A DNA stretch of 46,471 nucleotides, taken from positions 1-46,471 of the forward strand of contig PNNC01000029.1 of the NCBI GenBank assembly GCA_013824015.1. Reading direction: 5' to 3'. Positions 1 to 46,471 of this stretch are shown here, one piece after another. The notes under the pieces are model-generated. The model made no database searches. It was not told the DNA's origin and saw only the letters and a list, made by a program, of their open reading frames with translations. Both the position numbers and the translations under genes were made by a program. Origin of the DNA: Polaromonas sp. (lineage in GTDB: Bacteria; Pseudomonadota; Gammaproteobacteria; Burkholderiales; Burkholderiaceae_C). How positions within the stretch are numbered: position 1 is the first letter of the stretch; each line of letters starts with the position of its first letter.

Positions 1-480
1 TTTCGGGTCGGCCAGTTTTTCGTAGCTGTCAACGTCGGTGGACTTGACGCGGGCCGGGTCGTACACGATGACGCGGGCGCGGGTGGAAAAACCGGTCCAG
101 GTCACCCCTTCGGGGGTGGCGGCGGCGCGCAGGTTGGCCGGAATGGCCGCATCGAGCACTTTCGACTTGACCGGCTGGAACAGGCCCTGGGCGTCCGCCG
201 AGGCCAGGCGGGCGGCGTCCACCAGCAGGATCACGTCGGCCGGGGAGGCTGCGCCTTCGGCTTTCAGGCGCGCCAGGATACCGGCGTCATCGGCATCGAC
301 GCGGTTGATCCGGATGCCGGTCGTGCGGGTAAAGGCCTCGTACATGCCTTCATCGGTCTGGTAGTGGCGTGCAGAATACAGATTGACGACCTGCTCCTGG
401 GCGCTGGCGCTGCCGACGGCGCCGAACAGGGTGGTGGCGGCCAGGGCGGCCGCGGCCAGGGAAGATGCGGTGTTGAACAT
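1..480 (-). CDS. Iron(III)-type ABC transporter substrate-binding protein (N-terminal part; gene runs off the window)
   Basis: The minus strand is open from an ATG at 478-480 to the window edge, giving 160 codons of the N-terminus. It begins with a signal peptide (about 27 residues, hydrophobic Ala-rich core, cleavage after ASA-Q) and continues with VVNLYSARHYQTD, typical of the FbpA/FutA family of periplasmic ferric-iron-binding proteins, in which the Tyr of YSARHY region helps bind iron. The family delivers Fe(III) to an inner-membrane ABC importer; the partner genes would lie outside the window. It is divergent from the patatin-like gene with almost no intergenic space, so its promoter probably lies in the AT-rich stretch about 500-545. 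The function is family-level; other polyvalent cations or organic ligands are possible. Confidence 0.8.
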   Translation of the reverse strand, partial: MFNTASSLAAAALAATTLFGAVGSASAQEQVVNLYSARHYQTDEGMYEAFTRTTGIRINRVDADDAGILARLKAEGAASPADVILLVDAARLASADAQGLFQPVKSKVLDAAIPANLRAAATPEGVTWTGFSTRARVIVYDPARVKSTDVDSYEKLADPK

Positions 481-504
481 GGGTCGGGCGATGAAGTGAC
501 GAAT

Positions 505-1479
505 ATGCAGATGTTAATACAAACAAGAATTGATCTCAATCACAAAACCAGCGCTGCCGCAGGGGCTTGGCGTGCGGCCGCTGTGGCTGGCCGTCGGGTG
601 CTGATGCTGGTGGCGGCCGCCGCCGGGCTGCTGCTGGCCGGGTGCGCAACGACCGGGCCTGGCGCGCCGAGCGGCGCGCAGCCGTCCCAGACCCGGCCGG
701 TCCGGATCGGGCTGGCGCTGGGCGGGGGTGCGGCGCGCGGTTTTGCCCATGTCGGGGTGATCGCCGTGCTGGAGGAGGCCGGTTTCAAGCCTTCGCTGGT
801 GGTCGGCACCTCGGCCGGAAGCCTGGTCGCCGCGCTGTATGCCAGCGGCCAGAGCGGCGCGCAGTTGCAGCAGACGGCACTGACGCTGGAGGAGGTCGCG
901 ATCACCGACTGGATGCTGCCGATTTTCGGGCGCGGCATGTTCCGCGGCGAAGCACTGGCCCGTTACGTGAACGGCCTGGTGGCGGGGCGGCTGATGGAAA
1001 ACATGGTCATTCCGCTCGGCATCGTGGCGACCGACCTCAACAGCGGCCAGCCCATGTTGTTCCAGCGCGGCGACACCGGCACCGCCGTGCGTGCGTCCAG
1101 CGCCGTGCCGGCGGTGTTTGTGCCGGTGAAGATCAACGGGCGCGAGTATGTGGACGGCGGCCTGGTGTCGCCGGTGCCGGTGCGTTTTGCGCGCCAGATG
1201 GGCGCCGACCTGGTGATTGCGGTGGACATCTCGGCGCCGCCCGAGGCCAATCCGGCCGACGGCACGCTGCAGATCCTGCTGCAGACCTTTGCCATCATGG
1301 GCAAAAGCATCAACCAGTACGAGCTCAAGGATGCCGATGTGCTGGTGCAGCCCTCGCAGGCCGGCCTCAAAAGCGCGGACTTCTCGGCGCGCCAGCGCGC
1401 CATGGACGCGGGGCGTGCCGCCATGCAGGCCGCGCTGCCGGCCCTGCGCGCCCGGCTGGCCGCGTTGCAGGCCCGTTGA
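505..1479 (+). CDS. Patatin-like phospholipase family lipoprotein (RssA/NTE-type)
   Basis: Predicted serine acyl hydrolase of the patatin family. The hallmarks are the oxyanion-hole loop GLALGGGAARGFAH, the nucleophile elbow GTSAGS and the Asp of YVDGGLVSPVP, which together form the Ser-Asp dyad. The N-terminus has a lipoprotein signal ending in LLLAGC, so the enzyme is probably anchored in an envelope membrane. The start is uncertain. The ATG at 505 gives an unusually long n-region; GTG at 583 would give a compact signal (M-AGRR-hydrophobic-LLAGC), and the AT-rich DNA at 500-545 looks like promoter for the divergent iron-binding gene. The family includes lipases, phospholipases and lysophospholipases; the substrate cannot be told. 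It stands alone and is followed by a copy of the 57-bp repeat. Confidence 0.85.
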   Translation: MQMLIQTRIDLNHKTSAAAGAWRAAAVAGRRVLMLVAAAAGLLLAGCATTGPGAPSGAQPSQTRPVRIGLALGGGAARGFAHVGVIAVLEEAGFKPSLVVGTSAGSLVAALYASGQSGAQLQQTALTLEEVAITDWMLPIFGRGMFRGEALARYVNGLVAGRLMENMVIPLGIVATDLNSGQPMLFQRGDTGTAVRASSAVPAVFVPVKINGREYVDGGLVSPVPVRFARQMGADLVIAVDISAPPEANPADGTLQILLQTFAIMGKSINQYELKDADVLVQPSQAGLKSADFSARQRAMDAGRAAMQAALPALRARLAALQAR

Positions 1480-1480
1480 T

Positions 1481-1535
1481 GCTCCGTTTTTGATAGCTGT
1501 CGGCCCATGTCCGACATGGGCTGGAGTCCAAAAAA
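1481..1535 (+). repeat. 57-bp palindromic repeat, copy A
   Basis: The copy starts two bases after the patatin-gene stop. It shows the family layout: degenerate GCT(A) then TTTTTGATAGCTG, a GC-rich dyad (GCCCATGTCCGACATGGGC) and a GAGTCC-A-rich end. Its left arm has decayed (GCTCC instead of GCTAC). Related copies are at 26995, 30193, 43904 and, inverted, 45731. Confidence 0.6.
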
Positions 1536-1569
1536 GCCAAAAAAAAGCCTGATTTTGCAATCAGGCTTT
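1531..1569 (-). terminator. Rho-independent terminator of the phasin gene
   Basis: Perfect 11-bp stem AAAGCCTGATT / AATCAGGCTTT (1544-1554 / 1559-1569) with a 4-base loop. On the minus strand it is followed directly by a run of T (the A-run 1531-1546 read in reverse). It lies about 110 bases beyond the phasin stop. The plus strand lacks a long T tract, so it serves mainly the minus strand. Confidence 0.85.
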
Positions 1570-1681
1570 GAAGGGGTCCGTGAACTGATTTCTGGAAGGA
1601 CCCGAGGAGACAACCGGCAGGGGCTTGCCCTCAACGGGAATCAGCTGGCGTTGCCGCCGGCGAATTCAAGCCCCGTAAAAA

Positions 1682-2224
1682 TCAGCGCTTTTTCGAAGCG
1701 GTCTTGGAAGCGTTCACGGCAGTGTTGGTCACAGCGGTGAAGTTGGCTTCGGCCATGTCCGTGGCTTGCTTGACGGCTTTTTGCATCGATTCGACAGCGT
1801 TGTTGGCAGCAGCCACGGCGCTTTTCATCACGGCAACCGCGGTTTCGGAACCGGCCGGTGCGTTTTTGGCGGCGCTGTCGACCAGGCCCATGAATTTGGC
1901 CTGGGCTTCGGCGGCCTGGCCTTCGAAGGACTTGCCGACTTCGGCGCCGGTGGCGGTCGCGATGTCGTACAGGTGGCGGCTGTAGGCGGCGGTTTTTTCA
2001 GCCAGGGGCTGGAACAGGCCGGCTTGCAGGGCCAGCAGTTCCTGTGCGTCCTTGACGCCCATCAGCGACTGGGTGTGGTTGGCGGTTTCAGCCAGGGCGG
2101 CCTTGGAGGCCTGGACATTGAGTTCAACCAGTTTCTCAACGCCTTCAAACGCCTTGCTGGTCAGACCAAACAGGGTTTCGATGTTTGCTTTGTGGGAAGC
2201 CATGAGTTGTTCAGCGGTCAACAT
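1682..2224 (-). CDS. phaP: Phasin family protein (PHA granule-associated)
   Basis: A 180-residue, Ala-rich, almost wholly helical protein starting [21 protein letters not shown], which is the standard opening of the PhaP1 phasins of Burkholderiales, with a Lys-rich tail (TASKKR). Phasins coat polyhydroxyalkanoate granules in the cytoplasm and set their size and number. The start at 2224 was chosen over an upstream in-frame ATG at 2320 because it matches the family N-terminus and is preceded by a GGAG ribosome site seven to eight bases away. The gene is monocistronic: it has its own promoter (2327-2354), two candidate PhaR operators around that promoter, and a strong terminator at 1531-1569. 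This implies that the organism stores PHA, although no polymerase gene is in the window. Confidence 0.93.
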
Positions 2225-2306
2225 ATTCAAATCTCCGATATAGGTGGTTAATGATTTCAAGTAGTTGCGCTGCTGGACAATCTGCTGGCTTGTTGTCTGT
2301 CGATTG

Positions 2307-2317
2307 CTGCACTGCAA
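2307..2317. promoter_or_regulatory. Candidate PhaR operator 1 (downstream of phaP transcription start)
   Basis: CTGC-ACT-GCAA, one mismatch from the CTGC-N3-GCAG sequence described for the PHA-responsive repressor PhaR. It lies just downstream of the predicted phasin transcription start, where a bound repressor would block RNA polymerase. Confidence 0.5.
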
Positions 2318-2326
2318 CATAACTCA

Positions 2327-2354
2327 AGTATAGGCACTGCCCGGACGATTGCAA
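2327..2354 (-). promoter_or_regulatory. Sigma-70 promoter of phaP
   Basis: Read on the minus strand: -35 TTGCAA (2349-2354), 16-base spacer, -10 TATACT (2327-2332). The start of transcription would be near 2320, leaving a 5' leader of about 95 bases. The promoter is framed by two TGC-rich operators. Confidence 0.7.
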
Positions 2355-2364
2355 GCGTTTTTTG

Positions 2365-2375
2365 CTGCAGTGCAG
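2365..2375. promoter_or_regulatory. Candidate PhaR operator 2 (upstream of phaP -35)
   Basis: CTGC-AGT-GCAG, an exact match to CTGC-N3-GCAG, inside the wider palindrome TGCTGCA-G-TGCAGCA (2363-2377). Its centre is 58 bases from operator 1, so both could be occupied across the promoter. A second small dyad, TAGGGCT-GA-AGCCCTA, follows at 2381-2396. Confidence 0.55.
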
Positions 2376-2380
2376 CATTT

Positions 2381-2396
2381 TAGGGCTGAAGCCCTA
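2381..2396. other. Short perfect inverted repeat between the phasin and binding-protein genes
   Basis: TAGGGCT-GA-AGCCCTA. It could fold into a hairpin downstream of the binding-protein gene, but neither strand has a T tract after it, so it is at best a weak terminator or an operator half of the phasin control region. Confidence 0.35.
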
Positions 2397-2460
2397 GTTT
2401 GCCTCTGGCAGCCCGCGGGCCGGGCTGCGCCGGAGGCGTTGTGTGGGGGCGGTCTGGCGC

Positions 2461-3591
2461 TCAGTAGCGCAGCTGGCCTTCGTTGTCGACGATGGCCATC
2501 TCGACGTAGGACGAGCCGTTGTGGGACTGGGGCGAATACTTGGCCACAAAGCGGCCAAAACTGATTTCCCCGGCGTTTTCCATGGCCTTGATGAAGGACT
2601 CGGTGCTGAGGGGGCGGCCGGCGCGGCGCAGGCCTTCCACCAGCAGTTTGGCATGGACAAAACCTTCGAATTGCGACGCCGACGGAGGGGCTCCCGGCGA
2701 TTTCTCGCGCAGCAGCTTGAGGTACTCCGCCACCACCGGGATGGTGGTGTTGCGCAGGGACGGCATGATCTGCGTCAGGATGATGCCGCGCGCCTGCTCC
2801 TTGAGTTCGCGGTTGATGACGTCCAGGCTGGCCACGGAAAAGCCGTAGAAGCCGGGCTTGGCGCCGGTTTGCTGGACCGCCTTGATGTAATTGGTGAAGG
2901 TGGCGCCTGCGGTGGCCACGATGACGGCCTGGGGCTGGGCTTTCACCGTCGCCTCAGCGGCGGCCTTGAAGTCGGGTTTGGCGGGATCTCCCTTGATTTC
3001 GGCCACCAGGGTGATCTGTTCCGCGCTGGCGGCCAGGCGCAGTTCGGCCTGCAGCGTTTTGCCCAGGCCGTCGTCCTGGTAGAACACGGCGATGCGCGAG
3101 ATGCCGGTTTGCTTGAGCTGGGACAGGATGCGCCGCGCTTCATTGGCGTAGCTGGCGCGCACATGAAACAGGTAGGGGTTGACCTTCTCGCGGAAGGCCG
3201 ACGCGCCGGTGACCGGGCCGAAGGCGATCGTCCGGCTTTCGGCCAGCAGGGGCAGGATGGCGCCGGTCTGGGCCGTGCCGGTGCTGTGGAAAATCATGAA
3301 CACCGACTCCTCCTCGATCAGCTTGCGGGTGTTGTCCACCGCACGCTTGACGTCGAAGCCGTCGTCCAGCGTGGTGTAGCTGATCTTGCGGCCGTGCACG
3401 CCACCCTCGGCGTTGACGGCATCGAAGTACAGGTGGGAACCGACGCCGTAGTCCCGGGTCTGGGCGCCCAGCGGACCGCTCAGCACGGCGGAGGCGCCGA
3501 GCCGGATTTCGGTGGGGGTCACACCCTTGTCGCTGGCCAGCGCATGGGCGCCTGAAACCATCGTCAATGCCAAAAGTATCGAACGAAGCAT
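2461..3591 (-). CDS. Branched-chain amino-acid-type ABC transporter substrate-binding protein
   Basis: A 376-residue periplasmic binding protein of the Leu/Ile/Val-binding (LivK-like, Peripla_BP_6) class. It has a Sec signal peptide (MLRSILLALTMVSGAHALA) and the family landmarks IRLGASAVLSGPLGA near the N-terminus and YGVGSHLYFDAVNAEGGVHGRKI. The start at 3591 was chosen for the signal peptide and the AAGGAAAC ribosome site; an upstream ATG at 3696 has neither. No permease or ATPase genes are next to it, so it is an orphan receptor. Such orphans are common in Burkholderiales and bind amino acids, aromatic acids, amides or urea; the ligand is unknown. Confidence 0.88.
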   Translation of the reverse strand: MLRSILLALTMVSGAHALASDKGVTPTEIRLGASAVLSGPLGAQTRDYGVGSHLYFDAVNAEGGVHGRKISYTTLDDGFDVKRAVDNTRKLIEEESVFMIFHSTGTAQTGAILPLLAESRTIAFGPVTGASAFREKVNPYLFHVRASYANEARRILSQLKQTGISRIAVFYQDDGLGKTLQAELRLAASAEQITLVAEIKGDPAKPDFKAAAEATVKAQPQAVIVATAGATFTNYIKAVQQTGAKPGFYGFSVASLDVINRELKEQARGIILTQIMPSLRNTTIPVVAEYLKLLREKSPGAPPSASQFEGFVHAKLLVEGLRRAGRPLSTESFIKAMENAGEISFGRFVAKYSPQSHNGSSYVEMAIVDNEGQLRY

Positions 3592-3708
3592 GTTTGTTTC
3601 CTTGTAAACATGAGCTTTTGCTTCAGGTTTTGTGAGAGCTCCCGACTCCCACCTGGCCTGTGCCTGTAGCGGAAGTCTCCGCAAATTGCACCGCAACAGG
3701 GCTCATAT

Positions 3709-3737
3709 GTAACTATTGGTGACGAAATTGTAGTTAC
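3709..3737. promoter_or_regulatory. Inverted repeat GTAACTA-N15-TAGTTAC (possible operator)
   Basis: The arms GTAACTA (3709-3715) and TAGTTAC (3731-3737) are followed by a third related half site ATAACTA. They lie in an AT-rich gap between the divergent binding-protein and deacetylase genes, well placed to act as an operator. The regulator is not known and is not encoded nearby. Confidence 0.35.
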
Positions 3738-3830
3738 TTTGTATAACTAATTAAAGGGCGAGTGAACCCCTTTGACTTAGGAGTTACCCTTGGCATTCCG
3801 CTACTTTTTTGCGCTTTCTTTTTAAGCATC

Positions 3831-4808
3831 GTGCAAGCCTTTTACGCCGATCACTTCGTCCTGCCCCTGCCGGCCGGCCACCGTTTCCCCATGGGCAAGT
3901 ACGCGCGCCTGCGCGACCGGGTGGCGCTCGAGTTGCCGCAGCTGCGGCCGGGGGTGGCCCTGCCGGTCAGCGATGGCGAACTGGCGCTGGCCCACGATCC
4001 GGCCTATATCCAGGCGGTGGTCGACGGCAGCCTGGGCGCTGCGGCGATGCGCGAGATCGGCTTTCCCTGGAGTGCGGCCATGGTGGAGCGCTCGCGCCGC
4101 TCGGCCGGCGCCACGGTCGCCGCTGCGCGCGTGGCCCTGGGCCTGGGTGGCCAGCCGGCCGAGGGGATGGCCGCCAACATGGCGGGCGGCACCCACCATG
4201 CCTCTGCGGCGAAAGGCAGCGGCTTTTGTGTGTTCAACGACGCCGCGATTGCGGCGCGGCTGATGCAGGCCGAACATGCCCGGCGGTGGCAGCCCGGCGA
4301 CCGGCGCTTGCCGCTTCAGGTCGCCATCATCGATCTGGACGTGCACCAGGGCAACGGCACGGCCAGCATTTTCAGCCGCGACCCCACGGTGTTCACGCTG
4401 TCCCTGCACGGCCAGAAGAACTTTCCCTTCCGCAAGGAGGCCAGCGACCTGGACGTGGAACTGCCCGACGGCTGCCGCGACGACGCTTACCTGCAGGCGC
4501 TGGAGCTCGCGCTGGACGAGCTGGACCGGCGTTTTTCACCGGGCCTGGTGATTTACCTCGCGGGCGCGGATCCGCACGAAGGCGATCGTCTCGGCCGTCT
4601 GAAGCTGAGCTGGGACGGGCTGGAAGCGCGCGACCGGCGCGTCTTCGACTGGGCCTTCCAGCGGCGCATCCCGCTGGCGTTGACCATGGCCGGCGGTTAT
4701 GGCGTGAACATCGAGGACACGGTGCAGGTGCAGGTCAACACCTTCCGGGCAGCGCTGGACTACTGGCGCCGGTACCAGGCCCTGGCCCGGCCCTGGGCGC
4801 CCCGCTAG
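3831..4808 (+). CDS. Histone-deacetylase-family protein (zinc-dependent amide hydrolase)
   Basis: Predicted arginase/deacetylase-fold enzyme of about 325 residues. The metal and catalytic motifs are all visible: GGTHHAS (tandem catalytic His), FCVFNDAAIAA, the zinc-binding DLDVHQGNGT, GADPHEGDRLG (second zinc Asp) and MAGGYG at the C-terminus (where some family members have a catalytic Tyr). Bacterial members remove acetyl groups from polyamines, acetoin-related or protein lysines; the substrate here cannot be told. The start is uncertain. GTG at 3831 gives MQAFYADHFVLPLP, matching how relatives begin; an in-frame GTG at 3762 would add a hydrophobic stretch of 23 residues. The gene converges with the BMP-importer permease and shares four bases with it at the 3' end. 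Confidence 0.85.
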   Translation: MQAFYADHFVLPLPAGHRFPMGKYARLRDRVALELPQLRPGVALPVSDGELALAHDPAYIQAVVDGSLGAAAMREIGFPWSAAMVERSRRSAGATVAAARVALGLGGQPAEGMAANMAGGTHHASAAKGSGFCVFNDAAIAARLMQAEHARRWQPGDRRLPLQVAIIDLDVHQGNGTASIFSRDPTVFTLSLHGQKNFPFRKEASDLDVELPDGCRDDAYLQALELALDELDRRFSPGLVIYLAGADPHEGDRLGRLKLSWDGLEARDRRVFDWAFQRRIPLALTMAGGYGVNIEDTVQVQVNTFRAALDYWRRYQALARPWAPR

Positions 4809-5725
4809 CGGATCGGCTGACCCAGCGCGGCCGGCATGCGGGCGCCGCGCCCCAGGCCGGCCAGCACCAGCAGGGCGGCGAGATAGGGTGTCATCTGGAT
4901 CACATAGGACGAGACCGGCAGGCTGAAGGCCTGGGCCCGCAGCGACAGGGCTTCGGCAGCGCCGAACAGCAGGCAGGCCAGCAGGCTGCCCAGCGGCATC
5001 CAGCGGCCCACAATGATGGCGGCCAGCACCAGGTAACCACGGCCGCCGGTCATGCCGTCGGTGAAGGTGCCCACCTGCTGCAGCGACAGCACCGCGCCGG
5101 CCAGCCCGGCCAGCGCGCCGCCCGCGACGATGGCGGCAATCCGCACACGCGCCGGGTTGGCACCCGCGGCAAAGGCGGCCAGCGGGTTTTCTCCGACCGC
5201 ACGCAGGGTCAGCCCGGCCCGGCTGCGAAACAGGAACACGGCGACCGGCAGCACCAGCAGAAAGGCCAGGTAGGTCAGCGGCGGCTGCTGGAACAACAGC
5301 GGGCCGACCACCGGCAGGGCCGACAGCCCCGGCACCGGCCAGGTTTCCAGCAGGGGCACGCGGATCACCGGTGCGCCGCCGCCCGACGCTGCGGCGCGCA
5401 GCAGGAAACTCGTGAGGCCCAGCGCCAGGATGTTCGAAGCCAGGCCGGTCACCATGTGTTCGGTGTTGTAGCGCACGGTGGCAATGCCCACCACCAGTGC
5501 CAGCAGCATGCCCCCGAAAGCGCTGGCGGCCAGGCCGATCCCGGCGTTGGCGGCCAGGTGGGTGGCGATGACGCCGAAGAAGGCGCCGGTCAGCATCTGC
5601 CCTTCCAGGCCGACGGCCACCGTGCCGCTGCGTTCGCTCAGGATGCCGCCGAGCGCAGCGAGCAGCAGCGGCGTCGCAATGCGCAGGCTCGCGGCCAGGA
5701 AATCAACGAGCAGGGCCATGTCCAT
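4805..5725 (-). CDS. BMP-type ABC importer, inner-membrane permease 2
   Basis: A 306-residue hydrophobic protein of the BPD_transp_2 (LivH/RbsC-like) permease family, about eight to nine membrane segments, with the family signature LGGILSERSGTVAVGLEGQMLTG near residues 24-50. It resembles NupC/YufQ, the second permease of nucleoside importers. It is the last gene of the operon binding protein-ATPase-permease-permease and begins three bases after the previous stop. With the permease encoded at 5729-6805 it would form the heterodimeric channel. Confidence 0.9.
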   Translation of the reverse strand: MDMALLVDFLAASLRIATPLLLAALGGILSERSGTVAVGLEGQMLTGAFFGVIATHLAANAGIGLAASAFGGMLLALVVGIATVRYNTEHMVTGLASNILALGLTSFLLRAAASGGGAPVIRVPLLETWPVPGLSALPVVGPLLFQQPPLTYLAFLLVLPVAVFLFRSRAGLTLRAVGENPLAAFAAGANPARVRIAAIVAGGALAGLAGAVLSLQQVGTFTDGMTGGRGYLVLAAIIVGRWMPLGSLLACLLFGAAEALSLRAQAFSLPVSSYVIQMTPYLAALLVLAGLGRGARMPAALGQPIR

Positions 5726-5728
5726 GAC

Positions 5729-6805
5729 TTACACCTTGTCGCCGCCGGAGCGGCCCATCGCGCACAACACAAAAATCATCGTCAGCCCCTGGATCACCAG
5801 CACCAGCGAAGAGGGCACACCGACCTGGCGCTGCATCGCCAGCGCGCCGGTTTCGAGGAAGCCGAAAAACAGCGCGGACGGCAGCACATACAGGGGATTG
5901 AGCGCACCCATCAGGGCAATCGCGACGGCATTGAAGCCGAAGCCGGCCGAGAAGCCCTCGATCAGGCGGTAATGGATGCCCAGGCATTCGATGGCGCCCG
6001 CCAGGCCGGCCAGCGCGCCGGCCGAACACATCAGGCCGAAGATCGCGCGGCCCGGCGACATGCCCGCATAACGCGCCGCCGATGCACTGGCGCCGACCAC
6101 GCGCCAGCGAAAGCCCAGGGTGGTGCGCCAGAGTACAAAGTTGGCGCCCAGCGTGGCCAGCACCGCAAACACGATGCCGATGTGCAGGTCGGTGCCGGGC
6201 ACCAGCTTGGGCAGCCAGGCCGCCGACTCGAACAGCGGCGATTGCGGGAAACCCGCGCCTTCCTCGCCCATGCGTCCGTGCAGCAGTTCGGCCACCAGCA
6301 GCAACGCGACAAAGTTCAGCAACAGCGTCACCAGCACTTCGTGCACGCCGCGAAACACCCGGATCGAAGCGGCGACGCCGGCCCAGGCTGCGCCGCCGGC
6401 GGCGCCAGCGGCCAGCGCCAGCGGCAACAGCGCCCAGGCTGGCCAGCCGCCGGCAAAAAGAGCGACTGCCGAGGCCGCCGCGCCGCCGATGGCGAGCTGG
6501 CCTTCGGCGCCGATGTTGAGCACCTTGCCGCGAAAACACAGCGCAATGCCTACGGCGCACAGCAGGTAGGGGGTGGTCCGGTTCAGGCCGACCACCACCC
6601 GGTCCCAGGAACCGACCGCGCCCATGACCAGGTGGTAATAGGCGACCAGCGGATTCTTGCCGGCAATCAGGATCAGCATCGCGGTGATCAGAAAGGCCAT
6701 GCCGATCGAAGCAGCGGCCCGCCACAAGGGGCCGGAACGATGGGCCGCGTTCAACAAACGCGAAGCCAGGTTGAGGGCAGGCAGAGTCTGGGTTGTGGTT
6801 GTCAT
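5729..6805 (-). CDS. BMP-type ABC importer, inner-membrane permease 1
   Basis: A 358-residue permease of the BPD_transp_2 family, comparable to NupB/YufP. A cytoplasmic N-terminus of about 30 residues is followed by roughly nine membrane segments. The EAA-like conserved region is GKVLNIGAEGQLAIGGAAAS, and the C-terminal part carries FGFNAVAIALMGALNPL. Its ATG overlaps the stop of the ATPase gene (ATGA), showing translational coupling. Its larger size than the partner permease is normal for this family. Confidence 0.9.
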   Translation of the reverse strand: MTTTTQTLPALNLASRLLNAAHRSGPLWRAAASIGMAFLITAMLILIAGKNPLVAYYHLVMGAVGSWDRVVVGLNRTTPYLLCAVGIALCFRGKVLNIGAEGQLAIGGAAASAVALFAGGWPAWALLPLALAAGAAGGAAWAGVAASIRVFRGVHEVLVTLLLNFVALLLVAELLHGRMGEEGAGFPQSPLFESAAWLPKLVPGTDLHIGIVFAVLATLGANFVLWRTTLGFRWRVVGASASAARYAGMSPGRAIFGLMCSAGALAGLAGAIECLGIHYRLIEGFSAGFGFNAVAIALMGALNPLYVLPSALFFGFLETGALAMQRQVGVPSSLVLVIQGLTMIFVLCAMGRSGGDKV

Positions 6806-8319
6806 GCGGCTTCCTGGAAGGCGCCGGCCATGGCCAGCCCGATACGTTCAATGTCGGCTTCGCCGCGGTCCACCATCAGCACGATGCGGCCGTCGGACAA
6901 CACCCCCATGCGGTCGCCCACCGCCAGAACTTCCTCAAGTTCCGACGAGATATACAGCACGGCCGCGCCCTGGTCGCGCAGTTTCAGCAGGCTTTCCATC
7001 ACAAAGCGTGTGGCCCCCGGGTCCAGACCCCAGGTCGGCTGGAAGGCGATGACGACCTGCGGCTGGCGGCTCAGCTCGCGCGCCAGCGCCACCTTCTGCT
7101 GGTTGCCGCCGGACAGCGTGCGGGCCGCGGCGGCGGGTGATGCGGCGCGCACGTCGAAGTCGCGCATGCGTTCGCGCGCGGCCCGGCCGGTGGCCTGGCG
7201 GTCGATGCGTCCGGCGACTGAAAAGGGCCGGCGGCTGATGTCGCGCAGCATCAGGTTGTCCTCGATGGACATGCCCTGGACCAGGCTGGTGCCGGAGCGG
7301 TCGGCCGGGATGTAGGCGATGCCGGCTTCGAGCCGGGCAGCAGCGCCCCCGGCGGTGATGTCCACACCGTCCAGCAGGATGCGGCCGCGCAGCGGCGCAG
7401 CCAGCCCTGCCAGGGTGTTGGCCAGTTCGCCCTGGCCGTTGCCGTCGATGCCGGCCAGCGCCAGCACCTCGCCGGCGCGCAATTCAAAACTGGCGTCTTT
7501 CAGGCGCTCGGCGCCATTGTTGTCCCGGGCTGCAAGAGCCTCGACCTTCAGGCGCACCTCTCCCGGGGTGGCGCCGCGGCGCTCGGCCGGCGCGGCCAGC
7601 TCGCGCCCGACCATCATGCGTGCCAGTGACTCGCGCGTGGCGCCAGCGGCTGGCGTTGTGCCCACCACCTCGCCATCACGCAGCACCACGATCTCGTCAG
7701 CCACCGCCAGCACCTCGCCCAGCTTGTGGGTGATGAACACCACCGAGTGGCCCTCGGCGCGGAAACGCCGGAGGAACTCCAGCAGGCGGGCGATTTCGGG
7801 CGGCGACAGGATGGAGGTGGGCTCATCGAGAATCAGCAGGTCGGCCCCGCGCAGGATGGCCTTGAGGATTTCAATGCGCTGCTTTTCGCCGAGCGCCAGC
7901 CGCTCGACACGGGCCGAGGGGTCGATGTCCAGGCCGTAACGCTGCGCCGCGTCGCGCACCTTGCTGGCCATCGCCGCATGGTCCAGCCACGGCCCGCCCT
8001 GCGCGCTCCAGCCCAGCATCAGGTTCTCGCTCACCGTCATAGCTTCCACCAGCGTGAAATGCTGGTGGATCATGGCGATGCCGGCCTGCAGCGCCGCCTT
8101 CGGGCTGCCCGCATCAAGCTCGCGGCCGCGGTAAACAATCGCGCCCTCGTCAGCCCGCACCATGCCGAACAGCACCTTCATCAGCGTGCTCTTGCCCGAA
8201 CCGTTCTCGCCGAGCAGGCCAACGATCTGCCCGGGTTGAACCGTGAAGTTGATGCCGCGGTTGGCCCGCACACTGCCGTAGGACTTCGAGATGCCCCGCA
8301 TCTCGAGCAAAGCCTGCAT
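6802..8319 (-). CDS. BMP-type ABC importer, duplicated ATP-binding subunit
   Basis: A double-domain ATPase of about 505 residues, like NupA/YufO and RbsA. The N-terminal domain has a canonical Walker A (GENGSGKST), an LALGEKQR signature and Walker B DLLILDEPTS. The C-terminal domain has a degenerate Walker A (GIDGNGQGE) with signature LSGGNQQK and an altered Walker B (VVIAFQPTWGLD, no DE pair); this asymmetry is usual in the family. I placed the start at 8319 (MQALLEMRGISKSYG), one base after the binding-protein stop; an upstream in-frame ATG at 8352 would overlap that gene. The context makes it the energy-coupling part of the importer. Confidence 0.92.
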   Translation of the reverse strand: MQALLEMRGISKSYGSVRANRGINFTVQPGQIVGLLGENGSGKSTLMKVLFGMVRADEGAIVYRGRELDAGSPKAALQAGIAMIHQHFTLVEAMTVSENLMLGWSAQGGPWLDHAAMASKVRDAAQRYGLDIDPSARVERLALGEKQRIEILKAILRGADLLILDEPTSILSPPEIARLLEFLRRFRAEGHSVVFITHKLGEVLAVADEIVVLRDGEVVGTTPAAGATRESLARMMVGRELAAPAERRGATPGEVRLKVEALAARDNNGAERLKDASFELRAGEVLALAGIDGNGQGELANTLAGLAAPLRGRILLDGVDITAGGAAARLEAGIAYIPADRSGTSLVQGMSIEDNLMLRDISRRPFSVAGRIDRQATGRAARERMRDFDVRAASPAAAARTLSGGNQQKVALARELSRQPQVVIAFQPTWGLDPGATRFVMESLLKLRDQGAAVLYISSELEEVLAVGDRMGVLSDGRIVLMVDRGEADIERIGLAMAGAFQEAA

Positions 8320-8320
8320 C

Positions 8321-9349
8321 TCAGAGACCCCCGCGGGCGTCATCCTTGGCAACGGTGAGGGTCAGCTGGCCGCTGGCGAATTTTTTCTTGATTGCCTCGA
8401 TCTCTGCCACCACGTCCTTCGGGACGGCGGGACCGTAGGCCTTGCCGGGCGCATACATCAGGTCGGCGCCAGGGCCGGCCTTGGCTTCATAACCATAGGT
8501 CAGCAGGGCCGGCTTCAGGGTGCCGGCGCGCGCTTCCGCGGCAGCGGCGACATACATGTCGTCCCATTTTTCGATGATGGCAGCCAGCACCTGCTGCGGG
8601 GCGGCCTCCACGTGGCCAAACGAGCGGCCGCTGGTGTAGACGTTTTTCTCCTTGGCCGCCTGCACGATGCCGTTCTGGCCGGCGTTGAGCTTGCCGAAAA
8701 CAAAGTCGGCGCCACCGGCGATCAGCGCCAGCGCCGCTTCCTTGGCCATCGCCGCGTCTTCCATGTCCTTGATGTAGATCACCCGCACTTCGGCGTTGGG
8801 TTTGACGCTCTTGACGCCCTGGCGGAAACCGCCGACCTGCTGGACCACGTTGGGCAATCCCTCCAGGCCATTGACCGAACCGATCTTGCCGGTTTTGGAC
8901 ATGCGGGCCGCCAGCACCCCCATGATGTAGCCGACCTGGGCGTTGTCATAGTCCACCGAGGTCACGTTTTTGCCCATGCCGCTGGCGCCGGAGCCGACGA
9001 TGAAACTGGTTTTCTCGAATTCCGGACCGACGCGCTGGGCCGCTGACAGGAAGCGTCCCGAGTGGCCGATCACCGGGTTGAAGCCGCGGCGCGCATAGTC
9101 CTTCATGGTTTCGATGTGGTCGGATGGCGCGACGTTTTCGGAGTAGGCGGTTTCCGCACCGTTGCTCTTGAGTTTGGTGATGGCGCCGAAGCCGTTGGCG
9201 TTCCAGCTCTGGTCGTTGATGGAGCCGGGCAGCAGCATGGCGACCTTGCCCTGGGCCAGTACCGTGGGGGCAGCCACCAGGCTGGCGCTGGCCAGCAGCA
9301 GTGCGGCGGCCAGGCGGGGGAAGGCGAAAGGGCGGTGGAGGGTAGGCAT
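8321..9349 (-). CDS. BMP-family ABC transporter substrate-binding protein (nucleoside/nucleobase class)
   Basis: First gene of the importer operon. It is a periplasmic binding protein of the Bmp (PnrA-like) family: signal peptide at 1-33 ending VLAQG, then KVAMLLPGSINDQSWNANGF, the typical first strand and Asp/Trp ligand loop. The family binds purine and other nucleosides or bases. The signal has no lipobox Cys, so it is probably soluble in the periplasm rather than lipid-anchored. The start at 9349 is fixed by AAGGAG seven bases upstream and by the signal peptide. The upstream DNA holds one of two nearly identical LysR-type operators (9489-9513), linking it to the dioxygenase/amidohydrolase operon. 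Confidence 0.9.
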   Translation of the reverse strand: MPTLHRPFAFPRLAAALLLASASLVAAPTVLAQGKVAMLLPGSINDQSWNANGFGAITKLKSNGAETAYSENVAPSDHIETMKDYARRGFNPVIGHSGRFLSAAQRVGPEFEKTSFIVGSGASGMGKNVTSVDYDNAQVGYIMGVLAARMSKTGKIGSVNGLEGLPNVVQQVGGFRQGVKSVKPNAEVRVIYIKDMEDAAMAKEAALALIAGGADFVFGKLNAGQNGIVQAAKEKNVYTSGRSFGHVEAAPQQVLAAIIEKWDDMYVAAAAEARAGTLKPALLTYGYEAKAGPGADLMYAPGKAYGPAVPKDVVAEIEAIKKKFASGQLTLTVAKDDARGGL

Positions 9350-9488
9350 GGAAGACTCCTTGTGAAGATGCCTGTGTTTTCGCAAGAAGCAGGCCATGAC
9401 GGCCACTGGCGCGGCCGCTCGCCACCCCATGCCATCCGATCCGGCCCGGGGCGCGGCCATGCAGCCGTTTGCGCTCTTTTATGCTGCA

Positions 9489-9513
9489 CAGCGATGCCGT
9501 TTTGGCATCACTC
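9489..9513. promoter_or_regulatory. LysR-type operator upstream of the BMP importer
   Basis: The core TGCCGTTTTGGCA (9495-9507) is a T-N11-A LysR box with perfect 4-bp arms that extend to GATGCC/GGCATC. The same 25-base block, with three changes, occurs inverted at 10472-10496 beside the lysR gene. It lies about 140 to 165 bases upstream of the importer start codon. Confidence 0.65.
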
Positions 9514-9557
9514 CAAAAACGTGCGCCGGCGTTGGCGTACGCACTGAAATGGCGGTG

Positions 9558-10454
9558 TCATTCCCTGTTTTGGTTCAGCGCAAGCAGGCGTTCCGCGACG
9601 TATTCCGAGAACAGGGCCGATGCGACCGGCAACACCCGGCCGCGCAAGGCCATCAGCACCAGGCGACCGGTGGGCAGGTTGCGTTCGTTGATCGGCACCG
9701 CCACCGTGCCGGCATCAACACCCAAGCCGATCTGGAAGCTGATGCCGCCGGACTCGCGCGCGAAGCCGCGCATCAGCTCGAAGGAGTTGGACACCACCAT
9801 GGCATCGGGTTTGACCGACGACTTGTCCAGCATGTCATCGAGCACACTGCGCCCTGACAGGCTGCGGTCGGGCAAGGCATGGGGGTATTTCAGGCAGTCT
9901 TTCAGACGCACGCTGGCCCGGCCCGCCAGCGGATGATCAGGCGCCATGATGGCGCAGGTGGGCTGCTGCACCTGGGCCAGCACGCGCAGACCGCTGGTGG
10001 CCGGTGGATTGAAGACCAGCGCCAGGTCCACCTCGAAGTCGAGCACCGACTGCACGGCCTTTTCCCGGTCGAGTATCTTGATGTCAAAGCTCACGCCGGG
10101 GTGCGGCTTCTGGAAATCCACGATCGCCTGCGGAAGAAAAGCCGAAGCCAGCGCCTGACTGCCGGCCATGGCCACATGACCCCGGCGCAGGCCGCGCAAG
10201 GCCTCGATCTCGGAGCGCACATGGGCCAGGTCGGCCGCTCGCCGCCGCGCATAACTGACGAAGAGTTCACCGGCGGCCGTCAGCCGCACGCCGCGGGGTC
10301 GGCGCTCGAAGATGGGGGTGCCGAGCTCACGCTCCAGGTCCTGGATGCGGCGGTTGACGGCGGATGCCGCGACGTGCAGTTGTTCTGCGGCCGCGCGTAT
10401 GGAACCGCAGCGGGAAACGGCGTCGACGTAGTCGAGAAATTTCAGGTGTTGCAT
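9558..10454 (-). CDS. LysR-family transcriptional regulator of the heterocycle locus
   Basis: A 298-residue LysR protein: winged helix at residues 1-60 (MQHLKFLDYVDAVSRCGSIRAAAEQLHVA, then AVNRRIQDLERELGTPIFER) and a LysR substrate-binding domain from about residue 90. The start at 10454 matches the usual family N-terminus; the further in-frame codons up to 10589 run into the divergent dioxygenase gene. It sits between the BMP importer and the plus-strand dioxygenase operon, and a matching T-N11-A operator precedes both. The inference is that it controls both arms and itself in response to the imported compound or its breakdown product. Confidence 0.9.
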   Translation of the reverse strand: MQHLKFLDYVDAVSRCGSIRAAAEQLHVAASAVNRRIQDLERELGTPIFERRPRGVRLTAAGELFVSYARRRAADLAHVRSEIEALRGLRRGHVAMAGSQALASAFLPQAIVDFQKPHPGVSFDIKILDREKAVQSVLDFEVDLALVFNPPATSGLRVLAQVQQPTCAIMAPDHPLAGRASVRLKDCLKYPHALPDRSLSGRSVLDDMLDKSSVKPDAMVVSNSFELMRGFARESGGISFQIGLGVDAGTVAVPINERNLPTGRLVLMALRGRVLPVASALFSEYVAERLLALNQNRE

Positions 10455-10471
10455 GCGGCGGGTAAAAGCAA

Positions 10472-10496
10472 GAGTGATGCCGAAACGGCAACGCAG
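10472..10496. promoter_or_regulatory. LysR-type operator between lysR and the dioxygenase operon
   Basis: The core TGCCGAAACGGCA (10478-10490) is a perfect T-N11-A dyad. It is 24 bases upstream of the lysR start codon and about 70 bases upstream of the dioxygenase start, the classical position for autoregulation and divergent activation. It is nearly identical to the inverted copy at 9489-9513. Confidence 0.65.
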
Positions 10497-10557
10497 CGTG
10501 ACTGAATGAGGTGCGGACGCAAGCGCCTGATGGCACAGGCTTTGCGTGTGGCTGGAC

Positions 10558-11568
10558 ATGCCTTTGCCGATCACGCGTCTTCCGGACATCGACCTCAGCG
10601 ACTTTTATGGGGAGGGCGGCGGCGGTGCCGCACGCCGCGCCCAACTGGCCCGGCTGCTGGACCAGTCCTGCCGCGAGATCGGCTTTATTGTGGTCAGGGG
10701 CCACCGCGTGCCGCCGGCCATCCTGCAGGACGCGTTTGCTGCGGCCTTTCGTTTTTTCGACGCCCCCGAGTCCGTCAGGCGCAGCGCCATGCCGGGGGAT
10801 GGTCGGGTGCGCGGCTACACGCCGATGCGGCACCAGCAACTGGCGCGCAGCCTGCAGAACGAAACCCCGCCGGATCTGTTTGAGCGATTCCGCATGGGAC
10901 CCTTCGACCTGCCCGCCGATGATTACCACCGGTCACGCGCCGGCGGCTGGTTTGCGCCCAATGTGTGGCCGCAGGCCATGCCGGGATTCCGTGAGGCGCT
11001 GCAGGCCTACTACCGGGCCATGGAGGGCCTGGCCCACGATCTGATGCGCCTGTTCGCGCTGGCCCTGGATCTGCCGCCCGCGTATTTCGACAGCCACATC
11101 GACCGGCATATCTCGTCGCTGTGCCTGAACCACTACCCGGCGCTGCAGTCGCCACCGGAGCCGGGGCAATTGCGCGCCGGTGAACACACCGACTATGGCT
11201 CCCTGACGATTGTTGCGCCCAGCGCGGCACCGGGACGGCTGCAGGTGCGCGCCCAGGGCGGTGAGTGGATCGAGGTGGCACCGGCCGAAGGGCAGTTTGT
11301 CGTCAACATCGGTGACCTGATGGCCCAGTGGACCAACGACCGCTGGGTCTCCACCCTGCACCGCGTGGGCAACCCGCCCGAAAGCGTGGGCGCTCAGAGC
11401 CGCCGTGTGTCCCTGGTGTTTTTCCACCAGCCCAACGACGATGCGCGCATCGAATGCATTCCGACCTGCCGGGTGGCCGGGCAGGCACCGCTTTATTCAC
11501 CGATCACCTCCGGCGAGCACCTGCGCCTGAAGATCAACCGCCATTTCACACCGCAAAAGGCCAGCTGA
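10558..11568 (+). CDS. 2-oxoglutarate/Fe(II)-dependent dioxygenase (isopenicillin N synthase superfamily)
   Basis: A 336-residue cytoplasmic oxygenase with the N-terminal DIOX_N and C-terminal double-stranded beta-helix domains. The iron facial triad is His210, Asp212 (GEHTDYGS) and His268 (STLHRVGNPP), and the 2-oxoglutarate-binding pair is Arg283-x-Ser285 (SRRVSLVFF). All catalytic residues are present. The family includes thymine 7-hydroxylase, so hydroxylation of a pyrimidine- or triazine-like ring is plausible next to a ring-opening amidohydrolase, but this is inference from context. It is the first gene of a four-gene operon; the next start is four bases beyond its stop. GTG at 10546 is an alternative start that adds four residues. 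Confidence 0.88.
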   Translation: MPLPITRLPDIDLSDFYGEGGGGAARRAQLARLLDQSCREIGFIVVRGHRVPPAILQDAFAAAFRFFDAPESVRRSAMPGDGRVRGYTPMRHQQLARSLQNETPPDLFERFRMGPFDLPADDYHRSRAGGWFAPNVWPQAMPGFREALQAYYRAMEGLAHDLMRLFALALDLPPAYFDSHIDRHISSLCLNHYPALQSPPEPGQLRAGEHTDYGSLTIVAPSAAPGRLQVRAQGGEWIEVAPAEGQFVVNIGDLMAQWTNDRWVSTLHRVGNPPESVGAQSRRVSLVFFHQPNDDARIECIPTCRVAGQAPLYSPITSGEHLRLKINRHFTPQKAS

Positions 11569-11571
11569 CCG

Positions 11572-12663
11572 ATGTACAAAATTGACGTTTTCCGAATTCC
11601 GTGCGCAGGACCGGGTGACACCGCCGGGCTCGATCAGCTGATCAGCTCTGGCCAGGTCGATCCGGCGCACATCGTCGCCGTCATGGGTAAAACCGAAGGC
11701 AACGGCTGTGTCAACGATTACACCCGCGAATACGCCACCGCCATGTTGCAGGCCTTGCTGGGCCGCCACCTGGGACTGGCGCCGGAGGCCGTCGGGCGGC
11801 GCGTGGCATTTGTGATGTCGGGGGGGACCGAAGGTGTGTTGTCGCCGCACCTGAGCGTTTTTACGCGCCAAGTTGCGGAGCAGGGCGCGCCGGCCGGGCA
11901 GAAGCGCCTGTCGATCGGCATTGCGTTCACACGCGATTTCCTGCCCGAGGAGATGGGTCGTCGCGCGCAGATTGACGAAACCGCTGCCGCCGTCCGGCGT
12001 GCCATGGAGGACGGCGGCATCCCGTCCGCGGACGATGTGCACTTCGTCCAGGTCAAATGCCCGCTGCTGACGGCCGCCAAGATCGCGGATGCCCGGCTGC
12101 GCGGCCACGAGCCGGTCACGGCCGACACCTACGAGTCCATGGGATATTCCCGCGGAGCGTCAGCCTTGGGCGTGGCGCTGGCCACGGGCGAGGCGGGTGC
12201 GCAGGCGCCCGGCGACGCCGCCGTGCTGCATGACTGGACGCTGTGCTCGTCGGTGGCATCGACCTCGGCCGGTATCGAGATCGAGCACAACGTGGTCATC
12301 GTGATGGGCATGAGCGAGCAGGCTTGCAGTGATCTGGTCATCGCGCATGAGGTCATGAGTGATGCCATCGACGCTGCTGCGCTGCGGCGTGCGATGGCGG
12401 CACTGGACATCGCGGACGGGGATGTGGAGCGCAGGATCGTCAACGTGTTTGCCAAGGCCGAAGCCAGCCCTGGCGGCACGGTGCGCGGCATGCGGCATAC
12501 CATGCTGGGTGACTCGGACATCAACCCCACCCGCCATGCCCGTGCCGCCGTTGGCGCCGTGATTGCGTCGGTGGTCGGCCATGGCATGGTGTATGTGTCG
12601 GGCGGCGCCGAACACCAGGGGCCTGCCGGCGGGGGACCCGTGGCGGTGATAGCCCGCTGCTGA
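11572..12663 (+). CDS. Ring-opening amidohydrolase (cyanuric acid amidohydrolase/barbiturase family)
   Basis: A 363-residue enzyme of the small AtzD/TrzD-barbiturase family, which hydrolyses cyclic amides such as cyanuric acid (to carboxybiuret, then biuret) or barbituric acid (to ureidomalonate). The three-repeat architecture is visible, each repeat with a Lys and a Ser: Lys40 (GKTEGNG) with Ser83 (MSGGTEG), Lys162 (QVKCPLLT) with Ser226/227 (LCSSVAST), and Lys295 (FAKAEAS) with Ser343 ([14 protein letters not shown]). The last motif also forms the structural metal site. The enzyme therefore looks intact and active. Sequence reading cannot separate cyanurate from barbiturate specificity. Neither a biuret hydrolase nor a ureidomalonase is adjacent, while a dioxygenase and a BMP importer are, which favours a pyrimidine- or purine-derived substrate. 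Confidence 0.92.
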
Positions 12664-12683
12664 GTACTGGCAGAATCGGGGGC

Positions 12684-13151
12684 ATGCCAGACAAGCAGCC
12701 CTCCGTTGAAAAGCCCCGGCCCGAAACACGCAGCGCCTATCGCGTATTTCGCGCCATCAGCACCCGCTGGATGGACAACGATGTGTACGGCCATGTCAAC
12801 AACGTCGTTTACTACAGCTGGTTCGATACCGCTGTGAACGGCCACCTGATCGAATCCGGCGCGATCGACATCCACGAGGGCGCGGTGATCGGCCTGGTGG
12901 TCGAGACCCAGTGCAACTACTTCGCGCCGCTGGCCTTTCCCGATCCGGTGCTTGCCGGCATTCGCGTGGCGCACGTGGGCTCGTCCAGCGTGCGCTACGA
13001 GGTCGGCCTTTTCTCGGGCAAGCCGGGTGACCCGTCCGGCGAACTCACGGCCGCCAAGGGTCATTTTGTTCATGTTTATGTGGACAAACAGTCGCGCCGG
13101 CCGGCCGCCTTGCCTCCCCAACTCCTGTCTGTTCTGGAACAACTGAAATGA
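12684..13151 (+). CDS. 4HBT-family acyl-CoA thioesterase
   Basis: A 155-residue hotdog-fold thioesterase of the YbgC/4-hydroxybenzoyl-CoA type. The catalytic segment is RWMDNDVYGHVNNVVYYSWFD, in which the Asp after Met-Asp and the HVNN loop form the active site. It hydrolyses acyl-CoA thioesters in the cytoplasm; the substrate is unknown. It starts 20 bases after the amidohydrolase stop behind a G-rich ribosome site and overlaps the next gene by ATGA, so it is cotranscribed. Its role in ring catabolism is not obvious; it may be an operon passenger. Confidence 0.88.
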   Translation: MPDKQPSVEKPRPETRSAYRVFRAISTRWMDNDVYGHVNNVVYYSWFDTAVNGHLIESGAIDIHEGAVIGLVVETQCNYFAPLAFPDPVLAGIRVAHVGSSSVRYEVGLFSGKPGDPSGELTAAKGHFVHVYVDKQSRRPAALPPQLLSVLEQLK

Positions 13152-13873
13152 CCCACCCATCCGACCGTCCGGCCGTGAAAGACGCGGCCAGTGTGGACGC
13201 AGCCATCGAAGGCCGCTTTTCCGCACGGGCTTTTCTGCCAGAGCCGGTGCCGCGCGAGCTTGTTGAAGACATTCTTCGTGTGGCGAGTCGCGCCCCGTCG
13301 GGCAATAACGCCCAACCCTGGAAGGTGTATGTCCTTCAGGGGCAGAGCCTTGCGGGCCTCGTGGACAAGGTGTGCAGCGCACACGATGCGGTGTATGCCA
13401 ACCCGGCACTGGCGGCAGAGTACCGGGAAGAGTACGACTATTACCCCCGCCAGTGGATCAGCCCCTACATCGAACGCCGGCGCGAAAACGGCTGGAGCCT
13501 GTATGGCTTGCTGGGCATCACCAAAAATGACAAGGACAAGATGCACGCGCAGCACAACCGGAACTTCCGGTTTTTCGATGCGCCTGTGGGGCTGATGTTC
13601 ACGGTGGACCGCATCATGGGGCAGGGCAGCCTGCTGGACTACGGCATGTTTCTGCAGAACATCATGGTGGCGGCCAGGGCGCGCGGCCTGGACACCTGTC
13701 CGCAAGCGGCGTGGAACGGTTTCGCCAGCATCATCCTGCCGCACATCGGCGCCGGGCCGAACGAAATGATTGTTTGCGGCATGGCACTGGGTCGCCAGGA
13801 TCCACACGCGGTGGTGAACACCCTGCATACGCCCCGGGAGGCGGTGCAGGGCATCACGACCTGGCTCGACTAG
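13148..13873 (+). CDS. Nitroreductase-family FMN-dependent oxidoreductase
   Basis: A 241-residue flavoprotein of the nitroreductase fold. RFSARAFLPEPVP and ILRVASRAPSGNNAQPW form the usual FMN-phosphate-binding start, and the GLDTCPQAAW region is the C-terminal FMN contact. Such enzymes reduce nitro groups, quinones or enals with NAD(P)H; RutE, which reduces malonic semialdehyde in uracil catabolism, belongs to the same superfamily. The ATGA overlap with the thioesterase puts it in the dioxygenase-amidohydrolase operon. It ends 14 bases from the convergent CoA-transferase gene, with no terminator hairpin between. Confidence 0.87.
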   Translation: MTHPSDRPAVKDAASVDAAIEGRFSARAFLPEPVPRELVEDILRVASRAPSGNNAQPWKVYVLQGQSLAGLVDKVCSAHDAVYANPALAAEYREEYDYYPRQWISPYIERRRENGWSLYGLLGITKNDKDKMHAQHNRNFRFFDAPVGLMFTVDRIMGQGSLLDYGMFLQNIMVAARARGLDTCPQAAWNGFASIILPHIGAGPNEMIVCGMALGRQDPHAVVNTLHTPREAVQGITTWLD

Positions 13874-13887
13874 GCGCGTCGGCCGGC

Positions 13888-15453
13888 TCAGCGAAACAAG
13901 GCCGCGTCCATCTCTCGCAGGTCGGTCGCGACGCGCACGGCCAGCCCGTTCATCAGGTCCAGCACCTGTGTCTGCAGGTCGATACCAGGCGCGAGTTCGG
14001 TCAGCACCAGCCCGTCGGCGCAGACTTCAAATACCGCGCGCTCGGTGATGATCTTCGCCTGCTGCCCGCGCTCGGTCACGTTGCGCCGCACCGGATAGGT
14101 GATGTGGTCGGCGGCCTGCACAAACTTCTTCACCTTGCCTTCCTTGACGATGACCAGCTTGCCATCGCGGAACTCGACTTCCAGTCCACCCGTGGTGAAC
14201 GTGCCGGTGAACAGCAACTCCGTCGCGTTGTAGGCAATGTCGATGAAGCCGCCGGCCCCCGGGTTGGCGACGCCGAATCGCGACACATTCACGTTGCCAG
14301 CGTTGTCGAATTGCGCGAACGCCAGCGCGGCAAAAGGGCAGCCCCCACCGTCGATGAAGTCGAACTGGGTCACGCCGTCCAGCAGGGCCTCAGGGTACTT
14401 GTTGGCAGAAAACTGCCAGCCGCTCATCACCAGTCCGCCGAACGGGCCGTGCTCGGTCGTGAACTGGTAGTCACGGTAACCGCCGTTCCTGAAATGGCCA
14501 TCTTCCAGCAGCACCGTTGGAACGTCTGAAGAGGCGCCAAAACCAAAGATGGAGGTGACACCCGGGCGCACTTCCAGTGCGGCGCGGCGCGCAATGATCT
14601 TGTCGGTGCCGAACGGCAGCCGGTCGCTGGTCTGGCCGTCCCAGGCGACCCCGCCGAGATAACTTTCGTCATAAGCGACCTGTGTGGTCATCATCTGCTG
14701 ATCGTCCACCACGACCTTGTCCACCAGCACGCCGGGAACCTTGACCATGGTTGCGGGGCGGCTGCCCCGCTCGACAATGCGGCGTACCTGCGCGATCACC
14801 GTGCCACCGCAGGCCTTGACGGCCAGTGCGATCTGCAGCGACGACGAATGAATCGGTTCATCCTCGAACGACAGGTTGCCGAATTCGTCGGCCGTGGAGG
14901 CCCGGATGAAGCCCACGTTGAGGGGCCAGCTCGGGTAGAACAGATAGTCCTGGCCTTCGAACTCGACACGTTTGATCAGGTCATCCTTGGCCAGCGTCGT
15001 GAATTTGCCACCGGTCTGCCGCGGATCGGCGTAGGTGTCCAGGCCGATCCTGGTCAGGTAACCCGGGCTACGGCGGGCCACTTCACGCAACCAGTGCATG
15101 CTGGCGCCTATGGGCCAGCTGTAGGCTTCGATGCGGTTCTCGCGGATCAGGCGCATCAGTTCCGGGCGCTTGCCGGTGACCGGGTCGGTCGGGTTCACGT
15201 AGGAGCCGGAGACGATGCGTTTCATCAGGCCTTCGACGGCCACATGGTCCATCCCCCGGATGCCCATCGCATCGCCGGTGCCGCAGGGGAAATAGAAGGT
15301 CAGATCGCGGGGTTCGGCCGAGGCCTGGAACCGGTCTGCCAGTCCCTTGAGCAGCGCGTCCGGTGTGATCCATCCGATGACACCGACACTGGCCACGGCA
15401 TCGCCGCTCTTGACCACCGAAACCGCTTCTTCAACCGAGCATATCTTGCTCAT
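13888..15453 (-). CDS. Family I CoA-transferase (propionate/3-oxoacid CoA-transferase-like)
   Basis: A 521-residue fused alpha-beta CoA-transferase, like Pct or the fused 3-oxoacid enzymes. The N-terminal half begins with VEEAVSVVKSGDAVASVG; the catalytic Glu is Glu334 in EHGPFGG (the E-x-G-x-x-G motif of family I, whose Glu forms the glutamyl-CoA intermediate). It would activate the imported carboxylic acid by moving CoA from acetyl- or another acyl-CoA. It is the last gene of the TRAP/FAD/crotonase operon, and its ATG overlaps the crotonase stop (ATGA). The acid is not identifiable from sequence alone. Confidence 0.88.
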   Translation of the reverse strand: MSKICSVEEAVSVVKSGDAVASVGVIGWITPDALLKGLADRFQASAEPRDLTFYFPCGTGDAMGIRGMDHVAVEGLMKRIVSGSYVNPTDPVTGKRPELMRLIRENRIEAYSWPIGASMHWLREVARRSPGYLTRIGLDTYADPRQTGGKFTTLAKDDLIKRVEFEGQDYLFYPSWPLNVGFIRASTADEFGNLSFEDEPIHSSSLQIALAVKACGGTVIAQVRRIVERGSRPATMVKVPGVLVDKVVVDDQQMMTTQVAYDESYLGGVAWDGQTSDRLPFGTDKIIARRAALEVRPGVTSIFGFGASSDVPTVLLEDGHFRNGGYRDYQFTTEHGPFGGLVMSGWQFSANKYPEALLDGVTQFDFIDGGGCPFAALAFAQFDNAGNVNVSRFGVANPGAGGFIDIAYNATELLFTGTFTTGGLEVEFRDGKLVIVKEGKVKKFVQAADHITYPVRRNVTERGQQAKIITERAVFEVCADGLVLTELAPGIDLQTQVLDLMNGLAVRVATDLREMDAALFR

Positions 15454-16217
15454 ACTTTCACTCCAAATTTCCTGAGGGTCGCCTGCGCGGTGGCATGGCG
15501 ACAGTTGTCTTTGAAAAAATGCGAAGCGAGCACATCGCCGCTTTCGCCGTTGGGCGCGCCGTGGGACGCGAAATACAGTTTGGTCGCGGCAACCGCCTCC
15601 TGGGGCAGGCGGGCATAAGATGCCGCCACTTCGATGGCGCGTTCCAGCGCCGCGCCGTCGTCAGCAAGGTGATCCGCCAGCCCGAGCCGCAGCGCGTCTT
15701 CGCCCTGAAAAGGCGTGCCGCCCCAGACCAGTTGCCGGGCTCGCGAGCGCCCGACGCGGCTGACCAGGGCCTCGATGCCCCACGGGGGAATCCAGCCGAT
15801 TTCCACCTCCGGGAGGTTCCAGCGCGTGGAGCGGGCCGTCACCACCACATCGCAGCTGGCCGCCAGCACAAAGCCTCCACCCAGCGCAAATCCCTCGACC
15901 GCAGCAACCACCGGTTTGCGCAGCATGCCCAGTTCCCGGCAAAAGGATGCGGTGCGCGCTTCATGCGCACACATCTCGTCCAGGGACATGGCACCAAGTT
16001 CCTTGAGATCGCTGCCCGCGCAGAAGCCCGGCGCCTGGCCGGTGAGCACCACGGCGCCGGTGCTGTCGTCGGCATCGAGGTCATGGAACATCCGCCGCAG
16101 CTGCGCGACCAGGTCGTCGCCCAGCGCATTGCGCCGTGTGGGCCGGTTGATGCTGAGCACGGCCACCCGGCCGTGCCTGTCAAGCTTCAGTTCTTCATGC
16201 GTCAAGGCGGGCTCCAT
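15450..16217 (-). CDS. Crotonase-superfamily protein lacking one catalytic glutamate
   Basis: A 255-residue enoyl-CoA hydratase/isomerase-fold enzyme. The oxyanion hole is visible in FCAGSDLKEL (residues 65-74) and ALGGG (111-115). Of the two hydratase glutamates, the second is kept (Glu137 in LPEVEIG) but the first is Val117 (GGGFVLAASCD instead of GGGxELAxxCD). It is therefore unlikely to be a standard hydratase; isomerase, hydrolase, decarboxylase or lyase activity is more likely. It overlaps the FAD oxidoreductase gene by 23 bases upstream and the CoA-transferase by four bases, so all three are translated together. Confidence 0.87.
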   Translation of the reverse strand: MEPALTHEELKLDRHGRVAVLSINRPTRRNALGDDLVAQLRRMFHDLDADDSTGAVVLTGQAPGFCAGSDLKELGAMSLDEMCAHEARTASFCRELGMLRKPVVAAVEGFALGGGFVLAASCDVVVTARSTRWNLPEVEIGWIPPWGIEALVSRVGRSRARQLVWGGTPFQGEDALRLGLADHLADDGAALERAIEVAASYARLPQEAVAATKLYFASHGAPNGESGDVLASHFFKDNCRHATAQATLRKFGVKV

Positions 16218-17547
16218 CTTTGTTCAACAGGGTTCGCACGTCGGAGGCATTCAGCTTGCGCACGGCGATGTTGTCTTTTACGCTGAGGGCGGCGGCATGG
16301 CCGATGGCGTGTCCGTAGCTGAAGCACTGCGCCGTCACGCGTGCCGACGCCATGGCTTCATGTTGTGCACTGAGGCAGCGCCCGCTTGCCAGCAGGGATT
16401 CGCCCTGAAGCGGCACAAAGCAGCCCAGCGGGATGTCGTAATAGTCCTCGTACAACCACGACAGGCGCGGCTTGACACCGCTGTGCAGCTCAATCGGCCA
16501 GGCCGAACGTGCAATCGCGTCGGTGCGCTTGCGGCCGCTTTCCACATCCTGGTTCTGCAGAGTGTCCATGCCGGCGATCTGGCGCGTCTGGCGCACACCG
16601 ACCTGTACGCCGGTGTCGTTGAGCGTGGCGTTTTCGCAGCCTGCAAGGCTGGCGCGGAAAAATTCCCAGTACTGGCGTACCTGGCGGCGGCCTTCGATTT
16701 CTGCCTCCGTCAGGTCGGCGGCAACCAGGGGATGCAGCTCGCGCCCGTCGCGTCCGAGGATGCGCGTGCAATTGCAGAGCAGTTCGTTCTCGCGCGGCGT
16801 CTGAAACAGGAAGGCCTTGGCCCGCGGCAGTTTGTAGTGGCCGGCTTCATTGGCGGCGATGATCGCGCTGGCCACGGCATCGGGCATGATGGAATCAGCG
16901 CCGTAGGTGCCCAGAAAACGCTGCACATCCACATTACCCATGCGGAAAATCATGGTGGGGTTTTGCACCTTGCCATCCTGTCCAACATGGGTGGGCAGGT
17001 CGGCCATCGCAAACAGGTCGGCGTCGCCGCTGGCGTCGACGGTGATCCGCGCCCGGATGTCGATCACGCCCTGCTTGGTATAGGCACGCACACCCTCGAT
17101 GCGCTCGCCGCCGTCCATGAACACGCCGATCACGGTGGCGTGGTAGATCACCTGCACGCCATGGCGCTGCACCAGTTCATCGCCGGTTTCGCGCCACGCC
17201 AGGGGCTCGTGCACCAGCGTCCAGGTATCGCCGTAACGCACAGGTCCGGTCAGGCCGCTGCGCGCATTCATCGCGGCGATGAATTCATCGACAAAACCGA
17301 AGACGATTTTTTCAGGTTTCCCGGCAGCGCCGGGACGTGCCAGGTACAGCCCGCAGACCGTGCCGGACAGGCCGGCCACTGCGGCGCCGCCGCAAAAGCC
17401 ATAACGCTCGAGCAGGATGACCTTCAATCCCTGGCGGGCAGCTGTGCAGGCGGCTGCCAGACCGGCCGCGCCGCCCCCGACCACCAGCACATCGGCCGTG
17501 ACTGTTTCCGCGGGACGTTTGTCCAGCAATTGCGATGGACTCGCCAT
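16195..17547 (-). CDS. FAD-dependent oxidoreductase (FAD_oxidored/PF12831-like)
   Basis: A 450-residue flavoprotein. Residues 19-32 form the Rossmann GxGxxG (VLVVGGGAAGLAAA), followed by LLERYGFCGGAAVAG with the Cys-Gly-Gly near the flavin that marks this family, and by VDASGDADLFAM, the second FAD contact. Members oxidise or reduce small organic acids and some are fumarate-reductase-like. Preceded by AAGGAG six bases before ATG, and ten bases after the TRAP large-permease stop, it belongs to the same operon. It probably carries out a redox step on the acid brought in by the TRAP transporter. Confidence 0.85.
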   Translation of the reverse strand: MASPSQLLDKRPAETVTADVLVVGGGAAGLAAACTAARQGLKVILLERYGFCGGAAVAGLSGTVCGLYLARPGAAGKPEKIVFGFVDEFIAAMNARSGLTGPVRYGDTWTLVHEPLAWRETGDELVQRHGVQVIYHATVIGVFMDGGERIEGVRAYTKQGVIDIRARITVDASGDADLFAMADLPTHVGQDGKVQNPTMIFRMGNVDVQRFLGTYGADSIMPDAVASAIIAANEAGHYKLPRAKAFLFQTPRENELLCNCTRILGRDGRELHPLVAADLTEAEIEGRRQVRQYWEFFRASLAGCENATLNDTGVQVGVRQTRQIAGMDTLQNQDVESGRKRTDAIARSAWPIELHSGVKPRLSWLYEDYYDIPLGCFVPLQGESLLASGRCLSAQHEAMASARVTAQCFSYGHAIGHAAALSVKDNIAVRKLNASDVRTLLNKDGARLDA

Positions 17548-17557
17548 GAGGACTCCT

Positions 17558-18877
17558 TCAGTTGTTAAGCATGGTGCGCGGCAACCACAGCGCGATTTCC
17601 GGGAAGGCCACGAGTGTCAGCAACGCCAGCACCTGGATACCGATGAAAGGCCAGACCGAGCGGAAAATGTCGCCCATCGTGATTCCCGGCGGGGCGGCGC
17701 CCTTGAGGTAGAACGCTGCCGGCCCGAAAGGCGGCGAGATGTAGGAGATCTGCATGTTCATGCAGAACAACACGCCGATCCAGATCGGGTCGAACCCGAG
17801 GGCCACCAGCACGGGCACGAAGATCGGCGCGGTCAGCAGCAGGATGCCGATCCAGTCGATGATGCAGCCCAGCACGATCCAGATCAGGTTGACGACCAGC
17901 AAAATGCCCCATTTGCCAATCGGCAGCCCGGCAATCAGGTCCTTGAGGTATTGCGTGCCGCCGGCGATGGTGTAGATGCCGATCAGTGCGGAGGCGCCGA
18001 AGAACAACCAGTACAACATGCAGGTGACCTTGGTGGTTTCCACCACGGCGCTGGACATGCCAGCCCAGGTGAGCCGCCGGTTCACTGCGGCGGCCAGCAC
18101 CGCACCGGCCACGCCAATGCCGGCAGCCTCGGTCGGTGTGGCGATGCCCATGTACAGGGAGCCGAGTACGCCAAAGGCGACTGCACCAGGCAGGATCAGC
18201 TTCTTCAGGTAGCCGATCTTCTCCATCAAGGGGATGTTGATCTCTTCCGGCGGAGCGGCTGGAGCGATTTCAGGCTTCAGGTAGGAGATCGTGATCACGT
18301 AGATGATGTAGAACCCGGCCAGCATGAGGCCCGGCAGAATGCCGGCCATGTAGAGCTGTCCGATGGAGGTGCCGGTGGTCAGCGCATACATGATCAGCAC
18401 CACACTGGGCGGTATCAACGTGGCCAGGCCGCCGCCGGCGCAGATCGATCCCAGCGCCAGCGATTTCCCGTAGCCGCGTTTGAGCATGGCCGGAAGCGCC
18501 ACAACGCCCATGGTGACGATCTCGGCGCCAATCACACCGACCATGGCGGCCATCAGGGCGCACGAGATGATCACGGCAACGGCAAGGCCGCCGCGGATGC
18601 GGCCGGACCAGACGTAGGCGGCCTTGAAGATGTCTTCGGCTATGCCTGCTTTTTCCAGCACCATCGCCATCAGGATGAAGAGCGGCACCGATACCAGGAT
18701 CTGGTTGCCCATCAGCGTGAAGACGCGGCTGACGATCAGGTTCAGCGTGTTGATGTCGAACAGCCAGACACCGAAAACCACGGCGATGGCACCGGTCGCG
18801 AACGCGATGGGCACGCCGACCACCAGCGCCGAGACCAGCGCCAGGAACAGAAGAAGGGTCAGGGTATCAACGGCCAT
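17558..18877 (-). CDS. dctM: TRAP transporter large permease (DctM)
   Basis: A 439-residue polytopic protein with about 12 membrane segments of the DctM/UIT family. It opens MAVDTLTLLLFLALVSALVVG and contains ICAGGGLATLIPPSVVLI and GGTQYL, usual DctM landmarks. It is the ion-coupled channel subunit, driven by a Na+ or proton gradient, working with the small subunit and the periplasmic receptor. The start at 18877 overlaps the end of dctQ by 11 bases; an upstream ATG at 18934 would extend far into it. Confidence 0.93.
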   Translation of the reverse strand: MAVDTLTLLLFLALVSALVVGVPIAFATGAIAVVFGVWLFDINTLNLIVSRVFTLMGNQILVSVPLFILMAMVLEKAGIAEDIFKAAYVWSGRIRGGLAVAVIISCALMAAMVGVIGAEIVTMGVVALPAMLKRGYGKSLALGSICAGGGLATLIPPSVVLIMYALTTGTSIGQLYMAGILPGLMLAGFYIIYVITISYLKPEIAPAAPPEEINIPLMEKIGYLKKLILPGAVAFGVLGSLYMGIATPTEAAGIGVAGAVLAAAVNRRLTWAGMSSAVVETTKVTCMLYWLFFGASALIGIYTIAGGTQYLKDLIAGLPIGKWGILLVVNLIWIVLGCIIDWIGILLLTAPIFVPVLVALGFDPIWIGVLFCMNMQISYISPPFGPAAFYLKGAAPPGITMGDIFRSVWPFIGIQVLALLTLVAFPEIALWLPRTMLNN

Positions 18878-19391
18878 GGTCGGTTTCTGCAGCAGGGTTG
18901 GGGGCAAGGCCGAGGTCGACCAGCAGATTGGCAAGGCCTTGCAGAAGCAGCAGGGCGCCGGCGACGGGGATGGCCAGTTTCACGGGCCAAAGGGCAGGGT
19001 TCCACAGCGTGCCGCTGCCTTCGTGTTCCCGGATGGAGGCGATGGCAAGCTCCCAGCCGAAATAAATCAAGGTGAGGCAATAGATCGAAAACAGGCAAAA
19101 AGCGATGATGTCGACGATCTTTTTGAGATTGCCGCCGCGGTCGGCGATAGGCTGGTACACCAGATCGACGATCACATGCTTGCGGTGCAGCAGGGTGAAG
19201 CCGCCGCCCAGCGCGTAGGCCATGCCGGCGAGATAGGTCATGGACTCATCCGCCCACAGCGACGGGGCGTTGAACACGCCGCGGCCGATGACTTCCTTGA
19301 GAATGATCAGGACAACCGCAACGATGAGCAGGCCGGCAATCCGGCCCACCCATTCGTTCACATGCCCCACAAAACGGACATAGTGGTTCAT
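18867..19391 (-). CDS. dctQ: TRAP transporter small permease (DctQ)
   Basis: A 174-residue protein with four predicted membrane segments, starting MNHYVRFVGHVNEWVGRIAG. It contains LWADESMTYLAGMAYALGGGF, the conserved ERxSR-like middle segment of DctQ. It links the receptor to the large permease. It starts five bases after the receptor stop and overlaps dctM, so expression is coupled. The ATG at 19391 was chosen over 19478, which lies inside the receptor gene. Confidence 0.92.
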   Translation of the reverse strand: MNHYVRFVGHVNEWVGRIAGLLIVAVVLIILKEVIGRGVFNAPSLWADESMTYLAGMAYALGGGFTLLHRKHVIVDLVYQPIADRGGNLKKIVDIIAFCLFSIYCLTLIYFGWELAIASIREHEGSGTLWNPALWPVKLAIPVAGALLLLQGLANLLVDLGLAPNPAAETDHGR

Positions 19392-19396
19392 GTTTG

Positions 19397-20437
19397 TCAG
19401 GCCAGCAGTTTCAGTTCGCGCAGGAAGGCGCGCTGGGACTCTGCGGCCTGCTTGGCGAGCGCTCCCTTGGCGGCCCATTCATCAACAACGCCCTGGGCGA
19501 TCTGGCGCGCACGTGTGAGGTCGGCGTCGGACCAGGCAACCAGTTCCACGCCCTTCTTCTTGACTTCTTCGGCCACGCGTTTGTCGTTCTCGGCGATGCG
19601 GCTGACCTGCGTCGTGGAGAATTCGCGCCAGGTGCGTTCCAGGATCTGCTTGACGTCATCCGGCAGGCCTTTCCAGGCGCTGGTGTTGACCGTGAAATCC
19701 TGGATGGGCATGGAGTGAAAGCCCGGGAAAGTGGCGTACCTGGCGACTTCGAAAAAGCCGACCTTGGCGTTGACCGACAGCGTTGACCAGTCCACGCTGT
19801 CCACGATGCCTTTTTCGAGGGCCGAGTAGGCTTCACCGCCCGGCAACACCACGATGGATGCGCCCATCTTGGCGATGGTTTCTGCTGCGATGCCCTGGGC
19901 GCCACGGTGTTTGATGCCCTTGAAGTCCTCAGGGCGACGGATGGGCTTTTTGGAGGTCAGCGATTCCACGCCCCACCAGGTCGCGCCGACGGTATGCGCA
20001 TTGAAGCGGGCGTAGGCCTTGCGCAGCATGTCCATGCCGCCTTTTTCGTACAGCCAGCGGTTCTGTTGTTCGGGCGTGCGGTAGCCGAAGGCGAAGTCGC
20101 CAATGACGGCAAGTGCCGGCTCTTTGCCTGCCCAGTAGCCGGGATAGGTGGATTGTCCTTGCAGCACATTCTGGCTGACAGCATCCAGGGTCTCGAAAGC
20201 GCCGACCACCGCGCCGGCTGCGAAGGTCTGGATCTCCAGCCTGCCGCCGGTGTTGACCTTGACCTTTTCGGCAAATTCCTCGAAGTACTTGAAGGTGTCT
20301 TCACCAGCGCCCCAGAGGGTCTGAACCCGCCATTTGGTCGCTTTCTGGCCGAGCACGATCGCCGGCATGCCGGCGATCAGCGCAGTGGAAGACGCGGCCA
20401 CCGCCTGCAGGACCTTGCGTCGATTAAATGTGCTCAT
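19397..20437 (-). CDS. dctP: TRAP transporter solute receptor (DctP)
   Basis: A 346-residue periplasmic receptor with a signal peptide that begins STFNRRKVLQAVAAS; the Arg pair makes Tat export possible. KWRVQTLWGAG is the first strand, and KGIKHRGAQG around residue 175 carries the conserved Arg that binds the ligand carboxylate. It resembles the mannitol/chloroaromatic TRAP subgroup, whose true ligands are often 2-oxo or aromatic acids. CAGGAGA is the ribosome site. A TATTGGT-N8-ACCAATA dyad lies 39-60 bases upstream and probably binds the GntR protein encoded next door. Confidence 0.92.
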   Translation of the reverse strand: MSTFNRRKVLQAVAASSTALIAGMPAIVLGQKATKWRVQTLWGAGEDTFKYFEEFAEKVKVNTGGRLEIQTFAAGAVVGAFETLDAVSQNVLQGQSTYPGYWAGKEPALAVIGDFAFGYRTPEQQNRWLYEKGGMDMLRKAYARFNAHTVGATWWGVESLTSKKPIRRPEDFKGIKHRGAQGIAAETIAKMGASIVVLPGGEAYSALEKGIVDSVDWSTLSVNAKVGFFEVARYATFPGFHSMPIQDFTVNTSAWKGLPDDVKQILERTWREFSTTQVSRIAENDKRVAEEVKKKGVELVAWSDADLTRARQIAQGVVDEWAAKGALAKQAAESQRAFLRELKLLA

Positions 20438-20475
20438 TGTTGTCTCCTGGGTTGATCGTGAAAAACGGGACGCTG

Positions 20476-20497
20476 TATTGGTATATTTGAACCAATA
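20476..20497. promoter_or_regulatory. Candidate GntR operator upstream of dctP
   Basis: TATTGGT-N8-ACCAATA with perfect 7-bp arms, in the AT-rich gap between gntR and dctP. It shares the TGGT..ACCA core with the dyad upstream of gntR at 21227-21249. Confidence 0.55.
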
Positions 20498-20541
20498 TCA
20501 GTAATATATTACAGGGCTCAAAAAAAACCATAGGGTTTTCA

Positions 20542-21222
20542 CTAGCTCTTGAGGCTGTCCCGCGTACCCAGCAGATCCCGGGTGAACTGGTCGGCGATAT
20601 CGCTGACATGGTCGCATTGCCGCGCCACCTGGGCTTCGTCGCGTGCCACGATGGCCCGGGTCAGGGCCGCATGTGCAGGACCCACCACCGGCAGGTTGTT
20701 GAACGCGCGATGATGGGCAAAATAAAACCGTTGTGACAAGGTATGCAAGGGGCGCAGGGCCCGTTCTGCGAACTTGTTGCGCGCGCATTGCGCGACAAAA
20801 CGCTTGATCTGGAAATGGAATTGCAGGTAGGCCTCGACCTGTTGCGTTTCCCCGGCGTGTTGTATGCCGTCGGCCATCTCCAGCAGTTGTTTGCGTTCGT
20901 CGTCGGTGCACCGGACAGAAGCCCGAATCGACACCAGTTTTTCCAGCACGCGCCGGGCATCGAGCACGGCCATCTGGTCCTCGACCGAAATTTCAGTCAC
21001 GACGATGCCTGCGCGCCGGATCACTGTCACCAGGCCGTCCATGGCCATGCTGGCGACGGCCTCGCGAACCGGCGTTCTGCCGATGTCGAGCAACTCGCTG
21101 AGCGACCCCTCGGTCCAGACAGAACCGGGCGGCAGCAGCAGGGTGACAAAACGCGTTTCTAGTTCCCTGCGCGCCCGGTCCACCAGGGTGGTCTCGTTGG
21201 TGAAATTCAAATTCTTGTGCAT
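20542..21222 (-). CDS. GntR-family (FadR/FCD-type) transcriptional regulator
   Basis: A 226-residue regulator: N-terminal GntR winged helix (residues 10-75; LPPGSVWTEGSLSELLDIGRTPVREA with the DNA-reading RTPVREA) and an FCD all-helical ligand domain (about 85-215) with metal-type residues such as His in YLQFHFQIK. It is read in the same direction as, and 104 bases upstream of, the TRAP-FAD-crotonase-CoA-transferase genes. A CTGGTAT dyad lies at its own start and a related one before dctP, so it is probably the autoregulated repressor of this operon, released by the acid substrate. The same frame stays open far upstream to 21963, but that extension has no family similarity. Confidence 0.9.
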   Translation of the reverse strand: MHKNLNFTNETTLVDRARRELETRFVTLLLPPGSVWTEGSLSELLDIGRTPVREAVASMAMDGLVTVIRRAGIVVTEISVEDQMAVLDARRVLEKLVSIRASVRCTDDERKQLLEMADGIQHAGETQQVEAYLQFHFQIKRFVAQCARNKFAERALRPLHTLSQRFYFAHHRAFNNLPVVGPAHAALTRAIVARDEAQVARQCDHVSDIADQFTRDLLGTRDSLKS

Positions 21223-21226
21223 ATCG

Positions 21227-21249
21227 CTGGTATGTTGGTGAAATACCAG
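21227..21249. promoter_or_regulatory. Candidate GntR autoregulatory operator
   Basis: CTGGTAT-N9-ATACCAG lies 5-27 bases upstream of the gntR start codon. The perfect 7-bp arms share the TGGT..ACCA core with the dctP-proximal dyad. Binding would block the gntR ribosome and promoter region. Confidence 0.5.
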
Positions 21250-21435
21250 TGAAGGATAGCGCGAATTTGGCGACAAAAACCGGCAACCGGGCTGATCGCC
21301 CGGACGGGGGTGGTATCGGGACCAGCGGAGGGCAGCTCCTGCGCGCCGTTTCGCCCGATCACCAAAGCCGCTTGCGGCTTCGGGGTAAAGTTGGGAGTTC
21401 GCGCAATCGGCGCATTTACTCTGAAAGTTGATTCC

Positions 21436-21786
21436 ATGGCACTGACCACCACCCCCTCCGGCCTCCAATATGAAGACACCGTGCTCGGCACCGGTGCGAT
21501 TGCCAAGGCGGGCCAGCATGTCCGGGTGCATTACACCGGCTGGCTCTACAACGATGGCGTCCAGGGCGCCAAGTTCGATTCGAGCAAGGACCGTGGCGAC
21601 CCGTTCCAGTTTTCGCTGGGCGCGGGCCAGGTCATCAAGGGCTGGGACGAAGGCGTGCAGGGCATGTCGGTGGGTGGGACACGCCGGCTGATCATTCCCG
21701 CTGAGCTTGGCTACGGTGCGCGCGGCGCCGGCGGCGTGATCCCGCCGAATGCCACGCTGCTGTTCGAGGTCGATTTCCTGGGTTGA
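21436..21786 (+). CDS. FKBP-type peptidyl-prolyl cis-trans isomerase
   Basis: A 116-residue single-domain FKBP without signal peptide, hence cytoplasmic. The active-site residues are present: VRVHYTGWLYNDG, GAKFDSSKDRG, FSLGAGQVIKGWDEG and PAELGYGARG..IPPNATLLFEVDFL. It speeds proline isomerisation during protein folding. The start at 21436 is the first ATG that fits the family; upstream in the same frame there is only the leader, which contains a small dyad AAGCCGC-TT-GCGGCTT at 21365-21380. It is followed by the 143-bp palindrome. Confidence 0.92.
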   Translation: MALTTTPSGLQYEDTVLGTGAIAKAGQHVRVHYTGWLYNDGVQGAKFDSSKDRGDPFQFSLGAGQVIKGWDEGVQGMSVGGTRRLIIPAELGYGARGAGGVIPPNATLLFEVDFLG

Positions 21787-21808
21787 TTTTTTTGATTGCA
21801 CGCGGCCC

Positions 21809-21951
21809 GGGCATTTCCAGAAATTCAGTTTTTTGGGATGACGTGCAAGGCGCGCGGCGCGCAGGACACCGGAATGCACTTGGGTGCATGAGGATTCCGA
21901 GCACCGCGCAACGCCGCAATTCGCCCAAAAAATGGATTTATGGGAACGCCC
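21809..21951. repeat. 143-bp imperfect palindrome between the FKBP gene and pncB
   Basis: The left arm GGGCATTTCCAGAAAT...TTTTTTGGG and the right arm (read in reverse complement GGGCGTTCCCATAAAT...TTTTTTGGG) pair along most of the length. At the centre is a perfect inner hairpin, ATGCAC-TTGG-GTGCAT (21874-21889), flanked by GGAAT / GATTCC. As RNA it would form one long hairpin ending five bases before the pncB start codon, covering its ribosome site. It looks like a dispersed intergenic palindromic element. Confidence 0.75.
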
Positions 21952-21955
21952 AACG

Positions 21956-23152
21956 ATGATCATTACCAGCCTGCTTGATACTGACCTCTACAAGTTCACG
22001 ATGATGCAGGTGGTGCTGCACCAGTTTCCGGGGGCGCAGGTCGAGTACCGCTTCAAGTGCCGCAATGCCGGCGCGCCCGGCATCGGGGACCTGGCGCCTT
22101 ACGTGCGCGAGATCCGTGAAGAAATACGCCTGTTGTGCAGCCTGCAGTTCCAGGATGCCGAGCTGGCCTACCTGCGCGCGATGCGTTTCATCAAGAGCGA
22201 TTTTGTCGATTTTCTGGGGCTGTTCCGCCTGAACGAAAAATACGTCAGCGTCACCGCGCTGCCGTCCGGCGAGATCGAGGTGGTGATCGAAGGCCCCTGG
22301 CTGCACACCATCCTGTTCGAGATCCCGGTGCTGGCCATCATCAACGAGGTCTATTTCCGCAACACGCAGAAGCTGGCCGACGTGATGGAAGGGCGCAAGC
22401 GCCTGGACACCAAGATCGGGCAACTCAAGGCCAACGGACTGGCCGAGCTGAAGATCGCCGACTACGGCACGCGTCGCCGCTTTGGCAAGGCCTGGCACGA
22501 GGAGGTGTTGCGCACCCTCAGCGCGCGGCTGGGCACCGGCCCCAACGGCCAGTTCGCCGGCACCAGCAATGTCCTGTTTGCGATGAAGCTGGGTTTGACG
22601 CCGCTGGGCACCATGGCGCATGAATACCTTCAGGCCTGCCAGGCGCTGGGCCCCCGGCTGCGCGACAGCCAGGTGTTTGCCTTCGAGTCCTGGGCGAAGG
22701 AGTACCGCGGCGACCTCGGCATTGCGCTGAGCGATGTTTACGGCATGAGCGCCTTCCTGCGCGACTTCGACATGTATTTCTGCAAGCTGTTCGACGGCGC
22801 GCGCCATGACAGCGGTGACCCGTTTCAATGGGGTGAACGCATGCTGGCGCACTACGCCAAAAACCGGGTCGATCCCAAAACCAAGACGCTGATCTTCAGC
22901 GACGGCCTGACGATTCCGCGCACCGTCGAGCTGTATTCGCAGTTCAAGGGCCGCTGCCAGCTGGCCTTCGGCATAGGCACCAACCTGACCAACGACCTTG
23001 GCTACGAGCCGCTGCAAATTGTCATCAAGATGGTGCGCTGCAACGGTCAACCGGTGGCCAAGCTGTCGGATACACCGTCGAAAAACATGTGTGACGACGA
23101 AAAATACCTGGCTTACCTGCGTCAGGTGTTTGACATCGCGGCACCGGGATAA
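21956..23152 (+). CDS. pncB: Nicotinate phosphoribosyltransferase
   Basis: A 398-residue enzyme of NAD salvage that joins nicotinate to PRPP, using ATP, to give nicotinate mononucleotide. Family features: [17 protein letters not shown] at the N-terminus, [22 protein letters not shown] (whose His is the phosphorylated residue in the family) and [13 protein letters not shown]. The start at 21956 matches the usual N-terminus; the frame is also open from 21884, inside the palindrome, but that part is not conserved protein. The normal Shine-Dalgarno is weak (GGGAAC) and lies within the right arm of the palindrome. Confidence 0.95.
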
Positions 23153-23195
23153 TCATGGGCGGGCCTTCGCCCTGCTTTTGGACAATGGAGACACC

Positions 23196-24605
23196 ATGAA
23201 AAAATCACGCTGGGCCGTCGCTGCGGCCTTGTTGCTGGCTCTGCCGGGGCTGGCCCTGGCGGCCGACTTTGACGGCAGCCGGCTGTCGCCGCTGTGGGGG
23301 GTGCCGTTTGCCGGCCTGCTGCTGTCGATCGCGCTGATGCCCCTGCTGATGCCGGCGTTCTGGCACCACCATTTCGGCAAGGTGGCCGCGGCCTGGACGC
23401 TGGCGTTTTTTGTTCCCTTCGCGCTGATGTTCGGGCTTCCGGTGGCCGGTATCAGCCTGGTTCATGCGCTGGTGGCGGAGTACATCCCCTTCATCATCCT
23501 GCTGACGGCGCTGTTCACCGTGGCCGGCGGCATTTTCATCCGCGGCAACCTGCACGGCAGTCCCGCGCTGAACGCCGGCCTGCTGCTGATCGGCGCCGTG
23601 CTGGCGAGTTTCATGGGCACCACCGGCGCTTCCATGCTGATGATCCGGCCGCTGATCCGCGCCAATGACAATCGCAAGCACAGCGCACACATCGTGGTGT
23701 TCTTCATCTTCATCGTGTCCAATGCCGGGGGCTCGCTGACGCCGCTGGGCGACCCGCCGCTGTTCCTCGGCTTCCTGAAAGGCGTTGATTTTTTCTGGAC
23801 GCTCAAGCACATCTTCCCGGAAACCCTGTTCCTGATCGGCAGCCTGCTGGTGATCTTTTATCTGCTGGACAGCTGGTACTACCGCAACGAGGGCGTGCAG
23901 CCGGTGGACCCGACGCCGGATACCCAGCGACTGGGCTTTGACGGCGCTTTCAACTTCGGCCTGCTCGCGGGTATTGCCGGGCTGGTGTTGCTCAGCGGTT
24001 TCTGGAAATCCCCGGTGGTGTTCGACATTTATGGCACCGAGGTCGGCTTGCCCGGCCTGGTGCGTGATGCCGGGCTGATTGCCATCACCGTGCTGTCACT
24101 CAGGCTCACCGCCGCCAAGGTGCATGAGGACAACCAGTTTTCCTGGGGGCCGATGGCCGAGGTGGCCAAGCTGTTTGCGGGCATCTTCCTGACCATCATC
24201 CCGGTGATTGCCATGCTCAAGGCCGGCACCAGCGGGCCGTTTGGCGCCGTGGTGTCTGCCGTCACCCGGCCGGATGGGCAGCCCGACCCGGCGATGTATT
24301 TCTGGGCTGCCGGCACCCTGAGTTCCTTTCTGGACAACGCGCCGACCTACCTGGTGTTTTTCAACACCGCCGGCGGCGATCCGCAGGTCCTCATGACAAC
24401 GCTGGCGCCGACCCTGGCGGCGATTTCCGCGGGCGCCGTGTTCATGGGCGCCAACACCTACATCGGCAACGCGCCCAACCTGATGGTCAAGGCGATTGCC
24501 GAGGACCGCGGTGTCAAGATGCCCAGCTTCTTCGGCTACATGGCCTGGTCGGGCGCAGTGCTGATCCCGCTGTTTGTCGTGATGACCTTCATCTGGTTCA
24601 GATAA
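23196..24605 (+). CDS. Sodium:proton antiporter, NhaD/ArsB-type ion transporter
   Basis: A 469-residue membrane protein with a cleavable-looking N-terminal segment (MKKSRWAVAAALLLALPGLALA) and about 12 further helices. It contains SNAGGSLTPLGDPPLFLGFL and LSSFLDNAPTYLVFFN, the two inverted-repeat ion-site motifs of the NhaD/CitM/ArsB superfamily. It most likely exchanges Na+ for H+, although carboxylate transport cannot be excluded. TGGAGA precedes the ATG. It is 43 bases from pncB and on the same strand, with a short gap to the dehydrogenase downstream, so loose cotranscription is possible. Confidence 0.88.
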   Translation: MKKSRWAVAAALLLALPGLALAADFDGSRLSPLWGVPFAGLLLSIALMPLLMPAFWHHHFGKVAAAWTLAFFVPFALMFGLPVAGISLVHALVAEYIPFIILLTALFTVAGGIFIRGNLHGSPALNAGLLLIGAVLASFMGTTGASMLMIRPLIRANDNRKHSAHIVVFFIFIVSNAGGSLTPLGDPPLFLGFLKGVDFFWTLKHIFPETLFLIGSLLVIFYLLDSWYYRNEGVQPVDPTPDTQRLGFDGAFNFGLLAGIAGLVLLSGFWKSPVVFDIYGTEVGLPGLVRDAGLIAITVLSLRLTAAKVHEDNQFSWGPMAEVAKLFAGIFLTIIPVIAMLKAGTSGPFGAVVSAVTRPDGQPDPAMYFWAAGTLSSFLDNAPTYLVFFNTAGGDPQVLMTTLAPTLAAISAGAVFMGANTYIGNAPNLMVKAIAEDRGVKMPSFFGYMAWSGAVLIPLFVVMTFIWFR

Positions 24606-24639
24606 CCGGTCATCCCTTTTGTCAACAAGAAAGACACTC

Positions 24640-25623
24640 ATGAGCAAACCCAAAATCCTCGTTGCCCGGCAGACTTTTCCCGAAGTCATCAGCCGCCTGG
24701 AGCAGCACTTTGAGGTCGAGGCCAACCAGTCCGACGCCGTCTGGTCCAAGGCCGATCTGACCGAAAAACTCAAGGACAAGGAAGGCGCCTTCACCACTGG
24801 CGGCGACCGCATCGACGGCGAGGTGCTGGCTGCCTGCCCGCGCCTGAAGATCTGCGCCAACATGGCAGTGGGTTACAACAACTTCGACATCGACGCGATG
24901 ACCGCGGCCGGTGTGCTGGCCACCAACGCGCCGGACGTGCTGACCGAAACCACCGCCGACTTCGGCTTTGCGCTGCTGATGGCGACCGCTCGCCGGATCA
25001 CCGAGAGCGAACATTACCTGCGTGCCGGCCAGTGGAGCCGATGGAGTTTCGACCTGTTTGCCGGCGCCGAGATTCATGGCAGCACGCTCGGTGTGCTGGG
25101 CATGGGGCGCATCGGGCAGGGCATTGCCAGGCGCGGCGCGCACGGCTTCGGCATGAAGGTGATTTACCACAACCGTTCGCGACTGGACGCCGCGCTGGAA
25201 GCCGAATGCGGGGCCAGTTACGTGAGCAAGGAAGAGCTGCTGAAAACGGCTGACCATGTGGTGCTGGTGCTGCCGTATTCGCCGGCCTCGCACCACACCA
25301 TCGGTGCGGCGGAACTGGCCATGATGAAACCGACAGCGACGCTGGTGAACATTGCGCGCGGCGGCATCGTGGACGACGTGGCGCTGGCCAAAGCGCTGCG
25401 CGACAAAACCATCGCTGCTGCAGGCCTGGACGTGTTTGAAGGCGAGCCGAAAGTCCATCCGGATCTGCTGACGGTTCCGAATGTGGTGTTGACGCCGCAC
25501 ATCGCCAGCTCCACCGGACCCACACGGCTGGCCATGGCCAATCTGGCGGCAGACAACCTGATCGGCTTTTTCAGGGACAAAAAGCCGCTGACACCGCTGA
25601 ACCCCGCAGTGCTGGCTGCCTGA
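24640..25623 (+). CDS. D-2-hydroxyacid dehydrogenase (glyoxylate/hydroxypyruvate reductase-like)
   Basis: A 327-residue NAD(P)-dependent enzyme. The nucleotide-binding motif is GVLGMGRIGQGIARRG, and the catalytic triad is Arg (NIARGGIVDD), Glu (FEGEP) and His (LTPHIASST). It resembles the D-glycerate dehydrogenase/GhrB group that reduces glyoxylate or hydroxypyruvate. The start at 24640 (MSKPKILVARQ) fits relatives better than the ATG seven codons upstream. It precedes rmuC by six bases, probably as one transcript. Confidence 0.9.
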   Translation: MSKPKILVARQTFPEVISRLEQHFEVEANQSDAVWSKADLTEKLKDKEGAFTTGGDRIDGEVLAACPRLKICANMAVGYNNFDIDAMTAAGVLATNAPDVLTETTADFGFALLMATARRITESEHYLRAGQWSRWSFDLFAGAEIHGSTLGVLGMGRIGQGIARRGAHGFGMKVIYHNRSRLDAALEAECGASYVSKEELLKTADHVVLVLPYSPASHHTIGAAELAMMKPTATLVNIARGGIVDDVALAKALRDKTIAAAGLDVFEGEPKVHPDLLTVPNVVLTPHIASSTGPTRLAMANLAADNLIGFFRDKKPLTPLNPAVLAA

Positions 25624-25629
25624 GGATCT

Positions 25630-26973
25630 GTGTTGATCGAACTGTGGTTCCTGATTGCCCTGGCCCTGGCCATCCTGGTGGCTGTCATCGTGTTGCTGGT
25701 GCGCAAGCCGGCCGTGCCGGATAACGGCCGCGCCGAACTGCTGGCTGCCAGCGAGCGGCTGGAGCGCGAACTGCGGCGTGAGATCAGCGAATCCTCGCGC
25801 GGCGCGCGCCAGGAGATGACGCACAGCCTGGCAACCTTCCAGGAGACCCTGGTCAAACAGGCGTCAGAAACCACGCGGACCCAGAACACGCAGATCGACG
25901 CCTTTGCCCAGCAACTGACGCTGCTGCAGAAAACCCTGTCGGACACCCTGAGCACCCAGCTGCAGTCGGTCAGCGAGTCGAATGCCAGGCGCATGGTGGA
26001 AGTGCGCGAGACGCTGGAACAGCAGCTCGCGCAGTTGCAGCAGACCAATTCGGCCAAGCTCGACGAGATGCGCAAGACAGTGGACGAAAAGCTGCAAACC
26101 ACGCTGGAGACGCGCCTGGGCGAAAGCTTCAAGCAGGTGGCCGACCGGCTCGAGCAGGTGCACAAGGGCCTGGGCGAGATGCAGTCGCTGGCGGTCGGTG
26201 TGGGCAGCCTGCAGCGTGTGCTGACCAACGTCAAGACCCGCGGCATGTTCGGCGAGGTGCAGCTCGAGGCATTGCTCGAGCAGGTGCTGACCACCGACCA
26301 GTACGCCAAGCAGGTCGAGACCAAACCGCGCAGCGGCCAGCGCGTGGACTTTGCCATCCGTTTCCCCGGCCGCGGTGACGAGGGTGCGCCGGTGTGGCTG
26401 CCGATCGATGCCAAGTTTCCGCGCGACGACTATGAGCGCCTGCTCGATGCGCATGAACGCGTGGACCCGGCCGCGGTGGAGCTGGCCGGCAAGGCGCTGG
26501 AGGCGCGTATCCGCAGCGAGGCCAAATCGATCGCCGAGAACTACCTGGCGGCGCCGCACACCACCGACTTCGCCATCCTGTTCCTGCCGGTCGAAAGCCT
26601 GTATGCCGAGGTGTTGCGCCGGCCCGGCCTGATGGACGCGATCCAGCGCCAGCACCGCGTGACGCTGGCCGGACCCACCACCCTGCTGGCCATGCTCAAC
26701 AGCCTGCACATGGGCTTTCGCACACTGGCGCTGGAGCAGCAGGCGTCCGAGGTCTGGAAGGTGCTGGGCGCGGTCAAGACCGAGTTCGAGCGTTATGGCG
26801 AATGGGTGGCGCGCATCAAGGAGCAGGTGGCCAAGGCCTCGGACACGCTGGACAAGGCCGACACCCGTGCCCGGCAGATGCGGCTGGCCCTGCGCAAGGT
26901 CGAGGCCTTGCCGGACGCCGAGTCGCAGGTGTTGCTGCCGCCGGTGGCGGATCCGGATGCGCTGGACGAATGA
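25630..26973 (+). CDS. rmuC: DNA recombination protein RmuC
   Basis: A 447-residue protein with an N-terminal membrane helix (about residues 5-24), a long coiled coil (35-180) and the conserved RmuC domain (about 200-410; RGMFGEVQLEALLEQVL, VWLPIDAKFPRDDYERLLDA, FAILFLPVESLYAEVLRRPG). RmuC limits inversions at short inverted repeats, presumably as a nuclease or its partner. The start is GTG at 25630, placed behind TGAGGA; TTG at 25633 is possible. It is followed by repeat copy B. Confidence 0.93.
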   Translation: MLIELWFLIALALAILVAVIVLLVRKPAVPDNGRAELLAASERLERELRREISESSRGARQEMTHSLATFQETLVKQASETTRTQNTQIDAFAQQLTLLQKTLSDTLSTQLQSVSESNARRMVEVRETLEQQLAQLQQTNSAKLDEMRKTVDEKLQTTLETRLGESFKQVADRLEQVHKGLGEMQSLAVGVGSLQRVLTNVKTRGMFGEVQLEALLEQVLTTDQYAKQVETKPRSGQRVDFAIRFPGRGDEGAPVWLPIDAKFPRDDYERLLDAHERVDPAAVELAGKALEARIRSEAKSIAENYLAAPHTTDFAILFLPVESLYAEVLRRPGLMDAIQRQHRVTLAGPTTLLAMLNSLHMGFRTLALEQQASEVWKVLGAVKTEFERYGEWVARIKEQVAKASDTLDKADTRARQMRLALRKVEALPDAESQVLLPPVADPDALDE

Positions 26974-26994
26974 GCCAACCCACGATGCCGGAAT

Positions 26995-27050
26995 GCTACT
27001 GAATTGATAGCTGCTCGCCCTTGTTGTCCATGGGCCGAGGCCTGATTTGA
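26995..27050 (+). repeat. 57-bp palindromic repeat, copy B
   Basis: GCTACTGAATTGATAGCTG starts the element, then a GC-rich middle (CTTGTTGTCCATGGGCCGAGGCC) and the TGATTTGA end. It fills most of the gap between rmuC and the MFS gene and stops nine bases before the MFS start codon, so it makes up the leader of that gene. Confidence 0.65.
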
Positions 27051-27059
27051 TGCCACATC

Positions 27060-28220
27060 ATGACGCCTGAACTGGCCCGCCTGATCCTTGCGCAGGTCTG
27101 CCTGCACGCCTGCATGGCCGGCACCCGCATGGCCGCGCCGCTGCTGGCGCTGCGCGAGGGCTACAGCCCGGCAGCGGTCGGTGTGCTGCTGGCGCTGTTT
27201 GCGCTGACCCAGGTCTTCCTGGCGCTGCCGGCTGGCCGGTTTGCGGACCGCAATGGTCTCAAACGTCCCATCGGCTACAGCGTGGTGGCGGCCATGCTGG
27301 GCGCCGGTTTGGCGGTCGCGTTCCCGGTGTTTCCGGTGCTGTGCCTGGCTGCGCTGATGACCGGCGGCGCCACCGGCGTGGCGGTGATCTCGCTGCAGCG
27401 CCATGTCGGGCGTGCCGCGACCGGAGCGCTGCAACTGCGGCGCGTGTTCAGCTGGCTGTCGATAGGCCCGGCGGTGTCCAACTTCATCGGCCCTTTCGCC
27501 GCCGGGCTGCTGATCGACCATGCGGGCGCCGCGCCGAACAGCACCACCGGCTACCGGGCCGCTTTTTTCCTGATGGCGGTGTTGCCCCTGGCCTGCTGGC
27601 TGCTGGTGCGGCCTACCCGGGAGCTGCCGCCGGTGATCGTGGCGCCAGGCAGCGCCCCGGCCAGTGCCTGGGACCTGTTGCGTGACCCGGCCTTTCGCAA
27701 GCTCATGCTGGTCAACTGGTTTCTGTCGTCCTGCTGGGACGTGCACACTTTTGTGGTGCCGGTGCTCGGTTTTGAAAAAGGCATCAGCGCCTCGGTCATC
27801 GGGTCCATTCTGGGTGCTTTTGCCGTGGCCGCCGCTGCCATCCGCATGCTGATGCCGCTGCTGGCCGCGCACCTGCGCGAGTGGCGCGTGCTGGTGGGCG
27901 CGATGCTGATGACCGCGGTGCTGTTTGCTGTCTACCCGCTGATGGGCACGGCACTGGGCATGGGGGTGTGTTCGGTGTTGCTGGGTTTTGCGCTGGGCAC
28001 GGTCCAGCCCATGATCATGAGCATGCTGCACCAGATCACGCCGGAGGCGCGGCACGGCGAGGCGCTGGGCCTGCGCCTGATGGCCATCAACGCGTCCAGT
28101 GTGGTGATGCCCATGCTGTTCGGCACCATGGGCGCGGTGATCGGCATTGCCGGCGTGTTCTGGGCCACCGGCGCGGTGGTGGGCGCCGGCGCGCGCGCCG
28201 CGTGGGGGCTCAGGGACTGA
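27060..28220 (+). CDS. MFS transporter
   Basis: A 386-residue major facilitator with about 12 membrane segments. The loop between helices 2 and 3 (GRFADRNGLKRPIGYS) is a recognisable motif A, and GEALGLRLMAINASSVVMP marks the second half. It is probably a drug or metabolite exporter driven by protons; the substrate is unknown. Its leader is repeat copy B. It converges with the LOG-family gene with only three bases between the stops. Confidence 0.87.
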   Translation: MTPELARLILAQVCLHACMAGTRMAAPLLALREGYSPAAVGVLLALFALTQVFLALPAGRFADRNGLKRPIGYSVVAAMLGAGLAVAFPVFPVLCLAALMTGGATGVAVISLQRHVGRAATGALQLRRVFSWLSIGPAVSNFIGPFAAGLLIDHAGAAPNSTTGYRAAFFLMAVLPLACWLLVRPTRELPPVIVAPGSAPASAWDLLRDPAFRKLMLVNWFLSSCWDVHTFVVPVLGFEKGISASVIGSILGAFAVAAAAIRMLMPLLAAHLREWRVLVGAMLMTAVLFAVYPLMGTALGMGVCSVLLGFALGTVQPMIMSMLHQITPEARHGEALGLRLMAINASSVVMPMLFGTMGAVIGIAGVFWATGAVVGAGARAAWGLRD

Positions 28221-28223
28221 ACT

Positions 28224-29087
28224 CTACAGCTGGTAGAAGGTCTTGATCGCGTCCCAGGCCACCTGGGGATCATCGACGTATTCGAACAGCTTGAGGTCTT
28301 CCGGCGAGATCGCGCCTTCCTCGATCAGCACGTCGAAGTTGAGCAGTCGCTTCCAGTAGTCGGAGCCGAACAGGATGATGGGCACCGGCTTGGCCTTGCG
28401 GGTCTGCACCAGGGTGATGACCTCGAACAGCTCGTCCAGCGTGCCGAAACCGCCGGGAAAGGCCACCAGCGCCTTGGCGCGCATCATGAAATGCATCTTG
28501 CGCAGCGCGAAGTAGTGGAACTTGAAGCTCAGCGAGGGCGTGACGTAAGGGTTGGAGCCTTGCTCATGCGGCAGGGCGATGTTCAGGCCCACCGTCGGCA
28601 CGCCCATCTCGTGCGCGCCGCGGTTGGCCGCTTCCATGATGCCGGGGCCGCCGCCGGTGCAGATGAACAACTGCTCGGCCGGCGGGTGCTGCTTGCTGTG
28701 GGCGGCCACCAGCCGGCTGAACAGCCGTGCCTGGTCGTAATACACCGCGTTGCGCACATGCCGCTCAGCCAGCGCCATGGCCTGCGCATCGCCGCTGTCG
28801 CGGGCCAGCTTCAGGGCTTGCTGGGCCTGCTCGGGTGCCGGAAAACGCGCGCTGCCGAACACCACGATGGTGTTTTCAATGCCCTGGGCGTGCTGCTCCA
28901 TGTCGGGCTTGAGCATCTCGAGCTGGAAGCGGATGCCGCGGGTCTCGCGGCGCAGCAGGAACTCGGGGTCGGCAAACGCCAGGCGATAGGCATCGGCCTG
29001 CAGCGGGTTGCCCTGGTCAGCGTGGGATTGCAATTCGGCCCAGGCATCGGCGAGCCGGTTTTCGTTCAGGTCTTGTGTGGATTCCAT
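28224..29087 (-). CDS. LOG-family (TIGR00730-like) Rossmann protein
   Basis: A 287-residue protein of the LOG/lysine-decarboxylase-like family. It carries the signature FPGGFGTLDELFE (PGGxGTxxE) and CTGGGPGIMEAANRGA. Family members release cytokinin-type bases from nucleoside 5'-monophosphates or cleave AMP/IMP to the base and ribose 5-phosphate; many bacterial members are nucleotide 5'-monophosphate nucleosidases. The N-terminal 100 residues are an extra helical part seen in the longer members. The start at 29087 was preferred over 29261 because the added segment overlaps the efp terminator and gene. Confidence 0.87.
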   Translation of the reverse strand: MESTQDLNENRLADAWAELQSHADQGNPLQADAYRLAFADPEFLLRRETRGIRFQLEMLKPDMEQHAQGIENTIVVFGSARFPAPEQAQQALKLARDSGDAQAMALAERHVRNAVYYDQARLFSRLVAAHSKQHPPAEQLFICTGGGPGIMEAANRGAHEMGVPTVGLNIALPHEQGSNPYVTPSLSFKFHYFALRKMHFMMRAKALVAFPGGFGTLDELFEVITLVQTRKAKPVPIILFGSDYWKRLLNFDVLIEEGAISPEDLKLFEYVDDPQVAWDAIKTFYQL

Positions 29088-29130
29088 GACTGCATTGTGT
29101 ATGAGGGCGGGGCGGGCATCGGCCGTCCAG

Positions 29131-29155
29131 CAAAAAGGCTCCACAGGGGAGCCTT
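29131..29155 (-). terminator. Rho-independent terminator of efp
   Basis: On the minus strand AAGGCTCC-loop-GGAGCCTT (stem 29135-29142 / 29148-29155) is followed by TTTTT. It lies 21 bases beyond the efp stop and separates efp from the LOG-family gene. Confidence 0.8.
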
Positions 29156-29175
29156 GTTGCGGGGAGCGGGCAGGC

Positions 29176-29730
29176 TCAGACGCGTTTGCGGTATTCGCCG
29201 GTGCGTGTGTCGATCTCGACCAGGTCGCCCTGGGCCACAAAAATCGGCACACCGATTTCAAAGCCGGTGGCCAGCTTGGCGGGCTTGAGCACCTTGCCGG
29301 AGGTGTCGCCCTTGACGGCAGGCTCGGTCCAGGTGATCTCGCGCTGCACGCTGGTCGGCAGTTCGACCGAGATCGCCTTGCCGTCGTAAAACACGACTTC
29401 GAGTTCCATGCCGTCCTGCAGGTAGTTCAGCGAGTCGCCCATGTTCTCGGCCTCGACTTCGTACTGGTTGTAGTCGGCGTCCATGCAGATGTACATCGGG
29501 TCGGCGAAGTAGGAGTAGGTGCAGTCCTTCTTGTCGAGGATGACCTGGTCCACCTTGTCGTCGGCCTTGAACACCTGCTCGGTGTTGAAGTTGGCGATCA
29601 GGCTCTTGAGCTTCATGCGCACGGTGGCGGAATTGCGCCCGCCGCGGCTGTATTCCGTCTTGAGCACAACCATCGGGTCCTTGCCGTGCATGATGACGTT
29701 GCCGGCGCGTATTTCTTGAGCGATTTTCAT
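29176..29730 (-). CDS. efp: Elongation factor P (EarP-dependent, Arg32 type)
   Basis: A 184-residue three-domain EF-P that relieves ribosomes stalled at polyproline. The tip of the N-terminal KOW domain reads [11 protein letters not shown], placing Arg at position 32, the residue rhamnosylated by EarP, instead of the Lys used in the EpmA type. The C-terminal OB domain ends [14 protein letters not shown]. The gene for its modifying enzyme lies 105 bases upstream on the same strand, so modification and target are encoded together, as in other beta- and some gammaproteobacteria. Confidence 0.97.
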
Positions 29731-29835
29731 AACAGTTCTACTTGAGTCTGGGCCGCGAAACGCCGGCCTGGACGGCTGGTTCTGCAGCGGGTTGTGCGGC
29801 CGGCCCGGTCGGGACTCTCCGCAAAGCCCCTGATT

Positions 29836-30948
29836 TTAGCTTTTTTTTGCCACAAACCCGAGCAGCTGGCTGCAGAGGTCCGGCTGGACCCGCAGCGCCT
29901 GCCTGGCTGCGCGCACGCAGTCGGACCACGGCTGGCTGTCCAGCGGCGGCAGATCCGGTTGCCGGCCGTTCCAGGCCTGGTGAAAGATACGCAGCGATGC
30001 CGGCGCGTCCAGCCGGTCCAGAAAAGCCTGCATCTTGGCCTGGTGCGCCTCGTCGTCCTGGGGGTAGATCTGCCAGACCAGCGGCTTGCCGGCCCAGAGC
30101 GCGCGCACCACCGAGTCCTCACCGCGCACAAAGTTGAGGTCGCAGGCCCAGAGCAGGTGGTCAAACTCAGTCTGGGCCAGCAGCGGCAGGTATGAAATTG
30201 ATAGCATCTTCCCCTTGTCCAGCAAGGGCTGCAGCTCATTTTGATTCAAAATTGCCGCCTGCACGGCGGCCGCGGCGCGGCCCGCCGCCACCAGCAGCCG
30301 CACGGGTTCGCCATGCAAGCCCTGGCGCGCGAATTGTTCCAGCAGCCGGGGCAGGGCAGGGGGCTCGTAACAGAACAGGCTCACCAGCTTCTCGCCGGCC
30401 CAGGGAAGGTTCTGCGCAGCCAGCCAGCGCGCGCGGTCGAAGCCGGCCTGCCGCTGCAGCAGGCCGGCGTCGCGCAGCAGGCCACCGGTGGCCGGCGTGA
30501 AGCCGGGGTAAAAAAACCATTTGGTCCAGCCGGCCGCCGGGCCGTGCCGCACCAGCGAGGGCAGGCCGTGGCAACGTTCCACATATGGCTCGGCCGACAG
30601 GTACTCGAGGTTGATCCAGACAGGTTTCTCGGCCCCAGCCCTTTGCTGGTCTGCACAGGCAGCTATGAATTCAGGAGCAATCTCGCAGCCGAAGGCCTCC
30701 ACCAGGACCTCGCAGGGCGCGCTGTCCAGACGCAGCAGGTTCAGGCCCAGCGGCTCCAGCCAGGGCAGCACGGTGACACCGGCCTGGCCTTCGGGGGCCA
30801 TCCAGGCCAGCGCCGAGGCATCATCGACCCACAGCCGCACCTGCTGACCGCGCGTCGCCAGCTCGGCACTGAGCCGCCAGCAGACACCGATGTCGCCATG
30901 GTTGTCGATGACTTTGCAAAATATGTCCCACTGCCGGCTGCGATTCAT
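29836..30948 (-). CDS. earP: EF-P arginine rhamnosyltransferase EarP
   Basis: A 370-residue inverting GT-B glycosyltransferase that transfers rhamnose from dTDP-beta-L-rhamnose to Arg32 of EF-P. The catalytic Asp region is Asp15 and Asp19 ([14 protein letters not shown]), and the nucleotide-sugar-binding region is [15 protein letters not shown] near residues 275-289. ATG at 30948 fits the family start ([16 protein letters not shown]). A copy of the 57-bp repeat (30193-30246) lies inside the coding sequence and encodes about residues 235-252 ([18 protein letters not shown]). It keeps the frame, so it probably forms an added surface segment. The start is only 39 bases from divergent uvrC. Confidence 0.95.
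30193..30246 (+). repeat. 57-bp palindromic repeat, copy C, inside earP
   Basis: AAATTGATAGCATCTTCCCC, then TTGTCCAGCAAGGGCTGCAG and CTCATTTTGATT. It aligns with copy B in the GATAGC box, the CTTGTCC segment, the GGGC dyad and the TTTGA end. Unlike copies A and B it is within an intact reading frame (earP, opposite strand). Confidence 0.6.
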
Positions 30949-30964
30949 TTCCGGATTGTCCACA

Positions 30965-30983
30965 ATACGGGTACTTTCCGTAT
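30965..30983. promoter_or_regulatory. Dyad in the 39-bp earP/uvrC divergent gap
   Basis: ATACGG-N7-CCGTAT takes up half of the gap between the two start codons. It could be an operator shared by both genes; the cognate protein is unknown. Confidence 0.35.
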
Positions 30984-30987
30984 CACC

Positions 30988-32901
30988 ATGACCGCTCCCC
31001 ACGAATTCGACCCCCAGTTGCTCAGCGAAGTCGCCGCGTTGCCGGCCATGCCGGGTGTGTACCGATATTTCGATGCCGAAGGCGGCGTGCTTTATGTCGG
31101 CAAGGCGCGCGACCTGAAAAAGCGCGTCTCCACCTACTTCCAGAAAAACCACGGCGGCACCCGCATCGGCCACATGGTCACGAAGATTGCCCGCATGGAG
31201 ACCACGGTGGTGCGCTCCGAGGCGGAAGCCTTGCTGCTGGAAAACAACCTGATCAAGACGCTGAACCCCCGGTTCAACATCCTGTTTCGCGACGACAAGA
31301 GTTATCCCTACCTGAAACTGGCGTCTCACGACTTCCCGCGCGTGGCCTATTACCGCGGCGCGGTGGAGAAAAAGCACCGCTATTTCGGACCCTACCCGAG
31401 CGCCTGGGCGGTCAAGGAAACCATTTTGCTGCTGCAGAAGGTGTTCAAGTTGCGCACCTGCGAGGACACGGTGTTCAACAACCGCACGCGGCCCTGTTTG
31501 CTGTACCAGATCAAGCGCTGCTCGGCACCCTGCGTCGGTCATGTGACGCCGGAGCAGTACGCGCTCGACGTGGCCAATGCCGAACGCTTCCTGCAGGGCC
31601 AGGCCGAAGAGATCCTGACCGAACTCGAACAGCAGATGCGCGGTCATGCCGACAGGCTGGAGTTTGAACAGGCCGCGGAGCTGCGCAACCAGATGTCGGC
31701 GCTCTCCAAGGTGCTGCACCAGCAGTCCATGGAAATCGGCGGCGACAAGGATGTGGACATCCTCGCGGTCAAGGTGCACGGCGGCAAGGCCTGCGTCAAC
31801 CTGGCGATGGTGCGCGGTGGGCGGCATCTGGGCGACCGGCCCTACTTTCCGACGCATGTGGAGCATGCCGTGGACATGGCCGGCTTCGATGACGACAGCG
31901 GTGCTGGCGCGCCGGCCACCGGCGTGGCCAGGCTCAGGAGCCTGGAAGCGCTGGTGCTCGAGGCCTTTATCGCGCAGCACTACGTCGGGGTGCCGGTGCC
32001 GCCGGTGCTGGTATGCAGCGAACCGGTGGACAAGGCGCTGATCGCGGCGCTCATTTTGCAGACCGGCAACAAGGTCACCGCGATCCACCAGCCGCGCGAG
32101 CAGCGCCGCATCTGGCTGGAGATGGCGCAGAAAAACGCCGACCTGCAACTGGCCCGCCTGCTGGCCGAGCAGGGCTCGCAGCAGGCGCGCACGCGGGCGC
32201 TGGCCGAGGCGCTGGAACTCTCGCTGGACAACCTCGATGCGCTGCGCATCGAATGTTTTGACATCTCGCACACGGCCGGTGAATCCACCCAGGCCTCGTG
32301 TGTGGTGTTCCACGGCCACAAGATGCAAAGCGCCGAATACCGGCGATACAACATTGACGGCATCACACCGGGCGACGACTATGCGGCCATGCGCCAGGTG
32401 CTGATGCGACGCTACAGCAAACTCGCCGAGGCGGCGCGCAACAACACCGCCCGGCTGCCGGACCTGGTGCTGATCGACGGCGGCAAGGGCCAGGTGTCGA
32501 TGGCGCGCGAGGTGTTCGAGGAGCTCGGCCTGGACCTCGGCCTGATCGCCGGTGTGGAAAAAGGCGAGGGCCGCAAGGTGGGTCTCGAGGAACTGGTGTT
32601 TGCCGACGGCCGCGAAAAAGTCTATCTCGGCAGGGATTCAGCCGCGCTGATGCTGATTGCCCAGATCCGCGACGAGGCGCACCGTTTCGCCATCACCGGC
32701 ATGCGCGCCAAACGCGCCAAGGTGCGGGTCGGCGCCAGCCGGCTCGAGGACATTGCCGGCATCGGCCCGAAAAAACGCGCCAGCCTGCTGCAGCGTTTTG
32801 GCGGCATTCGCGGCGTGTCCTCGGCGAGCGCCGAGGACATTGCCACCGTGGAAGGCATCTCGCGCGAACTGGCCGACGAAATTTACCGCGCCCTGCATTG
32901 A
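30988..32901 (+). CDS. uvrC: Excinuclease ABC subunit C
   Basis: A 637-residue dual-incision nuclease of nucleotide excision repair. The GIY-YIG domain at 20-105 carries [25 protein letters not shown]; a UVR motif is near residues 205-240 for UvrB contact; the C-terminal RNase H-like nuclease domain has [15 protein letters not shown] with catalytic Asp and FDISHTAGE; tandem helix-hairpin-helix motifs finish the protein ([16 protein letters not shown]). The start at 30988 follows the family N-terminus; the frame stays open upstream into antisense earP, but that is not protein. It lies 21 bases after the shared dyad at 30965. Confidence 0.96.
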
Positions 32902-33009
32902 GCGCGTGCAGCGGTTTTTGCACCACGAAGCGGGTCGAAAGACGGTGAATTTCCGGGGTGCCGCGGTCGCCGCCGGCCCGCCGCTTCCGGCTCATGCCAA
33001 AATCGGGTG

Positions 33010-33576
33010 ATGTTCCTGACCATACCCACGCTGATGACCTGGACCCGCATTGTTGCGATTCCGTTGATTGTGGGTATTTTCTACATCGATATCGCGGAGG
33101 AAAAGGCCGACCTGATTGCCACCGTGATGTTTGTGGTGTTTGCCGCCACCGACTGGCTCGACGGCTACCTGGCCCGCAAACTGAACCAGACCTCGTCCTT
33201 CGGCGCCTTTCTCGATCCGGTGGCCGACAAGTTCCTGGTGTGCGCCTCGCTGCTGGTGCTGGTTCACCTGGACCGCATCGACGTGTTTGTGGCGCTCATC
33301 ATCATCGGCCGCGAAATCGCCATTTCCGCCCTGCGCGAGTGGATGGCGCTGATCGGCGCGACCAAAAGTGTCGCGGTCCACATGCTCGGCAAGCTCAAGA
33401 CCACGGTGCAGATGGTGGCCATCCCATTCCTGCTTTATGACGGGGATCTGTTTCAGGTCATCGACACCAACCTCTGGGGCACCTGGCTGATCTGGCTGTC
33501 GGCCATCCTGACCGTCTGGTCCATGATTTATTACCTGAAAAAAGCCATCCCCGAAATCCGCGCCCGCGCCAAATGA
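33010..33576 (+). CDS. pgsA: CDP-diacylglycerol-glycerol-3-phosphate 3-phosphatidyltransferase
   Basis: A 188-residue inner-membrane enzyme that makes phosphatidylglycerol phosphate, the committed step to phosphatidylglycerol. The CDP-alcohol phosphotransferase motif D-G-x2-A-R-x8-G-x3-D-x3-D is complete (DWLDGYLARK...GAFLDPVADK). About five membrane helices. ATG at 33010 is preferred over the adjacent GTG at 33007. Downstream it overlaps the EamA exporter by ATGA; the order uvrC-pgsA is common in proteobacteria. Confidence 0.95.
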   Translation: MFLTIPTLMTWTRIVAIPLIVGIFYIDIAEEKADLIATVMFVVFAATDWLDGYLARKLNQTSSFGAFLDPVADKFLVCASLLVLVHLDRIDVFVALIIIGREIAISALREWMALIGATKSVAVHMLGKLKTTVQMVAIPFLLYDGDLFQVIDTNLWGTWLIWLSAILTVWSMIYYLKKAIPEIRARAK

Positions 33577-34481
33577 GCCGGCCTGGATCCAACGACGCCC
33601 TGATCCGGGCGATGCCCGCCGTCTTTGTCCTGATCTGGAGCACCGGCTTCATCGTCGCCAAATACGGCTTGCCTTACGCGCCGCCGCTGAGCTTTCTGGC
33701 CATCCGTTATGCGTTGTCCCTGTTGTGTTTCATCGTCTGGATCGCGCTGGCGCGGGTGGCCTGGCCGTCCAGCCGCGTGCAATGGCTGCACCTGGCGGTC
33801 ACCGGCGTCCTGATTCATGCGGGTTATCTGAGCGGCGTCTGGTCGGCCATCAAGGGCGGCATGGGTTCGGGCCTGTCGGCGCTGGTGGTCGGCCTGCAGC
33901 CGGTGCTGACGGCGGTCTGGGTCTCGCAGATGGGCGAGTCGGGCGCCGGCAAAAGCCGTGTCAGTGCACGCCAGTGGCTGGGCCTGGTGCTGGGCCTGGC
34001 CGGACTGCTGCTGGTGGTGTCGCGCAAGTTCGGCGCCGGTAATGAGGCCACCGCCTACACCCTGGCGTGGGCGGTGTTTGCGCTGCTGAGCATCACCGCC
34101 GGCACGCTTTACCAGAAGCGGTTTGTCCAGCCCGCCGATGTGCGCAGCGCCAATGCCATCCAGCTGGGCGCTGCCTTGCTGGTGACGCTGCCCCTGACCT
34201 TTCTCGAAACCGAGGCGGTACAGTGGACCGGCGGGTTCGTCGGGGCGCTGGCCTGGTCGGTGCTGGGCCTGACCCTCGGCGGCAGTTCACTGCTGTACAT
34301 GCTGATCCAGCGCGGCGCCGCCACCGCCGTGACCAGCCTGCTTTACCTGGTTCCGCCGACCACCGCGCTGATGGCCTGGCTGCTGTTTGGCGAAACCATC
34401 ACGGTGGTCACGGTGGCCGGGACGGCGCTGACGGCGCTCGGCGTCAGCCTCGTGGTGCGGCCCGCGAAGGCGCCGGTCTAG
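33573..34481 (+). CDS. EamA/DMT-family transporter
   Basis: A 302-residue membrane protein with ten predicted helices in two EamA halves (VLIWSTGFIVAKYGLP in the first, AGTLYQKRFVQP in the second; GAATAVTSLLYLVPPTTALMAWLLFGE is the usual second-half signature). It is a drug/metabolite exporter of unknown substrate. The ATGA overlap with pgsA suggests cotranscription. Its 3' end overlaps the convergent LysR gene by 38 bases. Confidence 0.9.
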   Translation: MSRPGSNDALIRAMPAVFVLIWSTGFIVAKYGLPYAPPLSFLAIRYALSLLCFIVWIALARVAWPSSRVQWLHLAVTGVLIHAGYLSGVWSAIKGGMGSGLSALVVGLQPVLTAVWVSQMGESGAGKSRVSARQWLGLVLGLAGLLLVVSRKFGAGNEATAYTLAWAVFALLSITAGTLYQKRFVQPADVRSANAIQLGAALLVTLPLTFLETEAVQWTGGFVGALAWSVLGLTLGGSSLLYMLIQRGAATAVTSLLYLVPPTTALMAWLLFGETITVVTVAGTALTALGVSLVVRPAKAPV

Positions 34482-35403
34482 TTTTCCAGGGCGCGCGCTG
34501 GAACTGCGCGAGCAAATGGTCGATCAGCAGGCGGATGCGCCGCGGTGAATCCGCACGGTAAGGCGCCAGCCAGTGGATGTCGGCATCCGGCATGGCATAA
34601 CCCGGCAGCACACGCACCAGATCGCCGCTGGCCAGTTGCGGCGCGATGTCCCAGAGGCTGCGCAGCATGATGCCGCGGCCGGCGATACACCAGTCGCGCA
34701 CCAGCTCGCCGGAATTGCTGGACAGCGGGCCCTGCACGCGGACCCGCGCCGGCGTCTTGTCGCGCTCTTTCTGCAGTGGCCAGACATCGAAGTGCTGGCC
34801 GCCTGTGCTGCGGTTTTCGCGCACGATCAGGCAGTCATGCTGCTGCAAATCGTCCAGGCTGGCGGGCATGCCGCGCTGGCGGATATAGCGCGGCGAGGCC
34901 ACCAGCACACGCTGGTTGCGCGCCAGGCGGCGTGACACCCACTGCGCCGCCTGCCGCCCCTCCACCTGCCACAGCCAGATGGCGCCGTCATAACCCTCGG
35001 CGGCCAGATCGGGCAATTGTTCGGTCAGCTGCAGCTGGATCTCGATGCGCGGGTAACGCTCCTGGAAGCTTGCCAGCGCCGGTCCCAGCCAGAGGCGGCC
35101 AAAGCCCAGCGTGGCCGCCAGCCGGATCAGGCCGGTGGGCTCGGACTTGCGCTCCTGCAGTTCCGCCTCGAGCTCGCTGAAGCCGCGCAGCAGCACCTGC
35201 GCGCGCTGGCAGACAGTCTCGCCTTCGGCCGTCGGGCTGACGCGTCGGGTGGTGCGCTGGAACAGGCGCTGGCCCAGGCGCGCCTCCAGCGCAGCCAGCC
35301 GCTTGGTGACCACCGGTGGCGCGACATCCAGGCTCAAGGCGGCGGCGCTGAGGCTGCCGTGGTCGCGCACGGCCAGCACGAGTTCCAGGTCACTGCGTTC
35401 CAT
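34444..35403 (-). CDS. LysR-family transcriptional regulator next to the dehalogenase/dehydrogenase operon
   Basis: A 319-residue LysR protein: helix-turn-helix in residues 1-60 (MERSDLELVLAVRDHGSLSAAALSLDVAPPVVTKRL) and a type-2 periplasmic-fold ligand domain (PTGLIRLAATLGFGR onward) with a basic tail. It is divergent from the hydrolase-dehydrogenase pair, in the usual arrangement for a LysR activator. The gap contains a perfect dyad, AATAATCA-N6-TGATTATT, and a 12-base direct repeat. Several LysR proteins beside tartrate/D-malate dehydrogenases respond to these acids, so that is the leading guess for its effector. Confidence 0.9.
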   Translation of the reverse strand: MERSDLELVLAVRDHGSLSAAALSLDVAPPVVTKRLAALEARLGQRLFQRTTRRVSPTAEGETVCQRAQVLLRGFSELEAELQERKSEPTGLIRLAATLGFGRLWLGPALASFQERYPRIEIQLQLTEQLPDLAAEGYDGAIWLWQVEGRQAAQWVSRRLARNQRVLVASPRYIRQRGMPASLDDLQQHDCLIVRENRSTGGQHFDVWPLQKERDKTPARVRVQGPLSSNSGELVRDWCIAGRGIMLRSLWDIAPQLASGDLVRVLPGYAMPDADIHWLAPYRADSPRRIRLLIDHLLAQFQRAPWKTRPAPSRAAPRG

Positions 35404-35418
35404 TCATGCCTTTATGGA

Positions 35419-35440
35419 AATAATCAATTGCCTGATTATT
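35419..35440. promoter_or_regulatory. Perfect dyad AATAATCA-N6-TGATTATT (candidate LysR operator)
   Basis: Eight-base perfect arms in AT-rich DNA, 16-37 bases upstream of the lysR start codon and about 90 bases upstream of the hydrolase gene. It could bind the LysR protein and also overlap its own promoter. Confidence 0.5.
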
Positions 35441-35463
35441 GCTTGAATCGCTGCGGCCGATTG

Positions 35464-35503
35464 CGCAGAATCGACCTGGCCATGAAATCCACGCAGAATC
35501 GAC
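35464..35503. repeat. 12-bp direct repeat CGCAGAATCGAC, two copies 28 bases apart
   Basis: Identical copies at 35464-35475 and 35492-35503, just upstream of the hydrolase gene. A shorter related GAATCG is at 35445. They may be activator sites or a duplicated promoter element. Confidence 0.5.
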
Positions 35504-35525
35504 AAAACCCTGGCAGGGTCGCCTG

Positions 35526-36422
35526 ATGTTCGAAGGTTTTACACCGTCGGATGTCCCCGGACCGGGCGGCGCCCTGCACACGCTGCGCGGCGGGCAGGGT
35601 GCGCCGCTGCTGCTGATCCACGGCCATCCGCAGACCCATGTGATGTGGCATCGGGTGGCGGATGATCTCGCGCGGCATTTCACCGTCATCCTGATGGACC
35701 TGCGCGGCTATGGCGATTCGGCGCGGCCGGCGGCGGACCCGGCGCATCTGACCTACGCCAAACGCGCCATGGCGCTCGACGCGATCGCGGTGATGCGCCA
35801 CCATGGTTTCGAGCGTTTCCAGGTGCTGGCCCACGACCGCGGCGCGCGCGTCGCGCACCGGCTCGCCGCCGATCACCCGTCGGCGGTGCAACGCCTGCTG
35901 CTGCTGGACATCGCACCCACGCTGGCGATGTACCGGGACACCACGGAAGCTTTTGCGCGCGCCTACTGGCACTGGTTTTTCCTGATCCAGCCGCCGCCGC
36001 TGCCCGAAGCGCTGATAGACGCAGACCCGGTTCGTTACATTCACAGCGTGATGGGCAAGCGCCATGCCGGACTGGCGGCGTTTGCCCCCGAAGCCATGGC
36101 CGAGTACGAACGCTGCGCGCGGCTTCCGGGAACGGCGGAAAGCATCTGCGGGGACTACCGCGCCTCGGCCAGCATTGACCTGGCGCATGACCGCAGCGAC
36201 GTCGCCGCCGGCCGCAAGCTGGTGCAGCCGCTGCGGGTGCTGTGGGGGGAGCATGGCGCGGTCGGCCAGTGTTTTGACGTGTTGTCCCTGTGGCGCGAAC
36301 GCGCCGAGGCTGTCTCCGGTCGCACGCTTCCCTGCGGCCACTATATTGCGGAAGAGGCACCGGCGCTGCTGCTGGACGAAGCCCTGAAATTTTTTACCAC
36401 CGAACCCAAGGAAATACCATGA
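35526..36422 (+). CDS. Alpha/beta hydrolase with the fluoroacetate-dehalogenase residue set
   Basis: A 298-residue alpha/beta hydrolase whose nucleophile elbow LAHDRGARVAHR carries Asp104, not Ser. Compared with fluoroacetate dehalogenases, the other functional residues are also present: Arg105 and Arg108 (carboxylate clamp), Asp128 (LLLLDIAP), His149-Trp150 (YWHWFFL, halide pocket), Tyr211 (GDYRAS) and the catalytic His272 (CGHYIAEE). The family converts haloacetates to glycolate. The substrate here is inferred, not shown; another 2-haloacid or an ester-like compound is possible. The downstream dehydrogenase ATG overlaps its stop (ATGA), and a LysR gene is divergent. Confidence 0.87.
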   Translation: MFEGFTPSDVPGPGGALHTLRGGQGAPLLLIHGHPQTHVMWHRVADDLARHFTVILMDLRGYGDSARPAADPAHLTYAKRAMALDAIAVMRHHGFERFQVLAHDRGARVAHRLAADHPSAVQRLLLLDIAPTLAMYRDTTEAFARAYWHWFFLIQPPPLPEALIDADPVRYIHSVMGKRHAGLAAFAPEAMAEYERCARLPGTAESICGDYRASASIDLAHDRSDVAAGRKLVQPLRVLWGEHGAVGQCFDVLSLWRERAEAVSGRTLPCGHYIAEEAPALLLDEALKFFTTEPKEIP

Positions 36423-37519
36423 GCAAGAACACCGGAAAGAAAAGAATCGCGGTCATCGCCGGCGACGGCATCGGCAAGGAGACCATGCCCGAGGGCATTC
36501 GTGTGATGGAGGCGGCGGCCTCGAAATTCAACATCGACCTGCAGTTCGACCACTTCGATTTTTCAAGCTGGGACTACTACGAGAAACACGGCCAGATGAT
36601 GCCGGACAACTGGAAGGACCAGATTGGCGGGCATGACGCGATCTACTTCGGCGCAGTGGGCTGGCCGGAAAAAATCGCCGACCATGTGTCGCTGTGGGGT
36701 TCGCTGTTGCTGTTCCGCCGCGAATTCGACCAGTACATCAACCTGCGGCCCGCGCGCCTGATGCCCGGCATCATTGCGCCGGTGGTGCGCCGCGATGGCA
36801 GCGCGCGCCTGCCGGGCGAGATCGACATGTATATCGTGCGCGAAAACACCGAAGGCGAGTACTCCAGCATAGGCGGGCGCATGTACGCCGGCACCGAACG
36901 CGAGATCGTGATGCAGGAAAGTGTCTTTTCACGCATCGGGGTGGACCGCGTGCTGAAGTTCGCGTTTGAGCTGGCCCAGTCGCGGCCGAAAAAGCACCTG
37001 ACCAGTGCCACCAAGTCCAACGGCATTGCGATCACCATGCCTTACTGGGATGAACGTGTGGCCGAGATGGCCAAAAACTATCCCGATCTCAGGCTCGACA
37101 AGTTTCACATCGACATCCTGACTGCACACTTTGTGCAACGCCCGGACTTCTTCGACGTGGTGGTGGCCAGCAACCTGTTTGGCGACATCCTCAGTGACCT
37201 GGGCCCGGCATGTACCGGCACCATCGGCATCGCGCCCAGCGCCAACCTCAATCCCGAACGCAACTTCCCGTCGTTGTTCGAACCCGTGCACGGTTCGGCC
37301 CCCGACATTGCGGGACGCAACATCGCCAACCCGATCGGGCAGATCTGGTGCGGCGCGATGATGCTGGAATTTCTCGGCCACAAGGATGCGCACGATGCCG
37401 TGCTTGCGGCGATTGAAAAAGTCCTCAGTCCCCAGAGCGGTGCACCGCGCACGCCCGACCTTGGCGGCAGCGCGAGCGGCACCGATGTGGGCAAGGCCAT
37501 CGCCCAGGCGCTGGCCTGA
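36419..37519 (+). CDS. Tartrate/D-malate-type dehydrogenase (isocitrate/isopropylmalate family)
   Basis: A 366-residue NAD-dependent beta-decarboxylating dehydrogenase. IAVIAGDGIGKETMPEG is the N-terminal loop, FRREFDQYINLRPARL the substrate-binding Arg region, MYIVRENTEGEYSSIGG the family signature, and NLFGDILSDLGPACTGTIG the metal-binding Asp loop; HGSAPDIAGRNIANP gives the NAD site. Length and sequence fit tartrate dehydrogenase/decarboxylase and D-malate dehydrogenase rather than LeuB. It is translationally coupled to the dehalogenase-like hydrolase and would act on a 2-hydroxydicarboxylic acid. Confidence 0.9.
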   Translation: MSKNTGKKRIAVIAGDGIGKETMPEGIRVMEAAASKFNIDLQFDHFDFSSWDYYEKHGQMMPDNWKDQIGGHDAIYFGAVGWPEKIADHVSLWGSLLLFRREFDQYINLRPARLMPGIIAPVVRRDGSARLPGEIDMYIVRENTEGEYSSIGGRMYAGTEREIVMQESVFSRIGVDRVLKFAFELAQSRPKKHLTSATKSNGIAITMPYWDERVAEMAKNYPDLRLDKFHIDILTAHFVQRPDFFDVVVASNLFGDILSDLGPACTGTIGIAPSANLNPERNFPSLFEPVHGSAPDIAGRNIANPIGQIWCGAMMLEFLGHKDAHDAVLAAIEKVLSPQSGAPRTPDLGGSASGTDVGKAIAQALA

Positions 37520-37638
37520 GGCAAAGGGGCCCGTCTGGCGGGGTTGCTGAATACAGGGTGTGCCTGTGAACAGGCGGGGAAAGCGTGAAAAAAAAGACTA
37601 GAATCCGCCACCGCACGTTGTAAAAATCTGATGTTGTC

Positions 37639-37667
37639 TTGACACGGTTAGAGTCCATGGCTCTAAT
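37639..37667 (+). promoter_or_regulatory. Sigma-70 promoter of the HU gene
   Basis: The consensus -35 TTGACA (37639-37644) is followed by a 17-base spacer and -10 TCTAAT (37662-37667). The transcript would have a leader of about 105 bases before the GTG start at 37781. Confidence 0.8.
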
Positions 37668-37780
37668 TGGACGCAGCAGACGATCTGCACACGCCGCCTC
37701 CCGCTGCCATCTTTTTGCAGGTGTCCAGGGGAGATATTTCCAGAGACAACCAGATTAACTTTATCAACGAGGGGCTCCTT

Positions 37781-38053
37781 GTGAACAAGACTGAACTGAT
37801 CGAGCACATTGCCAAGAACGCTGACATTTCCAAAGCTGCCGCGACGCGCGCGCTGGAGTCGACCATTGGCGCTGTCAAATCCACCCTGAAAAAAGGAGGC
37901 TCCGTGTCTCTGGTGGGTTTTGGTACTTTTGCCGTGGGCAAACGTGCTGCCCGCACCGGCCGCAACCCGCGTACCGGCGATGCGATTAAAATCAAGGCAG
38001 CCAAGGTGCCCAAGTTCCGTCCAGGCAAAGCGCTCAAGGACGCCCTGAACTGA
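37781..38053 (+). CDS. hupB: DNA-binding protein HU
   Basis: A 90-residue nucleoid protein that bends DNA as a dimer. It reads (M)[20 protein letters not shown], with the arm [21 protein letters not shown] and the C-terminal [13 protein letters not shown]. The start is GTG at 37781 behind GAGGGG; upstream in-frame codons do not belong to HU. It has its own near-consensus promoter. The order hup-tRNA-Val-ppiD recalls the hupB-ppiD neighbourhood of enterobacteria. Confidence 0.95.
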
Positions 38054-38079
38054 AAACACATATAGTAAAAGTTGAGGTG

Positions 38080-38155
38080 GGGTGCTTAGCTCAGTTGGTA
38101 GAGCAGCGCCCTTACACGGCGTAGGTCGGCGGTTCGAGCCCGTCAGCACCCACCA
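38080..38155 (+). tRNA. tRNA-Val (anticodon TAC)
   Basis: A complete cloverleaf: acceptor GGGTGCT / AGCACCC, D-arm GCTCAGTTGGTAGAGC, anticodon arm GCGCC-CTTACAC-GGCGT with TAC at 34-36, T-arm with GGTTCGAGCC, and an encoded CCA. A TATAGT box at 38061-38066 may be its -10 element, or it may be read from the HU promoter. Confidence 0.97.
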
Positions 38156-38165
38156 GAAACTGGAC

Positions 38166-38191
38166 AAAGGCGAACGGAGGTTCGCCTTTTT
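38166..38191 (+). terminator. Rho-independent terminator after tRNA-Val
   Basis: AAAGGCGAAC-GGAG-GTTCGCCTTT, a perfect stem (38166-38175 / 38180-38189), ends in a T run. It lies eleven bases after the tRNA and separates it from ppiD. Confidence 0.9.
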
Positions 38192-38253
38192 CATTGATGG
38201 CGGCGTAAAAATTTGTTATCACTGCCGCTCGACGGCTGCACAGGAAATTCGAG

Positions 38254-40164
38254 ATGTTTGAATTCATTCGCAAGCACACCAAGGTCACCATGGGCTTGCT
38301 GTTCCTGCTCATTGTTCCGTCCTTCGTGCTGTTCGGCCTGGATGGCTACAACCGGTCGGAACAGAACACCGCCGTTGTCGCCCGCGTCGATGGCCAGGAC
38401 ATCTCGCAGGCCGAGTGGGACATGGCTCACCAGAATGAAGTCAACCGGCTGCGCGCCTCCATGCCGACCATCGACGCCAAGCTGCTGGATTCGCCCGAGG
38501 CCAAATACGCGACGCTCGAACGCCTGGTGCGCGACCGCGTGTTTGCGGTGGCTGCGGCCAAAAGCGGTCTGGTGGTGCCCGACCAGAAACTGCAGCGGCT
38601 GTATGCCGAAGACAAGGCCATCGCATCATTCCGTTTGCCCGACGGCAAGTTTGATCGCGCCGGTTTCATCGCCCAGGCCGGGATGACCCCCGAGGCCTAT
38701 GAGGCCAGCCTGCGCGCAGAGCTCGCGGCGCGGCAGGTGATGCTGGGTGTGGCCGGCAGCGGTTTCGCGGCCAAGGGGGCGGCGGACGTGTCGCTCAATG
38801 CATTTTTTGAAAAACGCGAAGTGCAGGTCGCACGCTTCAACACCGCCGACTATGCCGCCCGTATCAACCCCAGCGACGCGGAACTCGAGCAGTTCTACAA
38901 GGACAACCAGGCCCTGTTCCAGGCGCCCGAGCAGGTGGACATCGAATACGTGGTCCTGAACCAGGCGGCGGTGACTAAAAGCATCACGCTCAATGAGCAG
39001 GACCTGAAGACCTATTACGAGCAGAACGCGGCCCAACTCGCCGGCAATGAAGAGCGCCGTGCCAGCCACATCCTGATTGAATCGCCGGCCTCTGCGCCTG
39101 CCGCAGATCGCCAGAAAGCGAAGGAAAAAGCCGAGCAACTGCTGGCCGCGGTTAAAAAGGCCCCCGACTCCTTTGCCGATCTGGCCCGGAAAAATTCGAG
39201 CGACACCGGCTCGGCCGCCAATGGCGGTGACCTCGACTTCTTCTCCCGCAAGTCCATGGTCAAGCCGTTTGCCGACGCCGCCTTCGCGATGAAGAAGGGC
39301 GACATCAGCGATGTGGTGGAGACCGAGTTTGGTTACCACATCATCCGGCTGACCGACATCCGGGCGCCCAGGCAGAAAACGTTTGAGGAAATGAAGCCCG
39401 AACTCGAAGCCGACTTGCGCCAGCAGCAGGCGCTGAAAAAATTCGCCGAGACTGCCGAGGCTTTCAGCAATGCGGTGTACGAACAATCCGACAGCCTGCG
39501 CCCGATTGCCGAACGCCTGAAACTGGAAGTCAGGACCGCCAGCAAGCTGGCCCGTGTGCCGGCCGCCGGTGCGACCGGCGCGCTGGCCAATCCCAAATTC
39601 CTGGAAGCCCTGTTTTCGCCCGATGCCGTGGAGAGAAAGCGCAACACCGAGGCCCTGGACCTCGGTGGCAATCAGCTGGTGTCCGGTCGCGTCACGCAGC
39701 ACACCCCCGCGCGGGCCTTGCCGCTGGCTGAAGTGAAGGATGTGGTCCGGGCGCGCCTGCAGCAGCAGCGGGGCGCTGAAATGGCACGCAAGGAAGGCGC
39801 CGAAAAGCTCGCCGCCTGGAAGACCAGCCCGGCGACAGCGGCCATGCCGCCTGCCGTGCTGGTGTCGCGCGAGCAGGCGCAGCAGTTGCCGATCGATGCC
39901 CTGAAGGCAGCCCTCAGCGCCGACACGGCGAGCTTGCCGGCGCTGGTGGGCGTGGATCTGGGTGCCCAGGGTTACGCCGTCGTGAAGGTTCTCAGGGTGC
40001 TTCCGCGTGCGGCCCCCGTGGCAGCCCAGGCCCAGCAGGAACAGACCCAATACACGCAGTGGTGGACCTCGGCGGAGAGCCTGGCCTACTACAACATCCT
40101 GAAAGAACGCTTCAAGGCCGACATCAAGGTCAGCCGGCCGGCGGAGCAGAAAACCGGCGCATAA
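38254..40164 (+). CDS. ppiD: Membrane-anchored periplasmic folding factor PpiD/SurA-type isomerase
   Basis: A 636-residue protein with a short cytoplasmic N-terminus, one membrane helix (residues 13-31, VTMGLLFLLIVPSFVLFGL) and a large periplasmic part. A SurA_N-like helical chaperone domain (about 35-180) is followed by a parvulin domain around residues 265-360 (ERRASHILIE...GGDLDFFSRKSMVKPF...TEFGYHIIRLTDI) and a second helical part. PpiD helps newly exported proteins fold near the Sec translocon. The enterobacterial PpiD parvulin domain is inactive; here the His of SHILIE and the GYHIIRL motif are kept, so activity is possible. Confidence 0.94.
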   Translation: MFEFIRKHTKVTMGLLFLLIVPSFVLFGLDGYNRSEQNTAVVARVDGQDISQAEWDMAHQNEVNRLRASMPTIDAKLLDSPEAKYATLERLVRDRVFAVAAAKSGLVVPDQKLQRLYAEDKAIASFRLPDGKFDRAGFIAQAGMTPEAYEASLRAELAARQVMLGVAGSGFAAKGAADVSLNAFFEKREVQVARFNTADYAARINPSDAELEQFYKDNQALFQAPEQVDIEYVVLNQAAVTKSITLNEQDLKTYYEQNAAQLAGNEERRASHILIESPASAPAADRQKAKEKAEQLLAAVKKAPDSFADLARKNSSDTGSAANGGDLDFFSRKSMVKPFADAAFAMKKGDISDVVETEFGYHIIRLTDIRAPRQKTFEEMKPELEADLRQQQALKKFAETAEAFSNAVYEQSDSLRPIAERLKLEVRTASKLARVPAAGATGALANPKFLEALFSPDAVERKRNTEALDLGGNQLVSGRVTQHTPARALPLAEVKDVVRARLQQQRGAEMARKEGAEKLAAWKTSPATAAMPPAVLVSREQAQQLPIDALKAALSADTASLPALVGVDLGAQGYAVVKVLRVLPRAAPVAAQAQQEQTQYTQWWTSAESLAYYNILKERFKADIKVSRPAEQKTGA

Positions 40165-40200
40165 AGCCGGACGCCGCGCCGCGAGGCGCCGAGTTCCCGC

Positions 40201-40206
40201 TATAAT
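40201..40206 (+). promoter_or_regulatory. -10 element of tRNA-His
   Basis: A perfect TATAAT 11 bases before the tRNA 5' end. The -35 position, around 40178-40183, is GC-rich and does not match TTGACA. Confidence 0.6.
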
Positions 40207-40216
40207 TGAAGGCTCC

Positions 40217-40293
40217 GGTGGCTGTAGCTCAGTTGGTAGAGTCCAGGATTGTGATTCCTGTTGTCGTGGGTTCGAGCCCCATCAGCCACCCCA
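40217..40293 (+). tRNA. tRNA-His (anticodon GTG)
   Basis: The acceptor GTGGCTG / CAGCCAC is preceded by an encoded G at 40217 that can serve as the special G-1 opposite C73. The anticodon loop is ATTGTGATT with GTG at 34-36, the T-arm carries GGTTCGAGCC, and CCA is encoded (40291-40293). Confidence 0.97.
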
Positions 40294-40304
40294 ACTCTCC
40301 GAAG

Positions 40305-40344
40305 ATTCCAGCGTCATCCACTGATGACAGCTGGAATTTTTTTT
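40305..40344 (+). terminator. Rho-independent terminator after tRNA-His
   Basis: A long stem, ATTCCAGC-GTCATC / GATGAC-a-GCTGGAAT, around a CACT loop, followed by eight T. It begins 12 bases after the tRNA. Confidence 0.92.
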
Positions 40345-40483
40345 GTCATGGCTGGACGGCGCAGGCCGATGCTTCGCGGCAGACAAAAACGCAGTGCAGT
40401 CGCGCAAGCCGCCCGGTTTGCCGCTGGCGGTGGCCAGGAGTTCAGGGCGTGAAATTTTCCAACTTGTACCGTGGTGCCACTTC

Positions 40484-41365
40484 ATGAAAAATAGTTGCTA
40501 CGTCATCGGGGCGTCCAGCCAGATCGGTTCATGGCTCGTTCCCGAGCTGGTCAAGGACGACTGGAAGATCCATCTGATCTCGCGCGGCATCCGCGAAAAA
40601 CTGGACTATGGCGTGAATGCCGTGTGGCACAAGGTCGATTTGATGGATCCGGCCAGCAAGCTCCCGCCGGACCAGGCCAATGTGCTTTTCTACACCTACG
40701 TCATCCAGCTGTTGCCGTCGCTGCTGGAGGGGTTCAGGCAAAGAGGGGTGACCCGCGTGATCGCTTTCAGCTCGACCAGCCGGTTCACCAAAGTTTCTTC
40801 CGATGATCTGGGCGACATGGACACGGCCAAGACCCTCGAAGCGGCAGAGCTGGCGGTGATTGAAACCTGTGAGCGTCTGGGCATGCAGTGGACCATCTTC
40901 AGGCCCACGATGATTTACGCGGGAAAACACGGCGACCGCAATGTCCTGGACATCGCGCGCATCATCAGCCGCTTTGGGTTTTTCCCGATCTTCGGCAATG
41001 CCAGGGGGCTTCGGCAACCCGTGCATGCCGCCGACCTCGCCACGGCCTCGATGTTGTCATGCGAAAACGCCGCGACGTTCAACAAGTCTTACAACCTGGG
41101 CGGCGGTGAAGTCCTGAGCTACAAGGCGATGGTGGAGCGGATTTTCAGTGCCATGGGGCGCAAGCCGAGGTTCGTGAAAACGCCGATCTGGCTTTTCGAA
41201 CTGGCGGTGTTTTTTGCCACCAAACATCCGCGATTCAGTCATATCACCACGTCCATGGCCAAACGCATGCAATACGACATGACGTTTCCGTTTGACGATG
41301 CTGCCAGGGACTTCGGCTATCAGCCGAGGAAGTTTTCGCCGCAGTTGTCGCCCCCCGGGCGCTGA
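40484..41365 (+). CDS. NAD-dependent epimerase/dehydratase-family (extended SDR) protein
   Basis: A 293-residue atypical short-chain dehydrogenase. The Rossmann motif is modified (CYVIGASSQIGSWLVPEL, G-A-S-S-x-x-G). The region where the catalytic Ser would lie is FSSTSRFTK, but the Tyr-x3-Lys pair is not clear, so it may be a non-catalytic or NmrA-like redox sensor, or an enzyme with altered chemistry. Its role is not recognised. The start at 40484 was chosen because it opens directly on the Rossmann strand; the frame is open further up to 40343, across the terminator tail. It converges with the response-regulator gene; a GGGCGC-TT-GCGCCC dyad (41371-41384) lies between them. Confidence 0.8.
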   Translation: MKNSCYVIGASSQIGSWLVPELVKDDWKIHLISRGIREKLDYGVNAVWHKVDLMDPASKLPPDQANVLFYTYVIQLLPSLLEGFRQRGVTRVIAFSSTSRFTKVSSDDLGDMDTAKTLEAAELAVIETCERLGMQWTIFRPTMIYAGKHGDRNVLDIARIISRFGFFPIFGNARGLRQPVHAADLATASMLSCENAATFNKSYNLGGGEVLSYKAMVERIFSAMGRKPRFVKTPIWLFELAVFFATKHPRFSHITTSMAKRMQYDMTFPFDDAARDFGYQPRKFSPQLSPPGR

Positions 41366-41386
41366 GCGGCGGGCGCTTGCGCCCTG

Positions 41387-41827
41387 TCAGGACATCAGCG
41401 GCGAAAAATTGGAGGTGCGCCAGTACTCCCGGACTTCCTCAAGCCGGTTTTCGAACTCGTGGTAATCCAGCGGCTTGCCGATGTAGCTGTTGAGTCCGCC
41501 GGTGAGCTCACGCACCGCGTCGGATTGTTCGCTGGCCGAGGTCAGCATCACCACCGGTACAAAAAAGGTTCGTGGGTCATTGCGCATGTGCTGCAGCACC
41601 TGCATTCCGCTCATCTTCGGCATGTTCAGATCCAGCAGCACCAGCTCGGGCTGCTCGTCGTGATGGCGCTCACTGTGCAGGCCCTGGCAAAACAGGTAGT
41701 CCAGCGCCTGCTGGCCGTCGCGGGCCACCACGATATGGTGGGGTGCGCCGTTGAGCTCCAGCGTGGTCAGCGTCAATTCCAGGTGGTCAGGGTTGTCTTC
41801 CACCACCAGCATGGTTGGTCTGTTCAT
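41387..41827 (-). CDS. Single-domain response regulator (CheY/Rcp1-like)
   Basis: A 146-residue receiver domain without output domain. The acidic pocket is VVEDN, the phospho-acceptor Asp is in LLDLNMPKMSG, Thr/Ser in MLTSAS and the conserved Lys in GKPLD. The long insert between strand 2 and 3 (CQGLHSERHHDEQPE) is typical of Rcp1-like regulators partnered with bacteriophytochrome or hybrid kinases. No kinase is next to it, so the partner is elsewhere. It is read from an AT-rich leader with AAAGGCGG as ribosome site. Confidence 0.92.
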   Translation of the reverse strand: MNRPTMLVVEDNPDHLELTLTTLELNGAPHHIVVARDGQQALDYLFCQGLHSERHHDEQPELVLLDLNMPKMSGMQVLQHMRNDPRTFFVPVVMLTSASEQSDAVRELTGGLNSYIGKPLDYHEFENRLEEVREYWRTSNFSPLMS

Positions 41828-41948
41828 GAGCCGCCTTTTGTAGGAACTTTCAATATATACCCAAAAGGCCTATACGTAAGCAGATGTTTCCCCTCGTGTG
41901 AGGGTACAGCAACGCCTTGCAGGCACCAGGCCGGCAGGACGCCTGCTG

Positions 41949-42923
41949 TCAGTTCACCATCACGAGTTTGCCCTTGACGCCGCGTGAGCCCATGTGGGCG
42001 TAGGCGGCCTTGAGCTCGGCCATGGGCATGGTGCGGTCGATCACCGGCTTGATCTTGCCCTGGGCATACCACTGCGCGAGTTCGGCCATGGCGGCGGCGC
42101 TGGCTTTGGGCTCGTTTTTGGCGAAGCCGCCCCAGAACACGCCGACGATGGAGGCGCCCTTGAGCAGCGTCAGGTTCAGCGGCAGCGAGGGAATCGGTCC
42201 CGAGGCAAAACCGACCACCAGGTAACGCCCGCGCCAGGCAATCGAGCGGAAGGCCGGTTCGGCAAACTCGCCGCCCACCGGGTCGTAGATCACGTCGGGA
42301 CCCTTGCCATCGGTCAGGGCCTTGATGGCCTCACGCAGGTTTTCCTTGCTGTAGTTGATGGTGGCATCGGCGCCTATGGACTTGCACAAGGCGCATTTCT
42401 CATCGGTGGATGCCGCGGCAATCACCCGGGCGCCCAGCACCTTGGCGATCTGGATCGCCGAGGTGCCGACCCCGCCCGCCGCACCCAGCACCAGCACGGT
42501 TTCACCGGCCTTGAGTTGCGCGCGGTCCACCAGCGCATGGTGCGAGGTGGCGTAAATCATGATGAAGGCGGCCGCGTCGACATGCGGAAAACCGTCCGGC
42601 AGCGGCATGCACAGGGCGGCCGGCGCGATGGTGTGGGTGCCGAAACCGCCGGTGCCGGACAGGCAGGCCACGTTCTGTCCGACCTTCAGGTGTTTCACGC
42701 CTTCACCCACCGCCTCGACCACGCCGGCGTATTCGGAGCCGGGCACAAACGGCAGCGGCGGCTTGATCTGGTACTTGTTCTGCACGATCAGCAGGTCCGG
42801 GAAATTCAGGCTGGCGGCCTTGATCGCGATCCGCACCTCGCCGGCTTTCGGCTCGGGCGTGGGCAGTTCTTTCCAGGTCAGGGCGTCTACGCCGGTGGGG
42901 TCTTCACAAAGCCAGGCATGCAT
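41949..42923 (-). CDS. NADPH:quinone oxidoreductase-like (zinc-free MDR family)
   Basis: A 324-residue medium-chain reductase of the quinone-oxidoreductase branch. The N-terminal GroES-like domain has SLNFPDLLIVQNKYQ and PGSEYAGVVEAVGEGV, and the NADPH Rossmann motif is VLGAAGGVGTSAIQIAK. The Cys/His residues of zinc alcohol dehydrogenases are missing. It reduces quinones or activated alkenes with NADPH. It is divergent from surE (105-base gap) and unlinked to a pathway. Confidence 0.9.
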   Translation of the reverse strand: MHAWLCEDPTGVDALTWKELPTPEPKAGEVRIAIKAASLNFPDLLIVQNKYQIKPPLPFVPGSEYAGVVEAVGEGVKHLKVGQNVACLSGTGGFGTHTIAPAALCMPLPDGFPHVDAAAFIMIYATSHHALVDRAQLKAGETVLVLGAAGGVGTSAIQIAKVLGARVIAAASTDEKCALCKSIGADATINYSKENLREAIKALTDGKGPDVIYDPVGGEFAEPAFRSIAWRGRYLVVGFASGPIPSLPLNLTLLKGASIVGVFWGGFAKNEPKASAAAMAELAQWYAQGKIKPVIDRTMPMAELKAAYAHMGSRGVKGKLVMVN

Positions 42924-43028
42924 GAGGGTGTCTCCGTTGGGTCAGTCAGCACATCATAGGGATGTTGCGAAGCCAAATAGGCCGTGCGGGGCTCGGGTTT
43001 GTCACCCGTGAGACCGTAAAATCAGGGC

Positions 43029-43835
43029 ATGAAAATCCTGATCTGCAACGACGATGGCTACCAGGCCTCCGGCATCATTGCCCTGTATGAAGCGCTGAAG
43101 GACATTGCCGATGTGGAGGTGGTGGCGCCGGAGCAGAACAACAGCGCCAAATCGAACGCGCTGACCCTGCATTCGCCGATGTATGTGCAGACCGCGGCCA
43201 ACGGCTTTCGCTACATCAACGGCACACCGGCCGATTGTGTGCACATTGCGCTGACCGGGCTGCTGGGTTACCGGCCGGACCTGGTGGTGTCGGGCATCAA
43301 CAACGGCGCCAACATGGGCGACGACACGATTTATTCGGGCACCGTCGGCGCGGCCATGGAGGGTTACCTGTTCGGCATCCCCTCGATCGCGTTTTCGCAG
43401 ACCGAAAAGGGCTGGGGCCACATCGACACGGCGGGACGGCGCGCGCGCGACCTGGTGCAGCAACTGATTCCCTCGCTCGAAAAAATTGCTGAAGGCGCAC
43501 TGCCGACGGTGGCGCCCTGGTTGCTCAATGTGAACATTCCCAACCTGCCCGACGAACAGTTGAAGGGTTACAAGGTCTGCCGCCTGGGCCGGCGCCATGC
43601 CGCCGAACGTGTCATCACGCAGACCAGCCCGCGCGGCGAAACCATGTACTGGATTGGCGGCGCGGGACCGGCCAAGGAAGAGGGCGAGGGCACCGACTTT
43701 TTTGCGACCAAACACGGCTTTGTCGCCATCACGCCGCTGCAGGTGGACCTGACCGACCATGAGCGCCTGCCGTACTGGGCGCAGACCGCGGCCAAACTCA
43801 CGCAGGACAGCGTCGCCACGCCGGTGGCCGCATGA
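43029..43835 (+). CDS. surE: 5'-nucleotidase / stationary-phase survival protein SurE
   Basis: A 268-residue metal-dependent phosphatase acting on nucleoside monophosphates and short polyphosphate. The metal site is Asp8-Asp9 (ICNDDGY), Ser in NNSAKSNALT and Asn in SGINNGANMGDDTIYSGTVGAA. It is followed by pcm with an ATGA overlap and by nlpD, the usual stress block, but rpoS is not downstream. Confidence 0.96.
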   Translation: MKILICNDDGYQASGIIALYEALKDIADVEVVAPEQNNSAKSNALTLHSPMYVQTAANGFRYINGTPADCVHIALTGLLGYRPDLVVSGINNGANMGDDTIYSGTVGAAMEGYLFGIPSIAFSQTEKGWGHIDTAGRRARDLVQQLIPSLEKIAEGALPTVAPWLLNVNIPNLPDEQLKGYKVCRLGRRHAAERVITQTSPRGETMYWIGGAGPAKEEGEGTDFFATKHGFVAITPLQVDLTDHERLPYWAQTAAKLTQDSVATPVAA

Positions 43836-44653
43836 CGCCCCCAGCGACGCCCAAACGCCCGGGTTTTCCGGTGCGCCTGGAGCCTGACGCCGGCACCCCG
43901 TCTGCTACCAAAAAGGTAGCGGGGCGGGCCCATCCCGAAAGGGCCAGCGGTCTGTTTGACATGAAAATTCCGGCAAAAGCCGCGGTCTCCAGCGGTGTCG
44001 GCCTGGACTCGCGCGCGGTGCGCACGCGCATGGTGCAAAAGCTCGCGGCACAGGGCATTTCCGATGCGCAAGTGCTGGCCGCCATGGGCCAGGTGGAGCG
44101 GCATCGTTTTGTGGACACCGCGCTGGTGAACCAGGCCTACGAGGACACCAGCCTGCCGATCGGCCTGGGCCAGACGATTTCCAAGCCGAATGTGGTGGCG
44201 CGCATGCTGGAGCTGCTGCGCCAGGGCGTGGCCAGCCCTTCGGCCAAGCTGGGCCGGGTGCTGGAGATCGGCACTGGCTGCGGCTACCAGGCGGCGGTGC
44301 TGGGCCAGCTCGCCAGCGAGGTCTACAGCATCGAACGCCTGCGCGGGCTGCACGACAAGGCGCGCGAGAACCTGCGCGCCTTGCGGCTGGCCAATGTGCA
44401 CCTGCTGTTTGGTGACGGCATGCTGGGGTATGCGAAGGGCGCGCCCTATGCAGCCATCATTGCGGCGGCTGGCGGTGAGGCGATTCCGCAGGCCTGGGTG
44501 GAGCAACTGGCTGTGGGTGGCCGCCTGGTCGCGCCCATGCACATGGCCGGCGGCGCCCAGGCGCTGGTGGTGCTCGACAGGACCGCGCAGGGCGTGACCC
44601 AGACGGTTCTGGAAGCGGTGCACTTTGTCCCTTTAAAATCGGGAACCAGCTAG
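43832..44653 (+). CDS. pcm: Protein-L-isoaspartate O-methyltransferase
   Basis: A 273-residue SAM-dependent repair enzyme that methylates isoaspartyl residues in damaged proteins. SAM motif I is VLEIGTGCGYQAAVL; the family Ser is in GLGQTISKPNVVARM; the late motif is GRLVAPM. The protein is about 50 residues longer at the N-terminus than enterobacterial Pcm. Residues 25-43 are encoded by a copy of the 57-bp repeat (43904-43960). I kept the start at 43832 because it overlaps the surE stop (ATGA) and opens with RPGFPVRL, but ATG at 43961, immediately after the repeat, is possible. Confidence 0.93.
   Translation: MTPPATPKRPGFPVRLEPDAGTPSATKKVAGRAHPERASGLFDMKIPAKAAVSSGVGLDSRAVRTRMVQKLAAQGISDAQVLAAMGQVERHRFVDTALVNQAYEDTSLPIGLGQTISKPNVVARMLELLRQGVASPSAKLGRVLEIGTGCGYQAAVLGQLASEVYSIERLRGLHDKARENLRALRLANVHLLFGDGMLGYAKGAPYAAIIAAAGGEAIPQAWVEQLAVGGRLVAPMHMAGGAQALVVLDRTAQGVTQTVLEAVHFVPLKSGTS
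43904..43960 (+). repeat. 57-bp palindromic repeat, copy E, inside pcm
   Basis: GCTACC-AAAAA-GGTAGC, a perfect first dyad, then the GGGCCCATCC...GGGCC dyad and the CTGTTTGAC end. It is the best-preserved copy. Its 57 bases equal 19 codons, and the surrounding pcm frame is intact. Confidence 0.65.
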
Positions 44654-44750
44654 CCGGCGCTGCAAAAGCGCACACTGGCTGTCCTGAACCAAAACCGGCG
44701 CCACGCGTCACACCTGTCATACACAGCATTTGGAAAAGGTGAATACATCA

Positions 44751-45659
44751 ATGAATCAACAAGCAGGGCTCCCCATGGCAGCGTTTTCTTCCACAGCCCT
44801 TGAAGCGCCCCGCGCCGGCAAGGGCGCCGCTCGCCTGGCCCTGAGCTGCCTGCTGGCAGCCGCGGTGCTGCTGGTGGCGGCCTGCGGCTCGCGCGGCCCG
44901 AACCGCGCACCGGTCGAAGACCGTGGCGCCGGCATGACACGCGCGCCGTCCGTCGCCATGGACCCGGCCAGTGTCAAGCTGCTGCCCGGCGCCGAAAACG
45001 CCGGCAAACCCGGTTACTACACCGTCAGGCCCGGCGACACGCTGATCCGCATTGGCCTGGACACCGGCCAGAACTGGCGCGACATCGGGCGCTGGAGCAA
45101 TCTCGAGAACCCCAACCTGATCGAGGTCGGTCAGGTGCTGCGCGTGGTGCCACCCGAGTCGGTGGCGGTGGCCCGGCCGGTGACTTCCAGCGCGGTGGCA
45201 CCGGTCAGCCCGGCATCGGCGCCGGCGGCGAGTGCGCCCGCACAGGCATCCAGCGCGCCGAAAGCCGCACCTGCGGCCAGCGGCAGCGATGAAGACGTGG
45301 CCTGGATCTGGCCGGCGCAGGGCACCGTGCTCGCGGGTTTTGACGAGGCCAAGAACAAGGGCGTGGACATCTCCGGCAAGGCTGGCGATGCGGTGATGGC
45401 CTCGGCCGATGGCCGTGTGGTGTATGCCGGCGCCGGCCTGCGCGGTTACGGCAACCTGATCATCCTCAAACACAACAACACCTTCCTGACGGCCTATGCG
45501 CACAACCAGACCCTGCTGGTCAAGGAAGACCAGTCGGTGCGCAAGGGCCAGAAGATTGCCGAGATGGGCAACAGCGACGCCGACCGCGTGAAGCTGCACT
45601 TTGAGATCCGCCGCCAGGGCAAACCGGTCGATCCGGCCAAGTACCTGCCGGCCAAATAG
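44751..45659 (+). CDS. nlpD: NlpD-like LysM/LytM lipoprotein (amidase activator)
   Basis: A 302-residue lipoprotein: a signal ending LLVAAC, a LysM domain at about 90-135 (GYYTVRPGDTLIRIGLDTGQNWRDIGRWSN), an Ala/Pro/Ser linker and a C-terminal M23 (LytM) domain from about residue 185. Active M23 peptidases have a His in the HxGxDI motif; here it is NKGVDISG, so the zinc site is incomplete and, like E. coli NlpD, the protein probably activates a cell-wall amidase at division rather than cutting peptidoglycan. The ATG at 44751 follows AAGGTG; TTG at 44730 is an alternative. It follows surE-pcm, as in many proteobacteria. Confidence 0.92.
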   Translation: MNQQAGLPMAAFSSTALEAPRAGKGAARLALSCLLAAAVLLVAACGSRGPNRAPVEDRGAGMTRAPSVAMDPASVKLLPGAENAGKPGYYTVRPGDTLIRIGLDTGQNWRDIGRWSNLENPNLIEVGQVLRVVPPESVAVARPVTSSAVAPVSPASAPAASAPAQASSAPKAAPAASGSDEDVAWIWPAQGTVLAGFDEAKNKGVDISGKAGDAVMASADGRVVYAGAGLRGYGNLIILKHNNTFLTAYAHNQTLLVKEDQSVRKGQKIAEMGNSDADRVKLHFEIRRQGKPVDPAKYLPAK

Positions 45660-45675
45660 CCTGGCGCGCCTGCAC

Positions 45676-45703
45676 AAAAAAGCCCTGCATGCAGGGCTTT
45701 TTT
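45676..45703. terminator. Bidirectional rho-independent terminator after nlpD
   Basis: AAAAAA-GCCCTGCA / TGCAGGGC-TTTTTT, a perfect palindrome 17 bases after the nlpD stop. The A and T runs make it work on both strands, so it also ends the VOC gene transcript from the other side. Confidence 0.9.
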
Positions 45704-45730
45704 GATGGCTGCCCGCAGCCGCCGGACAGC

Positions 45731-45787
45731 GTCAAATAGACCACCCGCCCATGTTCGGCAAGCGCCGCCAGCTATTGATTTGATAGC
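45731..45787 (-). repeat. 57-bp palindromic repeat, copy D (inverted), at the end of the VOC gene
   Basis: Read on the minus strand it starts GCTATCAAATCAATAGCTG, passes a GGCGCTTGCC...GGGCGG middle and ends TCTATTTGAC. Its first 16 bases are the last codons and the TAG stop of the VOC gene. Confidence 0.65.
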
Positions 45788-46200
45788 GTTGGGGCCGGCG
45801 ACAACAACTCGTCGTAGCCGCGGCCGGTGAACTGCAGCAAATCGATGCCGTGGCCAAAAGGGTCGGCCAGACCGGCGATGCGGCCCCAGGCGCGGTTGTT
45901 CACCGGCATCTCGAGCACCGCGCCGTGTTTCACCAGGCGTGCCACCGCAGCGTCGATATCGTCCACCACAAAGTCCAGGTGCACCGGTGTCCAGTGGCGC
46001 TGGTAGCTGCGTTGCGTGTCGCTGCCGGGCAGCGGCTTGGTGCCTGCCGCGTTGAGCAGCAGGTCAATCGGGCTGCTCGCGCCGAGGATTTCGGTGAAGG
46101 CGTTTTTGTAGCGCCGGCCGATGCTCAGGCGCAGCCCGCCGGTGTAGAACGCGATGGCGCGTTCCATGTCGTCCACATCGATGCAGATGCGCAGATCCAT
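45772..46200 (-). CDS. VOC-family (glyoxalase/bleomycin-resistance fold) protein
   Basis: A 142-residue protein of two beta-alpha-beta3 modules: MDLRICIDVDDMERAIAFYTGGL opens the first, PVHLDFVVDDIDAAVARLVKHGA the second, and DPFGHGIDLLQF is the usual C-terminal motif. Possible metal ligands are His in VHLDF and the late Glu/Asp-His region. Roles in the fold range from glyoxalase to dioxygenase to antibiotic binding; none is indicated. The C-terminal TLSNQ and stop codon come from repeat copy D, so the protein end is probably recent. Confidence 0.85.
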   Translation of the reverse strand: MDLRICIDVDDMERAIAFYTGGLRLSIGRRYKNAFTEILGASSPIDLLLNAAGTKPLPGSDTQRSYQRHWTPVHLDFVVDDIDAAVARLVKHGAVLEMPVNNRAWGRIAGLADPFGHGIDLLQFTGRGYDELLSPAPTLSNQ

Positions 46201-46264
46201 GACAGATTCCTTTTTCGCGGCTGGCGTGACCCGGAAATGTTATCCCACCCTGAGACAATAGCGC

Positions 46265-46471
46265 ATGGCCAGACGACACCACAACAAAGCAAAACCCCCC
46301 GCAAGCGATAAGCCGCCGGTGGACTACCCGCCCGATATCCTCAACGTCGAGTCGCTCGACATCGAGGCCCAGGGCATTGCGCACCGCGAAGACGGCAAGG
46401 TGGTGTTCATCGACGGCGCGCTCCCGTTTGAACGTGTCAGCGCCAGCGTCTACCGCAAGAAGCCGGCGTTT
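46265..46471 (+). CDS. rlmD: 23S rRNA (uracil-C5)-methyltransferase RlmD (N-terminal part; gene runs off the window)
   Basis: The frame is open from ATG at 46265 to the window edge (69 codons). After a basic start ([12 protein letters not shown]) comes a TRAM domain: [33 protein letters not shown], the RNA-binding beta-barrel found before the methyltransferase domain of RlmD/RumA, which methylates U1939 of 23S rRNA. The catalytic part and iron-sulfur cysteines are outside the window, so another TRAM methyltransferase (RlmC-like) is not excluded. Confidence 0.85.

Follow-up and report, generated by a model that had tools for sequence, protein, structure and literature searches.

The closest described system is atzR/atzSTUVW-atzDGEHF of pADP-1 (Pseudomonas sp. 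ADP), in which the BMP importer and the LysR gene share one strand and atzD is divergent. Gene designations (S, T, U, V, W and R) follow PMC6834077. A second reference is the Neurospora thymine-7-hydroxylase (5c3p), which PMC4787775 presents as a fungal enzyme of pyrimidine metabolism.

We analysed a stretch of 46,471 nucleotides from Polaromonas sp. (contig PNNC01000029.1), here called the window. Pfam domains agree with the original prediction of a complete four-gene BMP importer next to a LysR gene, and of dioxygenase, amidohydrolase, thioesterase and nitroreductase genes on the plus strand. The features are:

3831..4808, plus strand: histone-deacetylase-like gene, left flank of the insert (Pfam Hist_deacetyl; synteny)
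4805..5725, minus strand: ABC permease of the BMP-type importer (Pfam BPD_transp_2; 40.5% to pADP-1 permease)
5729..6805, minus strand: second ABC permease (Pfam BPD_transp_2; 36.6% to pADP-1 permease)
6802..8319, minus strand: double-domain ABC ATPase (Pfam ABC_tran, two stretches; 40.4% to pADP-1 ATPase)
8321..9349, minus strand: BMP/PnrA-type substrate-binding protein (Pfam Bmp; best solved sequence 6pi5, AtzT)
9558..10454, minus strand: AtzR-like LysR regulator (Pfam HTH_1/LysR_substrate; 67% to pADP-1 AtzR over 99%)
10468..10482, minus strand: sigma54-like element CGGCATCACTCTTGC, facing the LysR gene (like element in 6/6 regions)
10478..10490, no strand: palindrome TGCCG-N3-CGGCA, putative AtzR operator (half-sites identical in 6/6 aligned regions)
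10531..10545, plus strand: sigma54-like element TGGCACAGGCTTTGC, facing the dioxygenase gene and atzD (like element in 5/6 regions)
10558..11568, plus strand: Fe(II)/2-oxoglutarate dioxygenase, IPNS/DIOX type (Pfam DIOX_N/2OG-FeII_Oxy; best solved sequence 5c3p)
11572..12663, plus strand: cyanuric acid hydrolase AtzD (NCBIfam CyanAcHdlAtzD; Pfam Amido_AtzD_TrzD; residues)
12684..13151, plus strand: 4HBT thioesterase, chromosomal neighbour outside the island (Pfam; synteny)
13148..13873, plus strand: nitroreductase-family gene, chromosomal neighbour outside the island (Pfam; synteny)

The starts of the ATPase, binding-protein and LysR genes (the last at 10454, minus strand) are those of a codon-usage gene caller. 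This caller placed the dioxygenase start at 10546; the start at 10558 (plus strand) was preferred from relatives. In the plus-strand run, as called, the dioxygenase gene ends 3 nt before atzD, atzD lies 20 nt before the thioesterase gene, and the thioesterase and nitroreductase genes overlap by 4 nt.

As in pADP-1, an AtzR-like LysR gene is divergent from atzD, the importer genes lie behind the LysR gene, and the palindrome is located between the divergent genes. AtzR is 67% and AtzD 75% identical in the two systems, and the palindrome is conserved. Unlike in pADP-1, the importer proteins are only about 30–40% identical, atzGEH and atzF are not in the atzD operon but on other contigs, and a 2-oxoglutarate dioxygenase gene lies between the LysR gene and atzD. 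This gene is the novel part of the locus. AtzS, which pADP-1 has, gave no match within the window. The expectation that this locus differs from the known surroundings of atzD was half right: the layout is that of pADP-1, with AtzGEH and AtzF on other contigs of this genome. The loci L003 (Aquabacterium MAG) and L157 (family genome G079) likewise have an AtzR-like LysR gene divergent from atzD, and they share the palindrome and the sigma54-like elements. Unlike in the window, no dioxygenase gene intervenes there, and atzD is followed by atzF-G-E-H in L003 and by atzG-E-H in L157.

The amidohydrolase scores 529.9 bits with the NCBIfam AtzD equivalog NF052395 (cut-off 360 bits) and is 74.9% identical to pADP-1 AtzD. 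The three Ser-Lys dyads and the active-site Arg residues are kept (K40, R52, S83, K162, S232, K295 and S343 in pADP-1 gene numbering). Residues were mapped by motif, because the numbers in the paper (Peat 2013, PMC3758960) exceed those of the pADP-1 gene by one or two at most of these sites but agree with them at Lys162; for the specificity set, gene numbering is that of the paper minus one. According to this paper, the specificity set of AtzD consists of Arg195, Thr321, Arg325, Gly345 and Gly346, and the window enzyme, with R, T, R, G and G, matches these at 5/5 positions. A barbiturase needs Asn, His, Lys, Val and Ser at the five positions and was rejected as an identity; barbiturate as the ring was rejected on the same residues. 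These sequence features identify the amidohydrolase as AtzD, a cyanuric acid hydrolase, rather than as a barbiturase. Since the equivalog and specificity residues of AtzD are found and those of barbiturase are absent, the ring opened at this locus is most likely cyanurate. The proposal that an imported ring is opened here holds for its parts: a single LysR regulator serves both an importer and an amidohydrolase that opens rings, and a dioxygenase gene lies with them; of the rings considered, cyanurate is the most likely.

Intergenic regions were compared for the window, L001, L002, L003, L157 and pADP-1; L001 to L003 all come from MAGs. The palindrome is the sole exact match to TGCCG-N3-CGGCA within the window (0.38 expected) and would be the AtzR site. 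The sigma54-like element towards atzD is present in five of the six regions and degenerate in pADP-1. The sigma54 pattern shows no excess over chance in the window (14 occurrences against 22 expected with at most two mismatches); the sigma54-like elements are supported solely by their conservation across genomes. A transcript from the element TGGCACAGGCTTTGC would begin about 1 nt upstream of the ATG of the dioxygenase gene. The regulation of the two pADP-1 operons, as published in PMC6834077, agrees with the palindrome and sigma54-like elements described here.

The remaining pathway genes are encoded elsewhere in the same genome. AtzE (698 bits, contig C105) and AtzF (752 bits, contig C88) are over their cut-offs, and matches to AtzG and AtzH adjoin AtzE on C105. 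AtzE is also over the cut-off in all three genomes that carry L001, L002 and L003. We regard the block 4805–12663, with a probability of about 0.75, as an atz-type island for the use of cyanuric acid as nitrogen source, in which the dioxygenase would have a role as well. The BMP-type ABC importer would take up an s-triazine or a similar N-heterocycle, and the AtzR-like LysR protein would sense cyanurate and govern two divergent operons via the shared operator. Nitrogen-responsive sigma54-type promoters may drive both operons. AtzD is predicted to convert cyanurate to carboxybiuret, and AtzGEH (C105) and AtzF (C88) would complete the breakdown to ammonia and CO2.

The binding protein is 29.5% identical to AtzT (6pi5). 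Five of the seven residues of the guanine/hydroxyatrazine site of AtzT are changed in the window protein (Y45W, F98G, E165N, W194M and N218K), and S97 and N220 of the guanine site are kept. AtzT-like import of guanine is unsupported, since most guanine-site residues differ. The identity of about 30% together with the five changes suggests that the cargo of this importer may differ from that of AtzT.

The island (about 7.9 kb, 4805–12663) is inserted between the histone-deacetylase-like gene and the thioesterase and nitroreductase genes. It is found at the same chromosomal site in the window, L001 and L002, and is absent there in six other genomes. In these island-free genomes the same gene row is found near the histone-deacetylase-like gene, with the nitroreductase in 6/6 and the thioesterase in 5/6. 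The original prediction of a tight four-gene operon was correct for the spacing (3 nt, 20 nt and the 4-nt overlap); the membership of the thioesterase and nitroreductase genes did not survive the comparison of gene order. That all four plus-strand genes form one operon, in which these two enzymes process the ring-opening products, would agree with the close packing and with the finding that both genes also lie behind atzD in L001 and L002. This reading is nevertheless highly improbable, given that the same row is present without an atz block in the six genomes and that the nitroreductase occurs in 217 of 299 family genomes versus 16 of 399 for AtzD. The two genes are most likely older chromosomal neighbours outside the pathway, and were rejected as pathway genes on synteny. 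Next to an inserted island, two unrelated neighbour genes can pass for operon members.

The best solved-sequence match of the dioxygenase is the thymine dioxygenase 5c3p. Both share their Pfam families, the His-Asp-His iron triad, the 2-oxoglutarate-binding Arg, Ser and Tyr (R286, S288 and Y194 in the window enzyme) and the aromatic pair Phe292/Tyr217. The polar thymine contacts of 5c3p are not kept: Asn87, Glu122 and Asn294 are replaced by Val, Arg and Gln. The position of Arg190, which holds the C1-carboxylate of 2-oxoglutarate in 5c3p, is Cys in the window and L001 enzymes, and Ser288 is Ala in L001 and in the relative encoded in genome G607. The claim that all catalytic residues are present is correct for the Ser, Lys and Arg residues of the amidohydrolase and slightly too strong for the dioxygenase, because of the Cys at the Arg190 position. 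Thymine-7-hydroxylase identity was rejected, the substrate residues Asn87/Glu122/Arg190/Asn294 being V, R, C and Q.

A thymine- or uracil-type hydroxylase, acting in an oxidative pyrimidine pathway whose barbiturate-like product is opened by the amidohydrolase, is suggested by the thymine dioxygenase match and by the outside relatives. Among the 20 best of these that were retrieved, clustering places 18 together with a BMP importer and 12 near rutA; curated models were applied to a single locus, L125, where RutA-F are all over the NCBIfam cut-offs. We consider this function unlikely, since the amidohydrolase residues are of the AtzD and not the barbiturase type, and the substrate residues and Arg190 are exchanged. 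Moreover, the window, L001 and G607 dioxygenases form a separate clade in the tree (support 0.993), and RutA was found in none of the three genomes searched (own, L001's and G607), an absence that is not final for the own genome, as this is 88.8% complete. The Burkholderiaceae clusters L125–L142 combine a dioxygenase 46–51% identical to that of the window with a VOC protein and a BMP importer, whose BMP proteins are about 26–31% identical to that of the window. Unlike in the window, rut genes and a gene for a RutR-like regulator often accompany them, and their dioxygenases keep Arg190 and have Ser at the Glu122 position.

A dioxygenase gene between the LysR gene and atzD was found in one of 80 related loci, in a Polaromonas MAG, so the pair, which had been proposed for a search across genomes, is rare but not unique. 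In L002 the island and atzD are present and the dioxygenase is absent, though the pocket residues of the importer are the same as in the window. The core can thus work without the dioxygenase, which need not feed AtzD. The closest outside relative (59%) comes from G607, a genome that lacks AtzD. The contig that carries it is 12.7 kb long, includes an orf that by eye is transposase-like, and gave no match to the atz or BMP proteins of the window. These findings, together with the rarity of the pairing, would fit a hitch-hiker that came to lie behind an inducible promoter and acts in some other catabolism or detoxification, with no link to cyanurate. We hold this to be quite possible, if short of probable: the gene is intact, is packed 3–4 nt ahead of atzD in both the window and L001 genomes, and has relatives that recurrently lie near BMP importers. 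In addition, its dN/dS against L001 is the same as that of atzD (0.106 and 0.104), indicating that the dioxygenase is under purifying selection.

Among 399 genomes the dioxygenase was counted in 21, with E 7e-88 as the weakest match accepted, and AtzD in the 16 given above. Both are present in seven genomes, where a simple expectation that ignores kinship and genome size gives 0.8. Without the own genome the count is six against 0.75 expected, again ignoring kinship, and by genera five against 0.9. In the six other genomes the two genes are separated by 200 kb or more, or do not share a contig. We give the co-occurrence little weight, because the genes are far apart, both are accessory, and genome size and kinship are uncontrolled. 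Both genes were also seen, on different contigs, in the order-level genome G496. Among 327 matching plasmid records there was no relative of the dioxygenase above 60%, the best among the matches listed being from Tistrella (48.9%), and a phage collection gave one match (34%). Among the papers listed by literature searches, which for some queries were 20 of 2,452 and 10 of 47, none describes in its title or the opening of its abstract a 2-oxoglutarate dioxygenase tied to cyanurate, barbiturase, rut or BMP genes.

In this lineage of the atz-type island, the dioxygenase gene lies immediately downstream of the putative promoter and ahead of atzD, and selection maintains it. If one role is to be named for the enzyme, the most likely would be the conversion of an imported precursor to cyanurate by C-H hydroxylation or oxidative N-dealkylation. 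That it makes cyanuric acid in this way from a natural imported N-heterocycle, for instance by hydroxylation of a ring of the 5-azauracil type or by removal of an N-alkyl group, is a tentative and rather doubtful assignment. If it is true, the island would hold the first oxygen-dependent enzymatic entry to the AtzD pathway and would hint that cyanurate has a natural origin. For such an upstream step, this chromosomal atz island, with its 2-oxoglutarate dioxygenase behind a cyanurate-type promoter, offers a testable candidate. In Burkholderiaceae, members of this dioxygenase family recur in clusters with BMP importers and rut genes, which makes the family a candidate for a part in bacterial nucleobase use.

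The locus is a variant of the atz type with a dioxygenase gene added. It lies in a window of 46,471 bases on contig C12 of a 3.8 Mb genome that consists of 234 contigs and is 88.8% complete. Gene calls and Pfam/NCBIfam domain matches confirmed that all genes named in the original prediction are present:

4805-9349, minus strand: two permeases, a double ATPase and a BMP-family binding protein
9558-10454, minus strand: LysR gene
10558-11568, plus strand: 2OG-Fe(II) dioxygenase
11572-12663, plus strand: AtzD/TrzD-family amidohydrolase
12684-13151, plus strand: 4HBT thioesterase
13148-13873, plus strand: nitroreductase-family gene

By its sequence, the amidohydrolase is AtzD. It scores 529.9 bits with the NCBIfam cyanuric acid amidohydrolase equivalog (cut-off 360), is 74.9% identical across 99% to AtzD of the Pseudomonas sp. 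ADP plasmid pADP-1, and its best solved sequence is the cyanuric acid amidohydrolase 4bvq. Five positions have been reported to distinguish AtzD from barbiturase (Peat et al., 2013; PMC3758960); all five carry the AtzD letter, as do the Ser/Lys/Arg active-site positions checked. A second AtzD-family member of the same genome, on contig C13, has 46% identity and Gln at the Thr321 position.

In its locus (C13:32000-46067) this second gene adjoins amidase, FAD-binding and VOC genes (Pfam) and its own LysR gene; the importer genes nearby look by eye like the NitT type. In two other genomes (loci L182 of G115 and L030) AtzD-family genes occur with what by eye resemble a dihydropyrimidinase/allantoinase-like gene and an importer of NitT type. 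A 2OG dioxygenase different from that of the window lies within ~3-8 kb in both loci, and that of L182 adjoins a VOC protein resembling the one in the rut-linked clusters described below. An AtzD-family gene with 58% identity is located on plasmid pE51_002 of Citrobacter freundii, next to genes for a nucleobase symporter, fdrA, DUF1116, DUF2877, carbamate kinase and LysR, with IS26 on both sides. Genes of the same identity are present on many enterobacterial plasmids among the matches listed, the neighbourhood being known from the Citrobacter plasmid.

The layout is that of pADP-1, where two permeases, an ATPase, the BMP protein AtzT, the hypothetical protein AtzS and the LysR protein AtzR are encoded on one strand and atzD-G-E-H-F divergently (letters S-W after PMC6834077). 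The LysR protein is 67% identical to AtzR and the importer proteins 30-40% to their counterparts; nothing in the window matches AtzS. Both pADP-1 operons have sigma54-dependent promoters, and AtzR is responsive to cyanuric acid, in whose presence it up-regulates atzDGEHF and represses the importer operon (PMC6834077). We compared the stretch between the LysR gene and the plus-strand genes in six regions: the window, its relatives L001 (a Polaromonas MAG) and L002, L003 (an Aquabacterium MAG), L157 (genome G079) and pADP-1. The half-sites of a palindrome, TGCCG-N3-CGGCA, are identical in all six; the window contains a single copy, against 0.38 expected. Its position and conservation make it a putative AtzR site. 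In every region the palindrome overlaps a sigma54-like element that points towards the LysR gene; a second one, pointing towards atzD, is clear in five regions and, in pADP-1, degenerate.

The remaining pathway genes are encoded elsewhere in the genome. AtzE is found on contig C105 (698 bits, cut-off 426) with adjoining AtzG and AtzH matches, and AtzF on contig C88 (752 bits, cut-off 511). Thus, their absence beside atzD does not imply a different pathway. AtzE is also above cut-off in all three genomes of L001, L002 and L003.

L001 is the nearest locus found. Outside the atz block (4805-12663) its proteins are 93-100% identical to those of the window, except for the thioesterase (85%) and the nitroreductase (~73-74%). 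Six family genomes, half of them from the same genus, were chosen from the nitroreductase matches, and the surroundings of the nitroreductase relative were compared. None has an atz block there, and each has the gene order patatin - phasin - histone-deacetylase-like - nitroreductase; the thioesterase was found in five. In two genomes of the same genus (L170, L171) a single other, unrelated gene separates the deacetylase-like gene from the thioesterase, and in L174 these two genes overlap; it is at this place that the window, L001 and L002 carry the atz block. The nitroreductase is found in 217 of 299 family genomes (E <= 1e-45), AtzD in 16 of 399 (E <= 1e-60). In the five same-genus genomes listed, neither AtzD nor, at E <= 1e-40, the dioxygenase has a match. 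Since the same row exists without the atz block, thioesterase and nitroreductase are most likely bystanders. The proposal that a BMP importer, a LysR regulator and a four-gene operon import, oxidise and open a pyrimidine-, purine- or triazine-like ring is partly supported.

The nitroreductase has a dS of 1.2 against L001 (backbone gene 0.37), yet is 81% identical to that of L173, suggesting that it entered by recombination with the neighbouring block (13888-21222). This block encodes a CoA-transferase, an enoyl-CoA hydratase, an FAD oxidoreductase, a TRAP binding protein with neighbours and an FCD/GntR regulator, and, judged by eye, is flanked by the nitroreductase on one side and an FKBP-like gene on the other. 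It also adjoins the nitroreductase in L173 (79-94% identity) and has no match in the L001 and L002 stretches examined.

The dioxygenase is the new part of the locus. A scan of one genome per species (84,980 species) gave 260 candidate AtzD stretches, of which 249 were confirmed; among the best 80 of these 249, some ending at contig edges, only L001 has the dioxygenase between LysR and atzD. The two genes are face to face with nothing of the kind between them in L002 (AtzD 82%) and L003 (79%), and L030 has a different dioxygenase (35% identity) ~3 kb off on the opposite strand. Parsimony favours a gain of the gene in the window/L001 lineage, though the others may instead have lost it. Its start lies 13 nt downstream of the -12 element. 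The predicted sigma54 start, ~10557, is one base before the ATG (10558), which would give a leaderless message unless another start site is used. Between window and L001 the dN/dS is 0.106 for the dioxygenase and 0.104 for atzD, and the dS is 0.371 for the dioxygenase and 0.372 for a backbone gene; the dioxygenase is thus intact, constrained and inherited with the rest.

Compared with the guanine site of AtzT, the BMP protein keeps Ser97 and Asn220 and differs at Tyr45 (Trp), Phe98 (Gly), Glu165 (Asn), Trp194 (Met) and Asn218 (Lys). L001, with the dioxygenase, and L002, without it, have the same site letters, so the cargo seems to be unaltered where the dioxygenase is present. The affinity of AtzT itself is far higher for guanine (0.11 uM) and ammeline (0.36 uM) than for cyanurate (340 uM; PMC6834077), and the pADP-1 cargo, too, is therefore not simply cyanurate. 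In L003 the beginning of a window-type BMP gene is found near LysR, and a second BMP-type protein (8651-9754; 33% identity to AtzT) is encoded behind the atz genes.

The best solved match of the dioxygenase is thymine dioxygenase (151.5 bits), and 54 of 399 family genomes, including its own, have matches at E <= 1e-40. The twenty best outside loci (46-51% identity, some incomplete) were fetched. By clustering, 18 of them contain a VOC protein and a BMP importer, 17 a RutR-like TetR gene and 12 rutA. L125, taken as representative, passes the NCBIfam cut-offs for RutA, RutB, RutC, RutD, RutE (as malonic semialdehyde reductase) and RutF and for one of two RutR models. These neighbourhoods tie the sister group to nucleobase use. 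The cluster of dioxygenase, VOC protein and BMP importer recurs in Burkholderiaceae (L125-L142), often with an isochorismatase-like hydrolase, and is a candidate step in pyrimidine or nucleobase use. In L143 another ABC importer adjoins the dioxygenase. Locus L179 (genome G496) shares the dioxygenase, VOC and BMP genes with the rut-linked clusters; in place of the rut genes, these are followed by hydrolase, amidohydrolase-like and RidA-like genes and what by eye appear to be Rieske oxygenase subunits.

In the tree, the dioxygenases of the window, L001 and G607 (59% identity, found among 399 order genomes) form a clade of their own (support 0.993). The three share changes at two active-site positions: the Arg190 position is Cys in the window and L001 and Tyr in G607, and the Glu122 position is Arg in all three. 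In 20 relatives (19 fetched rows and G496) these positions are Arg and Ser, respectively, and three further rows differ. Neither the window protein nor those 20 relatives have the polar thymine contacts of thymine-7-hydroxylase (PMC4787775). The 2OG-binding Ser288 is missing in L001 and G607. RutA was not found in the genome of the window (88.8% complete), that of L001 or G607, nor AtzD in G607. Because of the conserved operator and the specificity of AtzD, a cyanurate precursor is the most likely substrate of the dioxygenase, at somewhat under even odds; the main rival is that the dioxygenase is a hitch-hiker with a separate role.
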